The position numbers were made by a program, and so were the translations under genes. From Xanthomonas cucurbitae (GTDB lineage: Bacteria; Pseudomonadota; Gammaproteobacteria; Xanthomonadales; Xanthomonadaceae): DNA of 64,000 bases. The stretch is taken from NCBI RefSeq assembly GCF_002939885.1, contig NZ_MDED01000003.1, forward strand, positions 1 to 64,000, read 5' to 3'. This document shows positions 1-64,000 of the stretch, in pieces. Every line of letters begins with the position of its first letter. Position 1 is the stretch's first letter. The notes under the pieces are model-generated. The model had not been told where the DNA came from, made no database searches, and saw only the letters and a list, made by a program, of their open reading frames with translations.

Positions 1-201
1 GCGACGGCGCTGATGCGCTGCAAGCCTTGCCCAGAGCGAGTTTTGCGCATGGCAAGCAACTTTCTTGGCTGAGGGATGGGGCTAATCAGGTAAGCTTAAA
101 ACCTTTGGGTTACAGCCATTGCGGCACTGCTCCTCTACAGTCGGTGTCCCCTGTGCCGATACCTCTCGCCAGGTGGGTTTCACTTTCGACAGGGCGATAC
201 G

Positions 202-1740
202 ATGCAACTGACACGCTCGGCACAGCCGGCCAAGGCTGACACTTCCTTCGGCGTTACCCGGCTCCTGTGCCTGGCCATCGGACTGGCGCTACCCGGCTTG
301 GGCCTTGCCCAGGCACAGCCCACACAGGCAACGGACGCGCCGGCGCAGCGGCCGGTGACGGCGGCGCCAGCCACCGCCAAGGGCTACCCGCAGGAGGCTC
401 AGGGCTGGGGCTCCAAGCAGGGTGGCAACATGTGGCAGGTGCGTTGGGCCGAGGACTGGTCGTACCTGAAGGATCGGTCCAAGCGCAAAAGTCCGTTCGA
501 TCCGCTCAAGTACATCCCGCTCAGCGAAGACGGCGATGTCTACGTTTCGCTCAGCAACGAGCTGCGCGTGCGCAGCAACACCATCACCAACCCGGGGCTG
601 ATTCCCGGCAGCCACTCGCAGCAGCAGTATCTGCTGCGTGCGTTCTTCGGTGCGGACCTGCACGTGGGCGAGCACTTCCGCCTGTACACGGAACTGGCGC
701 ACGGCAGCCTGGATGGGCGCAACGAAGGCGCCAAGACCGGCACCCAGGAAAACAACGCGATCCTGCAGCAGGTGTTCTTCGACGTGAAGGGCAACATCGG
801 CAGCGCCGACACCGGCCTGCGGGTCGGTCGCCAGGTATTCGTCGACGGCCCCACCACCTTGATGGCGCTGCGCGACAACACCGACATCTTCGTCACCTTC
901 AACGGCGTGCGTGCCTGGGCGATCGGCGAAAAAACCCGCGTGGACGTGTTCGACTTCAACTTCAACCTGGATGGCACCGAGGGCCTGGGTGACGACCGCA
1001 TCGATCGATCGCGGCATTTCCGCGGTGTGGTCGGTGGCTATCGCCTGCCCGCTGCCAAGCCGCTGTACCTGGAGCCGTTCTTCTACCAGTTCCGCAACGA
1101 CAACCAGGTCTGGGGCCGGCAGACGGCCGAGGAGAACCGCAATTACTACGGTCTGCGCCTGTGGGGCAACATCGGCAAGCTGCGCACCGATTCGTTCGTG
1201 GCCGTGCAGCGCGGCAGCTTCGGCGGGCGCGATCTGCGTGCCTACATGGCCAGCACCTCCAACGCCTGGTCGTTGAGCGAAACCGGCTGGAAGCCGCGCC
1301 TGGGCTTCCATAGCGAAATCGCCTCCGGCGGCGGCGGCACCTCTGGTACCGGTACGCTGCGCAACAACAACTTCCTGTACGGCAATACGATCTATTTCAG
1401 CTGGGCGACCTTCTTCGGCCCGGTCAATCTGGTCACCGCCGCGCCGACGTTCACGTTCTCGCCCACCGCCAAGATCACCGTCAATCTGGAATGGGAAACC
1501 TTGTGGCGCCAGACCACCAGCGATGCGATCTACAACAACCAGGCGCGCGCGTACGCACGCACCCAGACCTCCGGGGCACGCCGCATCGGCACCATGCCGC
1601 GCATCAACGCCACCTGGAACATCGACCCGAACTGGTCGGTGACCTTCCGCGCCGAACATCTGATGGCCGGCCCTGCGCTGACCAGGGTTGGCTATGGCGA
1701 TTCGACCTTCGTGATGGGCTGGTTGAACTTCCGCTTCTAG
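202..1740 (+). CDS. Alginate export family outer-membrane beta-barrel protein
   Basis: A 512-residue protein with an N-terminal signal peptide: basic start, hydrophobic stretch around residues 22-34, and an Ala-Gln-Ala type cleavage region. The rest looks like the alginate-export (AlgE-like) barrel: alternating aromatic and polar segments, many Asn/Asp/Arg-rich turns, and a terminal Phe (ends NFRF), the usual recognition signal for outer-membrane barrel assembly. The ATG at 202 has AGGG at 191-194. No alginate polymerisation genes lie nearby, so the substrate is unknown; in this family it could be a polysaccharide or a small solute. The family call is good; alginate itself is not supported. 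Confidence 0.8.
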   Translation: MQLTRSAQPAKADTSFGVTRLLCLAIGLALPGLGLAQAQPTQATDAPAQRPVTAAPATAKGYPQEAQGWGSKQGGNMWQVRWAEDWSYLKDRSKRKSPFDPLKYIPLSEDGDVYVSLSNELRVRSNTITNPGLIPGSHSQQQYLLRAFFGADLHVGEHFRLYTELAHGSLDGRNEGAKTGTQENNAILQQVFFDVKGNIGSADTGLRVGRQVFVDGPTTLMALRDNTDIFVTFNGVRAWAIGEKTRVDVFDFNFNLDGTEGLGDDRIDRSRHFRGVVGGYRLPAAKPLYLEPFFYQFRNDNQVWGRQTAEENRNYYGLRLWGNIGKLRTDSFVAVQRGSFGGRDLRAYMASTSNAWSLSETGWKPRLGFHSEIASGGGGTSGTGTLRNNNFLYGNTIYFSWATFFGPVNLVTAAPTFTFSPTAKITVNLEWETLWRQTTSDAIYNNQARAYARTQTSGARRIGTMPRINATWNIDPNWSVTFRAEHLMAGPALTRVGYGDSTFVMGWLNFRF

Positions 1741-1815
1741 GCACGCGGTGCTCGCTGCGCCTTGCGCATCGATGCGTTTTGCCTGCACCGCCGCGTACCG
1801 GCGCAGTGACACCCG

Positions 1816-1845
1816 CACCTGCCGCGCCCCGGAACGCGGCAGGTG
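1816..1845 (+). terminator. Hairpin downstream of the barrel protein, probable terminator
   Basis: An 11-bp perfect stem (CACCTGCCGCG at 1816-1826 and its complement at 1835-1845) closes an 8-base loop. It is followed by GGCTTT, so the T tract is short. It lies 75 bases after the barrel gene stop and ahead of the DUF502 gene. Confidence 0.45.
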
Positions 1846-1930
1846 GCTTTCCAGCGCCTGCGCTGCAATCGATGCATCACCTGCGCACTGCCGACTGCAC
1901 CGGACGCGGCCGAATGCCTACACTACCCGC

Positions 1931-2614
1931 ATGTCCGATACCCCCATCCCGCATCCCCGCCCTTCCCTGCAACGCGTCTTTTTGACCGGGTTGCTCACCT
2001 TGCTGCCGGTCTGGCTGACCTGGGTGGTGGTGAAGTTCGTCTTCGCCCTGCTCTCGGGCATCAGCAGCCCGTGGGTAGCGCCGTTGTCCGAGCGCATCGC
2101 CGCCTCATTCCCCAATGACCTGGGCTGGATCAAGGCCCTGTGGGTGCAGAACACCATCGCGCTGATCGCCACCGTGGCGGCGATCCTGTTCGTTGGCATC
2201 CTCAGCCGGCGCGTGATCGGCCAGCAGCTGCTGCGCTGGTTCGAGGCAGTCATGCGACGCATTCCGCTGGCCAGCGTGGTCTACGACAGCGCGCGCAAAT
2301 TGCTCGACATCCTGCAGACCCAGCCCGGCAGCACCCAGCGCGTGGTGCTGATCGACTTCCCGCATCGCGACATGAAATCGGTCGGCCTGGTCACCCGCGT
2401 GATTACCGAACAGGGCACCGGCCGCGAGTTGGCGGCGGTCTACGTCCCCACCACGCCCAACCCCACCTCCGGCTATCTGGAAATCGTACCGGTGGAACTG
2501 CTCACGCCCACCGACTGGAGCGTGGACCAGGCAATGAGCTTCATCATCTCCGGCGGTGCGGTGGCGCCGGCATCGGTGCCCTTTACCCGCACCGCGGACC
2601 GCCCGACACCGTGA
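1931..2614 (+). CDS. DUF502 family membrane protein
   Basis: A 227-residue protein with a hydrophobic N-terminal segment (about residues 14-38) and a second one (about 72-95), followed by a soluble C-terminal half. The order and the central region around VVYDSARKLLD match the DUF502 family, which has no settled biochemical role. The chosen ATG at 1931 gives the usual short polar leader before the first membrane helix; an upstream in-frame start at 1748 would add an implausible Cys/Arg-rich extension. Its stop overlaps the GTG of the next gene, so the two are probably co-translated. Confidence 0.85.
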   Translation: MSDTPIPHPRPSLQRVFLTGLLTLLPVWLTWVVVKFVFALLSGISSPWVAPLSERIAASFPNDLGWIKALWVQNTIALIATVAAILFVGILSRRVIGQQLLRWFEAVMRRIPLASVVYDSARKLLDILQTQPGSTQRVVLIDFPHRDMKSVGLVTRVITEQGTGRELAAVYVPTTPNPTSGYLEIVPVELLTPTDWSVDQAMSFIISGGAVAPASVPFTRTADRPTP

Positions 2615-3387
2615 CGGCCACGCGCACCCTCGACGATCGTGCGGTGCGCCTGTTCATTGCGCTGGCAGCATTCTTCTGCGTCAACGCCGCGCTGGCCGAG
2701 TTCATCGGGGTCAAGATCTTCGCGCTGGAAGACACCCTGGGCATTGCCCCGCTGAACTGGAACCTGTTCGGCCAGACCGGCTCGCTCAGCTTCACCGCCG
2801 GCACCTTGTTGTGGCCGGTGGTGTTCATCATGACCGACACCATCAACGAGTTCTTCGGCAGCCGCGGGGTACGTTTCATCTCGTGGGTGGCGGTGGCGCT
2901 GATTGGCTATGGGTTTGTGTTTGCGTTTGCCGCCATTGCACTGGCCCCGGCCGGCTGGTGGGTCACCGCCGCGCAGAGCCAGGGCGTGCCGGACTACCAG
3001 GCCGCGTTTGCGGCAGTGTTCGGGCAGGGGCTGTGGACCATCGGCGGCTCGCTGGTGGCGTTCCTGCTCGGCCAGCTGATCGATGTGTCGGTGTTCCACC
3101 GCATCCGCCGCGTCACTGGCGAAAAACACGTGTGGCTGCGCGCCACCGGCTCCACCGCGGTCTCGCAGCTGGTGGACAGCTTCGTGGTGATCTACATCGC
3201 CTTCGTGCTTGGGCCCCAGCACTGGTCGATGGATCAGTTCCTGGCGGTGAGCACGCTCAACTACGTCTACAAGATGGGCTTTGCGGTGGCCTTGATCCCG
3301 TTGCTGTATCTGGCGCGCCGCGGCATCGGCGCCTACCTGGGCGCCGCGCGGGCCGAACAGCTGCGCGAGGAAGCCGCCGCTGCGTGA
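2611..3387 (+). CDS. yhhQ: Queuosine precursor transporter, YhhQ/VUT family
   Basis: A 258-residue polytopic inner-membrane protein with about six hydrophobic helices. It carries the family signatures around TDTINEFFG (about residues 72-80) and the later SQLVDSFVVIYIAF segment. Members import queuosine precursors (preQ0/preQ1 or queuine) for tRNA modification. The start is a GTG at 2611 that overlaps the DUF502 stop (GTGA), so translation is probably coupled. No queuosine biosynthesis gene is seen in this window. Family assignment is firm; the exact precursor is not read from sequence. Confidence 0.88.
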   Translation: MTATRTLDDRAVRLFIALAAFFCVNAALAEFIGVKIFALEDTLGIAPLNWNLFGQTGSLSFTAGTLLWPVVFIMTDTINEFFGSRGVRFISWVAVALIGYGFVFAFAAIALAPAGWWVTAAQSQGVPDYQAAFAAVFGQGLWTIGGSLVAFLLGQLIDVSVFHRIRRVTGEKHVWLRATGSTAVSQLVDSFVVIYIAFVLGPQHWSMDQFLAVSTLNYVYKMGFAVALIPLLYLARRGIGAYLGAARAEQLREEAAAA

Positions 3388-3586
3388 GCCAGGCCGCCGC
3401 GCCGGTGACATGCGTGGAGCCAGACGCGGCAAGGCCTGGCCCGGTTGCCGCCGTCCTGCAGGCGGAGGCCAGCCGGGTCCAGGACGGTGCCATGCATGAA
3501 TTGCGGATGGGCGGCCTGCCTGCAATGGGTGGCCGTGGCGGTGCGGATCGGGCAAGCTCCCCGCTCGCTTGTTTCCGGAGCCGGTA

Positions 3587-5542
3587 ATGCCCCTGAGCTT
3601 TTCCCGCCTGTTGTCGCTGGCCCTCGCCGCCGTGTTGAGCCTGACGGTGGCAGCGCCCGCCGATGCGGCCAAGAAGAAGACCACCAAGGCACAGACCACG
3701 CAAACCCGCGCAAAGGCAAGCAAGGCCAAGAAGACCACCAAGCCGGCCAGGAGCACCAAGGCCGCCCAGGGCAGCAAGAGCAGCAAGACCGCCAAGGCCA
3801 GGCCGCGCCCGGTGGCCGCGCCGGTGGTGCTGACCAAGGCGCAACAACTCAATCTGCTCTACGACCAGTACTGGGACGCCTCGCTCAAGCTCAACCCGCT
3901 GCAGGCCACCTTCCAGGGCGAGAGCCGCTACAACGACCAGTTGCCCAACTTCCTGTCGCCGGCATTCCGCCAGCAGTCGCACGAGTTCACCGTGCTGTGG
4001 CTGGGCAAGGCCGAAGCGCTGGGCCCGGACGGCCTGAGCGGCCAGGACCTGCTCAGCTACCAGATCTTCGTGCGCGATGCGCGCAGCGCGCTGGCCGCCG
4101 AGCAGTTCCCCAGCTGGATGCTGCCGATCAACCAGTTCTACAACATCGCCAGCATCGCGGTGGTGCTGGGCTCGGGCACTGGCGCGCAGCCGTTCAAGAC
4201 CGTCAAGGACTACGACAACTGGTCGCAGCGTGCGCTGGGCATCCCCGACCTGTTCGACCAGGCCATCACCAATATGCGTGCCGGCATGCAGGCCGGCGTG
4301 GTGCAGCCCAAGGTGCTGATGCAGAAGGTGCTGCCGCAGCTGGATGCCATCATTGCGCGCAACGCCGAAGACAGCCTGTTCTGGGGGCCGATCCGCAACC
4401 TGCCGGCCGACCTGCCCGACGCGGAAAAACAGCGCCTGACCGCTGAATACGAGCGGCTGATCGAATACCGCATCATGCCGGCCTACCGCGCCTTGCGCGG
4501 CTTCATTGCCACCGAGTATCTGCCGGCCTGCCGCGACACCGATGGCCTGGCGGCGCTGCCCGGTGGCGCGGCGTGGTATGCCTACGACGTGCGCCAGAGC
4601 ACCACCTCGGAGCTGAGCCCGGAGCAGATCCACCAGATCGGGCTGGACGAAGTGGCGCGCCTGCAGGGCGAGATCCAGACGCTGACCAAACAGGTCAAGT
4701 TCCGCGGCAACCTGCCCAAGTTCTACAAGTTCATGCAGACCGACAAGCGCTTCAACTTCCGCAGCGAAACCGAACTGCTTGGCAATTACCGCAGCCTGCA
4801 GGGTCGCGTGCAACTCGCCGTGCCGCGGCTGTTCAACACCCAGGGCATGCCGACGCTGGAAGTGCGTGCAGTGGAAGCGCAGCGCGCGCAATCGGCCGCC
4901 AGCGGTTCGTACATGCGCCCCAGCGCCAATGGCAGCAATGGCGCCACGCCAGGCATCTTCTACGTCAACACCTCCGACCTGCCCTCGCGCAAGACCTGGG
5001 AAGCGGAGAGCCTGTACCTGCACGAAGCCATCCCCGGCCACCATTACCAGCTCGGGCTGCAGCAGCAGCTGACCGACCTGCCCAAGTTCCGCCGCCTGGG
5101 CGGCGAGACCGCCTATATCGAAGGCTGGGGCCTGTACGCCGAATCGCTGGGCCGCGAGCTGGGGCTGTATCAGGACCCTTACAACTACTACGGCTACCTA
5201 CAGAACGCGCTATGGCGCTCGATCCGCCTGGTGGCCGATACCGGCCTGCACAGCAAGGGCTGGACGCGCACGCAGGCCATCGACTACATGCTGGACAACT
5301 CGGCGATGAGCCGCACCGATGCTGAGGCCGAAGTCGATCGCTACATGGCCATTCCCGGCCAGGCGCTGGCCTACAAGGTGGGCGAGATGAAGATCGCGCA
5401 ACTGCGCGAACAGGCCCAGCGCGAGCTGGGACCGCGCTTCGACGTGCGCGCCTTCCATACCGAAGTGCTCAAGGACGGCTCGGTGCCGCTGGACATCCTG
5501 CAGGAAAAGATCCAGCGCTGGATCGCCGCACAGAAGGGCTGA
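3587..5542 (+). CDS. DUF885 family secreted protein, metallopeptidase-like
   Basis: A 651-residue protein with a signal peptide (residues 1-26, ending near ADA), then a Lys/Thr/Ala-rich low-complexity linker up to about residue 80, then the DUF885 domain. The family motif HEAIPGHH is present at about residues 480-487 and resembles a zinc-peptidase HExxxHH site; the later GWGLYAESLG segment is also typical. The ATG at 3587 is preceded by GGAG at 3577-3580; an in-frame TTG at 3569 would only add six residues. The basic linker (repeated Lys-Thr-Thr-Lys type words) may bind the cell wall or nucleic acid. Substrate unknown. Confidence 0.85.
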   Translation: MPLSFSRLLSLALAAVLSLTVAAPADAAKKKTTKAQTTQTRAKASKAKKTTKPARSTKAAQGSKSSKTAKARPRPVAAPVVLTKAQQLNLLYDQYWDASLKLNPLQATFQGESRYNDQLPNFLSPAFRQQSHEFTVLWLGKAEALGPDGLSGQDLLSYQIFVRDARSALAAEQFPSWMLPINQFYNIASIAVVLGSGTGAQPFKTVKDYDNWSQRALGIPDLFDQAITNMRAGMQAGVVQPKVLMQKVLPQLDAIIARNAEDSLFWGPIRNLPADLPDAEKQRLTAEYERLIEYRIMPAYRALRGFIATEYLPACRDTDGLAALPGGAAWYAYDVRQSTTSELSPEQIHQIGLDEVARLQGEIQTLTKQVKFRGNLPKFYKFMQTDKRFNFRSETELLGNYRSLQGRVQLAVPRLFNTQGMPTLEVRAVEAQRAQSAASGSYMRPSANGSNGATPGIFYVNTSDLPSRKTWEAESLYLHEAIPGHHYQLGLQQQLTDLPKFRRLGGETAYIEGWGLYAESLGRELGLYQDPYNYYGYLQNALWRSIRLVADTGLHSKGWTRTQAIDYMLDNSAMSRTDAEAEVDRYMAIPGQALAYKVGEMKIAQLREQAQRELGPRFDVRAFHTEVLKDGSVPLDILQEKIQRWIAAQKG

Positions 5543-5795
5543 AGCCAGCTCAGGCATGCCCTAGGGTGCGCAAGCGAGCAGGCAGTGCAGGCAGGCAATC
5601 TGGCGACCACCTGTCGCGCCTGCGGCAAAGCCCGGCTAGCCGCCGAGACCACGCTGCCGTGCTGCGTGGGCGGCCAGACCACGACGAGTCCGCATGCGCG
5701 CATCCCGCAGCGCACCTTTCCGCCACCATACCCCACGGTATACATTCGTGGTCAGGCCGCCGACGGCGGCCCCAGTCATCCCTGGGAGGGGACAC

Positions 5796-6245
5796 ATGCG
5801 CAAGACCTTCAAGACCCTGATCGTGGCCCTGCCGCTGGCGGCCGCTTCGTTGCTGGCGCAGGCCTCCGATTCGCCGGTAGGCCGCTGGAAGACCATCGAC
5901 GACGAGACCGGCAAGCCCAAGTCGGTGGTGCAGATCGAACAGGCCGCCAACGGCACCCTCAGCGGCAAGGTGGTGGACATCCTGCAGTCGGCCAAGGGCC
6001 CGAACCCGCTGTGCGACAAGTGCGATGGCGAGCGCAAGAACAAGCCGATCAAGGGCATGACCATCCTCTGGGGCCTCAAGCCCGACGGCACCGCGGTGTG
6101 GGACGGCGGCTCGGTGCTGGACCCGGCCAAGGGCAAGACTTACAAGGCCAAGATCACCCTGACCGAAGGCGGCAAGAAATTGCAGATGCGCGGCTATGTC
6201 GGCATCGAAGCGCTCGGCCGCACGCAGACCTGGGTGCGCGAGTAA
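5796..6245 (+). CDS. DUF2147 family secreted protein
   Basis: A 149-residue protein with a clear signal peptide (residues 1-22, ending AQA) and the DUF2147 fold: GRWKTIDDETGKPKSVVQI early, a CDKC pair in the middle, and GGKKLQMRGY near the end. Many DUF2147 proteins are periplasmic with no assigned activity. The two Cys at about residues 70-73 could bind a metal or form a disulfide. The ATG at 5796 has a strong GGGAGGGG Shine-Dalgarno at 5784-5791. It stands alone between a DUF885 gene and metG and is followed by a rho-independent terminator. Confidence 0.85.
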   Translation: MRKTFKTLIVALPLAAASLLAQASDSPVGRWKTIDDETGKPKSVVQIEQAANGTLSGKVVDILQSAKGPNPLCDKCDGERKNKPIKGMTILWGLKPDGTAVWDGGSVLDPAKGKTYKAKITLTEGGKKLQMRGYVGIEALGRTQTWVRE

Positions 6246-6410
6246 TCGGGAATCGGGAATCGGGAATTGGGAATGGGGAATTGGGAATCGCAAGAGCGGG
6301 CGTCCTTCGGGGCGCCTTTTTTATGCCGCAGCGCGCAGCCCGCCTTCTCACCATGCAGACCTGCTCCACCGATTCCCCATTCCCGATTCCCCATTCCCCA
6401 TTCCCGACTA
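6246..6410. repeat. Inverted GGGAATCG-type intergenic repeat pair
   Basis: Five to six near-tandem copies of an octamer-like unit (GGGAATCG and GGGAATTG variants) occupy 6247-6288. Complementary copies (CGATTCCC, CCATTCCC) occupy 6369-6408, so the two blocks can form a long stem around the terminator at 6299-6322. The same type of pair recurs at 8535-8721, 59199-59352 and 59838-59920. Confidence 0.8.
6299..6322 (+). terminator. Rho-independent terminator after the DUF2147 gene
   Basis: The stem GGCGTCC (6299-6305) pairs with GGGCGCC (6310-6316) around a UUCG tetraloop, with one G-U pair, and is followed by six T (6317-6322). It sits 54 bases past the DUF2147 stop. Confidence 0.85.
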
Positions 6411-6411
6411 G

Positions 6412-6420
6412 TGCGATAAT
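6412..6420 (+). promoter_or_regulatory. Possible extended -10 element ahead of metG
   Basis: TGCGATAAT at 6412-6420 matches an extended -10 (TG-N-GATAAT), 26 bases before the metG ATG. No good -35 is visible because the upstream bases belong to the repeat block. Confidence 0.35.
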
Positions 6421-6446
6421 CGGGTGTCCCCCGCATTACGCCCGCC

Positions 6447-8531
6447 ATGACCCGCACCGCACTCGTTACCACCGCCCTGCCCTATGCCAACGGCCCGCTG
6501 CATCTGGGACACCTGGTCGGCTATATCCAGGCCGACATCTGGGTGCGCGCGCGCCGGTTGCGCGGCGACAAGACCTGGTTCGTCTGCGCCGACGACACCC
6601 ACGGCACGCCGATCATGCTGGCCGCCGAGAAGGCCGGGGTGACCCCGGAAGCCTTCATCGCCAGCATCCAGGCCAGCCATGAGCGCGATTTCGCGGCGTT
6701 CGGAGTGACCTTCGATCATTACGATTCGACCAATTCGCCGGTCAATCGCGAGCTCACCGAGGCCTTCTACAGCAAGCTGGAAGCGGCCGGTCATATCAGC
6801 CGGCGTTCGGTGGCGCAGTTCTACGACCCGGCCAAGGGCATGTTCCTGCCGGACCGCTACATCAAGGGCATCTGCCCCAACTGCGGCAGCGCCGACCAGT
6901 ACGGCGACAACTGCGAGGCGTGCGGTGCGACCTATGCGCCCACCGAGTTGAAGGAGCCAAAGTCGGTGATCTCCGGCGCCACGCCGGAGCTGCGCGATTC
7001 GGAGCATTTCTTCTTTGAAGTGGGCCATTTCGACGGCTTCCTGCGCGAGTGGCTGGCGGGCGATGTGGCGCTGCCCGGCGTCAAGGCCAAGCTCAAGGAA
7101 TGGCTGGATGCCGAAGGCGGCCTGCGCGCGTGGGACATCTCGCGCGATGCGCCGTATTTCGGTTTCCAGATTCCCGGCCAGCCGGGCAAGTATTTCTACG
7201 TGTGGCTGGATGCGCCGATCGGCTACCTGTGCAGCTTCAAGACGCTGTGCGCGCAGATGGGCGAAGACTTCCAAGCGCATCTGGTCGCCGGCACCCAGAC
7301 CGAACTGCATCACTTCATCGGCAAGGACATCGTGAACTTCCACGGCCTGTTCTGGCCAGCGGTACTGCACGGCACCGGCCACCGCGCCCCCACGCGCCTG
7401 CATGTCAACGGCTATCTGACAGTGGACGGCGCCAAGATGTCCAAGTCGCGCGGTACCTTCGTGATGGCGCGGACCTTCCTGGACGTGGGCCTGGAGCCGG
7501 AGGCGCTGCGCTATTACTTTGCGGCCAAATCCTCCGGCGGCGTGGACGATCTGGACCTCAATCTGGGCGATTTCATCGCACGGGTGAATGCGGATCTGGT
7601 CGGCAAGTTCGTCAACCTGGCCAGCCGCTGCGCCGGCTTCATCGGCAAGCGCTTCGATGGCAAGCTGGCCGACGCGCTGCCCGACCCGGCGCAGTACGAC
7701 CGCTTCGTCGCCGCGCTGGCGCCGATCCGCGAGGCCTACGAACGCAACGATGCGGCCAGCGCGATCCGCCAGACCATGGCGCTGGCCGACGAGGCCAACA
7801 AGTACATCGACGACACCAAGCCGTGGGTGATCGCCAAGCAGGAGGGCGCCGATGCGCAGCTGCAATCGGTCTGCACGCAAGGCCTGAACCTGTTCCGCAT
7901 CCTGGTGGCCGGCCTCAAGCCGATCCTGCCGCGCACCTGCGCCGAAGCCGAGGCGTTTTTGTCGGCGCCGATGACCAGCTGGGAAGATGTGGAGCGCCCG
8001 CTCACCGCACACACGATCCAGCCCTACACCGCCCTGTTCACCCGTATCGACCCCAAACTGATCGACGCCATGACCGACGCTTCCAAAGACACGATGGCCG
8101 CACCTGCGGCACCGGCTACGACCACCAAGCCCGCACCCAGCAAGGCCGACGCAAAGCCTGCCGCCGTTGCGAATCCCGAATCCCAAACCACCAATCCCGC
8201 CCTCATCGGCATCGACGATTTCGCCAAGCTCGACCTGCGCATCGGCAAGGTGTTGGTGTGCGAGTTCGTGGAAGGCTCGGACAAGCTGCTGCGTTTCGAA
8301 CTGGATGCCGGCGAGCTGGGCAAGCGTCAGATCTTCTCGGGCATCCGTGGCAGCTACGGCGAACCGGAAACGTTGGTCGGCCGCAACGTGGTATTCATCG
8401 CCAACCTGGCCCCGCGCAAGATGCGCTTCGGCATCAGCGAAGGCATGATTCTCTCGGCTGGCTTCGACGGCGGCGCACTGGCGCTGCTGGACGCCAATGG
8501 CGGCGCGCAGCCTGGCATGCCTGTCAGGTAA
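6447..8531 (+). CDS. metG: Methionyl-tRNA synthetase
   Basis: A 694-residue class I synthetase that charges initiator and elongator tRNA-Met in the cytoplasm. Signatures: HLGH at residues 19-22 (the HIGH motif), a zinc knuckle with Cys143, Cys146, Cys156 and Cys159, and KMSKS at 330-334. An anticodon-binding helical domain follows, then a variable Ala/Pro/Thr linker (about 545-585), then a C-terminal EMAP-type tRNA-binding domain (about 588-694) used for dimerisation. The linker DNA contains GAATCCCGAATCCC words like the neighbouring intergenic repeats. Length and domain order are normal for the dimeric bacterial type. Confidence 0.98.
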   Translation: MTRTALVTTALPYANGPLHLGHLVGYIQADIWVRARRLRGDKTWFVCADDTHGTPIMLAAEKAGVTPEAFIASIQASHERDFAAFGVTFDHYDSTNSPVNRELTEAFYSKLEAAGHISRRSVAQFYDPAKGMFLPDRYIKGICPNCGSADQYGDNCEACGATYAPTELKEPKSVISGATPELRDSEHFFFEVGHFDGFLREWLAGDVALPGVKAKLKEWLDAEGGLRAWDISRDAPYFGFQIPGQPGKYFYVWLDAPIGYLCSFKTLCAQMGEDFQAHLVAGTQTELHHFIGKDIVNFHGLFWPAVLHGTGHRAPTRLHVNGYLTVDGAKMSKSRGTFVMARTFLDVGLEPEALRYYFAAKSSGGVDDLDLNLGDFIARVNADLVGKFVNLASRCAGFIGKRFDGKLADALPDPAQYDRFVAALAPIREAYERNDAASAIRQTMALADEANKYIDDTKPWVIAKQEGADAQLQSVCTQGLNLFRILVAGLKPILPRTCAEAEAFLSAPMTSWEDVERPLTAHTIQPYTALFTRIDPKLIDAMTDASKDTMAAPAAPATTTKPAPSKADAKPAAVANPESQTTNPALIGIDDFAKLDLRIGKVLVCEFVEGSDKLLRFELDAGELGKRQIFSGIRGSYGEPETLVGRNVVFIANLAPRKMRFGISEGMILSAGFDGGALALLDANGGAQPGMPVR
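8171..8201. repeat. GGGATTCG-like words inside the metG linker
   Basis: The stretch contains GAATCCCGAATCCC and CCAATCCCGCC, the same words as the intergenic repeats on both sides of metG. It encodes part of the flexible linker before the tRNA-binding domain (Asn-Pro-Glu-Ser-Gln and so on). Confidence 0.55.
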
Positions 8532-8534
8532 CGA

Positions 8535-8721
8535 GATTGGGGAGTTGGGATTTGGGATTCGTAGAAGCCGGAGCTGATTGTTGTAGTAGACCTGACTTGA
8601 GTGCTTGGCGCGTGCCCTCATCCGCCCCTGCGGGGCACCTTCTCCCGCACGCGGGAGAAGGGAACAATCAGTCACCGCGCTTTTAACCAATCCCCACTCC
8701 CGACTCCCCAATCCCCGCCCC
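8535..8721. repeat. Composite repeat between metG and the HAD gene
   Basis: GGGATT-type words at 8535-8561 face their complement at 8687-8721 (CCAATCCCC, CTCCCGACTCCCC), forming an outer inverted pair. Nested inside is a REP-like core (8612-8662). The whole gap between metG and the next gene is occupied by this structure. Confidence 0.75.
8612..8662. repeat. REP-like double-hairpin element
   Basis: GCCCC-TGC-GGGGC (8624-8636) is followed by a perfect 11-bp hairpin, CCTTCTCCCGC (8638-8648) with its complement at 8651-8661. The word order (CCCTCATCCGCC, then CACCTTCTCCC, then GGGAGAAGG) is familiar from short dispersed elements in many proteobacterial genomes, recalled rather than searched. 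Confidence 0.7.
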
Positions 8722-8722
8722 C

Positions 8723-9313
8723 ATGCACCTGGCCCTGTTCGACTTCGACCACACCATCACCACCTGCGACACCTATGCGCGCTTTCTGCGCAAGGTCGCC
8801 ACGCCCGCGCAGCTGGCGTCGGCAAAGTGGCAGGTCGGCCCGTGGGTGCTGGGCTATCGGCTGGGCATGGTGTCCGCTGCCGCGCTGCGCGCGCGGGTCA
8901 CGCGCATCGTGTTCAGTGGGCGCTCGCTGGACAAGATGGCCGCGCATGGTGCCGATTACGCGCGCACGGCACTGCCGGGTGTGCTGCGTGCAGAAGTGAT
9001 GCAACGCATCGACTGGCACCAGGCGCAAGGGCATGAGGTGGTGCTGGTCTCCGCATCGCTGGATCTTTACCTGCAGCCCTGGTGCACGCAGCATGGGCTG
9101 TCGCTGATCTGCAACCGGCTCGAACACACCGGCGGCGTACTGAGCGGGCGCTATGCCGAGGGTGATTGCGGGCCGCACAAGGCCCGGCAGATTCGCGCGC
9201 GCTACGACCTGGCACAATACGCCTGCGTGCATGCCTATGGCGACAGCCGCGAAGACCAGCCGATGCTGGCACTGGCGCAACAGCGTTGGTATCGCGGCCA
9301 TCGGCTGCACTGA
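8723..9313 (+). CDS. HAD-IB family phosphatase (phosphoserine phosphatase-like)
   Basis: A 196-residue cytoplasmic hydrolase. Motif I is DFDHT with nucleophile Asp7 and Asp9; motif II is the VLVSAS segment near residue 110; motif III/IV is [10 protein letters not shown] near 173-182. Cap and core match the HAD subfamily IB, which includes phosphoserine phosphatase and lipid-phosphate phosphatases. No serine pathway gene is adjacent, so the substrate is open. It begins just after the composite repeat and ends 7 bases before the RnfB-like gene, suggesting a two-gene unit. Confidence 0.85.
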
Positions 9314-9320
9314 CATCGCA

Positions 9321-9740
9321 ATGCCCATTCCCGCGCCCGATCTGGTCGAACGGCTCGACCGCCTGTTGCCGCAAACCCAATGCGGCCAGTGCGGCTACGA
9401 CGGCTGCCGCCCCTACGCGCAGGCGATGGCGGACGGCCAGGCAGGGGTCGACCACTGCCCTCCCGGCGGCGATGCCGGCGCGCGTGCGCTGGCCCAGCTG
9501 CTGGGCGTGCCCGCAAGCCCCTACGATCGCAGTCGCGGGGCGCACAAGCCGGCGCAGGTGGCGTGGATCGTGGAGGCCGACTGCATCGGCTGTACCAAAT
9601 GCATCCAGGCCTGCCCGGTGGATGCCATCGTCGGCGGCGCCAAGCACATGCATACGGTCATCGCGCCGCTGTGTACCGGTTGCGAGCTGTGCCTGCCGGC
9701 GTGCCCGGTGGATTGCATCGCCCTGCATCCGCTGGGCTGA
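9321..9740 (+). CDS. rnfB: RnfB/RsxB-like iron-sulfur protein, stand-alone
   Basis: A 139-residue protein with an Fe-S domain at the N-terminus (CGQCGYDGC at residues 21-29, with a further Cys in DHCPPGG) and two ferredoxin-type CxxCxxCxxxCP clusters (about 88-99 and 118-129). This is the core of RnfB, the electron-transfer subunit of Rnf/Rsx complexes, but the N-terminal membrane anchor of canonical RnfB is absent and the protein is short. No other rnf genes are present in this window. It may serve as a soluble multi-cluster ferredoxin. The ATG at 9321 follows the HAD gene by 7 bases. Confidence 0.82.
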
Positions 9741-9920
9741 AGACCGTGCCGGCGCAAGGCGTTGCCGGTCGCCACGCCGCCTGCCAGGCCAGGTATGTCG
9801 CGGCGCAGGCAGCATCACCCCATTCTCCCCACGCCCGGTCGGGAACGTCCTGACGCCTGGCGGCGCATCCATGCCGCAGCCGTGCCCGTATGGGTAAGCA
9901 TCCCCATCGAGGACCTGCCG

Positions 9921-10700
9921 ATGCGTTCACTTGCTGCCGCGCTTGCCGCCTGCTGCCGACCGATTCCACCATTGCTGCTGCTTGTGCTTGGCAGCCTGCC
10001 GCTGAGCGCGGCGGCGGTCACCCAGGTGGATGGCGAGGCCTACGACGCCGACAGCGGCGCCTTGCGCTACCGTGAATCGCATTGGCTGCTCGACGACGGT
10101 GGGCGGCTGGTGCTGTACCGCTGCCCCAACGGGCAGGCGTTCGCGCGCAAGCAGATCGATGGGGGCGGCCCGTCGCCCGATTTCAGCCTGATCGATGAAC
10201 GCGATGGCTATCGCGAAGGCGTACGTCGGCGCGAGGGCGTGCGCGAGATGTTCCAGCAACCGCCCGGCAAGCCCGAGCGCCGCACCGCGTTGCCGGCTGG
10301 CAAGGACGAACGCGTCATCGATGCCGGCTTCGACGCCTATCTGCGCGCCCACTGGGATGCCCTGGCCACCACGGCGCAGCGGGTGGATTTCGTGCTGCCC
10401 AGCCTGCAACGGCAGTTGGCGTTTCGTGTCGAACGCATCGACGATGCTGCAGGCCAGCGACGCTTCCGCATCGCGCTGGATACGTGGTACGGCGCCGTGG
10501 TGCCGTCGCTGGAGGTGCGCTATTCCATCGCCAGCAAGCGCCTGCTGGAGTTTCGCGGCGTGGGCAACCTGCGCGATGCGCAGGGGCGCTACCCGCGCGT
10601 GCGCATCGTATTCCCCGACACCGCTCCACGGGCAAGCACCGACGCGGCGTTGCGCCAGGCACGCGAGCAGGCCCTGACCCGTAGCTGCACCACGGCGTGA
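9921..10700 (+). CDS. Secreted protein of unknown function
   Basis: A 259-residue protein I do not recognise. A signal peptide spans residues 1-31 (LLLLVLGSLPLSAAA core, cleavage near SAAA-V). The mature part starts with a beta-rich segment (VDGEAYDADSGALRYRESH), contains two Cys (near residue 73 and close to the C-terminus), and has acidic, Arg-rich stretches. The ATG at 9921 is chosen because it starts exactly at the signal peptide; an upstream in-frame ATG at 9762 would add an unlikely leader. Probably periplasmic. It is upstream of a small membrane protein and an ECF sigma factor, but cotranscription is not evident. Confidence 0.7.
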   Translation: MRSLAAALAACCRPIPPLLLLVLGSLPLSAAAVTQVDGEAYDADSGALRYRESHWLLDDGGRLVLYRCPNGQAFARKQIDGGGPSPDFSLIDERDGYREGVRRREGVREMFQQPPGKPERRTALPAGKDERVIDAGFDAYLRAHWDALATTAQRVDFVLPSLQRQLAFRVERIDDAAGQRRFRIALDTWYGAVVPSLEVRYSIASKRLLEFRGVGNLRDAQGRYPRVRIVFPDTAPRASTDAALRQAREQALTRSCTTA

Positions 10701-10785
10701 CGCCGGTCCGCGCCATCTTCACGCCCGACCACGCGCCGTTGCGTACAACGGCCCGGGCACCCATTCCGCGCACAGGAGCACCCGC

Positions 10786-11151
10786 ATGGCAAAGGCCTAC
10801 CTCTGGATCAACGCAGTGCTCTACCTCGCCCTGGCGGTGTGGTGCACGCTTTCGCCGCTCAAGACCGCAAACGCGGTGGGCTATACCCAGCTGTCGCCGG
10901 CCGGGCAATCCGAATACCTGGTCATCTATGGCGGCCTGCAGCTGGGCATGGCGTTCCTGTTCGGCTATTTCGCCTGGATCGATCAAGCGCGCACCGGGCT
11001 GGTGGTCGCACTGGCTTTCTACGTACCGATCGTGCTGTTCCGCAGCGCGTCGCTGGCCAAACTATGGCCGGTTTCTGCGCCCACGGTGGCGTTGGCGGGG
11101 GTGGAAATCGTGTTGCTGCTCGCTGCCGCACTGCTGTGGTGGCGCAAATGA
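10786..11151 (+). CDS. Small integral membrane protein, DUF4345-like
   Basis: A 121-residue protein with four hydrophobic helices (about 4-22, 45-64, 71-88 and 97-117) and a short polar tail. The GYTQLSP...YGGLQLG pattern recalls DUF4345-type membrane proteins, but this is only a resemblance. It starts after CAGGAG at 10769-10774 and precedes the ECF sigma gene by 46 bases, so it may belong to the same transcription unit. No catalytic residues are evident. Confidence 0.65.
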   Translation: MAKAYLWINAVLYLALAVWCTLSPLKTANAVGYTQLSPAGQSEYLVIYGGLQLGMAFLFGYFAWIDQARTGLVVALAFYVPIVLFRSASLAKLWPVSAPTVALAGVEIVLLLAAALLWWRK

Positions 11152-11197
11152 AGGACAGGCTTGGCCCACTCCGGTAGCATCGCGTACATCTCTTCCG

Positions 11198-11773
11198 ATG
11201 CCCGACCGCATGAGTGCCATTCCTGGCCAAGACGACGATGAAACCGGACGCCTGCTGACCGCAACCGCGGGCGGCGACCGGCATGCCTTCGAAGCGCTGT
11301 ACCGGCAGACCTCGCCCAAGCTGTTCGGCGTGTGCCTGCGCTTGATCCCGCAGCGCGCCGAGGCAGAGGAAGTGCTGCAGGACGTGTTCACGCTGATCTG
11401 GCACAAGGCCGGCCAGTTCGACCCCGGCCGTGCACGCGGCCTGACCTGGCTGGCGATGATCGCGCGCAACAAGGCCATCGACCACTTGCGCGCCAATGCG
11501 CCGCAACGCCGCAACGTGGCGCTGGACGATGCCGGCGAGCTGCGCGACCACGATGCACTACCACTGGAGCGCACCGAACGCGCCAGCACGCGCCGCCGCA
11601 TCGACCACTGCCTGGCCGAGCTGGAGCCGCCACGCAGCGAACTGATTCGCACCGCCTTCTTCGAAGGCATCACCTACGAGGAGCTTGCCGCGCGCACCGA
11701 TACCCCCATCGGCACGGTCAAGAGCTGGATCCGCCGTAGCCTGGCCAAACTCAAGGCATGCCTGGAACGATGA
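11198..11773 (+). CDS. ECF sigma-70 family RNA polymerase sigma factor
   Basis: A 191-residue alternative sigma factor. Region 2 (about residues 30-100) includes the FEALYRQTSPKLFG and DVFTLIWHKAGQFD segments; region 4 (about 130-185) includes the helix-turn-helix TYEELAARTDTPIGTVKSW. There is no region 3, as expected of the ECF group. The ATG at 11198 was chosen; an in-frame ATG at 11210 is also possible. Its stop overlaps the anti-sigma start (ATGA), the classic sigma/anti-sigma arrangement. The downstream lipid cluster is the likely target by position. Family is firm; the exact ECF group and inducing signal are not determined. Confidence 0.93.
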   Translation: MPDRMSAIPGQDDDETGRLLTATAGGDRHAFEALYRQTSPKLFGVCLRLIPQRAEAEEVLQDVFTLIWHKAGQFDPGRARGLTWLAMIARNKAIDHLRANAPQRRNVALDDAGELRDHDALPLERTERASTRRRIDHCLAELEPPRSELIRTAFFEGITYEELAARTDTPIGTVKSWIRRSLAKLKACLER

Positions 11774-12603
11774 GTACGTCCCTTCCCATCGACCAGGAAC
11801 CACCGCGCGACGTGCTGGCCGGCGAGTACGTGCTCGGCCTGCTCGGCGCCGACGAACGTCTGGCGGCCGAGCAGCGCATCGCCACCGATGCCCCGTTCGC
11901 GCAGGCAGTGCTGCAGTGGCAGGACCACCTGGCTCCGCTGCTGGAAGAGATCGCCGCGGTGACGCCGCCGGACCAGGTCTGGGCACGCGTGCGCCAGACA
12001 CTGGGCTTCGACGCGCCGCTGCGCGCGGTGCCGACAGCAGCGCCTGCAAGCACCGGCACACCGGCGGCACCGCTCTGGAACAACCTGCGCTTCTGGCGCT
12101 GGGCCAGCGCCGGTGGGCTGGCCACCGCGGCGGCATGCGTGCTGGCGCTGTTGAATCTGCGAACTGCGCCTGCCCCTGTGCAACCGCCGCGCGAGACGCC
12201 CCTCGTGCAGGCGCCGGCTACCCCGCCTGCGGCGACCACGCCGACGACGACCGGCATCGCGATGACCTCGACACTGGCCACCGCAGACGGGCGGCCAGGC
12301 TATGTGGCGCTGATGGATGCCGACAAGCGCACCATCACGGTCACCCCGCTGGACCGCACGGCCACTGCCGACAAGGTGCCCGAACTGTGGCTGATTACGC
12401 CCGATGGCAAGGCGCATTCGATGGGCACCTTCGACGACCAGCGGGCACGCCGCACCCAGATTCCCGACCAGCTGATGCCCATGCTCGGCAACGAGGCGAT
12501 CCTGGCGGTGACGCTGGAACCGCCAGGTGGTGCACCCGGTGGCGTGGCGACCGGCACGGTGGTGGCAAAGGGCGGTATCAGTACGCTGGCGATGGCGCCC
12601 TGA
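11770..12603 (+). CDS. RskA-type anti-sigma factor
   Basis: A 277-residue single-pass membrane protein. The cytoplasmic N-terminus (1-107) should bind the sigma factor, a transmembrane helix lies at about 108-130, a Pro/Thr/Ala-rich spacer follows, and the C-terminal RskA-like domain (about 150-277, with PELWLITPDGKAHSMG) is periplasmic. There is no HxxxCxxC motif, so it is not a zinc-binding ChrR-type anti-sigma. Release of sigma would be expected through proteolysis of the membrane protein. The start overlaps the sigma gene stop (ATGA), implying coupled synthesis. Confidence 0.9.
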   Translation: MSTSLPIDQEPPRDVLAGEYVLGLLGADERLAAEQRIATDAPFAQAVLQWQDHLAPLLEEIAAVTPPDQVWARVRQTLGFDAPLRAVPTAAPASTGTPAAPLWNNLRFWRWASAGGLATAAACVLALLNLRTAPAPVQPPRETPLVQAPATPPAATTPTTTGIAMTSTLATADGRPGYVALMDADKRTITVTPLDRTATADKVPELWLITPDGKAHSMGTFDDQRARRTQIPDQLMPMLGNEAILAVTLEPPGGAPGGVATGTVVAKGGISTLAMAP

Positions 12604-12919
12604 GCCAACCGCACCGCCGCCGCGTCCCCAGGCAGGCACGCGCCGGCAGGGGCGACTTGTGGCCGCCGGCACAGGCGGCCACGCTGCTGCCGGATGGCGA
12701 TGCCTGCTGCACGGCCCGTGGCTTCCACGCACGCAGTGCATTCACAAGCGACCTCGGGTGCGCCGGTGATACTGGGCGCACAGATTGGCACCTGCGGGCG
12801 CGCGCGTCGTGCGTGCGTGCGAGCCGGCGCGTCACATGCATGCGACGATCCAGCCGGTTGGTGCATCCATTGGCCGGCGGTTTCCGTAGAACGACACCAC
12901 GACCTCTGGAGATTGATGC
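12604..12919. other. 316-base gap between anti-sigma and desaturase genes
   Basis: GC-rich, no convincing coding sequence. A perfect 9-bp hairpin, GTGGCCGCC (12659-12667) with its complement at 12674-12682, lies near the start but has no T tract. The rest could carry the promoter of the lipid cluster; I could not assign -35/-10 boxes with confidence. GGAG at 12908-12911 is the ribosome-binding site for the desaturase. Confidence 0.5.
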
Positions 12920-13920
<1,001 letters not shown>

Positions 13921-13924
<4 letters not shown>

Positions 13925-15171
13925 GCGAGCGCAGGATTGCCGTGGTCGGCAGCGGCATTGCCGGCCTGGGCGCGGCGTGGCTGCTGTCGCGCCGCCATGA
14001 GGTCACCTTGTTCGAGGCCGCCGATTACCTGGGCGGCCACACTCACACCCACCAGATCCAGCTCGACGGCCAGCGCTACGCGGTGGACAGCGGCTTCATC
14101 GTGTTCAACCCGCAGCACTACCCGTTGCTCACGCGCATGTTCGCCGAGCTCGACGTGGCCGCGCAGCCGACCACGATGAGCTTTTCGGTGCACGATGCGC
14201 GCAGCGGGCTTGAGTACAACGCCGGCACCTTGAACGGGCTGTTCTGCCAGCGCCGCAACCTGCTCAGCCCACGCTTCTGGGGCATGCTGGCCGACCTGCG
14301 CCGCTTCTATCGGCAGGCGCCGGCGGTGCTGCACAGCGACGAGCGCTTCAGCACGCTAGGCGCGTATCTACAGCGGCACGGCTATGGCGCGGCGTTCCGC
14401 GACCAGCATCTGGTGCCGATGGCGTCGGCGCTATGGTCCTCGCCATCGCAGACCATTCTCGAATTTCCAATGGGCCAGTTGATCGGCTTCATGGCCAACC
14501 ACCACATGCTGCAACTCAGCGGGCGGCCGCAGTGGCAGGTGGTGCGTGGCGGTTCCAATAGCTATGTGCGTGCGCTGCGGCGGCGCTGGCAGGTACTCGA
14601 GCGCCTGTCCACGCCAGTGCATGGTATCCGCCGTACGCCCGATGGCGTGGTGGTGAGCTCGCTGCGCGGACAGGAACACTTCGACGAGGTGGTGCTGGCC
14701 TGCCACGCCGACGATGCGCTGGCCTTGCTCAGCGATGCGTCCGAGGCCGAACAGCAGATCCTGGGCGGCATCACCTACCAGAACAACGACACCGTGCTGC
14801 ATACCGACGCGCGCATCCTGCCGCGCGACCGCCGCGCCTGGGCCGCCTGGAATGCGCATGTCCCGGCCGACCCGCAGGCGCCCTGCACGGTGAGTTACTG
14901 GATGAACGCGCTGCAATGCATCGACGCACCGCAGCCGTTCATCGTCAGCCTCAACCGCGACCACGACATCGACCCGGCCAAGGTGCTGCGGCGCATGCGC
15001 TACCGGCACCCGGTGCAGAACGCCGCCGCGCTGGCGGCGCAGGGCCGCAAGGCCGAGATCCAGGGCAAGCAGCACACCTGGTTTGCCGGCGCGGCCTGGG
15101 GTTTCGGCTTCCACGAAGATGGCCTGCGCAGCGGCGTGGATGTGGCGCATGGACTGGGAGTGAGCTGGTAA
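13921..15171 (+). CDS. FAD-dependent oxidoreductase, flavin-amine-oxidase fold
   Basis: A 416-residue protein with a Rossmann dinucleotide site at the N-terminus ([18 protein letters not shown], residues 7-24) followed by [13 protein letters not shown], the glycine-rich and acidic signature of the amine-oxidase/desaturase flavoprotein group. The C-terminus has the FAD-contacting [14 protein letters not shown] segment. In other bacteria this family sits next to DUF1365 and cyclopropane synthase genes and is thought to act on lipid acyl chains, but its reaction here is inferred only. Overlaps both neighbours (ATGA with the desaturase, 1 base with DUF1365). Confidence 0.88.
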
Positions 15172-16148
15172 TGCACCTGCTGCGCGAAGCCAGTACCGAT
15201 ACCGTGCCGCTGCCTTCCGGTGAGGACAGCGGTGCCGGCAGCGTGGCGGTCGGCTTGCGCAGCGCGATTTACACCGGCTGGGTGCGGCACCGGCGGTTCG
15301 CACCCAAGCCGCTGGACTTCCGTTACCGGCTGTTTCTGCTGTATCTGGATCTGTCCGAGCTGGATCAGGTGTTCGCAGGCCGCTGGCTGTGGTCGGTGGG
15401 GCGCGCCAACCTGGCGCAGTTTCGCCGCAGCGATTACCTGGGCGATCCGGCCATTCCGCTGGATCAGGCCGTGCGCGATTGCGTGCAGGCGCACACCGGC
15501 GAGCGCCCGGATGGTGCGATCCGCCTGCTGACGCACCTGCGCTACTTCGGCCATGTGTTCAACCCGGTGAGCTTCTACTACTGCTTCGACCGGCATGACG
15601 GCCTGCGCTGGATCGTGGCGGAAATCACCAACACGCCATGGCAGCAACGCCACGCCTACGTGCTGCCGGTGGCACAGGCGCGCAGCCACCGCGACGTGCA
15701 CGCCTGGCGCTTCGACAAGCGCTTCCATGTCTCGCCGTTTATGGGCATGCAGCATCAATACGACTGGCGCTTCAGCGTGCCGGCCGCGCAACTGCGCGTG
15801 CATATGGATGTGCTGGATGCGCCGCACGCCGCCGATACCGATACCGATACCGATACCGATACCGATGCCGATACCGATGCCGATACCGATACCGATACCG
15901 ATACCGATACCGATACCGATGCCGATGCCGATGCCGATGCCGAGCACAATGGCACGCGCCGCTTCGATGCCACGCTGGTGCTGCAACGTCAGCCACTGAC
16001 CGCGCGTACGCTGGCGCGCACCTTGTTCGCCTACCCCTTGATGACCGTGCAGGTCGTGATCGCCATCCACTGGCAGGCCTTGCGCCTGTGGCTGCGCGGC
16101 AACCCTGTGCATGACCACCCCCACCCGCCTGTGCGAGATCGCCGATGA
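15171..16148 (+). CDS. DUF1365 family protein with Asp-Thr/Asp-Ala repeat insert
   Basis: A 325-residue protein. The DUF1365 signatures are present: YTGWVRHRRFAPKPLDFRY (from about residue 34), LTHLRYFGHVFNPVSFYYC (about 120-138) and the FHVSPFMGMQHQYDW segment. Codons 222-257 are an insert of 18 Asp-Xaa dipeptides (Thr or Ala in the second place), encoded by a GATACC/GATGCC microsatellite, between two conserved strands. Function of DUF1365 is unknown; it nearly always sits between an FAD oxidoreductase and a cyclopropane synthase, exactly as here. Start and stop both overlap the neighbouring genes. Confidence 0.9.
   Translation: MHLLREASTDTVPLPSGEDSGAGSVAVGLRSAIYTGWVRHRRFAPKPLDFRYRLFLLYLDLSELDQVFAGRWLWSVGRANLAQFRRSDYLGDPAIPLDQAVRDCVQAHTGERPDGAIRLLTHLRYFGHVFNPVSFYYCFDRHDGLRWIVAEITNTPWQQRHAYVLPVAQARSHRDVHAWRFDKRFHVSPFMGMQHQYDWRFSVPAAQLRVHMDVLDAPHAADTDTDTDTDTDADTDADTDTDTDTDTDTDADADADAEHNGTRRFDATLVLQRQPLTARTLARTLFAYPLMTVQVVIAIHWQALRLWLRGNPVHDHPHPPVRDRR
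15834..15941 (+). repeat. In-frame hexanucleotide microsatellite (18 units)
   Basis: Eighteen perfect 6-base units of GATACC (13 copies) or GATGCC (5 copies... by order: five ACC, GCC, ACC, GCC, six ACC, four GCC, i.e. 12 ACC and 6 GCC). The unit is a multiple of three, so changes in copy number keep the DUF1365 reading frame and only lengthen or shorten an acidic tract. Confidence 0.97.
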
Positions 16149-17431
16149 ACGCCACGTCCCTGCCCGACTCCGCCGTGCCGCGCGCGGCCTCCTGGACGGA
16201 CCGCCTGTTGCGCAAGCGCCTGTTGGCCACGCTGGGCGAGCTGCGCGACGGGCAGCTGCAGCTGCACGACGCCGACGGCATCACCACGCTGGGCACTGCC
16301 AGCGGCGCGGACGCGTTGCAGGTGCAGCTGCGCGTGACCGACCCGGGCTTCTACCGCCAGGCCGCACTCAACGGCAGCGTGGGGGCCGGCGAGTCTTACA
16401 TGGACGGGCAATGGCAATGCGACGATCTGGTTGGGCTGATGCGCGTGCTGCTGCGCAATCGTGACCGCCTGGATGCGATGGAGACCGGCACCGCGCGCCT
16501 GGGCGGCTGGGCCATGCGCAGCCTGCATGCCTTCGCGCGTAATACCCGCAGCGGCAGCCGGCGCAATATCGCCGCGCACTACGACCTGGGCAACCCGCTG
16601 TTCAAATTGTTCCTGGACGAAAACCTGATGTATTCGTCGGCGATCTTCGTCGATGGCGAGGAGGCGCAGGCCGAGGCGGCACTGGAGCGCGCAGCCACGC
16701 GCAAGCTCGAACGCATCTGCCAGAAGTTGCGTCTTGGTCCGCAGCATCACGTAGTGGAGATCGGCACCGGCTGGGGCGGCTTCGCCCTGCACGCGGCCCG
16801 CGAACACGGCTGCCGCGTCACCACCACCACGATTTCGCGCGAGCAGTTCGAGCTGGCATCGCAACGCATCGCCGCTGCCGGCCTGAGCGACCGGGTCACG
16901 GTACTGCTGAGCGACTACCGCGACCTGCAGGGACGCTTCGATCGCGTGGTGTCGATCGAGATGATCGAGGCGATCGGCCACCAGTATCTGGACACCTACT
17001 TCGCCAAGGTCGGCAGCCTGCTCACCGACGATGGCGAGGCGCTGATCCAGGCCATCACCATTGAAGACCATCGCTACAAGCAGGCGCTGCACTCGGTGGA
17101 CTTCATCAAGCGGCACATCTTTCCCGGCAGCTTCATTCCCTCGGTGGCGGCAATGACCGGGGCGGTGGCACACGCCAGCGATCTGCGCCTGTTCCATCTG
17201 GAAGACATCGGCCCCAGCTATGCATTGACCCTGCGCGCCTGGCGGCAGCGCTTCATGGCGCAGCTGCCGCAGGTGCGCGCACTGGGCTACGACGAGCGCT
17301 TCATCCGCATGTGGGAGTTCTACCTGGCCTATTGCGAAGCGGGCTTCCTGGAGCGCTCGATCGGCGACGTCCATCTATGGCTCAACAAGCCCGGCGCGCG
17401 TCCGCCGCAGTTTGTGCCCGGCCTTGCGTGA
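16145..17431 (+). CDS. cfa: Cyclopropane-fatty-acyl-phospholipid synthase
   Basis: A 428-residue SAM-dependent methyltransferase that adds a methylene group across double bonds of phospholipid acyl chains at the membrane face. The SAM site VVEIGTGWGG is at about residues 200-209; family motifs include NIAAHYDLGNPLF, YSSAIF, and the C-terminal WEFYLAYCEAGF. An N-terminal lipid-binding region precedes the catalytic domain, matching full-length Cfa. Start overlaps the DUF1365 stop (ATGA). As the fourth gene of the run it is the best understood and anchors the cluster to acyl-chain modification. Confidence 0.93.
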   Translation: MNATSLPDSAVPRAASWTDRLLRKRLLATLGELRDGQLQLHDADGITTLGTASGADALQVQLRVTDPGFYRQAALNGSVGAGESYMDGQWQCDDLVGLMRVLLRNRDRLDAMETGTARLGGWAMRSLHAFARNTRSGSRRNIAAHYDLGNPLFKLFLDENLMYSSAIFVDGEEAQAEAALERAATRKLERICQKLRLGPQHHVVEIGTGWGGFALHAAREHGCRVTTTTISREQFELASQRIAAAGLSDRVTVLLSDYRDLQGRFDRVVSIEMIEAIGHQYLDTYFAKVGSLLTDDGEALIQAITIEDHRYKQALHSVDFIKRHIFPGSFIPSVAAMTGAVAHASDLRLFHLEDIGPSYALTLRAWRQRFMAQLPQVRALGYDERFIRMWEFYLAYCEAGFLERSIGDVHLWLNKPGARPPQFVPGLA

Positions 17432-17434
17432 GGC

Positions 17435-17980
17435 ATGCAGCAGCTCGGCAACTATCTCGGCTTGCAGGTGCTCTGGGTGGTGGCGGTAGCCGCCGCCGCG
17501 GACGGGCGCGTGTGGCCAACGCTGCTGGTACTGGCGCTGTTTGCGCTGTATCAACTGTGGCCCTCGCGACGCGCGGCCGGGGATGTGCCGTTGCTGATCG
17601 CCGCATTGGCACTGGGTTTGCTGCTGGACACCACGCTGGCCGCTGGCGGCTGGGTGCGCTATGCCATGCCATGGCCCGGTAGCGTGCTGGCGCCGGCATG
17701 GATCCTGGCGTTGTGGCTGGGCTTTGCGCTCACGCTCAACCATTCGCTGCGCAGCGTGATGCAACGCCCGTGGCTGGCGGTGTCGCTGGGGGCCATCTTC
17801 GGCCCATTTTCGTACTGGCTGGCGCAGCGCAGTTGGCACGCCGTGGAACTGTTGCCGCCGTTGATGCATGCGGCCCTCGCCGTCGGCATCGGCTGGGGCG
17901 TGGCCTGCGGCGTGTTGTCGCTGTATGCACGGCGCCTGCAGCGACCATTGACACAACCGAATCCTGGAGAACTGCAATGA
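17435..17980 (+). CDS. DUF2878 family membrane protein
   Basis: A 181-residue polytopic membrane protein with about five hydrophobic helices. The conserved features of DUF2878 are visible: a QVLWVVAVAAA N-terminal helix, LLLDTTLAAGG, the LALWLGFALTLNHSL helix, and FGPFSYWLAQR. No activity is assigned to the family, which is repeatedly found beside DUF1295 and cyclopropane-synthase genes. It begins 3 bases after the Cfa stop and overlaps the DUF1295 gene (ATGA). Confidence 0.87.
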   Translation: MQQLGNYLGLQVLWVVAVAAAADGRVWPTLLVLALFALYQLWPSRRAAGDVPLLIAALALGLLLDTTLAAGGWVRYAMPWPGSVLAPAWILALWLGFALTLNHSLRSVMQRPWLAVSLGAIFGPFSYWLAQRSWHAVELLPPLMHAALAVGIGWGVACGVLSLYARRLQRPLTQPNPGELQ

Positions 17981-18759
17981 CTGCCTGGCCGCTGCTGCAT
18001 GTCGCCTTCTTCGCCAGCGGGGTGATGCTGCTCGGGTGGCTGTGGCAGCGCCGCAGCGGCAATGCCGGGCCGGTGGACGTGTTGTGGGCCGCCTGCCTGG
18101 CGGTGGCTGCGCCGTACTGCGCCTGGATGTCCGACGGTGCGTTGCTGCCGCGCGTATTGGTGGCGGTACTTGGCGGTCTGTGGGGCGCGCGGCTGGCCTG
18201 GCATCTGGGCGTGCGCGTGTTCGGCGACCCGCACGAGGACGGTCGTTATCGCGCCCTGCGCGCGCACTGGAACGGCGACCAGCACAAATTCCTCGGCTTT
18301 TTCCTGGCCCAGGCGGTGGTGGTGGTGCTGTTTGCAGTGCCATTCCTGGCCGCCGCCAGCAACCCCAACCCCGACTGGAGCCTGTGGACCAGCCTGGCGA
18401 TCGTGGTGTGGCTGGTCGCCGTCGGTGGCGAGGCCCTGGCCGACCGGCAACTGTCGCTGCACAAAGCCAATCCGGCCAATCGCGGCAAGACCTGTCGCAA
18501 GGGCCTGTGGCGGTATTCGCGCCATCCCAATTATTTCTTCGAGTTCGTGCATTGGTTCGCCTACCTGGCGCTGGCCGTCGGCGCCGGGCCGTGGCCGGTG
18601 GCGCTGTGCGCGCTCGGGCCGGTGGTGATGTTCGTGTTCCTGTATCGCTTCACCGGCATTCCCTACACCGAGCAGCAGGCACTGCGCTCGCGTGGCGAGG
18701 ACTATGCGCAGTACCAACGCACCACCAGCGCGTTCTTCCCGCTTCCCCCTTCGTCCTGA
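17977..18759 (+). CDS. DUF1295 family, steroid 5-alpha-reductase-like membrane enzyme
   Basis: A 260-residue polytopic membrane protein with about six helices. The C-terminal signature RYSRHPNYFFEFVHW (about 182-196) and the following helices are typical of the DUF1295 / steroid-5-alpha-reductase superfamily, whose members reduce conjugated double bonds with NADPH or methylate prenyl Cys. In this setting reduction of a modified acyl chain is plausible, but inferred only. Starts within the DUF2878 stop (ATGA). Confidence 0.87.
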   Translation: MTAWPLLHVAFFASGVMLLGWLWQRRSGNAGPVDVLWAACLAVAAPYCAWMSDGALLPRVLVAVLGGLWGARLAWHLGVRVFGDPHEDGRYRALRAHWNGDQHKFLGFFLAQAVVVVLFAVPFLAAASNPNPDWSLWTSLAIVVWLVAVGGEALADRQLSLHKANPANRGKTCRKGLWRYSRHPNYFFEFVHWFAYLALAVGAGPWPVALCALGPVVMFVFLYRFTGIPYTEQQALRSRGEDYAQYQRTTSAFFPLPPSS

Positions 18760-18776
18760 GTTGTCTGGAGAGTTGC

Positions 18777-19847
18777 ATGTCCTCTGTCACCGCCCCGCCC
18801 TCCTCGCTCCCGGATGAAGCCTTCGCCACGCGCCTGGCCGAATCCGGTGTACTGCCCGATACCGCCCTGCGTTACGGCATCCGCCGTTTGTGCGCGCAGC
18901 GCCTGCGCGATGAGCGTGGCGACGACGCCGATGCCAACGGCGAGCGCCAACGCGCCTTCATCGACAGCCTGCGTGCCAGCGCGATCGCGATCGAAACCGA
19001 TGCGGCCAACCGCCAGCACTACGAATTGCCGCCGCAGTTCTTCACCCTGTGCCTGGGCAAGCGGCTGAAGTACAGCAGCTGCTACTGGGACGCGAGCACT
19101 CCGGACCTGGACGCGGCCGAAGAACGCATGCTGGCGCTGTACGGGCAACGCGCCGAGTTGGCCGATGGTCAACGCATCCTGGAGCTGGGCTGCGGCTGGG
19201 GCTCGCTGACCCTGTGGATGGCCGAGCGCTACCCCAACGCCACCATTACTGCGGTCTCCAACTCACGCCCGCAGCGCGCGCATATCCTGGAGCAGTGCCG
19301 TCTGCGCGGGCTGGGCAACGTGCAGGTCGTCACCGCCGACGTCAACGCGCTGGCGCTGCCGCCCGGCAATTTCGACCGTGTGGTCTCGGTGGAAATGTTC
19401 GAGCACATGCGCAACTACCGCGACCTGCTCGCGCGCGTGGGTAGCTGGCTGGCGCCGGGTGGCAAGCTGTTCGTGCACATCTTCTGCCACCGCGACCTGG
19501 CCTATCCCTTCGAAGTGGCCGGCGAAGACAACTGGATGGGCCGGCATTTCTTCACCGGCGGGCTGATGCCGGCAGCGGACACCTTGCTGCATTTCCAGCA
19601 GGACGTGGTCATCGAACAGCGTTGGCTGCTGTCGGGCCAGCATTACGAAAAAACCGCCAACGCCTGGCTGCAGAACCAGGACCGCCACCGCGCGCAGATC
19701 ATGCCGTTGTTGCAGCAAACCTATGGCGAGGATGCGCAGCGCTGGTGGCAGCGCTGGCGCATGTTCTGGCTGGCGTGCGCGGAACTGTTCGGCTACGACC
19801 AGGGCCGCGAATGGGGCGTGGCGCACTACCGCTTCGTCAAGCGCTGA
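18777..19847 (+). CDS. SAM-dependent methyltransferase, cyclopropane-synthase-like
   Basis: A 356-residue protein with SAM site ILELGCGWGS (about 138-147) and the CFA-like HYELPPQFF, YSSCYW and VSVEMFEHM motifs. It is shorter than the 428-residue Cfa upstream, lacks its long N-terminal region and has a different C-terminus, so it is a distinct paralogue. Possible roles are methylation of unsaturated acyl chains or another step on the same lipid. The ATG at 18777 follows CTGGAGAG at 18765-18772. It is the last gene of the run, 17 bases after DUF1295. Confidence 0.87.
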   Translation: MSSVTAPPSSLPDEAFATRLAESGVLPDTALRYGIRRLCAQRLRDERGDDADANGERQRAFIDSLRASAIAIETDAANRQHYELPPQFFTLCLGKRLKYSSCYWDASTPDLDAAEERMLALYGQRAELADGQRILELGCGWGSLTLWMAERYPNATITAVSNSRPQRAHILEQCRLRGLGNVQVVTADVNALALPPGNFDRVVSVEMFEHMRNYRDLLARVGSWLAPGGKLFVHIFCHRDLAYPFEVAGEDNWMGRHFFTGGLMPAADTLLHFQQDVVIEQRWLLSGQHYEKTANAWLQNQDRHRAQIMPLLQQTYGEDAQRWWQRWRMFWLACAELFGYDQGREWGVAHYRFVKR

Positions 19848-19922
19848 CGGTCCGGGCGCAACGCCAGCGCGCGATGGGCAGATGATCGCTGCTCGTCGCC
19901 AGCGATCGGCCTGCGGGGGCGG

Positions 19923-20270
19923 TCAGCCCGCCGCAGCGGTGATGACGATTTCCACCTTCCATTCCGGACGCGCCAACTTCGCTTCCACGGTGGCACGTGC
20001 CGGAGTGAAGCCATGCGGCACCCATTCGTCCCAGGCGGCGTTCATGCCGTCGAAGTCGGCGATGTCGGCCAGATAGATTTCAGCGCGCAGGATCTTGGTC
20101 TTGTCGCTGGCCGCCAGCGCCAACAACTTGTCGATCTCGCCCAGCACCTGGCGCGTCTGGCCGGTGATGTCCTGGTGGGTGTCTTCGGCAATCTGCCCGG
20201 CCAGGTAGCACACGCCGCCGTGGACGGTCATTTCCGACATGCGCGGGCCGGTATCGAATCGCTGCAGCAT
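19923..20270 (-). CDS. RidA family (YjgF/YER057c/UK114) protein
   Basis: A 115-residue cytoplasmic protein of the RidA superfamily, members of which hydrolyse reactive enamine/imine intermediates. Visible: the GGVCYLAGQIAED start of the fold, a LRAEIYLADIADF segment carrying the family Arg, and the terminal PARATVEAKLARPEWKVEI. The Arg and the final Glu-Ile are preserved. Start ATG at 20270 has GGAGG upstream on the minus strand; it begins 1 base after the stop of the DUF998-like gene, so the two are probably cotranscribed. Convergent with the lipid operon. Confidence 0.88.
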   Translation of the reverse strand: MLQRFDTGPRMSEMTVHGGVCYLAGQIAEDTHQDITGQTRQVLGEIDKLLALAASDKTKILRAEIYLADIADFDGMNAAWDEWVPHGFTPARATVEAKLARPEWKVEIVITAAAG

Positions 20271-20271
20271 T

Positions 20272-20991
20272 TCAGGTGTCCTCCAATTGATTGACCGGGC
20301 CATTGTGGCGCGAATGCGGCGGGCGTGCAGCCTCGGTGGGCGCGGCACACGCCAACCGCACCCCGGCCCCTACCATCCAGATCACGATCAGCACGATGGC
20401 CGTTTTCTGGCTGATGCCGGGCGGTGCGGCCGGCACGCTGACGTGGAACAGCAACACGGCGAACGCGGCCCACCCCAGGCCGAACGCCACTGCGGCGTGG
20501 TGTTGCCATGCGCGATCGGAGCGGAAGTACCACGACTGCAGCACTATCGCCGCAACAACGCACAGGAACGTGGCATCGGCCGCCAGCACATGCACCATCG
20601 CCGCGGCATTCGGCGCCAGCTCCGGCATCCAGCTGTCGCCGATCGCCACCACGCACAGGCCAAGCGCCGCACTCCAGAACAGGCCGAGTACGGTCCGGCT
20701 GCGGGCAGACGGCGCCAGCGCTGCAGACAGGCCAAGCGCCAACCACGCCATGGCTGCGGCAAGTAGGCAGTAGGCGGTCCGCAGCAACAGGCCGTAGCGG
20801 CCGTGCAGATACGCGCTCAGCTGCGCATCGACCCAGTCCAGATCGCTGCGGCACCATTGCAGCGCCAGCACCAGCCCGATGAAGGCCACACCGGCCCCAG
20901 CGGCGATCGCGCCGGCCTGCCGGCTCCAACGTGGCGCACCGGCCGGGGCCGGGGACACCACCGGCGGCGGCTGTTGGAGATTGCGTGTCAT
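20272..20991 (-). CDS. DUF998-like integral membrane protein
   Basis: A 239-residue protein with a Pro-rich N-terminus and about six hydrophobic helices (from residue 26 on). The GDSWMPELAPNAAAMVHVLAA region resembles DUF998 membrane proteins, but the match is by eye. The stop sits immediately before the RidA start, making a two-gene minus-strand unit. No function can be assigned. Confidence 0.65.
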   Translation of the reverse strand: MTRNLQQPPPVVSPAPAGAPRWSRQAGAIAAGAGVAFIGLVLALQWCRSDLDWVDAQLSAYLHGRYGLLLRTAYCLLAAAMAWLALGLSAALAPSARSRTVLGLFWSAALGLCVVAIGDSWMPELAPNAAAMVHVLAADATFLCVVAAIVLQSWYFRSDRAWQHHAAVAFGLGWAAFAVLLFHVSVPAAPPGISQKTAIVLIVIWMVGAGVRLACAAPTEAARPPHSRHNGPVNQLEDT

Positions 20992-21252
20992 CGAGCTGTC
21001 TGCCTTCCAACCGTGATTGCCGCCTTCGCCAGCGGTACGGCACCTGTGCGTGCCTTTGCCCTATGATGCGCGCGGCCATGGTGTGCCGACGGGGTGTCGG
21101 CCCAGCCGAAGCATGTGTCCACCTCACTTCGGCGCTTCCAGGCAATCACGCTCCATGCACCGTCCATCCGCCTGTCCCCTGCTGACCCTGTGTGCGCGCG
21201 GCACGTATCGTGCATCGGCCCTTCTTCCCTTTCAACAACCCGCGTTGCCCTT

Positions 21253-23817
21253 ATGACGGATACCTCGATGTCTTCCGAAGCGCCCTCCAGCGGCTGGCGA
21301 CGCGCCCTGCCGGTGCTGATTAGCCTGGCGATCCTGGCGATGGCGCTGCACGCGCTGTCGGCGCAGTTCACCGACCATGGCTATCGCCAGATCCGCCAGG
21401 CATTCCGCGCGCTGGGTGCCGGGCAGATCGCCCTGACCCTGCTGCTGGGGCTGAGCAGCTACGCCTGCCTGGTGGGTTTCGACTGGGTGGGGCTCAAGCG
21501 CACCGGCAAGCGGCTGCATCCGGCGCGGGTGGGCATCACTGCGTTCATGGCACACGCGGTTGGCCAGACCCTGGGCTTTGCCGCGCTCACCGGTGGCGCG
21601 GTGCGCCTGCGCGGCTACGGCAGCGTGGGGCTGACCCTGGCCGAGATCGGCCAGGTGGTGCTGATGAGCACACTGGGCTTCGTCTTCGGCGCCTGGGTGC
21701 TGCTCGGGCTGGCATTGCTGCTGGAGCCGGAAGCGGCCGCACGCGCGCTGCCGATCGCCGCCGACGGCATCCGCATCGCCGGCATCGCGCTACTGGCAGG
21801 CTATGTGGCGATGCTGGCGCTAGTGGGCAGGCAGGGCCGCGAATTCGGTATCCGGAGCCACCGTTTCTGGTTGCCGGACCGCAACACCGTGCTCGGCGTC
21901 ACTGCGCTCAGCGTGGTGGAACTGGGCCTGGCGGCGGCGGCGTTCTACGTGCTGCTGCCGCCGGACCCGGGTGCCGGCTATTTCGGCTTCATCGGCATCT
22001 GGCTGGTGGCGGTGGTGGCCGGCCTGATCTCCACCGTGCCGGCAGGCCTGGGCGTGTTCGAGTGGAGCCTGCTCAAGCTGCTGCCGCACGTCACCCCTGC
22101 CGCCGTGCTGGCTGCGGCGCTGGCCTACCGGGTCACCTACTACATCGTGCCGCTGCTGATCTCGGTGGCCATGGCTGCGGCTTCCGGGCTCGGCGCACCG
22201 GTGCGCGCCAGCGCCAGCACCGCCCGCACGCTGTGGAGGGCGTTGCGCCCGTGGCTGCCGCAGATCCTGGCGCTGGCGGTGTTTGCGGTCGGTGCGGCGC
22301 TGGTGATCGATGGCACCTTGCCCACCCCGCGCGCGCGCCAGGAGGTGGCACCGCTGCCGCTGATCGAAACCTCGCACCTGCTGGTCAGCCTGGGCGGCAT
22401 GATGCTGCTGCTGATCGGCCAGGGCTTGCAGCGGCGCAGCCATGCGGCCTGGGTCCTGGCGCTAGGCGTGTGCGTGCTGCTGCCGCCGTTGTCGCTGCTG
22501 CGCGGCAGCCATATCTCCGTGTCACTGTCGGCGGCGCTGGCGGCCGTGGCGTTGTGGGCCGCGCGCCGCGAGTTCTACCGCCAGGGCGCGCTGTTGGACG
22601 AAGCCTGGTCGTGGCGCTGGTTGAGCAACCTGGGCCTGGTGCTGGTGGCCACCTTCTGGCTGCTGTTCTTCGTCTACAGCCATGTCGAATACAGCAACGA
22701 CCTGTGGTGGGAGTTCGCCACCTCCGCCAATGCCCCACGGGCGCTGCGCGCGGCGTTGATCCTGTGCGTGGGCGTGATCGTCTTCGGCATGGCGCGCCTG
22801 CTGCGCGGCGGGCGGCGCCCGATGCCGCCTGCCGATGCGCCGGTGCTGCAGACCCTGGCACCGGTCCTTGCGACCAGCACCGATACCCAGGCCTGCCTGG
22901 CGTTGACCGGCGATAAGGCCTTCCTGCTCGACGAACAGAGCCGCGGCTTCGTGATGATGCAGCGCTACGGCGGCTCGCTGATTTCGATGGGCGACCCGGT
23001 CGGCCCGCCGGAGGTGGCGTGCGCGCTGATCTGGCGGTTCCGCGAAGAGGCCGACCGCATGGGCCTGCGCCCGGTGTTCTACCAGGTGGGCGAGAAGTAC
23101 TGGCAGACCTACCTGGACATGGGCCTGACCCTGGTCAAGCTGGGTGAGGAGGCGATCGTGCCGCTGGAAGGCTTCACGCTGGAAGGCCGCGACCGTGCCG
23201 ACCTGCGCCAGGCCTGGAATCGCGGCAAGCGCGGCGGCCTGAGCTTCCGCATGCTGCCGCCGGAACAGGTGGACGCGGTCCTGCCGCGCCTGGCCGAGGT
23301 GTCCGAGCAATGGCTGGAAGAGAAATCCGGCGAAGAGAAAGGGTTCTCCCTGGGCAGCTTCGATGGCGACTACCTGCGCCGCTTCCCGGTCGCGGTGGCC
23401 GAAGCCGAAGGCCAGATCGTGGCCTTTGCCAACGTGTGGTGCGCGCCGGCCGGCGGCGAGCTGTCGGTGGACCTGATGCGGCACAGCGCGCAGGCGCCCA
23501 AGGGCACCATGGACTTCCTGTTCATCGAGCTGTTCCTGTGGGGGCAGGCTAATGGCTACACCCGGTTCTCGCTGGGCATGGCGCCGTTGTCGGGGCTGGC
23601 CGAGCATCGCCTGGCCGGCCGCTGGAACCGCTTCGCCAGCTTGGTCGCACGGCATGGCGAGCGCTTCTACGGCTTCAGCGGGCTACGCCGCTTCAAATCG
23701 AAGTTCTCCCCGACCTGGCGCCCGCGCTATCTGGTCGCGCCCGGCGGCATGCACCTGCCGGCGGCGCTGCTGGATGTGACCCGCCTGATCTCGGTGGATC
23801 CTGGCCGGCAGGAGTAA
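21253..23817 (+). CDS. mprF: Bifunctional lysylphosphatidylglycerol synthetase/flippase MprF
   Basis: An 854-residue membrane protein. The N-terminal two thirds carry about fourteen hydrophobic helices (flippase part; GGAVRLRGYG and VPAGLGVFEW are family features). The C-terminal part (about residue 550 on) is the DUF2156/LPG-synthase domain with aminoacyl transfer from Lys- or Ala-tRNA to phosphatidylglycerol, with LSVDLMRH and FSLGMAPLSG segments. The product lowers surface negative charge and raises resistance to cationic peptides. ATG 21253 is chosen; 21268 and an upstream ATG at 21094 are alternatives. Ends convergently with the acvB/virJ-family gene. Confidence 0.9.
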   Translation: MTDTSMSSEAPSSGWRRALPVLISLAILAMALHALSAQFTDHGYRQIRQAFRALGAGQIALTLLLGLSSYACLVGFDWVGLKRTGKRLHPARVGITAFMAHAVGQTLGFAALTGGAVRLRGYGSVGLTLAEIGQVVLMSTLGFVFGAWVLLGLALLLEPEAAARALPIAADGIRIAGIALLAGYVAMLALVGRQGREFGIRSHRFWLPDRNTVLGVTALSVVELGLAAAAFYVLLPPDPGAGYFGFIGIWLVAVVAGLISTVPAGLGVFEWSLLKLLPHVTPAAVLAAALAYRVTYYIVPLLISVAMAAASGLGAPVRASASTARTLWRALRPWLPQILALAVFAVGAALVIDGTLPTPRARQEVAPLPLIETSHLLVSLGGMMLLLIGQGLQRRSHAAWVLALGVCVLLPPLSLLRGSHISVSLSAALAAVALWAARREFYRQGALLDEAWSWRWLSNLGLVLVATFWLLFFVYSHVEYSNDLWWEFATSANAPRALRAALILCVGVIVFGMARLLRGGRRPMPPADAPVLQTLAPVLATSTDTQACLALTGDKAFLLDEQSRGFVMMQRYGGSLISMGDPVGPPEVACALIWRFREEADRMGLRPVFYQVGEKYWQTYLDMGLTLVKLGEEAIVPLEGFTLEGRDRADLRQAWNRGKRGGLSFRMLPPEQVDAVLPRLAEVSEQWLEEKSGEEKGFSLGSFDGDYLRRFPVAVAEAEGQIVAFANVWCAPAGGELSVDLMRHSAQAPKGTMDFLFIELFLWGQANGYTRFSLGMAPLSGLAEHRLAGRWNRFASLVARHGERFYGFSGLRRFKSKFSPTWRPRYLVAPGGMHLPAALLDVTRLISVDPGRQE

Positions 23818-24244
23818 GGCGACGCGCAACCTGCCGCGTTACGCGACTGTGTCAGTCTGTTGAGGGCGCCTGCGTGCTTGAGCGGAGTGCTCGCCGATCA
23901 GCGGTAGCACTATGGGGAGCGCGGTGTCGCGTCCGGGGGTGGGACCGTGTGGCGGCATGGATGCCGCTACCGCGCCTCCAGGGACGGATTCACGGCGTGT
24001 CCCGACACCGGATGCGGCGCCGCGCCATCGACCCACTCCGCGCACCGATCACGCTATGCACGACATCCATCGTTTCCCTGCAGATGCTCGGGCGTGCTGC
24101 GGGCGCTTGCGCGCGTACCGGTGGTGAGGGACACGCGCAAGCACCACTGGTCGCATCAGACGGCCGAACGAACAGCGACGAGGGGGTTGCTGACCACGCG
24201 TCGGCCGAGAGTTGGCCGACGCATGGTCAAACTGTCCCGCTCGT
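23818..24244. other. 427-base convergent gap between mprF and the AcvB/VirJ gene
   Basis: No convincing coding sequence on either strand. It contains one strong inverted repeat near its right end (24191-24229). The remaining sequence shows no other clear structure. Confidence 0.5.
24191..24229. terminator. Long inverted repeat between convergent genes
   Basis: TGACCA (24191-24196) and TGGTCA (24224-24229) flank GCGTCGGCC (24198-24206) and its complement (24214-24222), with one internal mismatch and a 7-base loop: 15 paired bases in total. There is no T tract, so it may be a bidirectional transcription barrier or a protein-binding site. Confidence 0.45.
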
Positions 24245-25624
24245 TCAAGGCGTCGACAGTGCGTGCAACTGCTCCATGATCGTCTTGGCCAGAGTTGCGT
24301 AATCGCCCTTGAAATGGTGATCGCCCGGCAGCGCGACGCGCCTGGCGACCTGCGCAGGCAGGCTCGGGCACAGGGCGTCGTCGTCGTCCTGGCCGTAGAT
24401 GCAGACCGTGGTGCCGGCCGGCAGGCGCTGCACTTCTGGCGCGATCGGCAGGCCTTCGTCGTCCGAACCCAGCCAGTTGCTGACGTGGAATTCGTAATCG
24501 GCCAGCTTGCCCACCGACAGCAGCGCGGTCATGCGGATGTTCTGCCGGGTGGCCGCAGGCAGCTTGTTGATCGCCGCCGGCAACACGTCGGCGCCCTGCG
24601 AGAAGCCGATCAGCACCACGCGCTTGCGCTGCCAGCGTTGCGCGTAGATGCGCGCAATGCGGTCCAGGTCGGTGGCGAAGCCCTGCGGGGTCCGCTCGGT
24701 CCAGAAGTAACGCAGCGAGTCCAGCCCCACCACCGGAATACCCTGCGCGGCCAGCGCGTCGGCCACTTCTTCATCCAGACCGGCCCATCCGCCGTCGCCG
24801 GAGACGAAGATCACGAAGGTGTCGTCGTCGCTGTCGCCATCTGGCGCAGCCGGCGCCTCGACCACCGGCAGGTCGGCCAGGCCGCCCGGCGGCGGCGGCA
24901 AGGCCACGCCCTTCTGTTCGCCCAGCGAGCGGGCCGCGGCCCGCAGGCCGGGCAGGATGTCGCCGCGCACGGACCGCTTGAAGCTGCGCGCCTGCGGTAT
25001 CTGCTTGAGGAAGGCGGCTTCGGCTGCCGCCGGACAGCGCTTATCCTGGCTGCCGGCCAGCACCCAGGGGATCTGTAACGGCACCGGCAGCAATGCGTTG
25101 CTGCCCGGCCGCACGCCGGGCTGGCAGATCGCCTGCCCGTTCACCGCCACCGGGCACAGGCCATCGGTGAGCACGCCAGCCAGCACATGCGGCTTGGCCT
25201 GCGCGCCGATGGCATAGGCCAACGCAGCGCCCTCGCCATCGCCCACCAGCAGCGGCAGGCGGTAGGTGGGAATGTGGTGGAAGGCCTGCAGGTAGCGCGA
25301 GAAGTTCTCCACGTCGCCAACCGAGAAGGTGCAGGCGCCGCCCGCCTTGCGCAGCACCGCGTACAGATGCGCGGTATCCACCAGGGCAACCATCGCACCA
25401 TCGTCGCGCAGCGCCTGTGCCTGCGCCTGGCGCTTGCCGGCGTTGCCGGTGCCGGCCAACCAGATCACCACGCGCTCGGGCTCGCCCTTGGGCATCAGCA
25501 CCGGCACCTGTTCGAACCGCCCATGGCTTAACGGCTCCGGATCTGGAGCCTGCGCGGCAGCCATGCCCGACAGCGTCAACACCGCCGCGCCGCAGAGCGC
25601 GCTCCATCGTTCAAGTCGTCGCAT
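24245..25624 (-). CDS. AcvB/VirJ family protein, probable lysyl-phosphatidylglycerol hydrolase
   Basis: A 459-residue periplasmic protein with a signal peptide (1-26, ending AAAQA). It has two VirJ-like alpha/beta-hydrolase halves: the N-terminal one with VIWLAGTGNAGK, the C-terminal one with FVSGDGGWAGLDEE (about residues 262-275) and nucleophile elbow GFSQG (Ser342). In Agrobacterium the homologue AcvB hydrolyses lysyl-PG and is needed in the periplasm. Here it is convergent with mprF, the synthase for that lipid, which supports the same role. The start ATG at 25624 is chosen over the GC-rich upstream extension. Confidence 0.88.
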   Translation of the reverse strand: MRRLERWSALCGAAVLTLSGMAAAQAPDPEPLSHGRFEQVPVLMPKGEPERVVIWLAGTGNAGKRQAQAQALRDDGAMVALVDTAHLYAVLRKAGGACTFSVGDVENFSRYLQAFHHIPTYRLPLLVGDGEGAALAYAIGAQAKPHVLAGVLTDGLCPVAVNGQAICQPGVRPGSNALLPVPLQIPWVLAGSQDKRCPAAAEAAFLKQIPQARSFKRSVRGDILPGLRAAARSLGEQKGVALPPPPGGLADLPVVEAPAAPDGDSDDDTFVIFVSGDGGWAGLDEEVADALAAQGIPVVGLDSLRYFWTERTPQGFATDLDRIARIYAQRWQRKRVVLIGFSQGADVLPAAINKLPAATRQNIRMTALLSVGKLADYEFHVSNWLGSDDEGLPIAPEVQRLPAGTTVCIYGQDDDDALCPSLPAQVARRVALPGDHHFKGDYATLAKTIMEQLHALSTP

Positions 25625-25693
25625 GTCGCACCATCGGGGAAAGTGGTCCAAAGATAATCGTTCCGGCGCGTGCCGCGAAGCGCAGTACTTCGC

Positions 25694-25876
25694 TCACCGC
25701 GCCCGCGCCTGTTGACGGGTTTCCCAGGCAGCCAGGGCCTGGCGGTAGCGGCCCAGCTCCTCGGCGTACAGATCGTGCACGCACAGCGGGCAGCCACTCT
25801 CGCAGCACTCGTTGGGGGCTGGCGCCTGCGGCGGCTGCGGGCGTGGATCGGTGGCGGAAACGGCGTGGTCGTGCAT
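25694..25876 (-). CDS. Small oxidoreductase-like domain protein
   Basis: A 60-residue protein with the short oxidoreductase-like (Oxidored-like) pattern: a Pro-rich PRPQPPQAP segment, NECCESGCPLCVHD with four Cys, then YAEELGRYRQALAAW. The Cys cluster may bind a metal or iron-sulfur centre; the family is uncharacterised in bacteria. Start at 25876 (ATG with short leader); it lies 63 bases beyond the HD-like gene on the same strand. Confidence 0.75.
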   Translation of the reverse strand: MHDHAVSATDPRPQPPQAPAPNECCESGCPLCVHDLYAEELGRYRQALAAWETRQQARAR

Positions 25877-25939
25877 GCGGCCATTGTAGCGTGCGCGATC
25901 GGTCCTCCCACGGCCAGGCACAGCACACCGCAAGGTTGG

Positions 25940-26545
25940 TCAATGGCCCAGCCGGCGATGCAGGTTGGCGCGCGCCGCGGCATCGGCGTTGGCATGGAAA
26001 TACGCACTGAGAAAGATACGCGGCCGCTTCAGCAGGCCGGCCAGGAAGCGGCGCCGGTTCAGCCGGAACAGCAGCACAGGCACATGCCCCCGGTACTCGT
26101 CGGCGATTGCGCGGTCATAGGCATCGAAGATCTGCGCCGGCGCCGCCAGGATCGCCATGTCGCAATCCAGGAACAGCGCGGCGTCTTCGTCGACATCGGT
26201 CGGTTGTAGCTGACCATGGCGTGCAGTGAGCAGGATCAGCGTTTGCACACGCGCAAGGTCCACCTCGGCCTGTGGCCACCACCGCGGAATGCAGTCCAGG
26301 GCCCAGGCTGCCGATTGCGCTTCGTTGTCGCCGCGCCCGGGTTGGTACACCGCATCGTGGAACAGCACCGCCAGCCAGACTTCGACCGGCTGTTGCCAGC
26401 CCGGCCCGGCAGCGACCTCGGCATAGTGCTGCAGCAGCGCACGCACATGGCCGAAGTGATGATAGGCGCGCGGCGGAATGGCGTAGGCCTGTTCCAGGAC
26501 GGCCAGGTGGTCGGCGTGCAAGGGTAGCGGGGCGGTGAGGTCCAT
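25940..26545 (-). CDS. HD-domain-like predicted metal-dependent hydrolase
   Basis: A 201-residue protein with the motif order of COG4339-type HD proteins: YHHFGHV near residue 28, LAVLFHDAVYQPGR near 59-72 (HD pair), then DCDMAILAAP near 128. Such proteins hydrolyse phosphoesters with a divalent metal, but the substrate is unknown. A long Arg-rich C-terminus (RLNRRRFLAGLLKRPRIF) follows. It sits between thpR and the Cys-rich small gene on the minus strand. Confidence 0.82.
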   Translation of the reverse strand: MDLTAPLPLHADHLAVLEQAYAIPPRAYHHFGHVRALLQHYAEVAAGPGWQQPVEVWLAVLFHDAVYQPGRGDNEAQSAAWALDCIPRWWPQAEVDLARVQTLILLTARHGQLQPTDVDEDAALFLDCDMAILAAPAQIFDAYDRAIADEYRGHVPVLLFRLNRRRFLAGLLKRPRIFLSAYFHANADAAARANLHRRLGH

Positions 26546-26593
26546 GCACGCAGGCTAGCGCGTACGCACCGCGCTGCCCATGGGCGCGGTGGC

Positions 26594-27196
26594 TCAGTGC
26601 AGCGGCCAGCGCCCTTCGATCTGGTAGCGCGACTGCCCCAGGAAACTGCGCACCAGCGCAAACTCGCGCACCGTCCAGGCCAGTGCTTCGCAACGTCTCT
26701 GCGGCAGGGCCTGGTTGCAATACAGCAAGGTCATGTGCGGCGTGTACTGCGTATCGCCGGCAATGCCCACGTGTGCCAACTGACGCCCCAGCGCACCTTG
26801 CAACGCGTACAGCCCGCGCACCTGCTCCTCGCCGCGCAGCACGCACGGCAATTGCGAGCGGCGCCCACCGAAGGTGCCAACGCGGTCGAACTCCACCTCG
26901 AAGGCCGGCAGCGCAATGCGCTCGGCAGCCTGGCTGGCGCGGCTGACCAGCGACGGCGGCAATCCGCCCGCGTAATCGCCTAAGTGATGCAAGGTTACAT
27001 GCAGCCGCTCGCGCCCCAGCCGCTTTCCGTCCACCTGCCCTGCCTGCAGCAGCGCGTTGGCGATGTCGCTCGCGCGTTGCGCGGTCTGCGCATCTGCCAT
27101 CACCGCAAAGAACAGCCGCTCGGTGGTCTTCTCTTCGCCCAAGCCCAGCGATAACTGCGCCTCGGCCGATGACAGATAGAGAAACTGCTGTTTCAT
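26594..27196 (-). CDS. thpR: RNA 2',3'-cyclic phosphodiesterase (ThpR/LigT)
   Basis: A 200-residue 2H-phosphoesterase. The two HxT motifs are HVTLH (His66, Thr68) and HMTLL (His154, Thr156), the expected spacing. Enzymes of this family open 2',3'-cyclic phosphates and were first known as 2'-5' RNA ligases. The ATG at 27196 is used; an extra N-terminal stretch upstream is rich in Ser/Ala and unlikely. Next gene on the same strand is HD-like, 48 bases away. Confidence 0.9.
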   Translation of the reverse strand: MKQQFLYLSSAEAQLSLGLGEEKTTERLFFAVMADAQTAQRASDIANALLQAGQVDGKRLGRERLHVTLHHLGDYAGGLPPSLVSRASQAAERIALPAFEVEFDRVGTFGGRRSQLPCVLRGEEQVRGLYALQGALGRQLAHVGIAGDTQYTPHMTLLYCNQALPQRRCEALAWTVREFALVRSFLGQSRYQIEGRWPLH

Positions 27197-27366
27197 GGGA
27201 GTGTCCACGTCCGCCTGCGCGGGCCTGGCTGAGGAAGGGCGGCGGATACTAGCAGACCCAATGCCTGCCGAATACGCCGCAGTCGCACGCATCACCGTGG
27301 AACGCGCCGCACTCGTGGAACTGCACCGAGTGATGGGCGCCACGCGGCCGACATTGCACACCGCAC

Positions 27367-27398
27367 AAAAAGAAACGGGCAGCTTGCGCTACCCGTTT
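27367..27398 (-). terminator. Rho-independent terminator of the DUF2383 gene
   Basis: On the minus strand an 11-bp stem (AAACGGGTAGC with GCTGCCCGTTT, one G-U pair) around a GCAA tetraloop is followed by C and five T. It lies 64 bases beyond the gene stop. Confidence 0.88.
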
Positions 27399-27461
27399 CC
27401 CGCCCGTATCGATTTACTCCGGAGCTGCATCACCGCAATGCACTACGGTTGGGCAAGTGCG

Positions 27462-27917
27462 TTACGCCGCGTTCTTCATGGCGTGCTTGCGGTTGCGCAT
27501 GACGTCGTGGCAAGCGCGTACTTCCGGCAGCAGGCGCAGCGCGGCGTCGCGTGCGGCAGCCGGCGTCTCCTGGTCGGCGATGGTTTCATCGAACGCCTTC
27601 AGCAGGCGATCCTCCGACTCCTCCAACTCGGCAACGTAGCCATACTTGGTGTCGCCCAACGTCGCGCGGACCTTGCCGTAGAACTGCTGCATGCTACCGA
27701 CCATGGTGCCGTGCTTTTCCGGTGTGCCGCCCACCGAAGCCACCACGCTGCTCAGGTTGCTCACGATGTCGCTCTTGACGCCGGCGATGCGGCGAAACAG
27801 CGTGGCCAGTTCTGCATCGCCCACCTTGGCAGCGGCTTCCTCGTAGAAATCCTTGCCGTCACGGGAAATGGCGATCAGGTCGTTGAGGCTGTGCTCGGTC
27901 TTGCTCTGGATGCTCAT
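27462..27917 (-). CDS. DUF2383 family four-helix-bundle protein (PA2169-like)
   Basis: A 151-residue helical, soluble protein rich in Glu/Lys/Ala with DUF2383 features: LNDLIAISRDGKDFYEEAA at the start, LFRRIAGVKSDIVSNLS in the middle, and RACHDVMRNRKHAMK at the end. Related proteins fold as ferritin-like four-helix bundles and are often stress-induced; no metal ligands are clear here. The ATG at 27917 is preceded by AGGAGC 6 bases upstream on the minus strand. Followed by a strong terminator, so it is monocistronic. Confidence 0.88.
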   Translation of the reverse strand: MSIQSKTEHSLNDLIAISRDGKDFYEEAAAKVGDAELATLFRRIAGVKSDIVSNLSSVVASVGGTPEKHGTMVGSMQQFYGKVRATLGDTKYGYVAELEESEDRLLKAFDETIADQETPAAARDAALRLLPEVRACHDVMRNRKHAMKNAA

Positions 27918-28130
27918 GTGTTGCTCCTGGTTGCATGGGCCGCGCTGCGCGTTGATGCGTTGCGCCGGCTTTCGGGGAGTGGCACGGTCGATGCGTTGAC
28001 CGGGCTGCCTTGGCGTTGTGTACGGCTCCATGCTGGCGGCGCGGACATAATCGGCATGTGAGCGATGCGGGCGCCGTCCTCACGCCATCGTGCGGCCGAT
28101 GAATTGCGATTCATCGATGCCAATACCGCA

Positions 28131-28304
28131 TCAAGAACCTTTCGGTTGCCGACTGGCCCACATGTTGTCGATCAGATTCGGGTATGGACGCCCGGCCTCG
28201 TCGGCACGTCGTCTGGCGGCAGCCTTCTGCGCTTGCGTCAACGGCGTGGACGCCTTGCGTTTGGGGCTTGTGCGTTTCCACGGCGGTGGAGTGAAGTCAG
28301 TCAT
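28131..28304 (-). CDS. Small basic protein with PYPNLIDNMW motif
   Basis: A 57-codon gene. The protein starts MTDFTPPPWKRTSPKRK, has LTQAQKAAARRRADEAG in the middle, and GRPYPNLIDNMWA near the end. The Pro-Trp start, Lys/Arg-rich core and PYPNL-DN motif resemble a set of short Xanthomonas proteins known to me only as hypothetical. It lies alone between the DUF2383 and MFS genes. I see no strong Shine-Dalgarno, which lowers confidence. It may bind nucleic acid; that is guesswork from charge. Confidence 0.65.
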   Translation of the reverse strand: MTDFTPPPWKRTSPKRKASTPLTQAQKAAARRRADEAGRPYPNLIDNMWASRQPKGS

Positions 28305-28504
28305 GGCGGTTCGGTCCGCTTGCGGTCAGGCAGGCAGTGTCGATGCCTGGTCGTGAGATCGCCGTGGAGTGCATCACCGCGCAAGGCCGCAGCGCCGTCT
28401 CCGCTACGGTGACACGCACGCACTCAGGCGCATGCCTGGTGTCCGAATCCGGATATCAGAGATGCCTTTGCCCGCCGCCAGTGACGGGCACTGCATTCAA
28501 CCCT

Positions 28505-29713
28505 TCAATCGCTCACCAAGGTGCTGCGCTGACGGCGCTCCTGCCAGAGCGCCGCTGCATAGATGAGCACACCGCCCAGCGCGGTGGCAGCGCCCACGTA
28601 GCCGGTGGACGTCCAGCCCCAGCCTGCGGTGATCGCCAGGCCACCCAACCATGGCCCCAACGCGTTGGCGGTATTGAACGCTGCATGGTTGGACGCTGCA
28701 GCCAAGGTCTGCGCCTCGGCGGCCACATCCATCAAGCGGGTCTGTAGCGCCGGCGCCAGTGCGCCCATCGTGCCCACCGCGACAATGGAGACGAACACCC
28801 ACAGGCCGGAGTGCGCCGCCAGCGGAAAGGTCAGCATCACCACGATCGACCACCCCAGCAGCACCGGCACCGCGCGGAACTGCAGGCGATCGAACAGCCA
28901 GCCGCCCAGGATGCTGCCCAGGACGCCGCCCACGCCAAAGGCAGCCATGGCCAGCGGGATGCGCGCCGCATCCACGCCGGTCACCGCCGTCAATGTCGGC
29001 GCCAGATAACTGAAGACGCAGAACATGCCGGAAAACCCCACAGCACCGATCGCCAGCGCCAGCCACACCTGCGGCCGGTTGAACGCACGCAGCTCACGCA
29101 GCGGTTGCTGGCGCGGCTCGTCCGGCGCGGGCGGCAGCAAGGCCGCCACCGCCGCGACCGTGCCCAAGGCGATCGCCGATACCGACGCATACGCCCAACG
29201 CCAGCTGACGATCTGCCCCAGCCAGGTCGCCAGCGGATTGCCTACCAGCAATGCCACGCTCAAGCCCAGCAGCACGTGCCCCACTGCGGTGGCGCGCTGA
29301 TTGGGCGGGCTGATCGAGGCTGCGACCAGCGAGGCCACGCCGAAGTAGGCCCCATGCGGCAGGCCTGCAATGAAGCGGCACAGCAGCATGCTGTGATAAG
29401 TCGGCGCCAGCGCACTGGCCAGATTGCCCAGCGCGTAGAACACCATCAGCAACAGCAGCAAGGTGCGCCGCAGCCAGCGCGCGCCCAGGATCGCCAGCAG
29501 TGGCGCACCCACGACCACGCCGAGCGCATAGGCACTGATGACGTGACCCACCTGCGGCTCGCTGATCTGCAGGCCCTGCGCGATCTGCGTCATCAGGCCC
29601 ATCGTAGAGAATTCGCTGATGCCGATCGCAAAGCCGCCCATCGCCAGCGCCAACAGGATCAGCACGTAGTCGCGCCGGGGCACGCGGGGCGCGCAAGGAT
29701 CGATATCGGACAT
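28505..29713 (-). CDS. MFS family transporter, DHA1-type efflux
   Basis: A 402-residue protein with twelve hydrophobic helices and a central cytoplasmic loop. The first helix with GGFAIGISEFSTMGLM and the GHVISAYALGVVVGAPLLA segment fit arabinose-efflux/DHA1 type permeases. ATG 29713 gives a short polar N-terminus before the first helix. Divergent from the alkene reductase gene; the 234-base gap between them should hold both promoters. Substrate not readable. Confidence 0.9.
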   Translation of the reverse strand: MSDIDPCAPRVPRRDYVLILLALAMGGFAIGISEFSTMGLMTQIAQGLQISEPQVGHVISAYALGVVVGAPLLAILGARWLRRTLLLLLMVFYALGNLASALAPTYHSMLLCRFIAGLPHGAYFGVASLVAASISPPNQRATAVGHVLLGLSVALLVGNPLATWLGQIVSWRWAYASVSAIALGTVAAVAALLPPAPDEPRQQPLRELRAFNRPQVWLALAIGAVGFSGMFCVFSYLAPTLTAVTGVDAARIPLAMAAFGVGGVLGSILGGWLFDRLQFRAVPVLLGWSIVVMLTFPLAAHSGLWVFVSIVAVGTMGALAPALQTRLMDVAAEAQTLAAASNHAAFNTANALGPWLGGLAITAGWGWTSTGYVGAATALGGVLIYAAALWQERRQRSTLVSD

Positions 29714-29947
29714 GCCCGACTCCAGATTGACGGGGCGGCTTATTATTGTGCAACGCAGCAATTCAGGAAAGCCCAGCAGGTCCGCCGGTTCAGCCCTGAA
29801 GCCCTGCCTGTCGCGTTTCAGTCCGCCAGGAGACGCTGTGTCCTACCAGCGTCGCTCGAATCCGCATGGGTCCGCCACCATCGCTGTGAAGCACCGCGAT
29901 TGCCGCGGCGCCGCGCCTTGCGTGTGATCCCACTCGACTGGTTGCTG

Positions 29948-31042
29948 ATGTCCAACTCCATTGAATCCCCGCTGTTCTCCCCGGTGCGCCTGGGTGCGCT
30001 GGACCTTGCCAACCGCGTCATCATGGCGCCGCTGACGCGTAACCGCGCCGGCGCCGGCCAGGTGCCGACACCATTGGCCGCCGACTACTACGGCCAGCGT
30101 GCCACCGCCGGGCTGATCGTTGCCGAAGGCACGCAGATCAGTCCGCTTGGCCAGGGCTACCTGGACACGCCCGGCATCCACAGCAAGCAACAGGTTGCCG
30201 GCTGGCGCGCGGTGACCGATGCAGTGCATCGCCATGGCGGCAAGATCGTGCTGCAGCTCTGGCATGTGGGCCGCGTCTCGCACACCAGCGTGCTGCCGCC
30301 GGGCGAAGTGCCGGTCGCGCCCAGCGCGATTCGCGCAGAAGGCAAGACCTACACCAAGAACGGCTTCGAGGATGTTTCCGAACCGCGTGCCCTGGCGCTG
30401 GACGAAATCCCCGCGCTGATCGAGGACTACCGCATCGCTGCGCGCAACGCGCTCGATGCCGGTTTCGACGGGGTGGAAGTGCATGCGGCCAACGGCTACC
30501 TGCTCGATCAATTCCTGCGCGATGGCTCCAACAAGCGTACCGACGCCTACGGTGGCGCTATCGAAAACCGCACCCGTCTGCTCACCGAAGTGGTCCAGGC
30601 CATCGCCGACGAGATCGGTGCCGAACGCACCGGCGTGCGCCTGTCGCCGGTCACCCCGGTGTACCGCGCACACGATTCGGATCCGCAGCCGTTGTTCGAA
30701 CGCGCGGTGGAGCGGCTGAACCTGATCGGCGGCCTGGCCTTCGTGCATGTCATCGAAGGCGCCACCGGCGGTGCACGCGACAACATCGCCTTCGACTACC
30801 CCGCATTGCGCGCCAAGTTCGACGGCGCCTGGATTGCCAACAACGGTTACGACCGAAGCATGTCCGAGCAGGCCATCCGCAGCGGCTACGCCGATGCAAT
30901 TGGCTATGGCCGCCCCTTCATTGCCAACCCGGACCTGCCACGCCGCCTGCGCGAGAACGCACCACTGGCCGACGTGGACCAGGCCACGCTGTACGGTGGT
31001 GGCGCCAAGGGCTACACCGACTATCCAGCGCTGCCCGAGTAA
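29948..31042 (+). CDS. Old yellow enzyme family alkene reductase
   Basis: A 364-residue FMN-dependent TIM barrel (NADPH dehydrogenase/N-ethylmaleimide reductase type). Visible: LANRVIMAPLTRNRAG, VLQLWHVGRVSH with the substrate-contacting His pair region (about 95-106), GVEVHAANGYLLDQFLRDGSN (about 174-194), and IGYGRPFIANPDLP near the C-terminus. It reduces activated alkenes, nitro groups or glyceryl nitrates. The ATG at 29948 is the first good start; a longer reading frame upstream runs antisense to the MFS gene and is spurious. Divergent to the transporter, possibly a detoxification pair. Confidence 0.92.
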   Translation: MSNSIESPLFSPVRLGALDLANRVIMAPLTRNRAGAGQVPTPLAADYYGQRATAGLIVAEGTQISPLGQGYLDTPGIHSKQQVAGWRAVTDAVHRHGGKIVLQLWHVGRVSHTSVLPPGEVPVAPSAIRAEGKTYTKNGFEDVSEPRALALDEIPALIEDYRIAARNALDAGFDGVEVHAANGYLLDQFLRDGSNKRTDAYGGAIENRTRLLTEVVQAIADEIGAERTGVRLSPVTPVYRAHDSDPQPLFERAVERLNLIGGLAFVHVIEGATGGARDNIAFDYPALRAKFDGAWIANNGYDRSMSEQAIRSGYADAIGYGRPFIANPDLPRRLRENAPLADVDQATLYGGGAKGYTDYPALPE

Positions 31043-31377
31043 GAATGGCTGGCCAACCTGCCGCGCGCCGTCCAGGCCCATCCGCCGACTGCGCGCTGTG
31101 GCTGGTTGGCCGCCGCAAGCCGGCTGACAGCACGCCCGATAGTCGTTGCCATGCGGCGGCGATCGGGTAACCGGCCAGCCTCCGCGTGACGCAGACCCAT
31201 GGCCGGAATGTTGCGCAGCCACGCATGACGCATGACGCATCGTGCCTGCATACACGCCATCGACGCGTGCGCATGCCGCGCCCATCCTGGCGTCGCCCGA
31301 TGACGTGCACGCCGCGTGCCGCTAGCATCGACGTCATCATGCGCAACGCGGCTGGCCATGCAGCCGCCACCCAGCGG
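31043..31377. other. 335-base convergent gap between alkene reductase and yjdM genes
   Basis: Two direct copies of CATGACG (at about 31226 and 31233) and a GC-rich Arg-coding-like sequence, but no ORF with a plausible start and no hairpin with a T tract. I see nothing firm in it. Confidence 0.5.
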
Positions 31378-31713
31378 TCAGGCCTTGCGCAGAAAGCAGG
31401 TCTTCAGCACCAGGCCCTTGATCTTTTCCGAGTTGCCTTCGATATGCTCGGCGTCGTCTTCGACCAGGCGGATATTGCGGATCAGCGTGCCCTGCTTGAG
31501 CGGAATCGATGATCCCTTGACCTTGAGATCCTTGATGACCGTCACCGTGTCGCCGGCCTGCAGCACATTGCCATTGCTGTCGCGCACCGGCGTGGCATCC
31601 GCGGCGACATCGCCGGCGCTCCACTCGAAGCCGCAATCGGCGCAGATCGACAAGGCGCCGTCGACATAGGTGTTGTCCTGGCCACATTGCGGGCAGGCGG
31701 GGACGCTGGACAT
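31378..31713 (-). CDS. yjdM: YjdM/PhnA family zinc-ribbon protein
   Basis: A 111-residue cytoplasmic protein. Zinc ribbon with CPQCG and CADCG at about residues 7-27, then a beta-rich domain with GNVLQAGDTVTVIKDLKVKG and TLIRNIRLVEDDAEHIE. The family is called alkylphosphonate utilisation protein PhnA, but no phosphonate genes are nearby, and the function is not established. The ATG at 31713 is chosen; the longer extension upstream is low-quality sequence. Confidence 0.88.
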   Translation of the reverse strand: MSSVPACPQCGQDNTYVDGALSICADCGFEWSAGDVAADATPVRDSNGNVLQAGDTVTVIKDLKVKGSSIPLKQGTLIRNIRLVEDDAEHIEGNSEKIKGLVLKTCFLRKA

Positions 31714-31992
31714 GCGATTCCTTTTTGGAAATGGGCGTGGATTGTAGCCGCCCGGCCGTGCGATCACGCCTGCGTCAACCACCAGTGCACGCGCCGGCTG
31801 CACACACCACGACGACTTACCACTGACAGGCACAAGCATCGCACTGCCGTGCCAAGCTGATCCTCGCCCAACTGCCGTTGCATGCCACGGTTGCATGATC
31901 CTGCCCGATTGCCTACGGTGGGCGTGCAGCACCTCTTGGCATCGTGAATCCGCCGATGCACTCCCCTCGATCACCCGTCATGGAGGTTTCCA

Positions 31993-32466
31993 ATGGAAAT
32001 CAGCCAGGGTCGCGTTGCGACCATTCACTACACCCTGTCCGACGATAGTGGCCAGGTCCTGGACCGCTCTTCGCCCGACGCGCCGCTCAGCTATCTGCAT
32101 GGTGCCGGCAACATCGTGCCCGGCCTGGAACAGGCCCTGGACGGCAGGCAGACTGGCGATACCCTCACCACCGACGTTGCGCCGGAACAAGGCTACGGCC
32201 CGCGGCACGCGCAACTGATCCAGCAGGTGCCGCGCGAGGCCTTCCCGGGCGATATCGAGGTGGTGCCGGGCGTGCAGTTCGAAGCCCGCACCCAGCAGGG
32301 GCCGGTACTGGTCACCGTGACCGAGGTCGGCCCCGCGCAAGTCACTGTGGATGGCAATCATCCGCTGGCCGGACAAACGCTGCATTTCGCAGTCGAGGTG
32401 GTACAGGTCCGCGAGGCCACCACCGAAGAATTGAATCAGGGCCACGTGGACGACATCGCGGCCTGA
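31993..32466 (+). CDS. slyD: FKBP-type peptidyl-prolyl isomerase, SlyD-like
   Basis: A 157-residue protein with the FKBP start (VATIHYTLSDDSGQVLDRS), YLHGAGNIVPGLEQAL, and the chaperone-like insert-in-flap region PREAFPGDIEVVPGVQF. This is the SlyD organisation, acting as prolyl isomerase and chaperone. The C-terminal His/Cys-rich nickel-binding tail of E. coli SlyD is missing; the protein ends after the folded domain (VDDIAA). ATG 31993 follows GGAGG at 31982-31986. Its terminator-like hairpin follows at 32473. Confidence 0.88.
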   Translation: MEISQGRVATIHYTLSDDSGQVLDRSSPDAPLSYLHGAGNIVPGLEQALDGRQTGDTLTTDVAPEQGYGPRHAQLIQQVPREAFPGDIEVVPGVQFEARTQQGPVLVTVTEVGPAQVTVDGNHPLAGQTLHFAVEVVQVREATTEELNQGHVDDIAA

Positions 32467-32472
32467 TCCGGC

Positions 32473-32505
32473 GGCTGCCGCGCGTCATCGGGCGTTGCGG
32501 CAGCC
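32473..32505 (+). terminator. Hairpin after slyD
   Basis: GGCTGCCGC (32473-32481) pairs with GCGGCAGCC (32497-32505) over 9 bp around a 15-base loop, 7 bases after the slyD stop. There is no T tract. Confidence 0.35.
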
Positions 32506-32563
32506 CGGGCAGCGGACGCGGCCTCCGTAGTAAAGTGCGCGGCCCGCTCCCAGGCAGCTGCGC

Positions 32564-33940
32564 ATGAAACTCGGCATCGACTTCGGTACCAGCAACTCTG
32601 CCGCCGCGGCCATCGTCAATGGCCGGGTGCAGCCGGTGCGCTTCGGCGAGGCCCTGCAGTTCCGCACCACGGTGTATTTCCCGGAGACCATGCGCGACCC
32701 AGACGATTTCAGCCTGACACCGGCGCTGGAATACGAGATGGACCGCCTGATCGATTCCGCACGCCGCGACGCCACCGCCGCCGGGCGCACCGCCAACCCC
32801 GACAGCCTGCGCCGCGACGCACTGCGTATCGTGCGTCGCCAATGGATGGAGCAGCAGGTACGCGAGCCGCGCAGCTCGGCGGCCCTGCTGCAGAACGCGG
32901 TCTACGGCGACGAGGCGCTGGATGCCTACTTTCTCGAGGGCGAAGGCAATCTGGTGCAAAGCCCCAAGTCGATGCTGGGCTACAACCTGCACCCGCGTGC
33001 ACGCCAGACCATCACCGGCATCGCCACGCATGTGCTGGAACATATCCGCCTTACCGCCTCGCGCCAGTTCGACATCAATATCCGCGAGGCCGTGCTCGGT
33101 CGTCCGGTGCAGTTCCGCAGTTCGATCGGCGAAGCCGGCAACGCACAGGCACTGGAGATCCTGCAGACCGCCGCCATCGCCGCCGGCTTCGACAGCGTGG
33201 AGTTCCTTGAAGAACCCGCTGCTGCGGCCATGCACTACCACGTCAGCCACGACAGCCGCCACGACACCGTGGTGGTGGACATCGGTGGCGGCACCACCGA
33301 TATCGCGCATGCCAGCGTCGGCGGTAGCACTGCCCCGCAGGTGCACCGCGCCTGGGGCATCGCGCGCGGCGGCACCGATATCGATCTTGCGCTCAGCCTG
33401 GCCAGCTACATGCCACTGTTCGGCCGCGGCGTCACTCGCGTGCCGGCGCACCATTACGTGGAAGCGGCGATGGTGCAGGACATGACGCGCCAGCGCGAAT
33501 TCCGCCTGCACAAGTATCAGGACGCCCCGGCCCCGTTCGATACGCGCCTGCGGGCACTGCAGGACACCGGCAATACCGCGCGCCTGTATCGCAACGTGGA
33601 AGCCTGCAAGATCGCGCTCAGCGAAGCCGGCCAGCATCACACGCCGCTGGATTTCATCGAACGCGGACTGCAGGTGGACGTCCAGGCCGACGCGCTGATT
33701 GCGTCCGCTTCCAGCTACCTGCGCGAGCTGGAAACGCTGCTGGCGCAGGTCCGCGCCGACATGGCCGCGCCGCCGGCCACGCTGTTCCTGACCGGGGGCA
33801 TGTCGCGTGCCGGCTATCTGCGCGACGCAGTGGCTGCCGCTTTCCCCGAATCGCGCATGGTGCAGGGCGACCCCTCGTTCGGGGTCGTGCAAGGCCTGGC
33901 CTGGGCCGCGGCAGGCGGCACCCGTCCATCGGACGGTTAA
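32564..33940 (+). CDS. Hsp70 family protein, YegD-like
   Basis: A 458-residue actin-fold ATPase. The phosphate-1 motif GIDFGTSNSAAA is at residues 4-15; later motifs are VVVDIGGGTTDIAHA (about 235-249) and FLTGGMSRAGYL. Length equals an Hsp70 nucleotide-binding domain with no C-terminal substrate-binding domain, as in YegD. No co-chaperone gene is adjacent, but an FKBP-type isomerase/chaperone sits just upstream. Role unknown beyond a presumed chaperone link. Confidence 0.9.
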   Translation: MKLGIDFGTSNSAAAAIVNGRVQPVRFGEALQFRTTVYFPETMRDPDDFSLTPALEYEMDRLIDSARRDATAAGRTANPDSLRRDALRIVRRQWMEQQVREPRSSAALLQNAVYGDEALDAYFLEGEGNLVQSPKSMLGYNLHPRARQTITGIATHVLEHIRLTASRQFDINIREAVLGRPVQFRSSIGEAGNAQALEILQTAAIAAGFDSVEFLEEPAAAAMHYHVSHDSRHDTVVVDIGGGTTDIAHASVGGSTAPQVHRAWGIARGGTDIDLALSLASYMPLFGRGVTRVPAHHYVEAAMVQDMTRQREFRLHKYQDAPAPFDTRLRALQDTGNTARLYRNVEACKIALSEAGQHHTPLDFIERGLQVDVQADALIASASSYLRELETLLAQVRADMAAPPATLFLTGGMSRAGYLRDAVAAAFPESRMVQGDPSFGVVQGLAWAAAGGTRPSDG

Positions 33941-33967
33941 CACAAGCCGCCAGTCAGCTCGTATAAT
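33937..33967 (+). promoter_or_regulatory. Probable sigma-70 promoter downstream of the Hsp70 gene
   Basis: Perfect TATAAT at 33962-33967, with TTAACA at 33937-33942 as a -35 candidate but a 19-base spacer. Transcription would start near 33974, giving a leader of about 150 bases before the small gene at 34125. The leader holds the hairpin GGCACG-CTCGC-CGTGCC near 34000-34017. Confidence 0.45.
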
Positions 33968-34124
33968 GCATGGTTGCTGCCCGCAAGCTTGTGTGGGCAA
34001 GGCACGCTCGCCGTGCCGCCTGCGATTGCGCACCGAACGCAGCCGCATCTCTCGACACCGCTTCACGCGCGCGCCACCCTTGCCGCACGCGGTGTCATTG
34101 CACTTCCCCGCTACAGGAGGCCAC

Positions 34125-34310
34125 ATGGCACGTCCCGCGACCAAGCAGAAATCCCAGCCCAGCATCGCTCGCAGCGAAGGCAAGTCGCAGCCGCTCAGTC
34201 GCGAGCGCATTGCCGCCGACATTGCCGCGTTCCGCAAGACCGGCGGCCGGATCGAAGTGCTGACCACCAACTTTGGACCGGCGCGCAACGACGGCGACAA
34301 GATCGGCTGA
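34125..34310 (+). CDS. Small conserved-looking hypothetical protein
   Basis: A 61-residue, mostly hydrophilic and basic protein (Lys, Arg, Ser, Gln rich N-terminus) followed by SRERIAADIAAFRKTGG and a short TNFGPARNDGD tail. The strong AGGAGG at 34115-34120 five bases before the ATG, plus the promoter at 33937-33967, supports expression. I do not recognise a domain. It might bind RNA or DNA, judging only from charge. Confidence 0.6.
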   Translation: MARPATKQKSQPSIARSEGKSQPLSRERIAADIAAFRKTGGRIEVLTTNFGPARNDGDKIG

Positions 34311-34330
34311 CGTCCGGCTCAGCGGTATCG

Positions 34331-34358
34331 GCCGCGTGCCCGACGCCGGGCGCGCGGC
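34331..34358 (+). terminator. Hairpin after the small gene
   Basis: GCCGCG-T-GCCC (34331-34341) pairs with GGGC-G-CGCGGC (34348-34358), a 10-bp stem with one mismatch and a 6-base loop, 20 bases after the stop at 34310. There is no T tract, so this is weak. Confidence 0.35.
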
Positions 34359-34550
34359 GCCTTGCCTGATCCACTCGCGTTCTTGCATGTCATCAGGCCC
34401 CTTGCATGGCAGCGCGCCATGTGGTGATCGTCGAGACAGCCGATCATCGAACGAATCTCCCAGCTTATGACCGGATGTTCAGCGCAAGCAGGCACCGGCG
34501 ACCATGCCTGGCCGCTACAATGATTTCCCCCCTCGTTTTCGCATGCTGTG

Positions 34551-35144
34551 ATGTCCGCGCCCGACGCCTTGCCCGCCATGATCCGCAGCCTGTTGCCGCA
34601 CTGGAACGCGCAGTGGCTGGCGATTGCAGTGCCCACCATCAAGATCGTGCTGATCCTCGCGCTGGCGGGGCTGGTCAGGTTGCTGCTCCGGCAACTGCTG
34701 CGGCGGTCGTGTGCACGCTACAGCGTGCCTGCCGAGATGATGATGGGCATTCGTCGCGCAGGCAGCCTGGTCATTTCGGTCAGCGCCTTGCTGTTGGTGC
34801 TACGGGTGTTGGGCGTGTCGGCCACTACCCTGTGGACTGCATTCACCGGCTTTGCCGCCGTCGGCGCGGTGGCGTTCTTCGCCGCGTGGAGCGTGCTGTC
34901 CAACATTTTCTGCACCTTCCTGATCGTCACCACGCGCCCGTTCCGGCTCTACGACCATATCGAGCTGCTGGAGGGCGGCGACAAGCCGGGGCTCAAGGGC
35001 CGCGTGATCGACATCAACGTGATCTACACCACCCTGGAAGAACGCGGCGACCATGCAGGCAGCGTACTGCAGGTTCCCAACAGCCTGTTCTTCCAGCGCA
35101 CCACGCGTCGCTGGCGCGAAACCAGCGGTTTCAACGCCGGCTAG
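34551..35144 (+). CDS. Mechanosensitive ion channel, MscS family
   Basis: A 197-residue inner-membrane protein. Three hydrophobic helices lie at about 20-45, 67-90 and 97-122, the third being the pore-lining type with a Gly/Ala-rich pattern (GFAAVGAVAFFAAWSVLSN). The following beta domain is short: FRLYDHIELLEGGDKPGLKGRV then VYTTLEERGDHAGSVLQVPNSLFFQ, so the C-terminal alpha-beta domain of full MscS is truncated. Start choice ATG 34551 after GTG 34548. Opens under osmotic downshift in this family; the short C-terminus is natural in some small MscS members. Confidence 0.87.
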   Translation: MSAPDALPAMIRSLLPHWNAQWLAIAVPTIKIVLILALAGLVRLLLRQLLRRSCARYSVPAEMMMGIRRAGSLVISVSALLLVLRVLGVSATTLWTAFTGFAAVGAVAFFAAWSVLSNIFCTFLIVTTRPFRLYDHIELLEGGDKPGLKGRVIDINVIYTTLEERGDHAGSVLQVPNSLFFQRTTRRWRETSGFNAG

Positions 35145-35216
35145 GCACATGCGCCAGCGCGCATGGCTCCCACGCGGTGCATGGAACGCAGCGCAGCCCG
35201 GCAACGGGCGGCATGC

Positions 35217-35483
35217 TCAACGCAACTGGCTGTCCTTGCTGCCGCGCCGGTTGTAGCCGCCCTGCGCGCCATGCTCCAGGTCATGCGCCTGCTGGCAGCC
35301 CACGCACAGGTGCACGCCAGGCATCGCCATGCGCCGACCTTCCGGAATCGGCGCATCGCACTGCTCGCAATGGCTCAGGCTGGGCCCGTGGTGCAGCTGG
35401 CGTCGCGCGCGCAGCACCGCCTCCTCCACCGTGGCATCGATCTGGTCCTGCACCGCGCCATCACCCGCCCATCCGGTCGCCAT
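35217..35483 (-). CDS. DksA/TraR-type zinc-finger protein
   Basis: An 88-residue protein. After an N-terminal helix (VQDQIDATVEEAVLRARRQL) it has a C4 zinc finger, CEQC at about 38-41 and CVGC at about 61-64, with AMPGVHLCVGCQQAHDLE, the short TraR-type DksA layout. DksA-type proteins bind RNA polymerase through the secondary channel. The short helical part suggests a TraR-like variant lacking the full coiled coil of DksA. Confidence 0.87.
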   Translation of the reverse strand: MATGWAGDGAVQDQIDATVEEAVLRARRQLHHGPSLSHCEQCDAPIPEGRRMAMPGVHLCVGCQQAHDLEHGAQGGYNRRGSKDSQLR

Positions 35484-35608
35484 GGTCGCTCACCTGTGTT
35501 GGTCAGATCCTCAATATGGTCATCGCTGCAGGCAAATCCAAGCGGGCGTGCACAGTGCGCTCAACCTGCGTGCTTTAGCATTCAGCCGCCCACCCAAGGA
35601 CTCTAGCA

Positions 35609-35863
35609 ATGGAACAGCCCGTTCACCCGTTTTCCGAACTGTTCGCCCAGTTGGGCCTGCCATCGGATGAAGCCGGCATCCGCGACTTCATCGCACACAA
35701 CTCCCCGTTGCCGGGCGACATGCGCCTGGAAGAAGCACCGTTCTGGACGCCTGCACAGGCCCAACTCCTGCGCGAAGAGCGCCTGGACGACGCCGACTGG
35801 ATCGTGACCATCGACCAGCTCAATATCGCCCTGCACAGCAGCGGCGAAACCGCTGGCGCTTGA
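35609..35863 (+). CDS. DUF2789 family protein
   Basis: An 84-residue acidic protein whose FSELFAQLGLPSDEAGI...FI..H...PGDMRLEEAPFWTPAQAQLLREE pattern matches DUF2789, a family without assigned function. A perfect 12-bp inverted repeat follows at 35884-35920. Confidence 0.87.
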   Translation: MEQPVHPFSELFAQLGLPSDEAGIRDFIAHNSPLPGDMRLEEAPFWTPAQAQLLREERLDDADWIVTIDQLNIALHSSGETAGA

Positions 35864-35883
35864 TCGCCTGCAAGATGGTCGAT

Positions 35884-35920
35884 GGCCGGTTGCACGGGGC
35901 CACCCACTGTGCAACCGGCC
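35884..35920. terminator. Perfect 12-bp inverted repeat downstream of DUF2789
   Basis: GGCCGGTTGCAC (35884-35895) and GTGCAACCGGCC (35909-35920) pair perfectly around a 13-base loop. No T tract follows. It lies between DUF2789 and the terminator of the convergent DUF1328 gene, so it could close either transcript. Confidence 0.5.
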
Positions 35921-35945
35921 TGTTCCGGACGACGCGAATGCAATG

Positions 35946-35967
35946 AAAAAGCGGCCGAAGGCCGCTC
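35946..35967 (-). terminator. Terminator of the DUF1328 gene
   Basis: On the minus strand AGCGGCC-TTC-GGCCGCT is followed by four T (complement of AAAAA at 35946-35950), 60 bases past the gene stop. Confidence 0.75.
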
Positions 35968-36026
35968 GTTTGGTGATGCAGTTGGCACGTCCGCTTCTCG
36001 CGGGCGAGCCAACTGCAACGCGCCGG

Positions 36027-36200
36027 TCAGGTCACCTTCTTGGCGATCGTCACGCCCAGCACGAACAGCACGATGGCGATGATGATGCCGGCCCAGAACA
36101 GGAATTTGGCGATTCCCATCGCAGCGCCCGCCATGCCGCCGAATCCCAGCGCACCGGCAATCAGGCCGATGATGGCGAAAATAATGGCCCATTTGATCAT
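36027..36200 (-). CDS. DUF1328 family small membrane protein
   Basis: A 57-residue protein with two hydrophobic helices, [16 protein letters not shown] and [17 protein letters not shown], separated by a short loop [11 protein letters not shown]. This matches DUF1328 small membrane proteins (YtjA-like). The start at 36200 has GAGGAAG about 8 bases upstream on the minus strand. It stands alone with its own terminator. Function unknown. Confidence 0.88.
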
Positions 36201-36415
36201 GTTGTCGCTTCCTCATTCGGCACTGCGCCGTTACTCGATCAGATACCTGCGACATGTATCGCAGCGCATCTGCCGCACGCTAGCGAGCCGGGCGTCCCGC
36301 ATTCGTGAACGCGGCTGACACACGCTGCCACATAGGCCTGAAATGCGGGTCTGCGTTGCATGCCGCTGCGCGATGCTTCACTGCCTGATAGCCGGTCGCG
36401 TCGGCATCGGCGATC

Positions 36416-36943
36416 ATGCGGCTCTTTCAGGATTCGATCGCCATGGACACGCTGCGCTATCTCCTGGGTTACCCGCCTGCCGTGCTGGACCAGGTGCGCG
36501 AACTGATTGCGCAGGACAAGCTCGCCACGGTGCTGGCGCGGCGCTACCCGGACCGTCACGCCATTCGCACCGATCGCCACCTGTACGACTACGTCAAGGC
36601 GATGAAGGAGCGCTACATGCGCTCCTCGCCCACCCTGCACAAGGCCATCTACGACAATCACCTGCAGGTGGTGAAACACGCGCTGGGCACGCATACCGCC
36701 ATTTCGCGCGTCCATGGTGGCCGCCTCAAGGCCAGCCGCGAGATCCGCATTGCCGCCGTCTTCCGCGACACGCCTGAAGCCTTCCTGCAGATGATAGTGG
36801 CGCACGAATTGGCGCACCTGAAGGAGGCAGACCACAACAAGGCGTTCTATCAGTTGTGCAACCACATCGTCGCCGACTATCACCAGCTGGAATTCGACTT
36901 GCGGCTGTACCTGACCCAGTTGGCGCTGCAGACTGACGGCTGA
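36416..36943 (+). CDS. YgjP-like / M48-type metallopeptidase domain protein
   Basis: A 175-residue soluble protein (166 if the ATG at 36443 is used, which has AGGA about 10 bases upstream). The zinc motif HELAH is followed by HN near residue 145 (HELAHLKEADHNKAFYQLC), the layout of YgjP/DUF45-type metallopeptidases. The N-terminal half (LARRYPDRHAIRTDRHLYDYVKAMKERYM) is family-like. Catalytic activity has been shown for few members; target unknown. Followed by an intrinsic terminator at 37022. Confidence 0.85.
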   Translation: MRLFQDSIAMDTLRYLLGYPPAVLDQVRELIAQDKLATVLARRYPDRHAIRTDRHLYDYVKAMKERYMRSSPTLHKAIYDNHLQVVKHALGTHTAISRVHGGRLKASREIRIAAVFRDTPEAFLQMIVAHELAHLKEADHNKAFYQLCNHIVADYHQLEFDLRLYLTQLALQTDG

Positions 36944-37021
36944 GCGCCAAGCAGGGCATCGCCAGGGTGGGTGAACAGGTTCATGCACCACCCCCTGCCG
37001 AGGTGGTTTAAAATGTCGCTG

Positions 37022-37062
37022 CGCGACCTGCCCGGACCGGATCTGCAGACGTCGCGTTTTTT
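37022..37062 (+). terminator. Strong intrinsic terminator in the leucine dehydrogenase leader
   Basis: CGCGACCTGC (37022-37031) pairs with GCAG (37045-37048) and GTCGCG (37051-37056), leaving a 2-base bulge and a 13-base loop, then six T (37057-37062) and another T run. It lies 79 bases past the YgjP-like gene and 69 bases before the leucine dehydrogenase start. It is either the end of the upstream transcript or a leader terminator; GTCGC at 37015-37019 can compete by pairing with GCGAC at 37023-37027. Confidence 0.6.
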
Positions 37063-37130
37063 GTTTCCCGCTGCATGGGTCACGGCCCGGCGACAGGGAA
37101 GGCACATCACGCAGCCCCGCGGAGCCTTCG

Positions 37131-38231
37131 ATGCTTTTCGACACCCTCGATATCACCGGCCACGAGCAGGTGATCTTCTGTCACAACCGCGATGCCGGCC
37201 TCAAGGCCATCATCGCCTTGCACAGCACCCTTCTGGGACCGGCATTGGGTGGCGTGCGGATGCGCCCCTACCCCGACAGCGAGGCCGCATTGAACGATGC
37301 GCTGCGGCTCAGCCGCACCATGACCTACAAGAACGCGCTGGCGGGGTTGAACGTCGGCGGTGGCAAGGCGGTCATCATCGGTGACCCCAGGACCGACAAG
37401 AACGAGGCGCTGTTCCGCGCCTTCGGCCGCTTCGTCGACACCCTAGGCGGGCGCTACATCACCTCCGAGGACGTCGGCACCGACGTCAACGACATGGAGC
37501 AGATCTACCTGGAAAGCGAATACGTCACCGGCGTGCACCAGGTACATCGCGGCTCCGGCGACCCTGCGCCGTTCACTGCCTATGGTGCGCTGCAGGCGTT
37601 GATGGCCTCGCTCAACCGCAAGCTCGGCCATGAGGAAGTAGGCAAGGCCAGCATCGCGATCCAGGGCCTGGGCCATATCGGCATGGAGCTGGTGAAGCTG
37701 CTCAAGGAACGTGGCGCAAAACTGTATGTGGCCGACCTGAACCAGGCGCTGGTGGAGCGTGCGGTCGCCGAATACGGCGCCGAGGCCGTGCGCCCGGACG
37801 AGATTCACCAGGTACCGGCCGATGTGTTTGCTCCCTGCGCGCTGGAAGGGGCCATCAACGAACAGATGCTGCCGCAGCTCAAGGCCAGCATCATCTGCGG
37901 CACCGCCAACAACCAGCTCGCCAACGCCGCCATCGGCGTGGAGCTGCACCGGCGCGGCATCCTGTATGCGCCCGATTACGTGGTCAACGCCGGCGGGGTG
38001 ATGAATGTGTCGCTGGAAATCGACGGCTACAACCGCGAACGCGCCATGCGCCTGATCCGCAGCATCTACCACAACCTGGAAAAGGTCTTCGACCTGTCCA
38101 CACAGCAGGACGTGCCGCCGCAACAGGCCGCCGATCAGATTGCCGAAGCCCGCATCGAGGCGATCAGCAAACTCAAACTGCCGCTAGGTCGCACTGCGCC
38201 GCGCTTCCTGCACAAATTACGCGGCGAGTAA
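37131..38231 (+). CDS. Glu/Leu/Phe/Val dehydrogenase, leucine dehydrogenase type
   Basis: A 366-residue NAD-dependent amino-acid dehydrogenase that reversibly deaminates branched-chain amino acids. Visible: the GPALGGVRMRPY start of the catalytic domain, MTYKNALAGLNVGGGKAVI with catalytic Lys, VGTDVNDM, and the NAD site IQGLGHIGMELVKLL (about 177-191). Length fits leucine dehydrogenase rather than glutamate dehydrogenase. Upstream are a possible -10 (TAAAAT, 37009-37014), the palindrome ACCACC/GGTGGT (36987-37007) and an intrinsic terminator. Confidence 0.93.
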   Translation: MLFDTLDITGHEQVIFCHNRDAGLKAIIALHSTLLGPALGGVRMRPYPDSEAALNDALRLSRTMTYKNALAGLNVGGGKAVIIGDPRTDKNEALFRAFGRFVDTLGGRYITSEDVGTDVNDMEQIYLESEYVTGVHQVHRGSGDPAPFTAYGALQALMASLNRKLGHEEVGKASIAIQGLGHIGMELVKLLKERGAKLYVADLNQALVERAVAEYGAEAVRPDEIHQVPADVFAPCALEGAINEQMLPQLKASIICGTANNQLANAAIGVELHRRGILYAPDYVVNAGGVMNVSLEIDGYNRERAMRLIRSIYHNLEKVFDLSTQQDVPPQQAADQIAEARIEAISKLKLPLGRTAPRFLHKLRGE

Positions 38232-38329
38232 CCGGCAGCAGACAGCCTGGGTGTCACGCCGGAGGCAGCGCGCGATCGCCGCTGCAAACGCCACGCCCGG
38301 GCATTGCGCCCGGACGTGATGCACACCGA

Positions 38330-41200
38330 TCAGAAATCGGCGCTGTACTTCAGGCTCAGCGCGCGATCGTCGCCGCGTTCGCCCACCCGCTGGTCGTAAC
38401 CGAAACGCAGCTGGCTCTGCTGCCCCAGTGGCGCGGACGCGGCGATTCCGAACAGCCCGCCCGAACGCGCCGGCTGCATGCCGCGCAATGGAGCCCAGGC
38501 ATCCACACCGATGAAACTGGCATCCAGCATCAAGCCCTGGCTGCTCAACGCCTGCTGCCATTCGGCATAGCCGCCCAGTTGCAGTCCACGCCAACGGTAT
38601 GCCGACCGCACGCCGGCCAGCGCCTGGGTGCGCGATGAGGTACTTGCATCGGCACGCAGACCGAAACCATCCCCGCCGCTTTCGCGGAAGCCTTCGCTGC
38701 GCAGGCGCACATAATCCAGGCCCATGTACGGCGTCAGCGAGGCGGCTGCGTGGCCCCAGCGATAGCCGGCTTCCAGGTTGCCGCTGAGATAACTGCCGCT
38801 GTAGTCGCTGAAGGCGCTGCTGCGGTCCTCGCCCAACTGCAGGTTCCGTTCGATCTGCCGGTTGACATTGCCCACACCCAGCTGACCCAGCGTATAGGCC
38901 GCCCCCAGCGTGGTGCCCCAGTACAACTGCGCCTGCACCTGCCGATCGCGGCCGCGCGCGCCATCCAGATCGCCCAGGCTGTTGGAACGCGTTTCGCCGA
39001 ACGCAAACCCGGTGACCGCGCCAGAGACCAGGCGCAGGTCGTTGCCCATCATCCATCCGGAGGTGGCAAACCCGGCGCTGGTCACCCCGCCCTCGCCCGG
39101 ACCGCCCAGCGCGCGCTGCCAGTTGCCGAGCAGGCGCGGCTGCTGCGACAGGCCGTCGAAATGCGCGGCCAGCGCGCGCCGGCCCAGATCGATGGTGTCG
39201 AAGGTCATCGCCGCCGAGGCCGCATGCGCACGCCCGGACAGACTGCGTAGCGAATCCGCTGCCGCCTTGGCGTCGGGCGCTTGCTGCAACGCCGCTGCGG
39301 CACGCATGAAGCTGCCGCTGATGCCACCATTGCCCTGCAGCTGTTGCGCGTCTACCTTCTGGAACGCCTGCTCCACCCGAATGGCAGACTCCATCGATGC
39401 CGTCCCCACTGCACCGAGCGATGCGGCGACTGCGGTGACATCCATGCGCTGCAGCGACACGAACGCCGTGTTGGCGTCATAGGTCACCGTGGCGTTGAGG
39501 AAGGTCACTGCCGGCCCGCTGCTGGTCGTGGCAAACGTGCCTTGCAGCCCGTTGGCCGCCTGCAACACCGGATAGGTCGTGTTGTTGACGACGTAGCTGC
39601 GCCGGCCAAGCAGTTGCAGGTCACCGGCAATGGTAGCGGTGCCGCTCACGTCCAGGCGATCGCCGACATTCAGCGCCAGGCGCCCGTTACTGGCCTGGGT
39701 GTAGTTGCCGTTGACCGAGAGCACCGCGCTGTTGACCTGGAGCGCACCGGCGTTGTCCACCCGTCCGCCGATCCTGCCCGCGCCGATCAGGCTCGCCCCA
39801 TTGGCGATACCCACCCGTGCACTCTCCAGGCTGGCGGTCTGCAAGGTGCCGCCAAGGACTTGCGTATCGCCGGTGAAGGTATTGGCGGTGCTGCCCAGGA
39901 CCAGCGTGCCTGCGCCGCGCTTGGTCAGGCCACCGGTGCCGCTGATGTCGTTGGCCCAGGTCGAACGCAAGGTGTTCACGTTGACATCCACCGTGCCCCA
40001 GTCGAACCGCGCCGGCCCCAGGACCGCCTTGCCCACATTGAGCAGGCCGTAGCCGAACACCGGATCGACGCCTGCTGCGCCCAGATCGGTGGCCGTTCCC
40101 AGCAGCGTCTGGCGCACCAGATCGTTGTTGAAGTACGGAAATGCCTGCCAGACCAGCGCCGCTGCGCCGGAGACCAGCGGTGCGGCGAACGAGGTGCCGC
40201 TGCCATAGAAATAGCGGATGTTGCTGGCGGTGGCATCGGGGTCGATGAACATCGACGTCCCCGGCGCCACCAGGCAGTAGCGCATCGCCACCCCACACGC
40301 ATTGGAATACGACGCCAGCTGCGTGGGATTGGCGGTATCCAGCGCCCCGACGACCAGCCAGCCACGCTCCAGGTCCGCTGCCGGCAACGTGCCGTTGGGG
40401 CCCGGCTGACTGGGAAGTGCTGCGGTGTCGGAAGGCTGCGCACGCGATTCGTTGCCCTCCGCAAACACCACCAGGCCATCGTTGTTGATGACAAAAGACC
40501 GGTATTCCTGCGCGATCTGGTTGGTGACCGAGGCGTCGTTCCAGTACAGGCCGCCCCAGGAGTTATTCATGATGCGCACGCCGGCACCGATCAGGTCCGC
40601 ATGCACGGGGCCCAATCCCAGCGGGCCATCCACCTCGTTGCCTTGGCCGCTGCCGTCATCCACCGGCGCCCGGTCGTTGATGATGCGCGCAGACACCAGG
40701 CCCGCGCCGGGCGCGATACCGCCCGGCCATTGGGCCACGGCACGGCCGGCCGCCAGCTCGGCGACAACGGTACCGTGCCCGACCACGTCGCCCACGGCGA
40801 CGTTGTTGGTTCGCGGATCGACATAGATGAAGCTGTCGCTCACCCGCCCCTGCAGCGCCGGATGATTGCTGTTGATGCCGCTGTCGATGACCCCGATGCG
40901 ATAGCCCGCGCCGGTGAAGCCCAATGCCTGCGCCGCGCGTGCATTGGTCAGTGCCAGATGCGCATCGATGGCAGGCTCCGGCGTCGGTGCGGTGACCGGC
41001 GGTGGCGGTGAAGTCGGCGGTGGTGGCGAGGTCGGCGGTGGTGGCGAGGTCGGTGGTGGCGGCGGTGGAGGGGACGTCGGCGGGGGCGAGACCGGCGGCG
41101 TCGGACGGATCCCGCCACCACCTCCCCCGCCGCCGCACGCGGTCAACGCCACGGCTAACGCCGAAGCCAGCACAGTCCTGGCGACATGCCCTTTGTTCAT
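38330..41200 (-). CDS. S8 (subtilisin) autotransporter serine protease with lipobox
   Basis: A 956-residue secreted protein. Residues 1-22 form a signal with a lipobox-like LTAC (Cys22), followed by eight Gly and a Pro/Thr/Ser-rich spacer to about 75. The subtilase domain holds Asp106 (IGVIDSG), His142 (VGHGT) and Ser337 (GTSFAAP). A beta-helix passenger with an autotransporter-associated repeat (about 440-490, GGLTKRGAGTLVLG) leads to the beta-barrel (about 690-956), which ends in Phe (SADF). The protease would be displayed on or cleaved from the cell surface. A possible promoter is at 41260-41289. Confidence 0.93.
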   Translation of the reverse strand: MNKGHVARTVLASALAVALTACGGGGGGGGIRPTPPVSPPPTSPPPPPPPTSPPPPTSPPPPTSPPPPVTAPTPEPAIDAHLALTNARAAQALGFTGAGYRIGVIDSGINSNHPALQGRVSDSFIYVDPRTNNVAVGDVVGHGTVVAELAAGRAVAQWPGGIAPGAGLVSARIINDRAPVDDGSGQGNEVDGPLGLGPVHADLIGAGVRIMNNSWGGLYWNDASVTNQIAQEYRSFVINNDGLVVFAEGNESRAQPSDTAALPSQPGPNGTLPAADLERGWLVVGALDTANPTQLASYSNACGVAMRYCLVAPGTSMFIDPDATASNIRYFYGSGTSFAAPLVSGAAALVWQAFPYFNNDLVRQTLLGTATDLGAAGVDPVFGYGLLNVGKAVLGPARFDWGTVDVNVNTLRSTWANDISGTGGLTKRGAGTLVLGSTANTFTGDTQVLGGTLQTASLESARVGIANGASLIGAGRIGGRVDNAGALQVNSAVLSVNGNYTQASNGRLALNVGDRLDVSGTATIAGDLQLLGRRSYVVNNTTYPVLQAANGLQGTFATTSSGPAVTFLNATVTYDANTAFVSLQRMDVTAVAASLGAVGTASMESAIRVEQAFQKVDAQQLQGNGGISGSFMRAAAALQQAPDAKAAADSLRSLSGRAHAASAAMTFDTIDLGRRALAAHFDGLSQQPRLLGNWQRALGGPGEGGVTSAGFATSGWMMGNDLRLVSGAVTGFAFGETRSNSLGDLDGARGRDRQVQAQLYWGTTLGAAYTLGQLGVGNVNRQIERNLQLGEDRSSAFSDYSGSYLSGNLEAGYRWGHAAASLTPYMGLDYVRLRSEGFRESGGDGFGLRADASTSSRTQALAGVRSAYRWRGLQLGGYAEWQQALSSQGLMLDASFIGVDAWAPLRGMQPARSGGLFGIAASAPLGQQSQLRFGYDQRVGERGDDRALSLKYSADF
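41010..41063 (-). repeat. Three 18-base repeats encoding the Pro-rich spacer
   Basis: Copies of an 18-base unit (GAGGTCGGCGGTGGTGGC on the plus strand) occupy 41010-41027, 41028-41045 and 41046-41063, with few differences. They encode Pro-Pro-Pro-Pro-Thr-Ser steps of the spacer between the lipobox and the protease domain. Confidence 0.85.
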
Positions 41201-41259
41201 CGCTGCTCTCCCCCAAACCCAGTCCATGGCCGGACCCGGATCCGGGCCCGAACAGTGCC

Positions 41260-41289
41260 GTTATACGACATCGCCCCCGTGGCTGTCCC
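41260..41289 (-). promoter_or_regulatory. Possible promoter of the S8 autotransporter
   Basis: On the minus strand TATAAC (complement of 41260-41265) lies 18 bases after GGGACA (complement of 41284-41289). The -35 is poor. It is 60 bases upstream of the ATG at 41200. Confidence 0.35.
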
Positions 41290-41359
41290 GGCACGCCGGC
41301 TCGCTGGCGCGAATCGGCCATGCAGCAGATAATCGTTTCACTTTAAACGGTATCCGCTC

Positions 41360-42535
41360 ATGTCCGACATCGTCATCGTTGCTGCCAAACGTACTGCCAT
41401 CGGCTCGTTCCTTGGCCAATTCAACGGTGTGCCGGCACCGATGCTCGCCGCTGCCGCCATGGAAGGCGCGCTGGCGCAATCGGGAATCGCCCCGGCAGAG
41501 GTCTCCGAGGTCATCGTCGGCTGCGTGCTGCCGGCCAATCTTGGACAGGCGCCGGCGCGCCAGGCGGCGATCGCCGCCGGCATCCCCACCTCCACCGGCG
41601 CCACCACCATCAACAAGGTGTGCGGCTCGGGCATGAAGGCGATCATGCTCGGCCATGACCTCATCAAGGCCGGTTCGGCCAGTATCGTGGTGGCCGGCGG
41701 CATGGAATCGATGAGCAATGCACCGCATCTGCTGCCCCATTCACGCACCGGCAATCGCTACGGCAATTTCCAGGCCGTCGACCACATGGCCTGGGACGGC
41801 CTGACCAACCCGTACGACGGCCAGGCCATGGGCGTGTTCGGCGAAGCCGCCGCCGAAAAATTCGGCTTCAGCCGCGCCGACCAGGATGCGTTCGCAATCG
41901 CTTCGGTGGAACGCGCGCAGGCCGCGCAACGCGACGGTGCCTTCAACGATGAGATCGTTGCCTTCACGGTGACCACGCGCAAGGGCGAGGTCGTCATCGA
42001 TCGTGACGAACAGCCCGACAAATCCGACATCGCCAAGATCCCCACCCTGAAGCCGGCCTTCAAGAAGGATGGCACCGTCACCGCCGCCAGTTCGTCGAGC
42101 ATTTCCGATGGCGCGGCAATCACCGTGCTGATGCGTGCCGACGACGCGCAACGCCGCGGCGTGACCCCGTTGGCGCGCATCGTTGGCCACGTCACCCATT
42201 CGCAGGCACCGGAGTGGTTCACCACCGCGCCGGTCGCGGCGATCCAGACCTTGGTCGACAAGATCGGCTGGCAGCTGGACGAGGTGGATCTGTTCGAAAT
42301 CAACGAAGCCTTCGCGGTGGTGGCGATGGCACCGATCAAGGAGCTGGGCATTGCCCACGACAAGGTCAACGTGCATGGTGGCGCCTGCGCACTGGGTCAT
42401 CCGATCGGCGCGTCCGGCGCACGGCTGGTGGTGACATTGGTGAACGCGTTGCGCATGCGCGCCGGCAAGCGCGGGATTGCCACGCTCTGCATCGGAGGTG
42501 GCGAGGCGACCGCCATTGCTATCGAATTGATTTAA
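41360..42535 (+). CDS. Acetyl-CoA C-acetyltransferase (thiolase)
   Basis: A 391-residue cytoplasmic thiolase that condenses or cleaves acetoacetyl-CoA. Active-site residues are in place: Cys88 (INKVCGSGMKAI), His347 (ALGHPIGASGAR) and Cys377 (LCIGGGEATAI). Length and sequence fit biosynthetic-type thiolases. No hydroxybutyryl-CoA or PHB genes are adjacent, so the pathway is not set by context. Start ATG 41360; the promoter should lie in the 159-base divergent gap to the autotransporter. Confidence 0.96.
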   Translation: MSDIVIVAAKRTAIGSFLGQFNGVPAPMLAAAAMEGALAQSGIAPAEVSEVIVGCVLPANLGQAPARQAAIAAGIPTSTGATTINKVCGSGMKAIMLGHDLIKAGSASIVVAGGMESMSNAPHLLPHSRTGNRYGNFQAVDHMAWDGLTNPYDGQAMGVFGEAAAEKFGFSRADQDAFAIASVERAQAAQRDGAFNDEIVAFTVTTRKGEVVIDRDEQPDKSDIAKIPTLKPAFKKDGTVTAASSSSISDGAAITVLMRADDAQRRGVTPLARIVGHVTHSQAPEWFTTAPVAAIQTLVDKIGWQLDEVDLFEINEAFAVVAMAPIKELGIAHDKVNVHGGACALGHPIGASGARLVVTLVNALRMRAGKRGIATLCIGGGEATAIAIELI

Positions 42536-42577
42536 CAGCCTTTAACGGCGATTTTGCAAAACTGAATGCGCGTGCGC

Positions 42578-42605
42578 TTGACACCCGTCTTGTGGCCGTC
42601 ATCAT
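42578..42605 (+). promoter_or_regulatory. Probable sigma-70 promoter of the Ala-rich lipoprotein
   Basis: Perfect TTGACA at 42578-42583 followed by a 16-base spacer and CATCAT (42600-42605, four of six consensus). It is 53 bases before the ATG at 42658. Confidence 0.45.
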
Positions 42606-42657
42606 GTCGGGGGCGCGCAATAGCGCGTTGCCTAATCTAACGACGAGGATTGAAACA

Positions 42658-42999
42658 ATGACCATCAACAAGCTGCTGATCGCAATGGCGCTGGGCCTGG
42701 CCCTGACCGCTTGCTCGAAGCCGGAACAGGCTCAGGACGCTGCTGCTTCGGCCAACGAAGCTGCTGCCGACGCTCAGACCGCTGCCGACCAGGCTGCTGC
42801 CTCGGGCTCGCAGTCGGCTGACGCCGCTCAGGCTGCTGCCAACACCGCCGCTGCTTCGGCCGACACCGCTGCCGACGCTGCCCAGGCCGCTTCCGGCGCC
42901 GCGACCGACGCTGCTGCTGAGCAGGCTGCCGACGCTGCCAAGACCGCTGAAAACACCGCCGAAGCTGCCAAGGACACCGCTGAAGAAGCCAAGAAGTAA
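42658..42999 (+). CDS. Alanine-rich lipoprotein, repeat-like
   Basis: A 113-residue lipoprotein: signal 1-18 with lipobox LTAC and Cys19, then almost entirely Ala with Asp, Glu, Thr, Gln, Ser and Lys in a quasi-heptad or 4-residue pattern, e.g. AADAAQAAANTAAASADTAAD. This suggests one long helix or coiled coil, like Braun-type murein lipoproteins, but the terminal Lys is Lys-Lys without a typical peptidoglycan-linking context. Strong GC and codon bias (GCT/GCC) suggest high expression. The second Ala-rich lipoprotein follows at 43226. A good terminator ends the transcript. Confidence 0.8.
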   Translation: MTINKLLIAMALGLALTACSKPEQAQDAAASANEAAADAQTAADQAAASGSQSADAAQAAANTAAASADTAADAAQAASGAATDAAAEQAADAAKTAENTAEAAKDTAEEAKK

Positions 43000-43026
43000 T
43001 CACTTCTTCGCTCCAAGCGTGTTCGG

Positions 43027-43055
43027 AAAAAGCCGCTGGTTTCCGGCGGCTTTTT
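43027..43055 (+). terminator. Terminator of the Ala-rich lipoprotein gene
   Basis: AAAAAGCCGC (43027-43036) pairs with GCGGCTTTTT (43046-43055) over 10 bp around a 9-base loop; the T tract is part of the stem end, followed by CTTT. Its place 28 bases past the stop fits a rho-independent terminator. Confidence 0.85.
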
Positions 43056-43225
43056 CTTTGCCTGTGCGCCGCCGGGCAGACGGCTCGCCCAGCCACTGCG
43101 CCCGGATCCGTCACCTGATACCACCGCCGTGCCGGGCAGCCCTGGCGAGCTGCGCCTTGACGCGGATTGCATCGGTGCCTGCCTAAGCTCGGGCTTCCAA
43201 CACCGGAACCGGAACAGGACCCACC

Positions 43226-43552
43226 ATGAAGACGATCCACCTGCTGTCGTTGAGCGCCATTGCCACCTTCGCCCTGGCCGCTTGCCAGGGGCCCGACGCC
43301 GAACAGGCGCGCCGCGACGCCGCGTCTGCGGCCAAGCACGCCGCTGCTGCCACCGAACAAGCCGCCGACCGCGCCGCCGTGCAGGCGAAGGAAGCCACCG
43401 CCGATGCACGCGTGGCCGCACGCGAGCTGGCCGCCGATGCCAGCCGCGCCACGGCCAATGCTGCCGATGCCACCGCCGACAAGACCCGCCAGATGGCCGA
43501 CAAGGCCGAACGCAACGCCGAGCGGCAGGACGCCGAGCACCCGGAGCACTAA
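43226..43552 (+). CDS. Second alanine-rich lipoprotein
   Basis: A 108-residue lipoprotein: signal 1-19, lipobox LAAC with Cys20, then Ala/Lys/Glu/Arg-rich helix-like sequence, e.g. AADRAAVQAKEATADAR. It is similar in design to the lipoprotein at 42658 but less repetitive, with more Arg/His and a His-Pro-Glu-His end. The two may be paralogues from duplication. Role unknown, probably an envelope helix protein. Confidence 0.78.
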   Translation: MKTIHLLSLSAIATFALAACQGPDAEQARRDAASAAKHAAAATEQAADRAAVQAKEATADARVAARELAADASRATANAADATADKTRQMADKAERNAERQDAEHPEH

Positions 43553-43666
43553 GGCGCCTGCGCACGCCGCCCCTGGGTATCCGCGCGCCGGCCGATCCGT
43601 GCCGGCGCGCACGTTACCCCCTGCACTGCCTCTCGTGTTGTCCAGGTCGGCGCGCTAGCATTACGC

Positions 43667-45376
43667 ATGCCCACCTTCTTTACATCGCGCCGCCGCAACC
43701 AGCTGGCGCTGCTGTTTTCCGCGCTGATCTTCGTGGTCATCGGCATCGGCATCTTCATCGGCGCACGCCGCTCGCTGGCCGATGCCGCGCTGGTCTCGCA
43801 CACGCACGAGGTGATCGGCCGGGTCGATGAAATCCAGGCCCGCCTGCTGGATGCCGAATCGGCGCAGCGTGGCTTCCTGCTGACCGGTAACGAAGCCTAT
43901 CTGCTGAACTACCAGGCCAGTATCGAGCGCCTGCCGATCCTGCTCGACAACCTGCGCCGGCTGATTATCGACAATCCCTCGCAGGAGCAGCGCCTGGCCC
44001 AGTTGCAGACGCTGGTCCAGACCCGGCTGCAGCAGATCCAGAAGGTGCTGGACATCTATGCGCAGAGCGGCCTGGAGCCGGCCCGCGCGAACATCCGGCA
44101 GAGTGCGTTCCGCACCACCACCGCCATCAGCGAACAGGCGCTGACGATGGTGCAGGCCGAGCAGGAGTTGCTGACGCAGCGCGCCGAGAGCAGCCGGCAA
44201 AGCGCAACCCTGCTGCTGGTGCTGGCCTTGGCCGGCATTCCGTTCGGGCTGCTGGTCGTCGGCGCGGTCAATGCGTTGTTGGTGCGCGAATTGCGTCATC
44301 GGGCCCATGCCGAGCGGCTGGCCGCGCAAGCCAACCGCGAGCTGGGCGAAAGCGTGAGTGCCCTGCAGCGTAGCACCGCCGATCTCAACCTGATCAGCCG
44401 CTACACCGGCCTGTTGCAGAGCTGCGTCAGCGCCGAAGAGGCGCTGGAGGTCACCAGCCGTACCTTGGCCAGCCTGCTGCCAGGCATCGCCGGAAGCGTG
44501 TACCTGTTGCGCGCCTCGCAAGACCGCGCCGAGGCAATCAGCCACTGGGGCGAGCCGCTGGTACAGAGCGCGCCACACCTGCTGCCGGAGCAGTGCTGGG
44601 CGCTGCGTCGTGGCCAGCCGCACACGGTGGACGACCTGCGCCGGGATGCACTGTGCGGGCATCTGCAGATACCCGAAGGCGATGCAGTCCTTGCCACCGC
44701 CTGCCTGCCGATGTCCGCGCAAGGCACCCAGCTCGGCTTCCTGTTCCTGTCCTCGGCAGGCCCCGGGCCGTTGCCGCGGCTGGAAATCGCCGAAGCCGCC
44801 GCCGAGCAGCTGTCGTTGGCGCTGAGCAACCTGCGCCTGCGCGAATCGCTGCGCCTGCAGTCGATCCGCGATGCGCTGACCGGCCTGTACAACCGCCGCT
44901 ACCTGGAAGAATCGCTCAGCCACGAGCTGGCGCGCTGCGCGCGACGCGGCCTGCCGTTATCGGTGCTGATGCTCGATGTCGATCACTTCAAACGGTTCAA
45001 CGACAGCCAGGGACATACCGGTGGCGACCTGCTGCTGGCTGCGGTGGGCGAGCTGCTGCTGACCCGCCTGCGCGCCGAAGACGTGGCCTGCCGCTATGGC
45101 GGCGAAGAATTCACCGTGATCCTGCCCGAGGCCGATGGCGAAGAAGCCATGCGCCTGGCCGAACAGATCCGCGGCCATATCGCAGCGCTGGCCGTCAGCG
45201 ACGGCCAGCGCACCTTGCCGCGGGTGACCGCCTCCATCGGCGTGGCCAGCTTCCCGGCCGATGGCGAACTCGGTGCCACCCTGATCCAGAAGGCCGACGC
45301 GGCGTTGTATGCGGCCAAGCACCGTGGGCGCAACCGGGTGGAGCGACATGGCACCGAAGTACCCCCGCGGGACTGA
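43667..45376 (+). CDS. CHASE3-GAF-GGDEF diguanylate cyclase
   Basis: A 569-residue membrane sensor. Helix at about 12-34, a periplasmic CHASE3 domain (about 35-180, with DAESAQRGFLLTGNEAYL), second helix at about 183-204, a GAF domain (about 240-385), and a C-terminal GGDEF domain (about 400-565). The signature is GGEEF at 478-482, active-type, with an inhibitory I-site RAED at 469-472, five residues upstream. It should make cyclic di-GMP and be product-inhibited. No EAL domain. Stands alone between lipoprotein and bactofilin genes. Confidence 0.94.
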   Translation: MPTFFTSRRRNQLALLFSALIFVVIGIGIFIGARRSLADAALVSHTHEVIGRVDEIQARLLDAESAQRGFLLTGNEAYLLNYQASIERLPILLDNLRRLIIDNPSQEQRLAQLQTLVQTRLQQIQKVLDIYAQSGLEPARANIRQSAFRTTTAISEQALTMVQAEQELLTQRAESSRQSATLLLVLALAGIPFGLLVVGAVNALLVRELRHRAHAERLAAQANRELGESVSALQRSTADLNLISRYTGLLQSCVSAEEALEVTSRTLASLLPGIAGSVYLLRASQDRAEAISHWGEPLVQSAPHLLPEQCWALRRGQPHTVDDLRRDALCGHLQIPEGDAVLATACLPMSAQGTQLGFLFLSSAGPGPLPRLEIAEAAAEQLSLALSNLRLRESLRLQSIRDALTGLYNRRYLEESLSHELARCARRGLPLSVLMLDVDHFKRFNDSQGHTGGDLLLAAVGELLLTRLRAEDVACRYGGEEFTVILPEADGEEAMRLAEQIRGHIAALAVSDGQRTLPRVTASIGVASFPADGELGATLIQKADAALYAAKHRGRNRVERHGTEVPPRD

Positions 45377-45473
45377 GCCGGCACGCCGTCGATCCCGGAT
45401 TGCGCGGACTGTCACAAAAAATATTGATTGACGCGGCGATAGTCGGCTTCGACCCCCGAAGCGAGGCAATCCG

Positions 45474-46067
45474 ATGTCGATGTGGCGCGATCCAGGTCCC
45501 AACAAGAAAGACGGCGCCCCCGCCGCCCCCGAGATTCCGGCTGCCGACGGCCGGCTGTTCACCGCCGACGCCAGCCCTGCCCCCCCGGTGCCGGCCAGCA
45601 CCGCACCCAGCGCGGTGCCGACCGCGGCCGCCTCACCGCGGCAGGACGGCGCCAAGGAATCGCTGATCGCCGCCGACATCAGCATCGAAGGCAAGATCGA
45701 AGGCGCCGGGCATGTGCGACTGGCCGGGCGCTTCAAGGGCGATGTCAACGTCAAGGGCGACCTCACCATCGAACGCGGCGCCAAACTCAACGGCGGCGTG
45801 CGCGCCAACAAGGTCATCATCGCCGGCGAGCTGGAAGGCAATATCGAATCGGCCGCGCAGGTGGAGTTGCAAACCTCTGGCGTGCTGGTCGGTGACGTCA
45901 AGGCCGGCAGCCTCACCGTGGCCTCGGGCGCACGCATGCGCGGCCAGGCCGATTTCGGCTGGGGCGAGGACGCGGCCAGGCCAGCCAGTGGCGGCAAGGC
46001 CAATGGCAGTGGCAATGGCAGCGCTGCTGCCGGCAGCAGCAGCGGCGGCGACAGCGACGCCACATGA
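45474..46067 (+). CDS. Bactofilin family cytoskeletal protein
   Basis: A 197-residue protein with a Pro/Ala-rich N-terminal tail (to about 60), a central bactofilin domain (about 62-165) of repeating hydrophobic strands such as IEGKIEGAGHVRLAGRFKGDV and VKGDLTIERGAKLNGGV, and a Gly/Ser/Asn-rich tail. Bactofilins polymerise spontaneously and act in cell shape, stalks and motility. The N-terminal tail without a strong hydrophobic anchor suggests a soluble or peripherally bound type. It overlaps the zinc-ribbon gene (ATGA), so a shared role is likely. Confidence 0.9.
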   Translation: MSMWRDPGPNKKDGAPAAPEIPAADGRLFTADASPAPPVPASTAPSAVPTAAASPRQDGAKESLIAADISIEGKIEGAGHVRLAGRFKGDVNVKGDLTIERGAKLNGGVRANKVIIAGELEGNIESAAQVELQTSGVLVGDVKAGSLTVASGARMRGQADFGWGEDAARPASGGKANGSGNGSAAAGSSSGGDSDAT

Positions 46068-46429
46068 GTGCACCCCGCCCGGGCACGCCCGGCGCCACGC
46101 GCAGCTGCCCGCACTGCAAGGCCACGATCCTGGAAAGCGCCAGCGTCTGCCCGGCCTGCAAGCACCATCTGCGCTTCGACTCGGCGGCTGCGCAACACGC
46201 GCAGCCGGCACCGATCGTGCCGCTCAAGGTGGACGGCACCATCCGCCATCCCGCTGATGGCGATCCGTGGGAGTACACGGTGGTGGTGATCGTGCGCAAT
46301 GGCAAGGGCGAGGAGATCCGCCGCCAGGTGGTCGATGTCGGCGCCATGCTGGGCGGTGAGGAACGCGGCTTCACCCTGGCGGTGGAAGCGAAGGCCGTGC
46401 GCGCGCCCGGGCGGCGTACGCGGCATTAG
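46064..46429 (+). CDS. Zinc-ribbon protein coupled to bactofilin
   Basis: A 121-residue protein. A zinc ribbon with CPHCK and CPACK (Cys at about 15, 18, 29 and 32) is followed by a beta-sandwich-like domain (PLKVDGTIRHPADGDPWEYTVVVIVRNGKGEEI). It starts inside the bactofilin stop (ATGA), a coupling that argues for a common complex. I do not recognise a named family beyond the zinc ribbon. No catalytic residues are evident. Confidence 0.8.
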   Translation: MSAPRPGTPGATRSCPHCKATILESASVCPACKHHLRFDSAAAQHAQPAPIVPLKVDGTIRHPADGDPWEYTVVVIVRNGKGEEIRRQVVDVGAMLGGEERGFTLAVEAKAVRAPGRRTRH

Positions 46430-46596
46430 CCTGGACGATTGCGGGCCGCAATGAGAGGGCGCGCAGAAGATCGCGCCCGTCCGCAGGCCGATACAGCGTT
46501 CGCGCACGCAGCACGGGGATGGCGAGCGCGTTCTCTTCCCAGCAGCATGCATTCCCATTCTCAGGATCTGCACACCGGCTTGGCCAGAGTTGGGCC

Positions 46597-47607
46597 ATGC
46601 GCAACGGCAACGACAAACACGGCGATCTGGTGGTGCTGGGGCCCGAAGGGTTGTATTGCCCGCAGGGCGACTTCCACATCGATCCGTGGCGGCCGGTGCC
46701 GCGCGCGGTAATTACCCACGGGCATGGCGACCACGCGCGCAGCGGCATGGGCGAGTACCACTGCACGCGCGAAAGCCTGCCGATCCTGCAGTGGCGGCTT
46801 GGCGAACAGGCCTATCACACGCATGCCGATGGTGAAGCGTTTCCGTTGGGACGCGCCCGCGTGTCGCTGCATCCGGCCGGACACGTACTGGGCTCGGCGC
46901 AGGTGCGCATCGAAGTGGATGGCGAGGTCTGGGTGGCCTCGGGCGACTACAAGCGCCAGCACGATCCCACCTGCAAGCCCTTCGAGGTGGTGCCCTGCGA
47001 CACCTTCATCACCGAAGCGACCTTCGGCCTGCCGGTGTATCGCTGGCCGGACACATCGAGTGTTGCCGCCGACATCGTCGCTTGGCGCCACGAATGCGCC
47101 GCACGCGGCGAAGCCGCCATCCTGTATTGCTACGCCCTGGGCAAGGCGCAACGCGTACTGGCCGAACTGCGTGCCTGGGACACCCAACCGGCGTTGCTGC
47201 ACGGCGCGGTCGCCATCGGCGTGGAGGTGTATCGCCAGGCCGGCATCCCGATGCTGGATACCCAACCAGTCAGCGAGCACGCGCGCGGCGCCGACTATGC
47301 CGGACAACTGGTGCTGGCACCGCCTTCGGCTGCGGGCAGCACCTGGATCCGCCGTTTCCGGCATGCACAACAGGGATTCGCCTCGGGCTGGATGCGCATC
47401 CGCGGCAACCGGCGGCGACGCAATTACGACCGCGGCTTCGTGATGTCCGACCACGCCGACTGGCCGGACCTGCTGCGCACCATCGAAGACACCGGCGCGC
47501 GCCGCGTGATCGCCACCCATGGCAACACCGATGCACTGATACAGCACCTACGCGAGCGCGGTGTTGCAGCCGAAGCCTTCCGCACCGATTTTGGAGCCGA
47601 GGAATGA
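46597..47607 (+). CDS. Ligase-associated DNA exonuclease (MBL / beta-CASP)
   Basis: A 336-residue metallo-beta-lactamase-fold nuclease. The metal site is HGHGDHA near residues 40-46, with PAGHVLGSAQV and later GDYK and MSDHADWPDL motifs; the beta-CASP cap is present. The family is called ligase-associated exonuclease because it stands beside an ATP-dependent ligase, a Lhr-type helicase and PdeM, exactly as here. Likely role: processing of DNA ends in repair. Start ATG 46597 is used; the upstream extension from 46519 is low quality. Confidence 0.92.
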   Translation: MRNGNDKHGDLVVLGPEGLYCPQGDFHIDPWRPVPRAVITHGHGDHARSGMGEYHCTRESLPILQWRLGEQAYHTHADGEAFPLGRARVSLHPAGHVLGSAQVRIEVDGEVWVASGDYKRQHDPTCKPFEVVPCDTFITEATFGLPVYRWPDTSSVAADIVAWRHECAARGEAAILYCYALGKAQRVLAELRAWDTQPALLHGAVAIGVEVYRQAGIPMLDTQPVSEHARGADYAGQLVLAPPSAAGSTWIRRFRHAQQGFASGWMRIRGNRRRRNYDRGFVMSDHADWPDLLRTIEDTGARRVIATHGNTDALIQHLRERGVAAEAFRTDFGAEE

Positions 47608-47837
47608 ACCCACTCCCCGCACGCCGGTATACGCGCGCACGTCCGCGCATTCGTTTGAGCGGCGCACTGGCGTTCCGCCGGCATGCGCTGGCATTTCGCG
47701 TGCATCGCAGTGCGCCGGCCGCGGTCATCGGCCCACCCCGGCCACAGCGCCGCCCGCGCACGCTGGCGGCATTCACGCGCCGTGCGCTGGAGCTGCGCGC
47801 GGCCGACCGACATGCAACGGCGCAGGCGGTGCCGTGA
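47604..47837 (+). CDS. Small Arg-rich ORF between exonuclease and ligase
   Basis: A 77-residue, very basic protein (about 19 Arg, plus Pro and His), e.g. RRYTRARPRIRLSG. The ATG overlaps the exonuclease stop (ATGA) and the stop overlaps the ligase GTG (GTGA), so it is in a translation-coupled position on both sides. That favours a real gene, but the composition and lack of a recognisable domain are typical of frame shadows in GC-rich DNA. If real it could be a DNA-binding accessory. Confidence 0.45.
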   Translation: MNPLPARRYTRARPRIRLSGALAFRRHALAFRVHRSAPAAVIGPPRPQRRPRTLAAFTRRALELRAADRHATAQAVP

Positions 47838-49438
47838 AGCGGTTTGCTGCGCTGTACCGCACCCTGGACCGCAGTACCGGCACGCTCGACAAGCGTGCCG
47901 CGCTGGTCGCCTATTTTCGCGATGCCGCTCCGCTGGATGCGGCCTGGGCGCTGTACCTGCTGGCCGGCGGCAAGGTCGCCAGCAGCCGCATGCGCATTGC
48001 CAGCAGCGGCGAGCTGCGCGAATGGATCACCGACACCGCCGGGATCGCCGACTGGCTGGTGGCCGACAGCTACGACCACGTGGGCGACCTAGCCGAAACG
48101 CTGGCCTTGCTGCTCGACGACCCGGCCACCGAAGCGGCCGATCTGCCGCTGGCCGACTGGATCGAACAGCGGCTGTTGCCGATCGCCAACCAGGAGGTGG
48201 ACGTGCGCAAGGCGTGCATCGTGCAGGCCTGGCGCAGCCTGGCCTTCGACGAGCGCCTGGTGTTCAACAAACTGCTAACCGGCGCCCTGCGCGTGGGTGT
48301 GTCGCAGCGGCTGGTGCAACAGGCACTGGCCGAGTTGTCGGGCGTGGACATCGCCCGCATCGCGCAACGCATGCTGGGCAGCTGGCGCCCGCATCCCACC
48401 TACCTGGCCGACCTGTTGACCAGCGAGGAACTGCCCGGCGACCGCCAGCAGCCCTATCCGTTCTTTCTCGCCTCGCCGCTGGAGGCGGAGGTGGACACGC
48501 TGGGCGCCATCGACGACTGGCTGCTGGAATGGAAATGGGATGGCATCCGCCTGCAGCTGATCCGGCGCGCGGGCGAAGCGGCCTTGTGGTCGCGCGGCGA
48601 AGAACGCCTGGATGGCCGCTTCCCGGAGATCGAACAGGCGGCGTTGCAGTTGCCCGACGGCACCGTCATCGATGGCGAACTGCTGGCCTGGCAACCCGGG
48701 CAGCCGTTGCCGATGGCGTTCACCGCCTTGCAAACGCGCATCCAGCGGCTCAAGCCGGGGCCCAAGACCCTGGCGGCCGCACCGGCGCGCGTGGTCGCCT
48801 ACGACCTGCTGGAACTGGATGGCGTGGACCTGCGCGAGCGCCCGCTGCAGGAGCGACGCGCATTGCTGGAAGGCGTGCTGACCACACTTGCCGACCCGCG
48901 CATTGTCGCCTCGCCGCTGGTGCAGGCGAGCGACTGGCAGGCCGCAGCGCAGGTGCGCGTGGAAGCACGCGAACGCGGCGTGGAAGGGCTGATGCTCAAG
49001 CGCGCCACCTCGGTGTATCAGGCCGGTCGCCGTCGCGGCGATTGGTGGAAATGGAAGATCGACCCACTCACCATCGATGCGGTGTTGTTGTACGCGCAAG
49101 CCGGCCACGGCCGGCGCAGCACGCTCTACACCGACTACACCTTCGGGCTGTGGCATGACGGGCAATTGGTGCCGATCGCCAAGGCGTATTCGGGTCTGGA
49201 CGACAAGGAAATTCTGCAGCTGGATCGCTGGATTCGTGCCAACACCACCGAGCGGTTCGGCCCGGTGCGCGCGGTCACTGCGCATCATGTGTTCGAGCTG
49301 GGGTTTGAAGCGGTGAACCGCAGCGCCCGGCACAAATCCGGCATCGCGGTGCGCTTCCCACGCATTCTGCGTTGGCGTCAGGACAAGCCGATGTCCGAAG
49401 CCGATCATCTGAGCAGCCTGCAGGCACTGGCGCGGTGA
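47834..49438 (+). CDS. ATP-dependent DNA ligase
   Basis: A 534-residue ligase. The AMP-accepting Lys234 sits in EWKWDGIR, with later motifs RFPEI, IDGELLAW and GLMLKRATSVYQAGRRRGDWWKWK; the N-terminal DNA-binding domain (about 1-190) and the C-terminal OB domain are present. The GTG start at 47834 overlaps the stop of the upstream ORF. Together with the exonuclease, helicase and PdeM it forms a repair cluster widely found in bacteria and linked to DNA damage tolerance. Overlaps the helicase (GTGA). Confidence 0.95.
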   Translation: MKRFAALYRTLDRSTGTLDKRAALVAYFRDAAPLDAAWALYLLAGGKVASSRMRIASSGELREWITDTAGIADWLVADSYDHVGDLAETLALLLDDPATEAADLPLADWIEQRLLPIANQEVDVRKACIVQAWRSLAFDERLVFNKLLTGALRVGVSQRLVQQALAELSGVDIARIAQRMLGSWRPHPTYLADLLTSEELPGDRQQPYPFFLASPLEAEVDTLGAIDDWLLEWKWDGIRLQLIRRAGEAALWSRGEERLDGRFPEIEQAALQLPDGTVIDGELLAWQPGQPLPMAFTALQTRIQRLKPGPKTLAAAPARVVAYDLLELDGVDLRERPLQERRALLEGVLTTLADPRIVASPLVQASDWQAAAQVRVEARERGVEGLMLKRATSVYQAGRRRGDWWKWKIDPLTIDAVLLYAQAGHGRRSTLYTDYTFGLWHDGQLVPIAKAYSGLDDKEILQLDRWIRANTTERFGPVRAVTAHHVFELGFEAVNRSARHKSGIAVRFPRILRWRQDKPMSEADHLSSLQALAR

Positions 49439-51936
49439 CGGCACCGCAGCCACTGCGCGCGACGCCGCTGCAGCAGTGGCGCGTCTGGTTCGCACAGCGC
49501 GGCTGGGCGCCGTTGCCATTTCAACGCGATGTGTGGAAGCGCTATCTCGACGGCGAATCCGGGTTGCTGCATACCCCCACAGGGAGCGGCAAGACGCTGG
49601 CGGCCTTCGGCGGTCCGCTGCTGGAAGCGCTGGCCGCGCGCGGACGCAAACCAGCGGCACACTCCGCCAGGCCCCCAGCCAGCGCACGCCGGCAGCAACA
49701 ACGCACGCTGCAGGTGCTCTGGATCACACCACTGCGCGCACTGGCCGCCGACACCGCGCGTGCGCTGCGCGAACCGGTGGACGCCTTGGGGCTGGATTGG
49801 CAGGTGGGCCTGCGTACCGGCGATGCCAGCGCGCGCGACAAGCGCCTGGCGCGCAGCGGCAAGCTCGATGTACTGGTCACCACGCCCGAATCGCTCGCCC
49901 TGTTGCTGTCGTATCCGGACACCGCGCCGCAGCTGTCGGCGTTGCGTTGCGTGATCGTGGACGAGTGGCACGAGCTGCTGGGCAACAAGCGGGGCGTGCT
50001 GCTGCAGCTGTGCCTGGCGCGCCTGCGCGGCTGGACGCCGACCCTGCGCATCTGGGGCCTGTCGGCCACCTTGGGCAATCTGGCGCAGGCACGCGACGTA
50101 CTGCTGCCGCATCTACCCGATGCCGCGCTGGTGTCCGGCGTCAAGCCGCGCGCCATGACGCTGGAGACGCTGTTGCCCGACAGCGGCGAGCGCTTTCCGT
50201 GGGCCGGCCACCTGGGCCTGGCGCAACTGGCGCGCGTGCTGCAGAAGATCCTGCAGCACGGCACCAGCCTGGTGTTTACCAATACGCGCGCACAGGCAGA
50301 GCTGTTGCATCAGGCCCTGAGCGCCGTGTGGCCGGACGATCCGGCCACGCTGGCGCTGCACCACGGCTCGCTGGACCCGAGCTTGCGCGCAGCTGCCGAG
50401 CAAGGGCTGCGCGATGGCAGCTTGCGCTGCGTGGTCGCCACTTCCAGCCTGGATCTGGGCGTGGATTTTCCGGCGGTGGATCAGGTGCTGCAGGTCGGCA
50501 GCCCCAAGGGCATTGCGCGGTTGCTGCAACGCGCCGGCCGGGCGCGGCACCGGCCCGGCGAATCCGGCCACGTGGTGTGCGTGCCCTCGCATGCGCTGGA
50601 ACTGGTGGAGTACGCCGCTGCGCGTCGTGCGATTGCCCACGGCCACATCGAAGCACGGCCACCGCCACGGTTGTCGCTGGACGTGCTGGCACAGCACTGC
50701 GTCACCCTCGCGCTCGGCGGCGGCTTCGATGCCGATGCCTTGTTCACGCAGGTACGCGGCACCGATGCCTTCGCCGCACTGGACCGGGCCACCTGGACTG
50801 CAGTGCTCGATTTCATCGTGCAAGGCGGCAGCGCGTTGGCGCATTACCCGGATTTCCACAAGGTGGTGCGCGACGACGACGGCATCTACCGCGTCACCGA
50901 TCGGCGCGTTGCGCTGCGCCATCGGCTGTCCATCGGCACCATCACCAGCGATGGCAGCGTGCGCGTGCAGTTCCTGCGTGGCGGCCGGCTGGGCGCGGTG
51001 GAAGAACAGTTCGTCGGCCGCCTGCGCTGCGGCGACCGTTTCCAGTTCGCCGGCCGGCTGCTGGAGCTGGTGCGCCTGGAAGACATGACCGCGTATGTGC
51101 GCGTGGCAAAAGGCGGCAGCGGGGTGGTGCCCAAATGGATGGGCGGGCGCATGCCGCTGTCGTCGGCATTGGGGCGCGAAGTGGAGGCGCTGTTCGCCGA
51201 TCCTGGCGAGGCGCCGGAGATGCAGGCGCTGGCACCGCTGCTGCACTTGCAGGCATCGCTCTCGTCGCTCCCCGGCCCCGATCACCTGTTGGTGGAAAGC
51301 ATCAAGGCGCGCGATGGCCGGCATGTGTTCGTGTACCCGTTCGCCGGCCGCCAGGTCAACGAAGGGTTGGCCGCGCTGTTGGCCGCACGCTGGGGCCGCC
51401 GCCAGCGCAATACCTTCAGCTTCGCCGCCAACGATTACGGCTTCGTGCTCTCGCCGGCGCAGGACGTCGAGATCGACGCTGGCCTGCTGCAAGCACTGCT
51501 GTCGCCGGTTGGCCTGTTCGACGATCTGCGCGACAGCCTCAACCTGGGCGAGCTGGCACGCCGCCAATTCCGCGAGATCGCGCGCGTGGCCGGTCTGTTG
51601 TCGCCCTCGTTGCCAGGTCGCGCACCGCGCAGCCTGCGTCAGTTGCAGGCGTCCAGCGGATTGCTCTACGACGTGTTACAGCGCTTCGATCCCGACCATC
51701 TGCTGCTGGCGCAAGCCGAACGCGAAGTCTTCGAAGGCCAACTGGAACTGGCGCGCCTGGCGCACGCGCTGGAGGACTGCGCCCGGCGCGAGCTGCGCCT
51801 GCGCACGCCACGCAGCCTCACCCCATTGTCGTTTCCGCTGTGGGCCGAGCGCGTGCGTGGCCAGCTGAGCACTGAAGACTGGAAAGCGCGCGTGTTGCGC
51901 GCCGCCGAACAACTGGAGCGCAAGCATGGGCGATAG
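49435..51936 (+). CDS. Ligase-associated DEXH helicase, Lhr-type
   Basis: An 833-residue superfamily 2 helicase. Motif I TPTGSGKT (about residues 43-50), motif II DEWH (about 178-181), motif VI QRAGRARHRPG, then the Lhr-core winged-helix and C-terminal domain (about 500-833) with PKWMGGRMPL. Lhr-core proteins unwind DNA and RNA-DNA hybrids. The GTG start overlaps the ligase stop (GTGA); the stop overlaps the pdeM start region by 11 bases. Coupling with ligase, nuclease and phosphoesterase implies one repair pathway. Confidence 0.93.
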   Translation: MTAPQPLRATPLQQWRVWFAQRGWAPLPFQRDVWKRYLDGESGLLHTPTGSGKTLAAFGGPLLEALAARGRKPAAHSARPPASARRQQQRTLQVLWITPLRALAADTARALREPVDALGLDWQVGLRTGDASARDKRLARSGKLDVLVTTPESLALLLSYPDTAPQLSALRCVIVDEWHELLGNKRGVLLQLCLARLRGWTPTLRIWGLSATLGNLAQARDVLLPHLPDAALVSGVKPRAMTLETLLPDSGERFPWAGHLGLAQLARVLQKILQHGTSLVFTNTRAQAELLHQALSAVWPDDPATLALHHGSLDPSLRAAAEQGLRDGSLRCVVATSSLDLGVDFPAVDQVLQVGSPKGIARLLQRAGRARHRPGESGHVVCVPSHALELVEYAAARRAIAHGHIEARPPPRLSLDVLAQHCVTLALGGGFDADALFTQVRGTDAFAALDRATWTAVLDFIVQGGSALAHYPDFHKVVRDDDGIYRVTDRRVALRHRLSIGTITSDGSVRVQFLRGGRLGAVEEQFVGRLRCGDRFQFAGRLLELVRLEDMTAYVRVAKGGSGVVPKWMGGRMPLSSALGREVEALFADPGEAPEMQALAPLLHLQASLSSLPGPDHLLVESIKARDGRHVFVYPFAGRQVNEGLAALLAARWGRRQRNTFSFAANDYGFVLSPAQDVEIDAGLLQALLSPVGLFDDLRDSLNLGELARRQFREIARVAGLLSPSLPGRAPRSLRQLQASSGLLYDVLQRFDPDHLLLAQAEREVFEGQLELARLAHALEDCARRELRLRTPRSLTPLSFPLWAERVRGQLSTEDWKARVLRAAEQLERKHGR

Positions 51937-52570
51937 CGTGCAGCTGCAGCTGGGCGGCGAAACCGTGCAACTGCTCGGCGAACGTGCGCTGTACCGGCCA
52001 GCGCGGCGCGCCTTGCTGATTGCCGACCTGCATCTGGGCAAGGCCGATGTGTTCCGGCGTGCCGGCATCGGGTTGCCGGCAGGCGGCACCGCGCATGATC
52101 TGGACCGGCTGGATGCGTTGCTCGCGCAGTGCGAGGTGGACGCGCTATGGATTCTTGGCGACCTGCTGCACGGACCGGCACCGCGCGCGGCCTGGCATCG
52201 ACGCTGGAGCGCCTGGCGCGAACGGCATTGCACCCTGCGCGTGATCGCCATCCGCGGCAATCACGATCGCGCCTTGGCAAGTGCAGATCTGCATATCGAA
52301 GCAGCCGGCGAACAGGTCGAAGACGGCCCGTTCGTGTTGCGCCACGATCCGCTACCGCACCCCACCGGCCATGTGCTGTGCGGGCATCTGCATCCGCTGG
52401 CGGCACTGCCCGGGCTGTCGCGGCGCTGGCCGGCGTTCTGGTTGCGCGAGAACGTCACCATCCTTCCGGCGTTCTCGCATTTCACCGCCGGCGTGGTGCC
52501 GACCCTGATCCCGGGCGAGCGCCTGGTTGCCTGCGTGGAAGGCGATGCGGTGGCCTTGCCGGTGCGTTGA
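51926..52570 (+). CDS. pdeM: Ligase-associated metallophosphoesterase PdeM
   Basis: A 214-residue metallophosphoesterase. Motifs: ADLHLGKAD (about 33-41), GDLLHG (about 74-79), RGNHD (about 111-115) and GHLHP (about 153-157). This is the calcineurin-type metal site. The gene overlaps the helicase by 11 bases and is the last gene of the ligase cluster, where PdeM is a known partner with DNA endonuclease or phosphodiesterase activity. Confidence 0.93.
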   Translation: MGDSVQLQLGGETVQLLGERALYRPARRALLIADLHLGKADVFRRAGIGLPAGGTAHDLDRLDALLAQCEVDALWILGDLLHGPAPRAAWHRRWSAWRERHCTLRVIAIRGNHDRALASADLHIEAAGEQVEDGPFVLRHDPLPHPTGHVLCGHLHPLAALPGLSRRWPAFWLRENVTILPAFSHFTAGVVPTLIPGERLVACVEGDAVALPVR

Positions 52571-52674
52571 ACCGGCGCTGTGGCGAATGCGCTGTTGCGC
52601 GATCGACGAATCGCCGACTGGGCATCATGTCGCGATAGTTGTCCGCTCCCCTGAATCCTCAGATGGAGACCCCG

Positions 52675-52850
52675 ATGGCCCGCTATAGCCCCGAATTCAA
52701 ACACCAGATCGTCCGGCGGATGATGTTCCCAACAATCAGAGCGTTGCTGACCAGAGCCGTCACACCGACATCAGCGCGCCCACGTTGTACGCGTAGAAGA
52801 AACAGATCCGCAGCCAAGGACATATCGCGCGCACCGCCCGCGCTTGGGCC
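52675..52850 (+). pseudogene. Decayed transposase remnant (orfA-type start)
   Basis: The reading frame begins MARYSPEFKHQIVRRMM, the start of a transposase with a helix-turn-helix (IS3/orfA-like). After the run of Met a one-base frameshift is needed to continue as NNQSVADQSRHTDISAPTLYA, then a TAG stop replaces the expected Trp of the Tyr-Ala-Trp-Lys-Lys pattern, and the frame continues KKQIRSQG. So it has at least one frameshift and one nonsense codon and is cut off early. No inverted terminal repeats or orfB are visible. Confidence 0.7.
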
Positions 52851-52855
52851 GGTGC

Positions 52856-52881
52856 AAAAAAAACCCCGCCGTAGCGGGGTT
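52856..52881 (-). terminator. Terminator of the cold-shock gene
   Basis: On the minus strand AACCCCGC and GCGGGGTT (complements of 52874-52881 and 52862-52869) pair over 8 bp around a TACG loop and are followed by six or more T (complement of 52856-52861). It lies 25 bases past the cold-shock stop. Confidence 0.88.
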
Positions 52882-52905
52882 CTTCAAGCGCACAATCGAG
52901 TGGGG

Positions 52906-53112
52906 TTACTCGACCGGCGTGATGTTCGAAGCCTGGGCGCCCTTGGGGCCCTGGGTCACGTCATAACTGACGGCCTGGCCTTCCTGCAGGCTGCGGAAGC
53001 CCTTGGAGTTGATCGCGGAGAAGTGCGCGAAGACATCGGCGCTGCCGTCCTCCGGTGAGATGAAGCCAAATCCCTTGGCGTCGTTGAACCACTTGACGGT
53101 ACCGTTAGGCAT
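52906..53112 (-). CDS. Cold-shock domain protein (CspA family)
   Basis: A 68-residue single-stranded nucleic-acid-binding OB-fold protein. RNP1 KGFGFI is at residues 13-18 and RNP2 VFAHF at 27-31, with the expected aromatic residues. Acts as an RNA chaperone in cold shock or stationary phase. The start ATG at 53112 is the natural CSD start; upstream Met would add seven basic residues. It has its own promoter (53172-53200), a short leader with an inverted repeat and a terminator. Confidence 0.95.
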
Positions 53113-53151
53113 GGTGATGCGAGACCTTTGCAATAATTAATGGGTGATGTA

Positions 53152-53171
53152 CGGCGGTGCGTACGCCGCCG
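53152..53171 (-). promoter_or_regulatory. Inverted repeat in the cold-shock gene leader
   Basis: CGGCGG (53152-53157) and CCGCCG (53166-53171) surround TGCGTACG, so the leader can fold into a small hairpin between the promoter and the start codon. It is in the place where csp leaders often hold regulatory structure. Confidence 0.4.
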
Positions 53172-53200
53172 AGTATGCAAAGCTTATGCCCCGATGACAA
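53172..53200 (-). promoter_or_regulatory. Probable promoter of the cold-shock gene
   Basis: On the minus strand TTGTCA (complement of 53195-53200), 17-base spacer, CATACT (complement of 53172-53177). Transcription would start near 53165, giving a leader of about 53 bases. Confidence 0.5.
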
Positions 53201-53953
53201 TCACCCACGCGCAAGTTCGCCAATCAGTTCCGGCATGCCCGACGAGGCCGCTTCCACATTGGACAATACCTCGGCCATGGTGATCTCCTGGGCATCGCCG
53301 CAGCCGGCAGCCCAGTTGGCCACGATCGCCAGACACGCGTATTCCAGGCCCTTTTCGCGCGCCAGCCCTGCCTCCGGCATGCCGGTCATGCCAACCAGAT
53401 CGCAGCCGTCGCGGCGCATGCGGGCAACCTCTGCAACCGTTTCCAGACGCGGCCCCTGGGTTGCGCCGTAGCATCCGCCGGCAACCAGCGTGACGCCGGT
53501 CACCTTGGCGGCAGCGATTACCTTGCTGCGGAACAGCGGCGAATACGGGTGGCCGAAATCCACATGCTGCACCTCGCTCCCCGGCTCTTCACAGAACGTG
53601 GAAATGCGGCCCGAGGTGTAGTCGATCAGCTGGTCCGGGCATGCCAGCACGCGCGGTCCGAACTGCTCGGTGATGCCGCCGACGGTATTGAGCGCCAGCA
53701 CGCGCGAGGCGCCGATTTGCTGCAATGCAGCGATGTTTGCGCGGTAGTTGACCTTGTGCGGCGGCAGCGAATGCCCTTCGCCATGCCGGGCCAGGAACGC
53801 CACGCGATGGCCGAGCAACCTGCCGACACGGATCGGCCCGGACGGTGCGCCGTACGGGGTGTCGAGTTCATGCGTCTGCACGTCGTCGAGCTGCGCAAGC
53901 TTGTAGACACCGGTGCCGCCAATGACGGCCAGTGCAATGGAATTGGGGGACAT
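53201..53953 (-). CDS. S-methyl-5'-thioinosine phosphorylase / MTAP family
   Basis: A 250-residue purine nucleoside phosphorylase-fold enzyme. Features: IGGTGVYKL, PLPPHKVNYRANI-type region (SLPPHKVNYRAN), and the substrate segment GMTGMPEAGLAREKGLEYACL. In Pseudomonas the homologue prefers methylthioinosine, and this assignment is typical for the group; MTA use is the alternative. It feeds purine and methionine salvage, which fits the adjacent hpt gene. It ends at 53201, next to the cold-shock promoter. Confidence 0.85.
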   Translation of the reverse strand: MSPNSIALAVIGGTGVYKLAQLDDVQTHELDTPYGAPSGPIRVGRLLGHRVAFLARHGEGHSLPPHKVNYRANIAALQQIGASRVLALNTVGGITEQFGPRVLACPDQLIDYTSGRISTFCEEPGSEVQHVDFGHPYSPLFRSKVIAAAKVTGVTLVAGGCYGATQGPRLETVAEVARMRRDGCDLVGMTGMPEAGLAREKGLEYACLAIVANWAAGCGDAQEITMAEVLSNVEAASSGMPELIGELARG

Positions 53954-53984
53954 GGACGACCTCTGCTACGAAACGGGCGTGGAG

Positions 53985-54539
53985 TTACTGCTTCATCGCA
54001 TAGATGGCAGGGATGCCGCGCAGCTGCTCGTTGACGTCCATGCCGAAGCCGAATACGTAGCGGTCGGGCACTTCCACGCCCACGTAGTCGGCGGTCACGC
54101 CAGGCACGCAGCGGTCGTGACGCTTGACGGTCAGCACCGCCACGCGCACATCGGTGGCGCCCTGCTCCAGGCACCACTGGCGCACGCTCTGCAGCGTGTA
54201 GCCCTCATCGAGGATGTCGTCGACCAGGATCACCCGGCGACCGAACAATGCCGTGGCCGGGCGGTGCTTCCACACCAGCTCGCCGCCGACGGTTTCGCCG
54301 CGGTAACGGGTGGCGTGCAGGTAATCGAACTGCAGGTCCTGACCCCGCGCGCCCAGCTCCAGCGCCAGCTGGCCGGAAAACGGCAGCGCGCCGTGCATGA
54401 TGGTGAGGTACACCGGCACTTCGCCGGCATAGTCGCGCGCGATGGCGTCGGCGATGGTGGAGACGGCCGCGTCGATGGCGGGGCGATCGACCAGCAGGTC
54501 GGCTTGGGCCAGGGCCTGGGAAATGGTGAGCGTGGACAT
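53985..54539 (-). CDS. hpt: Hypoxanthine-guanine phosphoribosyltransferase
   Basis: A 184-residue enzyme that makes IMP and GMP from free bases and PRPP. The PRPP site VILVDDILDEGYTL (about 101-114) and the DIVGVEVPDRYVFG-like region (YVGVEVPDRYVFGFGMD) are present. The ATG is 54539; its start overlaps the nagZ stop (TGA at 54539-54541) by one base, suggesting cotranscription. Upstream/downstream genes belong to purine or wall recycling. Confidence 0.93.
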   Translation of the reverse strand: MSTLTISQALAQADLLVDRPAIDAAVSTIADAIARDYAGEVPVYLTIMHGALPFSGQLALELGARGQDLQFDYLHATRYRGETVGGELVWKHRPATALFGRRVILVDDILDEGYTLQSVRQWCLEQGATDVRVAVLTVKRHDRCVPGVTADYVGVEVPDRYVFGFGMDVNEQLRGIPAIYAMKQ

Positions 54540-55540
54540 CAGGCAAGTGTTCCGGAAGGGGCAGAAGGAGTGTTGAAGGAAGCGTCGGTGCCGGCCAGCA
54601 AGCCGTCCCAGCCGAGCGCACCGCGCCCGATCAGGCCGATCAGCGCGGCGGTATTGAGGTGGCGGCCCTGCACGGCCTGCAGCGACTCGGGAACCAGTTC
54701 CGGATGGCAGACCAGCACCACATCGCAGCCGGCATCCAGATGCGCATGCACGCGCCCGGCCACACCGCCGGCGCTGAACGAGGCGGCCATGCCGATGTCG
54801 TCGGAGAACACCACGCCGCGAAAGCCCAGTTGCCCGCGCAGGATCTGCTCGATCCAGCGCGACGAATAGCCGGCCGGTTCGGGCGCCACCTGCGGGTAGA
54901 CCACGTGCGCCATCATCACCGCGTCGGCGCCGGCCTCGATGCCCGCCACGAACGGCAACAGGTCTTCGGCCTGCAGCACCTCAAGCGGACGCGGGTCGCT
55001 GGCGTGATCCACATGGGTATCTTCCAGCACCGTGCCATGGCCGGGAAAATGCTTGAGCGTGGCCGCCATGCCGGCGCCATGCAGGGCCTGCACATAGGCG
55101 CGGGTGAAGGTGGCCACGACCTGCGGATCGTCGCTGAAGGCGCGATCGCCGATGGCGCGATTGCCGCGGCCCAGGTCCACCACCGGTGCAAAACTCAGGT
55201 CCACGCCGCTGGCGCGGACTTCGCTGGCCATCAGCTGTGCATGCGCGCGGGCCGCGGCAAGCGCGCCCTCCGGATCCTGCTGGTACTGGGTGCCGAAGCT
55301 CTGCAACGGCGCCAACGCGCTGAAGCCTTCGCGAAAGCGCTGCACACGGCCGCCTTCCTGGTCCACGCAGATCAACACCGGGCGCGGCGCGGCGGCGCGG
55401 ATGGAGGCGGACAACTCGGCCACCTGCGCGCGCGAGGCGAAGTTGCGCTTGAACAGCACCACCCCGGCGACCGCATCGTGCTGCAGCCAGTCGCGTTCCT
55501 GTGCGCTGAGTTCGGTACCGGCAACGCCGATCAAAAGCAT
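54539..55540 (-). CDS. nagZ: Beta-N-acetylhexosaminidase NagZ
   Basis: A 333-residue cytoplasmic GH3 glycosidase in peptidoglycan recycling, releasing N-acetylglucosamine from GlcNAc-anhydroMurNAc peptides. The KHFPGHG motif with its catalytic His is at about 161-167, DQEGGRVQR near 61-69, and the nucleophile Asp is in SDDIGM near 247. Length is normal. Its stop overlaps the hpt start. NagZ controls AmpC induction in bacteria that have it; no ampC gene is in this window. Confidence 0.95.
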   Translation of the reverse strand: MLLIGVAGTELSAQERDWLQHDAVAGVVLFKRNFASRAQVAELSASIRAAAPRPVLICVDQEGGRVQRFREGFSALAPLQSFGTQYQQDPEGALAAARAHAQLMASEVRASGVDLSFAPVVDLGRGNRAIGDRAFSDDPQVVATFTRAYVQALHGAGMAATLKHFPGHGTVLEDTHVDHASDPRPLEVLQAEDLLPFVAGIEAGADAVMMAHVVYPQVAPEPAGYSSRWIEQILRGQLGFRGVVFSDDIGMAASFSAGGVAGRVHAHLDAGCDVVLVCHPELVPESLQAVQGRHLNTAALIGLIGRGALGWDGLLAGTDASFNTPSAPSGTLA

Positions 55541-55717
55541 GTTGGGGGACTCCCGGGCCAGGCGCCACGAGGGCGCAGCGCGGCATTGTCGCAGATGCGC
55601 GTTGCAGCGTCAGATTGCGCATTCAGGCAGGCGTTGGATCGGTAGGCTGGCGGGCAGCCACGCTGCATGGCGTCCTGACCGCCGGGTCGCCGCGCCGGTC
55701 TCGGCCTCGCCCCGGTT

Positions 55718-57292
55718 TCAGAGCACTTCCAGCTGTGCCCGCCAATGCGCCGCCTGGGCCTGGATGCCTTCCAGCACCTCGGGCGCCATGCGGTCGAGCT
55801 GCCGGTACGGCATCGCCAAGCGTTCGTTATTCCCCAGCAACGAACGTTGCCGCTGCAGAAAATCCCAATACAAGGCGTTGTACGGGCAGGCCCGTGCACC
55901 GACCCGCACCTTGCGCTGGTAGCGGCAGCCGCCGCAGTAATCGCTCATGCGGTCGATATAGGCCGCGCCGCTGATATACGGCTTGCTGCCGAGCAGGCCG
56001 CCATCGGCGAACTGGCTCATCCCCACCGTATTGGGCAGCTCCACCCACTCGAAGGCGTCGATATAGACCCCCAGGTACCAACGATGCAGCGCCTGCGGAT
56101 CCAGCCCCGCCAGCAGCGCAAAATTGCCGATCACCATCAGCCGCTGGATGTGGTGCGCATGCGCGTTGGCCAGCGAATTGCCCACCGCATCGGCCAGGCA
56201 GCGCATGCCGATCTGCCCATCCCAGAACCAGTGCGGCAACGGCAGGTGCTGATCCAGGTGATTGGTCTGCGCGTACTCAGGCATCTGTGACCAGTACACG
56301 CCGCGCACGTATTCGCGCCAGCCCAGGATCTGCCGGATGAAGCCTTCCACCGAGGCCAGCGGTGCCCGCCCCTGCCGCCAGGCAGCTTGCGCGCGCGCGA
56401 TGACTTCGGCCGGGTGCAGCATCTTGACGTTGAGCGCGAACGACAGCAGCGAATGGAACAGCCGCGGGCTACGCGTGCTCATCGCATCTTCGTAGCGGCC
56501 GAAATCCGGCAAGGCGCGTTCGATGAAGGCCTCCAGGTGCTGCAACGCTTCGGCGCGATCCAGTGGCCACGGCAACGCGTCGGCACTGGGTGCGCCGAAA
56601 CTGCGGACGCCTGCCGCTTCGATGCTGCGCCATAACTGGCTGTGATCGTGTGCGCTGCGCCAGTCTTGCGGCGCCAGCGGATCGCCTGGCCACGGCGCGC
56701 GATTGTCGTGATCGAAGTTCCAGCGCCCGCCTTCCGGTTGCCCGGCGGCATCGAGCAGGATGCGATGGCGCCTGCGCATCTGCCGATAGAACACTTCCAT
56801 GCGCCATTGGCTACCCGCGCGGAAGCACGCAGCCACCTCGTCACGCGTGGTCAGAAAATGCTCGCTATCGACCATGCGCGTGACGAACGCCTGCGTGGCA
56901 CGCCACTGCTGCAAGGCCTCGTCCAGCCGCCATTCGTCCGGGGCCTGATATTCCAGTTGCTGCGCGCGGTAATGCGCCATCAGTGCGCCAAGGTTGGCCG
57001 GAATCGACTGCCGGTTGCTGGCGGCGTCGATTGCCACGTACCGCACGCGGTGGCCAGCCTGTCGCAGCGCGGCGGCAAACGCACGCATCGCGGCGAAGAT
57101 CGCCAGGATCTTCTGCGCATGGTGCAGCACGTAGTCGGTTTCGGCGCGCACCTCCATCAGCACATGGACCACGCCAGGGTCATGCGTGGCGAACCAGCTG
57201 TGCTGCGGATTGAGCTGATCGCCCAGGATCAGGCGCAAGGTGTGGGCAGGCGTTTGCGCCGTGCTATCAGTCGAATGGGTTTCGGGCGGCAT
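55718..57292 (-). CDS. FeS-type photolyase / cryptochrome (PhrB-like)
   Basis: A 524-residue FAD-binding photolyase-family protein. N-terminal LRLILGDQLN matches the FeS-BCP group. The FeS ligands appear as Cys in GMRCLADAV and the later CGGC and ACPYNALYW Cys; four Cys would hold a 4Fe-4S cluster. The FAD-contacting WREYVRGVYW and HHIQRLMVIGNFALL segments are present. Such enzymes repair (6-4) photoproducts or act as blue-light sensors. Start ATG 57292 gives a short leader. The next gene on the strand is a flavin oxidoreductase, 166 bases upstream. Confidence 0.92.
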   Translation of the reverse strand: MPPETHSTDSTAQTPAHTLRLILGDQLNPQHSWFATHDPGVVHVLMEVRAETDYVLHHAQKILAIFAAMRAFAAALRQAGHRVRYVAIDAASNRQSIPANLGALMAHYRAQQLEYQAPDEWRLDEALQQWRATQAFVTRMVDSEHFLTTRDEVAACFRAGSQWRMEVFYRQMRRRHRILLDAAGQPEGGRWNFDHDNRAPWPGDPLAPQDWRSAHDHSQLWRSIEAAGVRSFGAPSADALPWPLDRAEALQHLEAFIERALPDFGRYEDAMSTRSPRLFHSLLSFALNVKMLHPAEVIARAQAAWRQGRAPLASVEGFIRQILGWREYVRGVYWSQMPEYAQTNHLDQHLPLPHWFWDGQIGMRCLADAVGNSLANAHAHHIQRLMVIGNFALLAGLDPQALHRWYLGVYIDAFEWVELPNTVGMSQFADGGLLGSKPYISGAAYIDRMSDYCGGCRYQRKVRVGARACPYNALYWDFLQRQRSLLGNNERLAMPYRQLDRMAPEVLEGIQAQAAHWRAQLEVL

Positions 57293-57458
57293 CACCAACG
57301 TCGGCCCAGCACAGCCGTGGCGGGCACTGCGGATTGCGTAGCGCGCAGCAGCGTGTGCAGCGTGTGCAGCGTTGTCGAAAGCATGCCGGGCGATGCGACC
57401 ACGCGCGTGCATTGCAGGCAGTGCTGCATCGCTACCGACGCGGCGGCACGCCATCCCA

Positions 57459-58475
57459 TCACTGCGGCTTGACGCCTGTTACCGTGACGCCGGCCACCTC
57501 GCGTGCCAGGGCAGTTCCGCTGCGCCAGGCGCCTTCGACCTTCCCACCCGCCAGCCAGTCGCCACACAGGCCGAGCCCGAGGCTGGCATCCCAGACAGAG
57601 CCGGCCTGCAATGGCGGATCAGTACTGGCCGCCACCCAGCGATACGCGTCGCAGGCCAGCGGTGGCGGCAGGCCCAGCGCCGCCAGTTCGGGCAACAGGC
57701 TGGCGATCACCTGCGCGGGCGTGGCATCGCCATGCACCTGGCTCCACGTCGCCGTGGCATGCAGCAACCAGGTCTCGGCACCGGCGCGTGCGGGTTTGCT
57801 GGAATCGCGCGCCACCCAGCGCACCGGGCCGGCGTTGACGAACAAGGCGTCGTAGCCCGGATCGATGGGCGCAGCAAACCGCAACACGACGGCCCAGGCC
57901 GGCAACATCTGCGCGCTGCGGGCAACGCGCAACAGCGCAGGTGCGCGCTCGGCCAGCAACCTGGCCGCATCGGGAGCCGGCACTGCCAGCAGCACCGCAT
58001 CGACCATCTGTGTTGCCGCTGCAGTCGCAGCACCGAGGTTGACCACCCATCCCGCGCTGCTGCGCTCGATCGCATGGACACTCGTCCGCGTGCGCACCTC
58101 CAGGCCGGCTGCCAGCGCGCGTGCGGGTGCGTCCATCGTGGGAGTCCCCACAAACCGCGCCAATGCGCGTTGCGAGTGGCGCAGCGTGGCGCCATCCCAA
58201 CTGGCGACCCGTGCCGGCCAGCGCGCGGCGATGCCGGCAGCGATCCATGCATCCACCACGGCCGCAAAACCCGGATCGCGCGCGGTGAAGTACTGCGCGC
58301 CGTCGTCGCACTGCCAGCCCTGTCCGGTGCAGGTATGCAGGCGTCCGCCAACTGTGTCGGCGCTTTCGTACACCGTTACGCGAAGGCCAACTCTCTGCAG
58401 TGCATCGGCGCAGGCCAGCCCCGCCAGGCCGGCACCAATGATCGCCACGCGCGTTGGGCGGCATGGCGACATCAT
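57459..58475 (-). CDS. FAD-dependent oxidoreductase, renalase-like
   Basis: A 338-residue flavoprotein with the dinucleotide motif VAIIGAGLAGLACADAL (residues 10-26), the FAD acidic residue in VYESADTVGGRLH, and the C-terminal GLGLCGDWLAGGKVEGAW segment. The family includes renalase-like and amine-oxidase-type proteins; the substrate is not clear. ATG 58475 is preferred over the upstream GTG 58493. The next gene upstream is a DsbA-like oxidoreductase. Confidence 0.87.
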   Translation of the reverse strand: MMSPCRPTRVAIIGAGLAGLACADALQRVGLRVTVYESADTVGGRLHTCTGQGWQCDDGAQYFTARDPGFAAVVDAWIAAGIAARWPARVASWDGATLRHSQRALARFVGTPTMDAPARALAAGLEVRTRTSVHAIERSSAGWVVNLGAATAAATQMVDAVLLAVPAPDAARLLAERAPALLRVARSAQMLPAWAVVLRFAAPIDPGYDALFVNAGPVRWVARDSSKPARAGAETWLLHATATWSQVHGDATPAQVIASLLPELAALGLPPPLACDAYRWVAASTDPPLQAGSVWDASLGLGLCGDWLAGGKVEGAWRSGTALAREVAGVTVTGVKPQ

Positions 58476-58514
58476 CGGATCAACACCTTGCACAGACGTG
58501 CTGCCATCGGCAGG

Positions 58515-59198
58515 TCAGACCGCGCAGCCATCCGGCCCGCAGGCGTCGGCGCCACCGACAGGCACCGATTCGGCGGCCAGCTGCAACAGCGCCTGCGCAA
58601 AACTCTCCGGCGGCTGCGCCCCCTGGATCAGGCTGCGTCCGTCGATCACGAAACTGGGCACTGCCCGGATGCCCAGTGCGCTGGCCTGTGCCAACTGCGC
58701 CTGCACTTCCACCGTGCCTTCGTCGGAGTCCAGCATTGCCTGCACCCGCGCAGCCGCCAGACCGCCGGCCTCACCGGCATTCACCAGCGTCTGCGTCGCC
58801 GCAACGTTGCGGCCTTCGGCGAAATGCGCATGGAACAGGGCTTCCATCACCGCACCCACATCGCCTTCGTGGGTGGCCAGCCACAGCAGCCGATGCGCAC
58901 GCAGGGTATTGACCTGCACCTGGCCGCGGCCAAAATCCAATGGCAGGCCCTCGGCGCGCGCCGTGGCCTGGGTCTGCGCAAGCATCTGATCTACGCGTGC
59001 GGCACCGCCGAACTTGCGTGCCAGGGCATCGCGCAACGGCACCGGATCTGTGCCGGCCTCCGGGTCCAGCTCGAACGCGTGGTAATGAATGTCCAGCGCC
59101 GGCGCCTTGTCGCCAAGCGCGGCAATGGCCTGTTCGAAACGGCGTTTGCCGATCCAGCACCAGGGGCAGACCACGTCGGACCAGATATCGATGCGCAT
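58515..59198 (-). CDS. DsbA family oxidoreductase (FrnE-like)
   Basis: A 227-residue thioredoxin-fold protein. Active site CPWC at Cys11-Cys14 near the N-terminus, no signal peptide, then a large helical insert and the FVIDGRSLIQGAQ cis-Pro region (VPSFVIDG). This is the cytoplasmic FrnE/2-hydroxychromene-type DsbA group, seen in oxidative stress. The ATG at 59198 follows directly on a repeat-filled gap. The last residues carry a Cys pair (CGPDGC). Function otherwise unknown. Confidence 0.9.
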   Translation of the reverse strand: MRIDIWSDVVCPWCWIGKRRFEQAIAALGDKAPALDIHYHAFELDPEAGTDPVPLRDALARKFGGAARVDQMLAQTQATARAEGLPLDFGRGQVQVNTLRAHRLLWLATHEGDVGAVMEALFHAHFAEGRNVAATQTLVNAGEAGGLAAARVQAMLDSDEGTVEVQAQLAQASALGIRAVPSFVIDGRSLIQGAQPPESFAQALLQLAAESVPVGGADACGPDGCAV

Positions 59199-59352
59199 AA
59201 GCGGGGATTGGGGATTTGGCAGTGGGGATTGGCAGAGCATAAGCCCCAACACGCGGATTGGGGATTGGGGATTGGGGATTGGCAACGCATCGTCCAGGGC
59301 CGACGCATCACCCTTGCTCCTTTACCAATCCCCAATCCCCAATCCCGACTCC
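59199..59352. repeat. GGATTGGG repeat block, inverted, in the DsbA-CYTH gap
   Basis: Forward copies (GGGGATTGGGGATT and a perfect tandem GGATTGGG run at 59256-59283) fill 59202-59283; complementary copies (CCAATCCCCAATCCCC) lie at 59325-59348. The right part overlaps the end of the CYTH gene, supplying its last nine codons and stop. Confidence 0.8.
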
Positions 59353-59837
59353 CGCCACTGCTTGAACGGATGCGATGCCAGCGCCAGATTGTAGTAACGC
59401 GTGTCGTCGGTCACTTCCGCGCCGATCCACTCGGGCTTGGCAAAGGCTTCATCGGCACTGGCGAGCTCGATCTCGGCCACCACCAGCCCGGCGTTGTCGC
59501 CGAGAAATTCGTCCACTTCCCACATATGGCCCTGGTACTGGACCAGATGCCGGCGCTTGTCGATCAGCCCGCCGACACACAGGTCCAGCAGCGCGCGCGC
59601 ATCGGCAACGGGAATCGGGTACTCGAACTCCTGCCGGGTATGCCCCACCTCGCGCGACTTCAGATTCAAGAACGCGCTCTCGCCCTGCACCCGGACCCGT
59701 ACCGACGCATTCTGCGCCACGCTACGCAACGCCGCCTGGTCATTGATGTAGCCCTGCGCCATCGGGATCACCGCATGCGCGGCAGCACGCCACCCATCGC
59801 CGGTGACGAGAAACTTGCGTTCGATTTCGAGAGGCAT
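59322..59837 (-). CDS. CYTH domain protein (triphosphate-binding)
   Basis: A 171-residue protein with the CYTH signature EIERKFLV at residues 4-11, a Lys/Arg-rich barrel, and GHTRQEFEYPIP and MWEVDEFLGDNAGLVVAEIEL. The CYTH tunnel holds class IV adenylate cyclases and inorganic triphosphatases; this short form is likely a triphosphatase. Its C-terminus (ESGLGIGDW) and stop are encoded by the neighbouring intergenic repeat, so the natural end may have been altered by the repeat. The rest of the fold is complete without these residues. Confidence 0.88.
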   Translation of the reverse strand: MPLEIERKFLVTGDGWRAAAHAVIPMAQGYINDQAALRSVAQNASVRVRVQGESAFLNLKSREVGHTRQEFEYPIPVADARALLDLCVGGLIDKRRHLVQYQGHMWEVDEFLGDNAGLVVAEIELASADEAFAKPEWIGAEVTDDTRYYNLALASHPFKQWRESGLGIGDW

Positions 59838-59920
59838 GGGAATCGGGAATCGGGAATCGGGAATCGGGAAAGCATAAGCCGTCCGCCGTTACGATTCCCT
59901 ATTCCCTATTCCCGATTCAC
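59838..59920. repeat. GGGAATCG repeat block, inverted, in the CYTH-rlmD gap
   Basis: Four tandem GGGAATCG copies at 59838-59869 face the complementary CGATTCCCTATTCCC words at 59890-59916. The 79-base gap is almost entirely repeat. It borders the rlmD stop. Confidence 0.82.
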
Positions 59921-61251
59921 CGCTTCTCAAACACCGCAATACTTTCCACATGCGCGGTGTGCGGGAACATGTCCATCGCCCCCGCCGACACCAGGGTGAA
60001 GCCCTGTTCGTTGACCAGATAGCCGGCATCGCGCGCCAGTGAACCGGGGTGGCAGCTGACGTAGACGATGCGCTGGAAGCGCTTCAATGGCAGCTGTTGC
60101 AGCACTTCCAGTGCGCCGGAACGCGGCGGATCGAGCAGCAGCTTGTCGAAGCCCTGCTTCATCCATGGCGCATTGCGTTGGTCCTGGGTGAGGTCGGCGG
60201 CGTAGAACTGCGCGTTGGCCAGGCCATTGCGCTCGGCGTTTTCCTTGGCGCGCGCTACCAGCCCGGCATCGCCTTCCACGCCTACCACCTCGCGCACTGT
60301 GCGTGCCAGCGGCAGGGTGAAGTTACCCAGGCCGCAGAACAAATCCAGCACACGATCGTCAGCGCTGGCATCGAGCAGCGCCAGCGCATGCGCGATCATC
60401 TTCTGGTTGAGCGAGGCATTGACCTGGATGAAGTCCAGCGGCCGGAACGCCAGCTCGACATCCCATTGCGGCAGGCGGAATGCCAGCGGCACCTCGCGCG
60501 GCCACAGCGGGTGCACGCTGTCCACGCCGCCGGGCTGCAGGAAGATGGCAAAGCCGTGCGTCTGGGCAAATTCCACCCAGGCCTGCTGATCGCGCTCGCT
60601 GAGCGGCTGCATGTGACGGATGGTCAGCGCCACCGCTTCGTCGCCAGCGATGAATTCGATCTGTGGGATGTCGCGCTTGCCGTCCATGCCTTCGATCAGC
60701 GCCGCCAGCAACGGGATCTTCTCGCCGATCTGCGGAATCACCGTGTAGCACACCGACAGGTCGGCCACGAAACGCGGGTCCAGCTCGCGGAAGCCGACCA
60801 GGGTCTTGTCCTTCTTCTCCACCCGCCTCACCGAGAAACGCCCCTTGCGCCGGTAGCCCCAGCTGTCACCCACCAGGGCAGGCAACACGGTCTGCGGGGT
60901 GACATGCCCGATCCGTTCGAGGTTGTCGGTCAGCACGCGCTGCTTGGCGAGGATCTGCTGCGATTGTTCCAGGTGCTGCAGCACGCAACCGGCGCAGACG
61001 CCGAAGTGCGGGCAACGCGGAGCCACCCGCTGCGGTGAGGCCTCCAGCACTTCGATCGTTTTGGCTTCGTCGAAATGGCGGCTGCGCGCGGTGGGTTCGG
61101 CACGTACCTGTTCGCCCGGCAAGGCGCCGCTGATGAAGGTCACCTTGCCGCCCTCGCCGTCGCGACGGGCCACTCCGCGGCCGTCGTGGCTGAGATCGGT
61201 GATGGCGGTCTGGAAAGGAGTACGGTCTAGGCGATTGCGGGTTCTGGCCAC
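59917..61251 (-). CDS. rlmD: 23S rRNA (uracil-1939-C5)-methyltransferase RlmD
   Basis: A 444-residue SAM-dependent rRNA methyltransferase. N-terminal TRAM domain (about 10-65), a 4Fe-4S cluster site CPHFGVCAGC (Cys80, Cys86, Cys89, plus a further Cys near 167), and the methyltransferase domain with catalytic Cys400 in VSCHPGSLARD. SAM motif VLDLFCGLGNFTLPL is present. GTG start at 61251 gives the normal length; a longer reading adds low-quality sequence. Divergent from the REC-Hpt gene. Confidence 0.95.
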   Translation of the reverse strand: MARTRNRLDRTPFQTAITDLSHDGRGVARRDGEGGKVTFISGALPGEQVRAEPTARSRHFDEAKTIEVLEASPQRVAPRCPHFGVCAGCVLQHLEQSQQILAKQRVLTDNLERIGHVTPQTVLPALVGDSWGYRRKGRFSVRRVEKKDKTLVGFRELDPRFVADLSVCYTVIPQIGEKIPLLAALIEGMDGKRDIPQIEFIAGDEAVALTIRHMQPLSERDQQAWVEFAQTHGFAIFLQPGGVDSVHPLWPREVPLAFRLPQWDVELAFRPLDFIQVNASLNQKMIAHALALLDASADDRVLDLFCGLGNFTLPLARTVREVVGVEGDAGLVARAKENAERNGLANAQFYAADLTQDQRNAPWMKQGFDKLLLDPPRSGALEVLQQLPLKRFQRIVYVSCHPGSLARDAGYLVNEQGFTLVSAGAMDMFPHTAHVESIAVFEKR

Positions 61252-61409
61252 GTGGCGACAGGCTGCGGGCAAAAAGGGTGCGTATTGTCGCAGATGCGAT
61301 CGACGCCGGCCTCGCCGGGCAGCGCGGCAATTGTGGCGCCCCACAAACACAGGCACACTTCGCCAACGCGCGGCAGGTCAGGACGCGGCATCGCTGGCAA
61401 GGAGGCAGC

Positions 61410-62132
61410 ATGAATATTGCAACCCGTCAAGAACCCCATCCACGCCTGCTGTTGGTGGAAGACGACCCGATCAGCCGTGGCTTCCTGCAAGCCGCGCTGG
61501 AAAGCCTGCCGGCCCTGGTCGACTGGGCCGATTCATTGGCATCGGCGCTGGACCGCGCCCGCGAGCGCCGTCACGATCTGTGGCTGATCGATGTCAACCT
61601 TCCCGACGGCACCGGCGGTGGCCTGCTGCGCGCATTGCGCCTGCTGCATCCGGACGTGCCCGCGTTGGCGCATACCGCCGACGGCAATGCGGACATGCAG
61701 CGCGACCTGCAATCGGAAGGATTCCTGGAAATGCTGGTCAAGCCGCTGTCCACCGAACGCCTGTTGCAAGCCGTACGCCGCGGGCTGTCGCGCGGCCGCT
61801 ACAGCGTGGCACCGGCGGGAGTGCTGGATATCGCCACCCACGATTGGGACGAGACGGCCGCACTGAGTGCGCTCAACGGTCAGCAGCACCACCTCAATGC
61901 CTTGCGCGAGTTGTTCCTGGCAGAGCTACCTGGCACCCGTGATGCGGTGGACTCGGCCCTGAAGATCAGCGACGGGCAGGCCTTGCGTGACCACCTGCAC
62001 CGCCTGCAGGCCAGCTGCGGCTTTGTCGGCGCCGCCCGCCTGGCCGGCGCCGTGCGCCTGCTGCGCGGCGACCCGCAGTCGCGCACCGCACAGACCCAGT
62101 TCCACGCGGCGGTGACGGCCTTGCTGCGCTGA
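61410..62132 (+). CDS. Response regulator with C-terminal Hpt domain
   Basis: A 240-residue cytoplasmic protein. REC domain (about 15-125) with acidic pair at 18-19, phospho-accepting Asp61 (LIDVNLPDG), Thr89 and Lys111. After a linker an Hpt domain (about 150-235) carries His197 in LHRLQASCGF. There is no DNA-binding or catalytic output domain. It should act as a phosphorelay intermediate or phosphate sink and passes phosphate from REC to Hpt or the reverse. The cognate kinase is not in this window. RBS AAGGAGG at 61398-61404. Confidence 0.92.
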   Translation: MNIATRQEPHPRLLLVEDDPISRGFLQAALESLPALVDWADSLASALDRARERRHDLWLIDVNLPDGTGGGLLRALRLLHPDVPALAHTADGNADMQRDLQSEGFLEMLVKPLSTERLLQAVRRGLSRGRYSVAPAGVLDIATHDWDETAALSALNGQQHHLNALRELFLAELPGTRDAVDSALKISDGQALRDHLHRLQASCGFVGAARLAGAVRLLRGDPQSRTAQTQFHAAVTALLR

Positions 62133-62150
62133 GCCACGCCGCGCGGGCGC

Positions 62151-62873
62151 TCAGCGATGGCGCGCCAGATCCTCGAGCATTTCCCAGGATTTCAGGCCGC
62201 GCCCGTTCAAATGCTGCAGCAGCACGCGGCGCATGCTGCGCCGCAGGCCGGGCATGTCCTCGGCGGCCGGCATGCGGTCTTCCCCCAGGGCCAGCAACCC
62301 CGCACCGGTAACGGTTTCGCGCCGGTCCTGCGCCAGGCGTTCGCTCAGCACACGCATGGCGCCGTCCTGGGCATCGAGCCGATACCGCGCAGCCGGGTCG
62401 ATCGGCTGGCCATCACTGTCGTGTTGCAGATCGAAGCCGAACCCCAGCCCCTCCAGCACGTCGCGCTCGAACCGGCGCAACCCCCAGGCCAGTGGCAGTT
62501 CGGAGGCCAGATGCGCGCGCGCCTGCGCATAGCACGCGTACAACTCCGGCACCGCATCATTGCGTGGCGCAAGGCGCAGCAGCAGTTCGCACATATAGAA
62601 ACCGGCCAGCATGCGTTCGCCGACCAGACGCGGCGCGGTATCCAGCGCCTCGGCCTGGCGCAACTGTGCGAGCTCGCCGCGTTGCACGGCACTGAACTGG
62701 ATCAACTGCAACGGCTGCAATGCCGCCCGCAACGCCTGCTTGCGCGGCCCGTGCACACCACGCGCCAGCAGTCCCACCCGCCCGTGCTGTTCGGTCAGCA
62801 CCTCCACCAGCAAGCTGGTTTCGCGCCAGGCCCGCACATGCAATACGAAGCCGGGCTCGTGTTCGATCAGCAT
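62151..62873 (-). CDS. recO: DNA repair protein RecO
   Basis: A 240-residue recombination mediator: N-terminal OB fold ([21 protein letters not shown]...GLLARGVHG) and helical C-terminal domain ([18 protein letters not shown]). RecO acts with RecR to load RecA on single-stranded DNA. The Cys zinc ligands of some RecO proteins are absent, as usual in proteobacteria. Part of the minus-strand rnc-era-recO order known from many genomes. It ends 18 bases from the REC-Hpt stop. Confidence 0.95.
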
Positions 62874-62877
62874 GCGA

Positions 62878-63073
62878 GGAGGAGCCGGGACTTGGGAAAA
62901 GCCAGGGCAAGCAGCTGCTCGCCACGTCGCCGAAAATGCACGCCGCCGTCGCCGCCAAATCCAAGCGCCATGCGGTCAGCACCAAAGGCGCACCACAGCG
63001 CCGTTTTCCGCTTGCTTCGGATGAACGCTCCAGCGCTCTTCCCGGGTCCCGGGTCCCGGGTCCCCGGTCCCGG
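62878..63073. repeat. GGGACC/CCCGGGTC repeat words in the recO-era gap
   Basis: GGAGCCGGGACTTGGG near 62880-62895 is matched on the other side by the tandem CCCGGGT words (four near copies) at 63042-63072. The pair is a GC-rich variant of the other intergenic repeats in this window. No other features are seen in the gap. Confidence 0.6.
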
Positions 63074-63075
63074 CC

Positions 63076-63972
63076 TCATTCGTAGCCGAACGCCTTCAAC
63101 GCCGCCTCGTCGTCCGACCAGCCTTCGCGCACGCGCACCCAGGTTTCCAGGAACACCTTGGCACCGAACAGCCGCTCCATCTGCAGGCGCGCCTTGCCGC
63201 CGATGTCCTTCAGGCGGGTGCCGCCCTTGCCGATCACGATGGCCTTCTGGCCTTCGCGCTCGACCCAGATCACCGCACCAATGCGCAGCAGCGCGCCGTC
63301 TTCGGCAAACCGTTCGATCTCCACCGTGGTGGCATACGGCAATTCTTCGCCGAGCTGACGCATCAGCTGCTCGCGGACCAGCTCGCCGGCCAGGAAACGC
63401 TGGCTGCGGTCGGTGATTTCGTCCTCGCCGAACATCGCCTCGGCTTCGGGCACCAGCTTGAGCAGATCGCTCACCAAGGCTTCCAGCCCCTTGCGCTTGA
63501 GCGCGGAGACCGGATGCACCGCCGCGAAGGTGCGCCCTTCGCTGACCTGGGCCAGGAACGGGAACAGCGCGGTCTTGTCCTTGAGCCGGTCCACCTTGTT
63601 GACCACCAGCACGACCGGCACGTTGGCATCGCTGAGCACGCGGAAGGCCAGGGTGTCCTCTTCGTCCCAGCGGCCGGCCTCGATCACCAGCACGGCCGCA
63701 TCCACACCTTCGAGCGAGCCGCGCGCGGCACGGTTCATCACCCGGTTCATCGCGCGCTTCTGCTCGCGATGCAGCCCGGGCGTGTCGACCAGCATCAGCT
63801 GGCCTTCCGGGAAGGTGGCGATGCCCAGCAAGCGGTGGCGCGTGGTCTGCGGCCGGTTGGAGACGATGCTGACCTTGGCGCCCACCAGGGCATTGGTCAA
63901 GGTGGATTTGCCGACATTCGGCCGGCCGATCACGGCAACGCTGCCGCTACGGTGGGGAGTGGTTTCGCTCAC
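63076..63972 (-). CDS. era: GTPase Era
   Basis: A 298-residue ribosome-associated GTPase. G1 GRPNVGKST (residues 17-25), G3 DTPG, G4 NKVD, and the C-terminal KH domain with [11 protein letters not shown]. It binds 16S rRNA near the 3' end and helps 30S maturation. The GTG start at 63972 overlaps the rnc stop (GTGA). Conserved rnc-era order supports the call. Confidence 0.97.
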
Positions 63973-64000
63973 GTATTGACATCCAATTGTGCGATGACGG
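63969..64000 (-). CDS. rnc: Ribonuclease III C-terminus (partial)
   Basis: Only the last ten codons or so are in the window, encoding VIAQLDVNT and a stop that overlaps the era GTG. The sequence agrees with an RNase III C-terminus (double-stranded RNA-binding domain end), and rnc directly upstream of era is the standard order. The call relies on this order and the short tail. Confidence 0.75.

What the first reader, a model, noticed from the sequence alone, without database searches (positions are those of the whole stretch)
11198..19847. ECF sigma/RskA anti-sigma pair next to a seven-gene acyl-lipid modification cluster
Desaturase, FAD oxidoreductase, DUF1365, Cfa, DUF2878, DUF1295 and a second CFA-like methyltransferase are arranged head to tail, most with 1-4 base overlaps (seen). 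FAD-DUF1365-Cfa-DUF2878-DUF1295 sets elsewhere are linked to photo-oxidative or membrane stress regulons; that part is recalled knowledge. The presence of a desaturase and of two different CFA-type methyltransferases in one unit suggests a multi-step modification of a single acyl chain, beyond simple cyclopropanation. The anti-sigma lacks a zinc site, so the signal may differ from ChrR-type singlet-oxygen control.
Basis: partly seen in the sequence, partly recalled or inferred. Interest (0 to 1): 0.75.

Follow-up and report, generated by a model that had tools for sequence, protein, structure and literature searches.

The report
SigK-controlled furan fatty acid operon
One stress-controlled gene block appears to carry the whole toolkit for building furan fatty acids, membrane lipids thought to soak up damaging oxygen, under a type of switch studied mainly in mycobacteria.

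Summary
In detail: an ECF sigma / RskA-type anti-sigma pair is followed, head to tail, by desaturase, FAD oxidoreductase, DUF1365, Cfa-like, DUF2878, DUF1295 and a second Cfa-like gene (12920-19847). Three central genes match, by family and order, the furan fatty acid (FuFA) enzymes UfaD, UfaO and UfaM of Rhodopseudomonas; the last is of the FufM type (dimethyl-FuFA). The first 'Cfa' is not a cyclopropane synthase by its residues: it falls with 95 other ufa-linked proteins, all lacking Cfa's H266. The sigma factor is SigK-like and has both SigK redox cysteines. A promoter motif GCATC(C/T)-N16-CGT lies before the desaturase (12862) and the sigma operon (9864), recurs before msrP and a fasciclin gene in several genera, and before all three units of a Burkholderia plasmid copy. 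Outside the family it is rare where other sigma types stand by the genes (2 of 69 loci). DUF1295 usually sits beside FufM (115 of 150 loci), which suggests it serves the second methylation. Pathway and sigma family are known; their combination, the motif-defined regulon, the desaturase-headed complete operon and the DUF1295-FufM pairing look new. No FuFA was measured; the signal is unknown.

The parts
9864..9890 (+). predicted SigK-type promoter of the sigma operon, CGCATCC-N16-CGTA, 30 nt before the first start codon
   Evidence: sites before the sigma gene cluster also in G064, G006, G139, G035, G023
9921..10700 (+). protein of unknown family (signal-peptide-like start, judged by eye), first gene of the sigma operon
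   Evidence: no Pfam match
10786..11151 (+). DUF4345 protein, sigma operon
   Evidence: 26.7 bits, cut-off 26.5
11210..11773 (+). ECF sigma factor, SigK-like; C138 and C188 (numbered from the 11198 start) correspond to SigK C133/C183
11770..12603 (+). RskA-type anti-sigma factor without zinc motif
12862..12888 (+). predicted SigK-type promoter of the FuFA operon, TGCATCC-N16-CGTA, 31 nt before the start codon
12920..13924 (+). membrane fatty acid desaturase; the two solved relatives found are acyl-CoA desaturases
13921..15171 (+). UfaD-type FAD oxidoreductase
   Evidence: PMC7380195
15171..16148 (+). UfaO-type DUF1365 protein (predicted furan-forming oxygenase)
   Evidence: PMC7380195
15832..15943 (+). 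in-frame hexanucleotide repeat inside ufaO (18.7 copies), an Asp-Thr/Ala tract not found in seven relatives
16145..17431 (+). UfaM-type SAM methyltransferase (Cfa family); lacks the Cfa residues C139, H240, H266
17435..17980 (+). DUF2878 protein, role unknown
17977..18759 (+). DUF1295 protein with the SRHPNYFFE motif; frequent neighbour of FufM
18777..19847 (+). FufM-type SAM methyltransferase (coclaurine N-methyltransferase-like)

Best explanation
The locus makes furan fatty acids on membrane phospholipids and switches them on through a SigK/RskA-type stress regulon. Inferred route: the desaturase supplies cis-monounsaturated chains (probably delta-9); UfaM methylates the double bond without closing a cyclopropane; UfaD adds a second, conjugated double bond; UfaO uses O2 to close the furan ring; FufM, probably helped by DUF1295, adds the second ring methyl. 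With a delta-9 C16 or C18 chain the product would be a 7M5/7D5- or 7M7/7D7-type acid, not the 9M5/9D5 of Rhodobacter and Rhodopseudomonas. RskA holds the sigma factor; on a redox or light-related signal it starts transcription at GCATC(C/T)-N16-CGT promoters: its own operon (9864), the FuFA operon (12862), and elsewhere msrP (methionine sulfoxide repair) and a fasciclin protein. Shown by sequence: families, order, clade, active-site changes, cysteines, motif positions. From papers: enzyme activities of the homologues. Inferred: product, direct sigma control, signal, roles of desaturase, DUF1295 and DUF2878.
For: UfaD=FAD protein, UfaO=DUF1365, UfaM=Cfa family and FufM are shown by genetics and assays in PMC7380195; the RPA2571-2570-2569 order equals 13921-17431. 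ufaD next to ufaO in 100 of 100 DUF1365 loci, same strand in 99; one DUF1365 hit per positive genome. 96 of 96 ufa-linked Cfa-like proteins in one clade (0.977) apart from E. coli Cfa and 20 unlinked ones; H266->Q and H240->A in 96 of 96, C139 changed in 96. FufM type in 33 of 398 genomes, 30 with DUF1365 against 123 of the other 365; in the family 78 of 79 against 1 of 70. Motif GCATC[CT]-N16-CGT before the desaturase: 14 of 15 family/order loci with adjacent SigK/RskA, 1 of 9 with no sigma in the locus; 9 of 1142 control windows. MsrP (NCBIfam over cut-off) and fasciclin sites in other genera with different spacers. Burkholderia anthina plasmid copy: SigK/RskA with sites before sigma, DUF1295-fufM and ufaD units. 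SigK cysteine pair in 16 of 16.
Against: No lipid was measured. RPA0924 and R. sphaeroides UfaM themselves were not held; FufM was compared with a FufM-type gene of an R. palustris-named genome (47% identity). 3 of 33 FufM genomes lack DUF1365. Genome-wide motif counts are no higher in five sigma-bearing than in five family members without it. In the family the motif is also in 5 of 5 loci with another sigma and a zinc-type anti-sigma motif nearby, and outside it in 18 of 66 loci with no linked sigma. R. capsulatus has a SigK/RskA-like pair but no homologue of RSP_1090/1091 (PMC7074977), so the pair is not tied to FuFA everywhere. The sigma scores under the NCBIfam SigK cut-off (140 of 226 bits) and about as well to R. 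sphaeroides RpoE as to SigK in the PDB search. Related genomes are not independent.
Confidence: 0.78

Rival explanations
1. The unit makes cyclopropane or 10-methyl-branched acids: the first Cfa-like enzyme closes a cyclopropane, or methylates and the FAD protein reduces, as in tuberculostearic acid synthesis.
For: Both Cfa-like genes are in PF02353; M. tuberculosis UfaA1 has been reported to make 10-methyl stearate in vitro (PMC5660069 passages).
Against: C139, H240 and H266 of Cfa are changed in all 96 ufa-linked proteins; DUF1365 has no known place in such a route; characterised homologues make FuFA (PMC7380195).
Confidence: 0.1
2. The operon is a FuFA operon but the adjacent sigma factor does not control it; the GCATCC element belongs to another regulator.
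For: Motif kept in 5 of 5 family loci with another sigma and a zinc-type anti-sigma motif, and in 18 of 66 outside loci without a linked sigma; genome-wide counts uninformative.
Against: 14 of 15 against 1 of 9 in the family and order; the element also precedes the sigma operon and SigK/RskA-linked loci of alpha- and betaproteobacteria; 2 of 69 outside loci with other sigmas (one place counted twice).
Confidence: 0.15
3. FufM-like 18777 is not a furan methylase but an N- or O-methyltransferase acting on another substrate, carried along by the operon.
For: Best solved relatives are alkaloid N-methyltransferases; 3 FufM genomes lack DUF1365.
Against: Co-occurrence with DUF1365 (30 of 33; 78 of 79 in the family); one FufM-type hit in the R. 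palustris-named genome G623/L220; a plant relative is 38% identical to FufM (PMC10940516).
Confidence: 0.12

Closest known systems
Furan fatty acid pathway of Rhodobacter sphaeroides and Rhodopseudomonas palustris (UfaM, UfaD, UfaO, FufM; PMC7380195)
   Same: Same four enzyme families; ufaD-ufaO-ufaM in the order of RPA2571-2569
   Different: All four plus DUF1295, DUF2878 and a desaturase in one operon; SigK/RskA-type instead of RpoE/ChrR control
SigK/RskA of Mycobacterium tuberculosis (ECF18; ECF19 in Yersinia; PMC7509140; PDB 4nqw)
   Same: RskA_C anti-sigma without zinc site; both redox cysteines; a fasciclin-type target (that MPT70/83 are fasciclin proteins is recalled)
   Different: FuFA operon and msrP as predicted targets here; the gene content of the mycobacterial sigK locus is recalled, not tested
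RpoE/ChrR singlet-oxygen regulon of R. sphaeroides (PMC7074977)
   Same: Controls ufaD, ufaO, ufaM (RSP_1091, 1090, 2144) and a fasciclin gene (RSP_1409)
   Different: ChrR has a zinc motif and cupin domain; GCATCC-N16-CGT is rare beside other sigmas outside the family (2 of 69)
SAK1-dependent singlet-oxygen genes of Chlamydomonas (PMC4067076)
   Same: Set holds CFA1, a CFA2 also listed as coclaurine N-methyltransferase, DUF1365, DUF1295, fasciclin, methionine sulfoxide reductase
   Different: Eukaryote; other regulator; MSRA type, not MsrP; no FuFA shown in the passages seen

Membership tests
FuFA biosynthesis (UfaM/UfaD/UfaO) | FAD oxidoreductase, DUF1365 and Cfa-family gene together | tested here: met
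FuFA biosynthesis (UfaM/UfaD/UfaO) | Methyltransferase in the UfaM clade, apart from cyclopropane synthases | tested here: met
   the clade is defined by linkage to ufaD/ufaO, R. sphaeroides UfaM itself was not in the tree
FuFA biosynthesis (UfaM/UfaD/UfaO) | Furan acids in the lipids | not testable with these tools
   needs GC-MS
FufM | Coclaurine-N-methyltransferase-like, separate from UfaM and Cfa | tested here: met
FufM | Methylates 9M5-FuFA and not cis-vaccenate | not testable with these tools
   activity shown for RPA0924 (PMC7380195)
SigK/RskA (ECF18/19) | RskA_C domain, no zinc motif in the anti-sigma | tested here: met
SigK/RskA (ECF18/19) | Cysteines equivalent to SigK 133 and 183 | tested here: met
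   alignment: 16 of 16
SigK/RskA (ECF18/19) | NCBIfam SigK model over its cut-off | tested here: not met
   140 of 226 bits; over cut-off for PRK12534 instead. Hence SigK-like, not filed as SigK itself
RpoE/ChrR (ECF11) | Anti-sigma with HxxxCxxC zinc motif and cupin domain | tested here: not met
   for contrast L060, L044 and L088 have the ChrR cupin
Cyclopropane fatty acid synthase | Bicarbonate-site residues C139, E239, H266, I268, Y317 (E. coli numbering; roles recalled) | tested here: not met
   C139->S and H266->Q in the 16145 protein; E239, I268, Y317 kept

The most novel reading that the evidence does not exclude
SigK/RskA systems form an ancient membrane-photooxidation regulon, parallel to and interchangeable with RpoE/ChrR, whose core output is furan fatty acids plus fasciclin and methionine-sulfoxide repair; a similar toolkit recurs in algae. 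By extension the little-understood SigK regulon of mycobacteria would be a furan-lipid or related methyl-diene lipid programme, DUF1295 would be an obligatory partner of FufM where present, and these bacteria would make delta-9-derived 7D5-type furan acids.
Probability: 0.4. Interest if true: 0.82.

Novelty: new variant of a known kind. Interest (0 to 1): 0.68.

Why it matters
The trigger and purpose of SigK/RskA systems are open questions (PMC7509140 and PMC5547695 say so in the passages seen); a motif-defined regulon of furan lipids, fasciclin and MsrP makes both testable in harmless bacteria. It also points to DUF1295 as a possible missing part of dimethyl-FuFA synthesis, gives a residue signature that tells UfaM from cyclopropane synthases in annotation, and shows that FuFA gene sets lie on plasmids, in two of three regions read beside photolyase genes.

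Tried and rejected
Genome-wide motif counts as evidence for the regulon: rejected. The reversed-pattern control looked clean in four same-genus genomes (5, 10, 9, 6 against 0, 0, 0, 1). But five family members without DUF1365 and FufM genes carry as many GCATCC-N16-CGTA sites (9, 19, 5, 15, 13) as five with the system (9, 15, 15, 12, 18); four of the former have no hit to this sigma factor and the fifth a weak one (G029, 37%, 62 bits). Only orthologous positions are used.

TGATCC as the box of the other-sigma loci: a first look gave 51 of 69 against 3 of 6; with the family loci added it is 51 of 69 against 12 of 20, not discriminating.

DUF1674 as a regulon member: its site lies in what reads as an inverted repeat (by eye) and was not counted. 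Lipocalin and Sir2 sites were seen in 2 of 4 same-genus genomes each and are left as possible. The outer-membrane barrel sites are 4 of 4 in the genus but none was found in the other genera's 50 sites examined.

Sigma-70 promoter and terminator scans gave no more than shuffles. A site directly before 10786 or 11198 was not found. Megablast of 9800-20000 in plasmids: no match. Structures of UfaO and DUF1295 could not be predicted; solved-structure searches gave only a weak hit to the repeat tract for the DUF1365 protein (E 0.0026) and none for DUF1295. PMC2258859, PMC2579311 and PMC4143029 are not held. A library search joining MsrP, fasciclin, ECF sigma and ChrR (three of four terms) found nothing.
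Full report
What is there. Genes on the + strand: unknown protein 9921-10700, DUF4345 10786-11151, ECF sigma 11210-11773 (the 11198 start is possible but not kept in five same-genus relatives), RskA-type anti-sigma 11770-12603, then desaturase 12920-13924, FAD oxidoreductase 13921-15171, DUF1365 15171-16148, Cfa-like 16145-17431, DUF2878 17435-17980, DUF1295 17977-18759, second Cfa-like 18777-19847. Gaps in the seven-gene unit are -4, -1, -4, +3, -4 and +17 nt. The finding is real.

What the enzymes are. In PMC7380195 (outline, section 9 and term passages seen) UfaM methylates cis-vaccenate, UfaD (an FAD protein, RSP1091/RPA2571) makes a methylated conjugated diene, UfaO (a DUF1365 protein, RSP1090/RPA2570) forms the furan ring with O2, and FufM (RPA0924) adds the second methyl. 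The R. palustris order ufaD-ufaO-ufaM equals that of 13921-17431. In 398 genomes of the phylum DUF1365 is found in 153, once in each. In the 100 DUF1365 loci mapped first (20 from the family sample of 79 positives, 80 from the phylum sample of 153), ufaD and ufaO are next to each other in all 100, on one strand in 99; L095 is divergent with a 392 nt gap.

The first Cfa-like protein is not a cyclopropane synthase by its residues. A tree of 96 ufa-linked proteins, 20 unlinked Cfa-like proteins from the same genome sample, E. coli Cfa and 55 FufM-type proteins puts all 96 in one clade (0.977). C139 of E. coli Cfa is changed in all 96 (S 84, A 11, G 1), H266 is Q in 96 and H240 is A in 96; E239, I268 and Y317 are kept. 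That C139, E239, H266, I268 and Y317 hold the bicarbonate is recalled. The genome shows no other full Cfa: the two further PF02353 hits score 39.6 and 23.5 bits against 260 and 124.

The last protein is FufM-type. Its best solved relative is coclaurine N-methyltransferase (6.5e-72), far ahead of a cyclopropane synthase (6bqc, 2e-25). Plant AT4G33110 is reported 38% identical to FufM (PMC10940516, passages). Hits in the phylum sample split cleanly: 33 genomes at 297 bits or more, the next at 114; a C-terminal piece in G362 (86 bits, 40% identity) was not counted. A named R. palustris genome (JSC-3b, L220) has such a gene, 47% identical to the window's. FufM-type and DUF1365 co-occur: 30 of 33 against 123 of 365 (Fisher p about 9e-11, phylogeny not corrected); in the family sample 78 of 79 against 1 of 70. 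Exceptions: G182, G508, G527 (phylum), G063 and G142 (family; G142 is 71% complete).

DUF1295 is a frequent neighbour of FufM: within 500 nt in 26 of 29 family/order loci and 89 of 121 others after removing three double places. It holds where no ufaD lies in the roughly 10 kb fetched (8 of 8, L190-L197) and in 10 of 10 further Xanthobacteraceae-type loci with ufaD (L198-L207). The 35 loci without it include Bradyrhizobium-type and many Caulobacter-type ones (names), so it is not obligatory everywhere. PMC7380195 lists a deletion of RPA0923, the gene numbered beside fufM; neither its family nor an effect is given in the passages I saw.

The desaturase is in 29 of 29 family and order loci read and on the Acinetobacter sp. 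WY4 plasmid (mobilizable), where the order is desaturase, FAD, DUF1365, Cfa, DUF1295, FufM, after cryptochrome/photolyase, NudC and lipocalin genes. Its solved relatives are acyl-CoA desaturases; that these are delta-9 enzymes is recalled. The genome has two more PF00487 genes, so this one is not the only desaturase. The 7M5/7D5 prediction is inference.

The regulator. The sigma factor hits SigK (4nqw) and R. sphaeroides RpoE about equally by single sequence (87.9 and 87.7 bits); NCBIfam gives PRK12534 (405 bits) and SigK at 140 bits, below its cut-off of 226. The anti-sigma is RskA_C. SigK C133 and C183 align with window C138 and C188 (chain numbering shifted by 17, my count), present in 16 of 16 sigma proteins aligned: the window and the 15 of 18 loci tried whose sigma hit reached 90 bits. 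PMC7509140 (introduction read, other passages) reports this pair in 94% of ECF18, 56% of ECF19 and under 2% of other groups. None of 16 RskA-type proteins has HxxxCxxC.

The promoter. Aligning eight genomes showed a kept element before the desaturase, GCATC(C/T)-N16-CGTA, 56-58 nt before the start, where little else is shared with the two more distant genomes. In family and order loci it is found within 300 nt in 14 of 15 with adjacent SigK/RskA (window included), 5 of 6 with another sigma, 1 of 9 with no sigma in the locus; 9 of 1142 control windows have it. L025 is the miss; a copy lies at its aligned start. The element lies at 9864 before the sigma operon and before the sigma cluster in G064, G006, G139, G035 and G023. 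In four same-genus genomes it precedes MsrP (NCBIfam 471 bits, cut-off 207), fasciclin (PF02469) and an outer-membrane barrel gene (PF13505), 4 of 4 each; one copy of each was identified by model. MsrP sites recur in G006, G134, G139 and fasciclin sites in G139 and G035, with quite different spacers. I examined 50 of the 130 sites listed (30 there, 20).

Outside the family. SigK/RskA-type genes stand by ufa/fufM loci of Caulobacter (L229, sigma only near the locus end; L250), Brevundimonas (L238), Novosphingobium (L269), and in L027 and L204; 5 of these 6 have GCATCC-N16-CGT before ufaD or its divergent partner. The strict form is in 14 of 20 loci with SigK/RskA (9 of 14 in the family, where four same-genus loci have GCATCT), in 2 of 69 outside loci with another sigma (one place counted twice), and in 18 of 66 outside loci without a linked sigma, which I cannot explain beyond an unlinked sigma. 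Four of the other anti-sigmas were checked by model: L060 and L044 over the ChrR cut-off, L088 just under, all three with the ChrR cupin; L024 only weakly. The clearest further case is a conjugative plasmid of Burkholderia anthina: lipocalin, sigma, RskA_C anti-sigma, DUF1295, FufM, lipocalin, FAD, DUF1365, Cfa, with the element before sigma (5512), DUF1295-fufM (7117) and the FAD gene (9730), one more copy inside the Cfa gene (12594), and a cysteine pair 50 residues apart. L027 has a nearly identical sigma, so the two are not independent.

How it most likely works. RskA holds the sigma factor; a signal frees it; it reads its own operon, the FuFA operon, msrP and fasciclin. In R. sphaeroides RSP_1090/91 and CfaS are needed for full RpoE activation and RSP_1409 (fasciclin) is induced (PMC7074977, passages). 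There R. capsulatus has a SigK/RskA-like pair in place of RpoE/ChrR, induced by photo-oxidative stress, but no homologue of RSP_1090/91. Light induces mpk83/mpk70 in M. kansasii, with putative SigK sites, though not dipZ between them (PMC9861118, passages); UV lowers RskA in a soil actinobacterium (PMC8965627, passages). Chlamydomonas induces CFA1, CFA2 (coclaurine-methyltransferase-like), DUF1365, DUF1295, fasciclin and methionine sulfoxide reductase by singlet oxygen through SAK1 (PMC4067076, passages). These parallels favour a photo-oxidative trigger, but PMC7509140 describes release of SigK under reducing conditions, so the sign of a thiol signal is open.

Novelty. Each piece is known. In the open library, searches for FuFA genes (20 of 1,065 listed), DUF names, mycobacterial gene names with furan (none), Xanthomonas with FuFA, FuFA/SigK/RskA/DUF1295/DUF1365/coclaurine in pairs (20 of 52 listed) and a Xanthomonas regulon set showed no title or abstract joining SigK/RskA to FuFA synthesis; PMC7074977 comes nearest. 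Most subscription papers are outside that library. I file it as a new variant of a known kind.

Noticed in passing
window 15832-15943: 18.7 copies of a 6-base repeat in frame inside ufaO, an Asp-Thr/Ala tract not found in seven relatives; its length could vary between strains without a frameshift.
   Followed up: partly
L341 (Acinetobacter sp. WY4 plasmid) 420-10029; L343 (Cupriavidus plasmid) 2971-13033: FuFA gene sets with FufM on plasmids near cryptochrome/photolyase genes (2 of 3 FufM plasmid regions read); the third, L342, is typed conjugative.
   Followed up: partly
G182, G508, G527 (loci L109, L111, L110): FufM-type gene without a DUF1365 hit in the genome; an orphan with an unknown substrate.
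   Followed up: no
L044 15578-15997: DUF2177 gene beside a chrR-fufM-ufa locus; DUF2177 is also in the Chlamydomonas singlet-oxygen set.
   Followed up: no
L024, L118, L119, L121, L123: Family members with another sigma and a zinc-type anti-sigma motif nearby (pattern search; only L024 tested by model) keep the GCATCC promoter: regulator exchanged, promoter kept.
   Followed up: partly
L288 (Streptomyces plasmid) 8001-17257: ufaD-ufaO-ufaM-DUF1295 next to a divergent sigma gene in an actinobacterium.
   Followed up: no
L164, L125, L146, L128: GCATCC-N16-CGTA site within an apparent inverted repeat near a DUF1674 gene (seen in three of the four); probably a hairpin, not a promoter.
   Followed up: partly
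G362:C1:6453791-6454114: C-terminal FufM-like piece in a short open frame (155 aa), possibly a broken gene.
   Followed up: no
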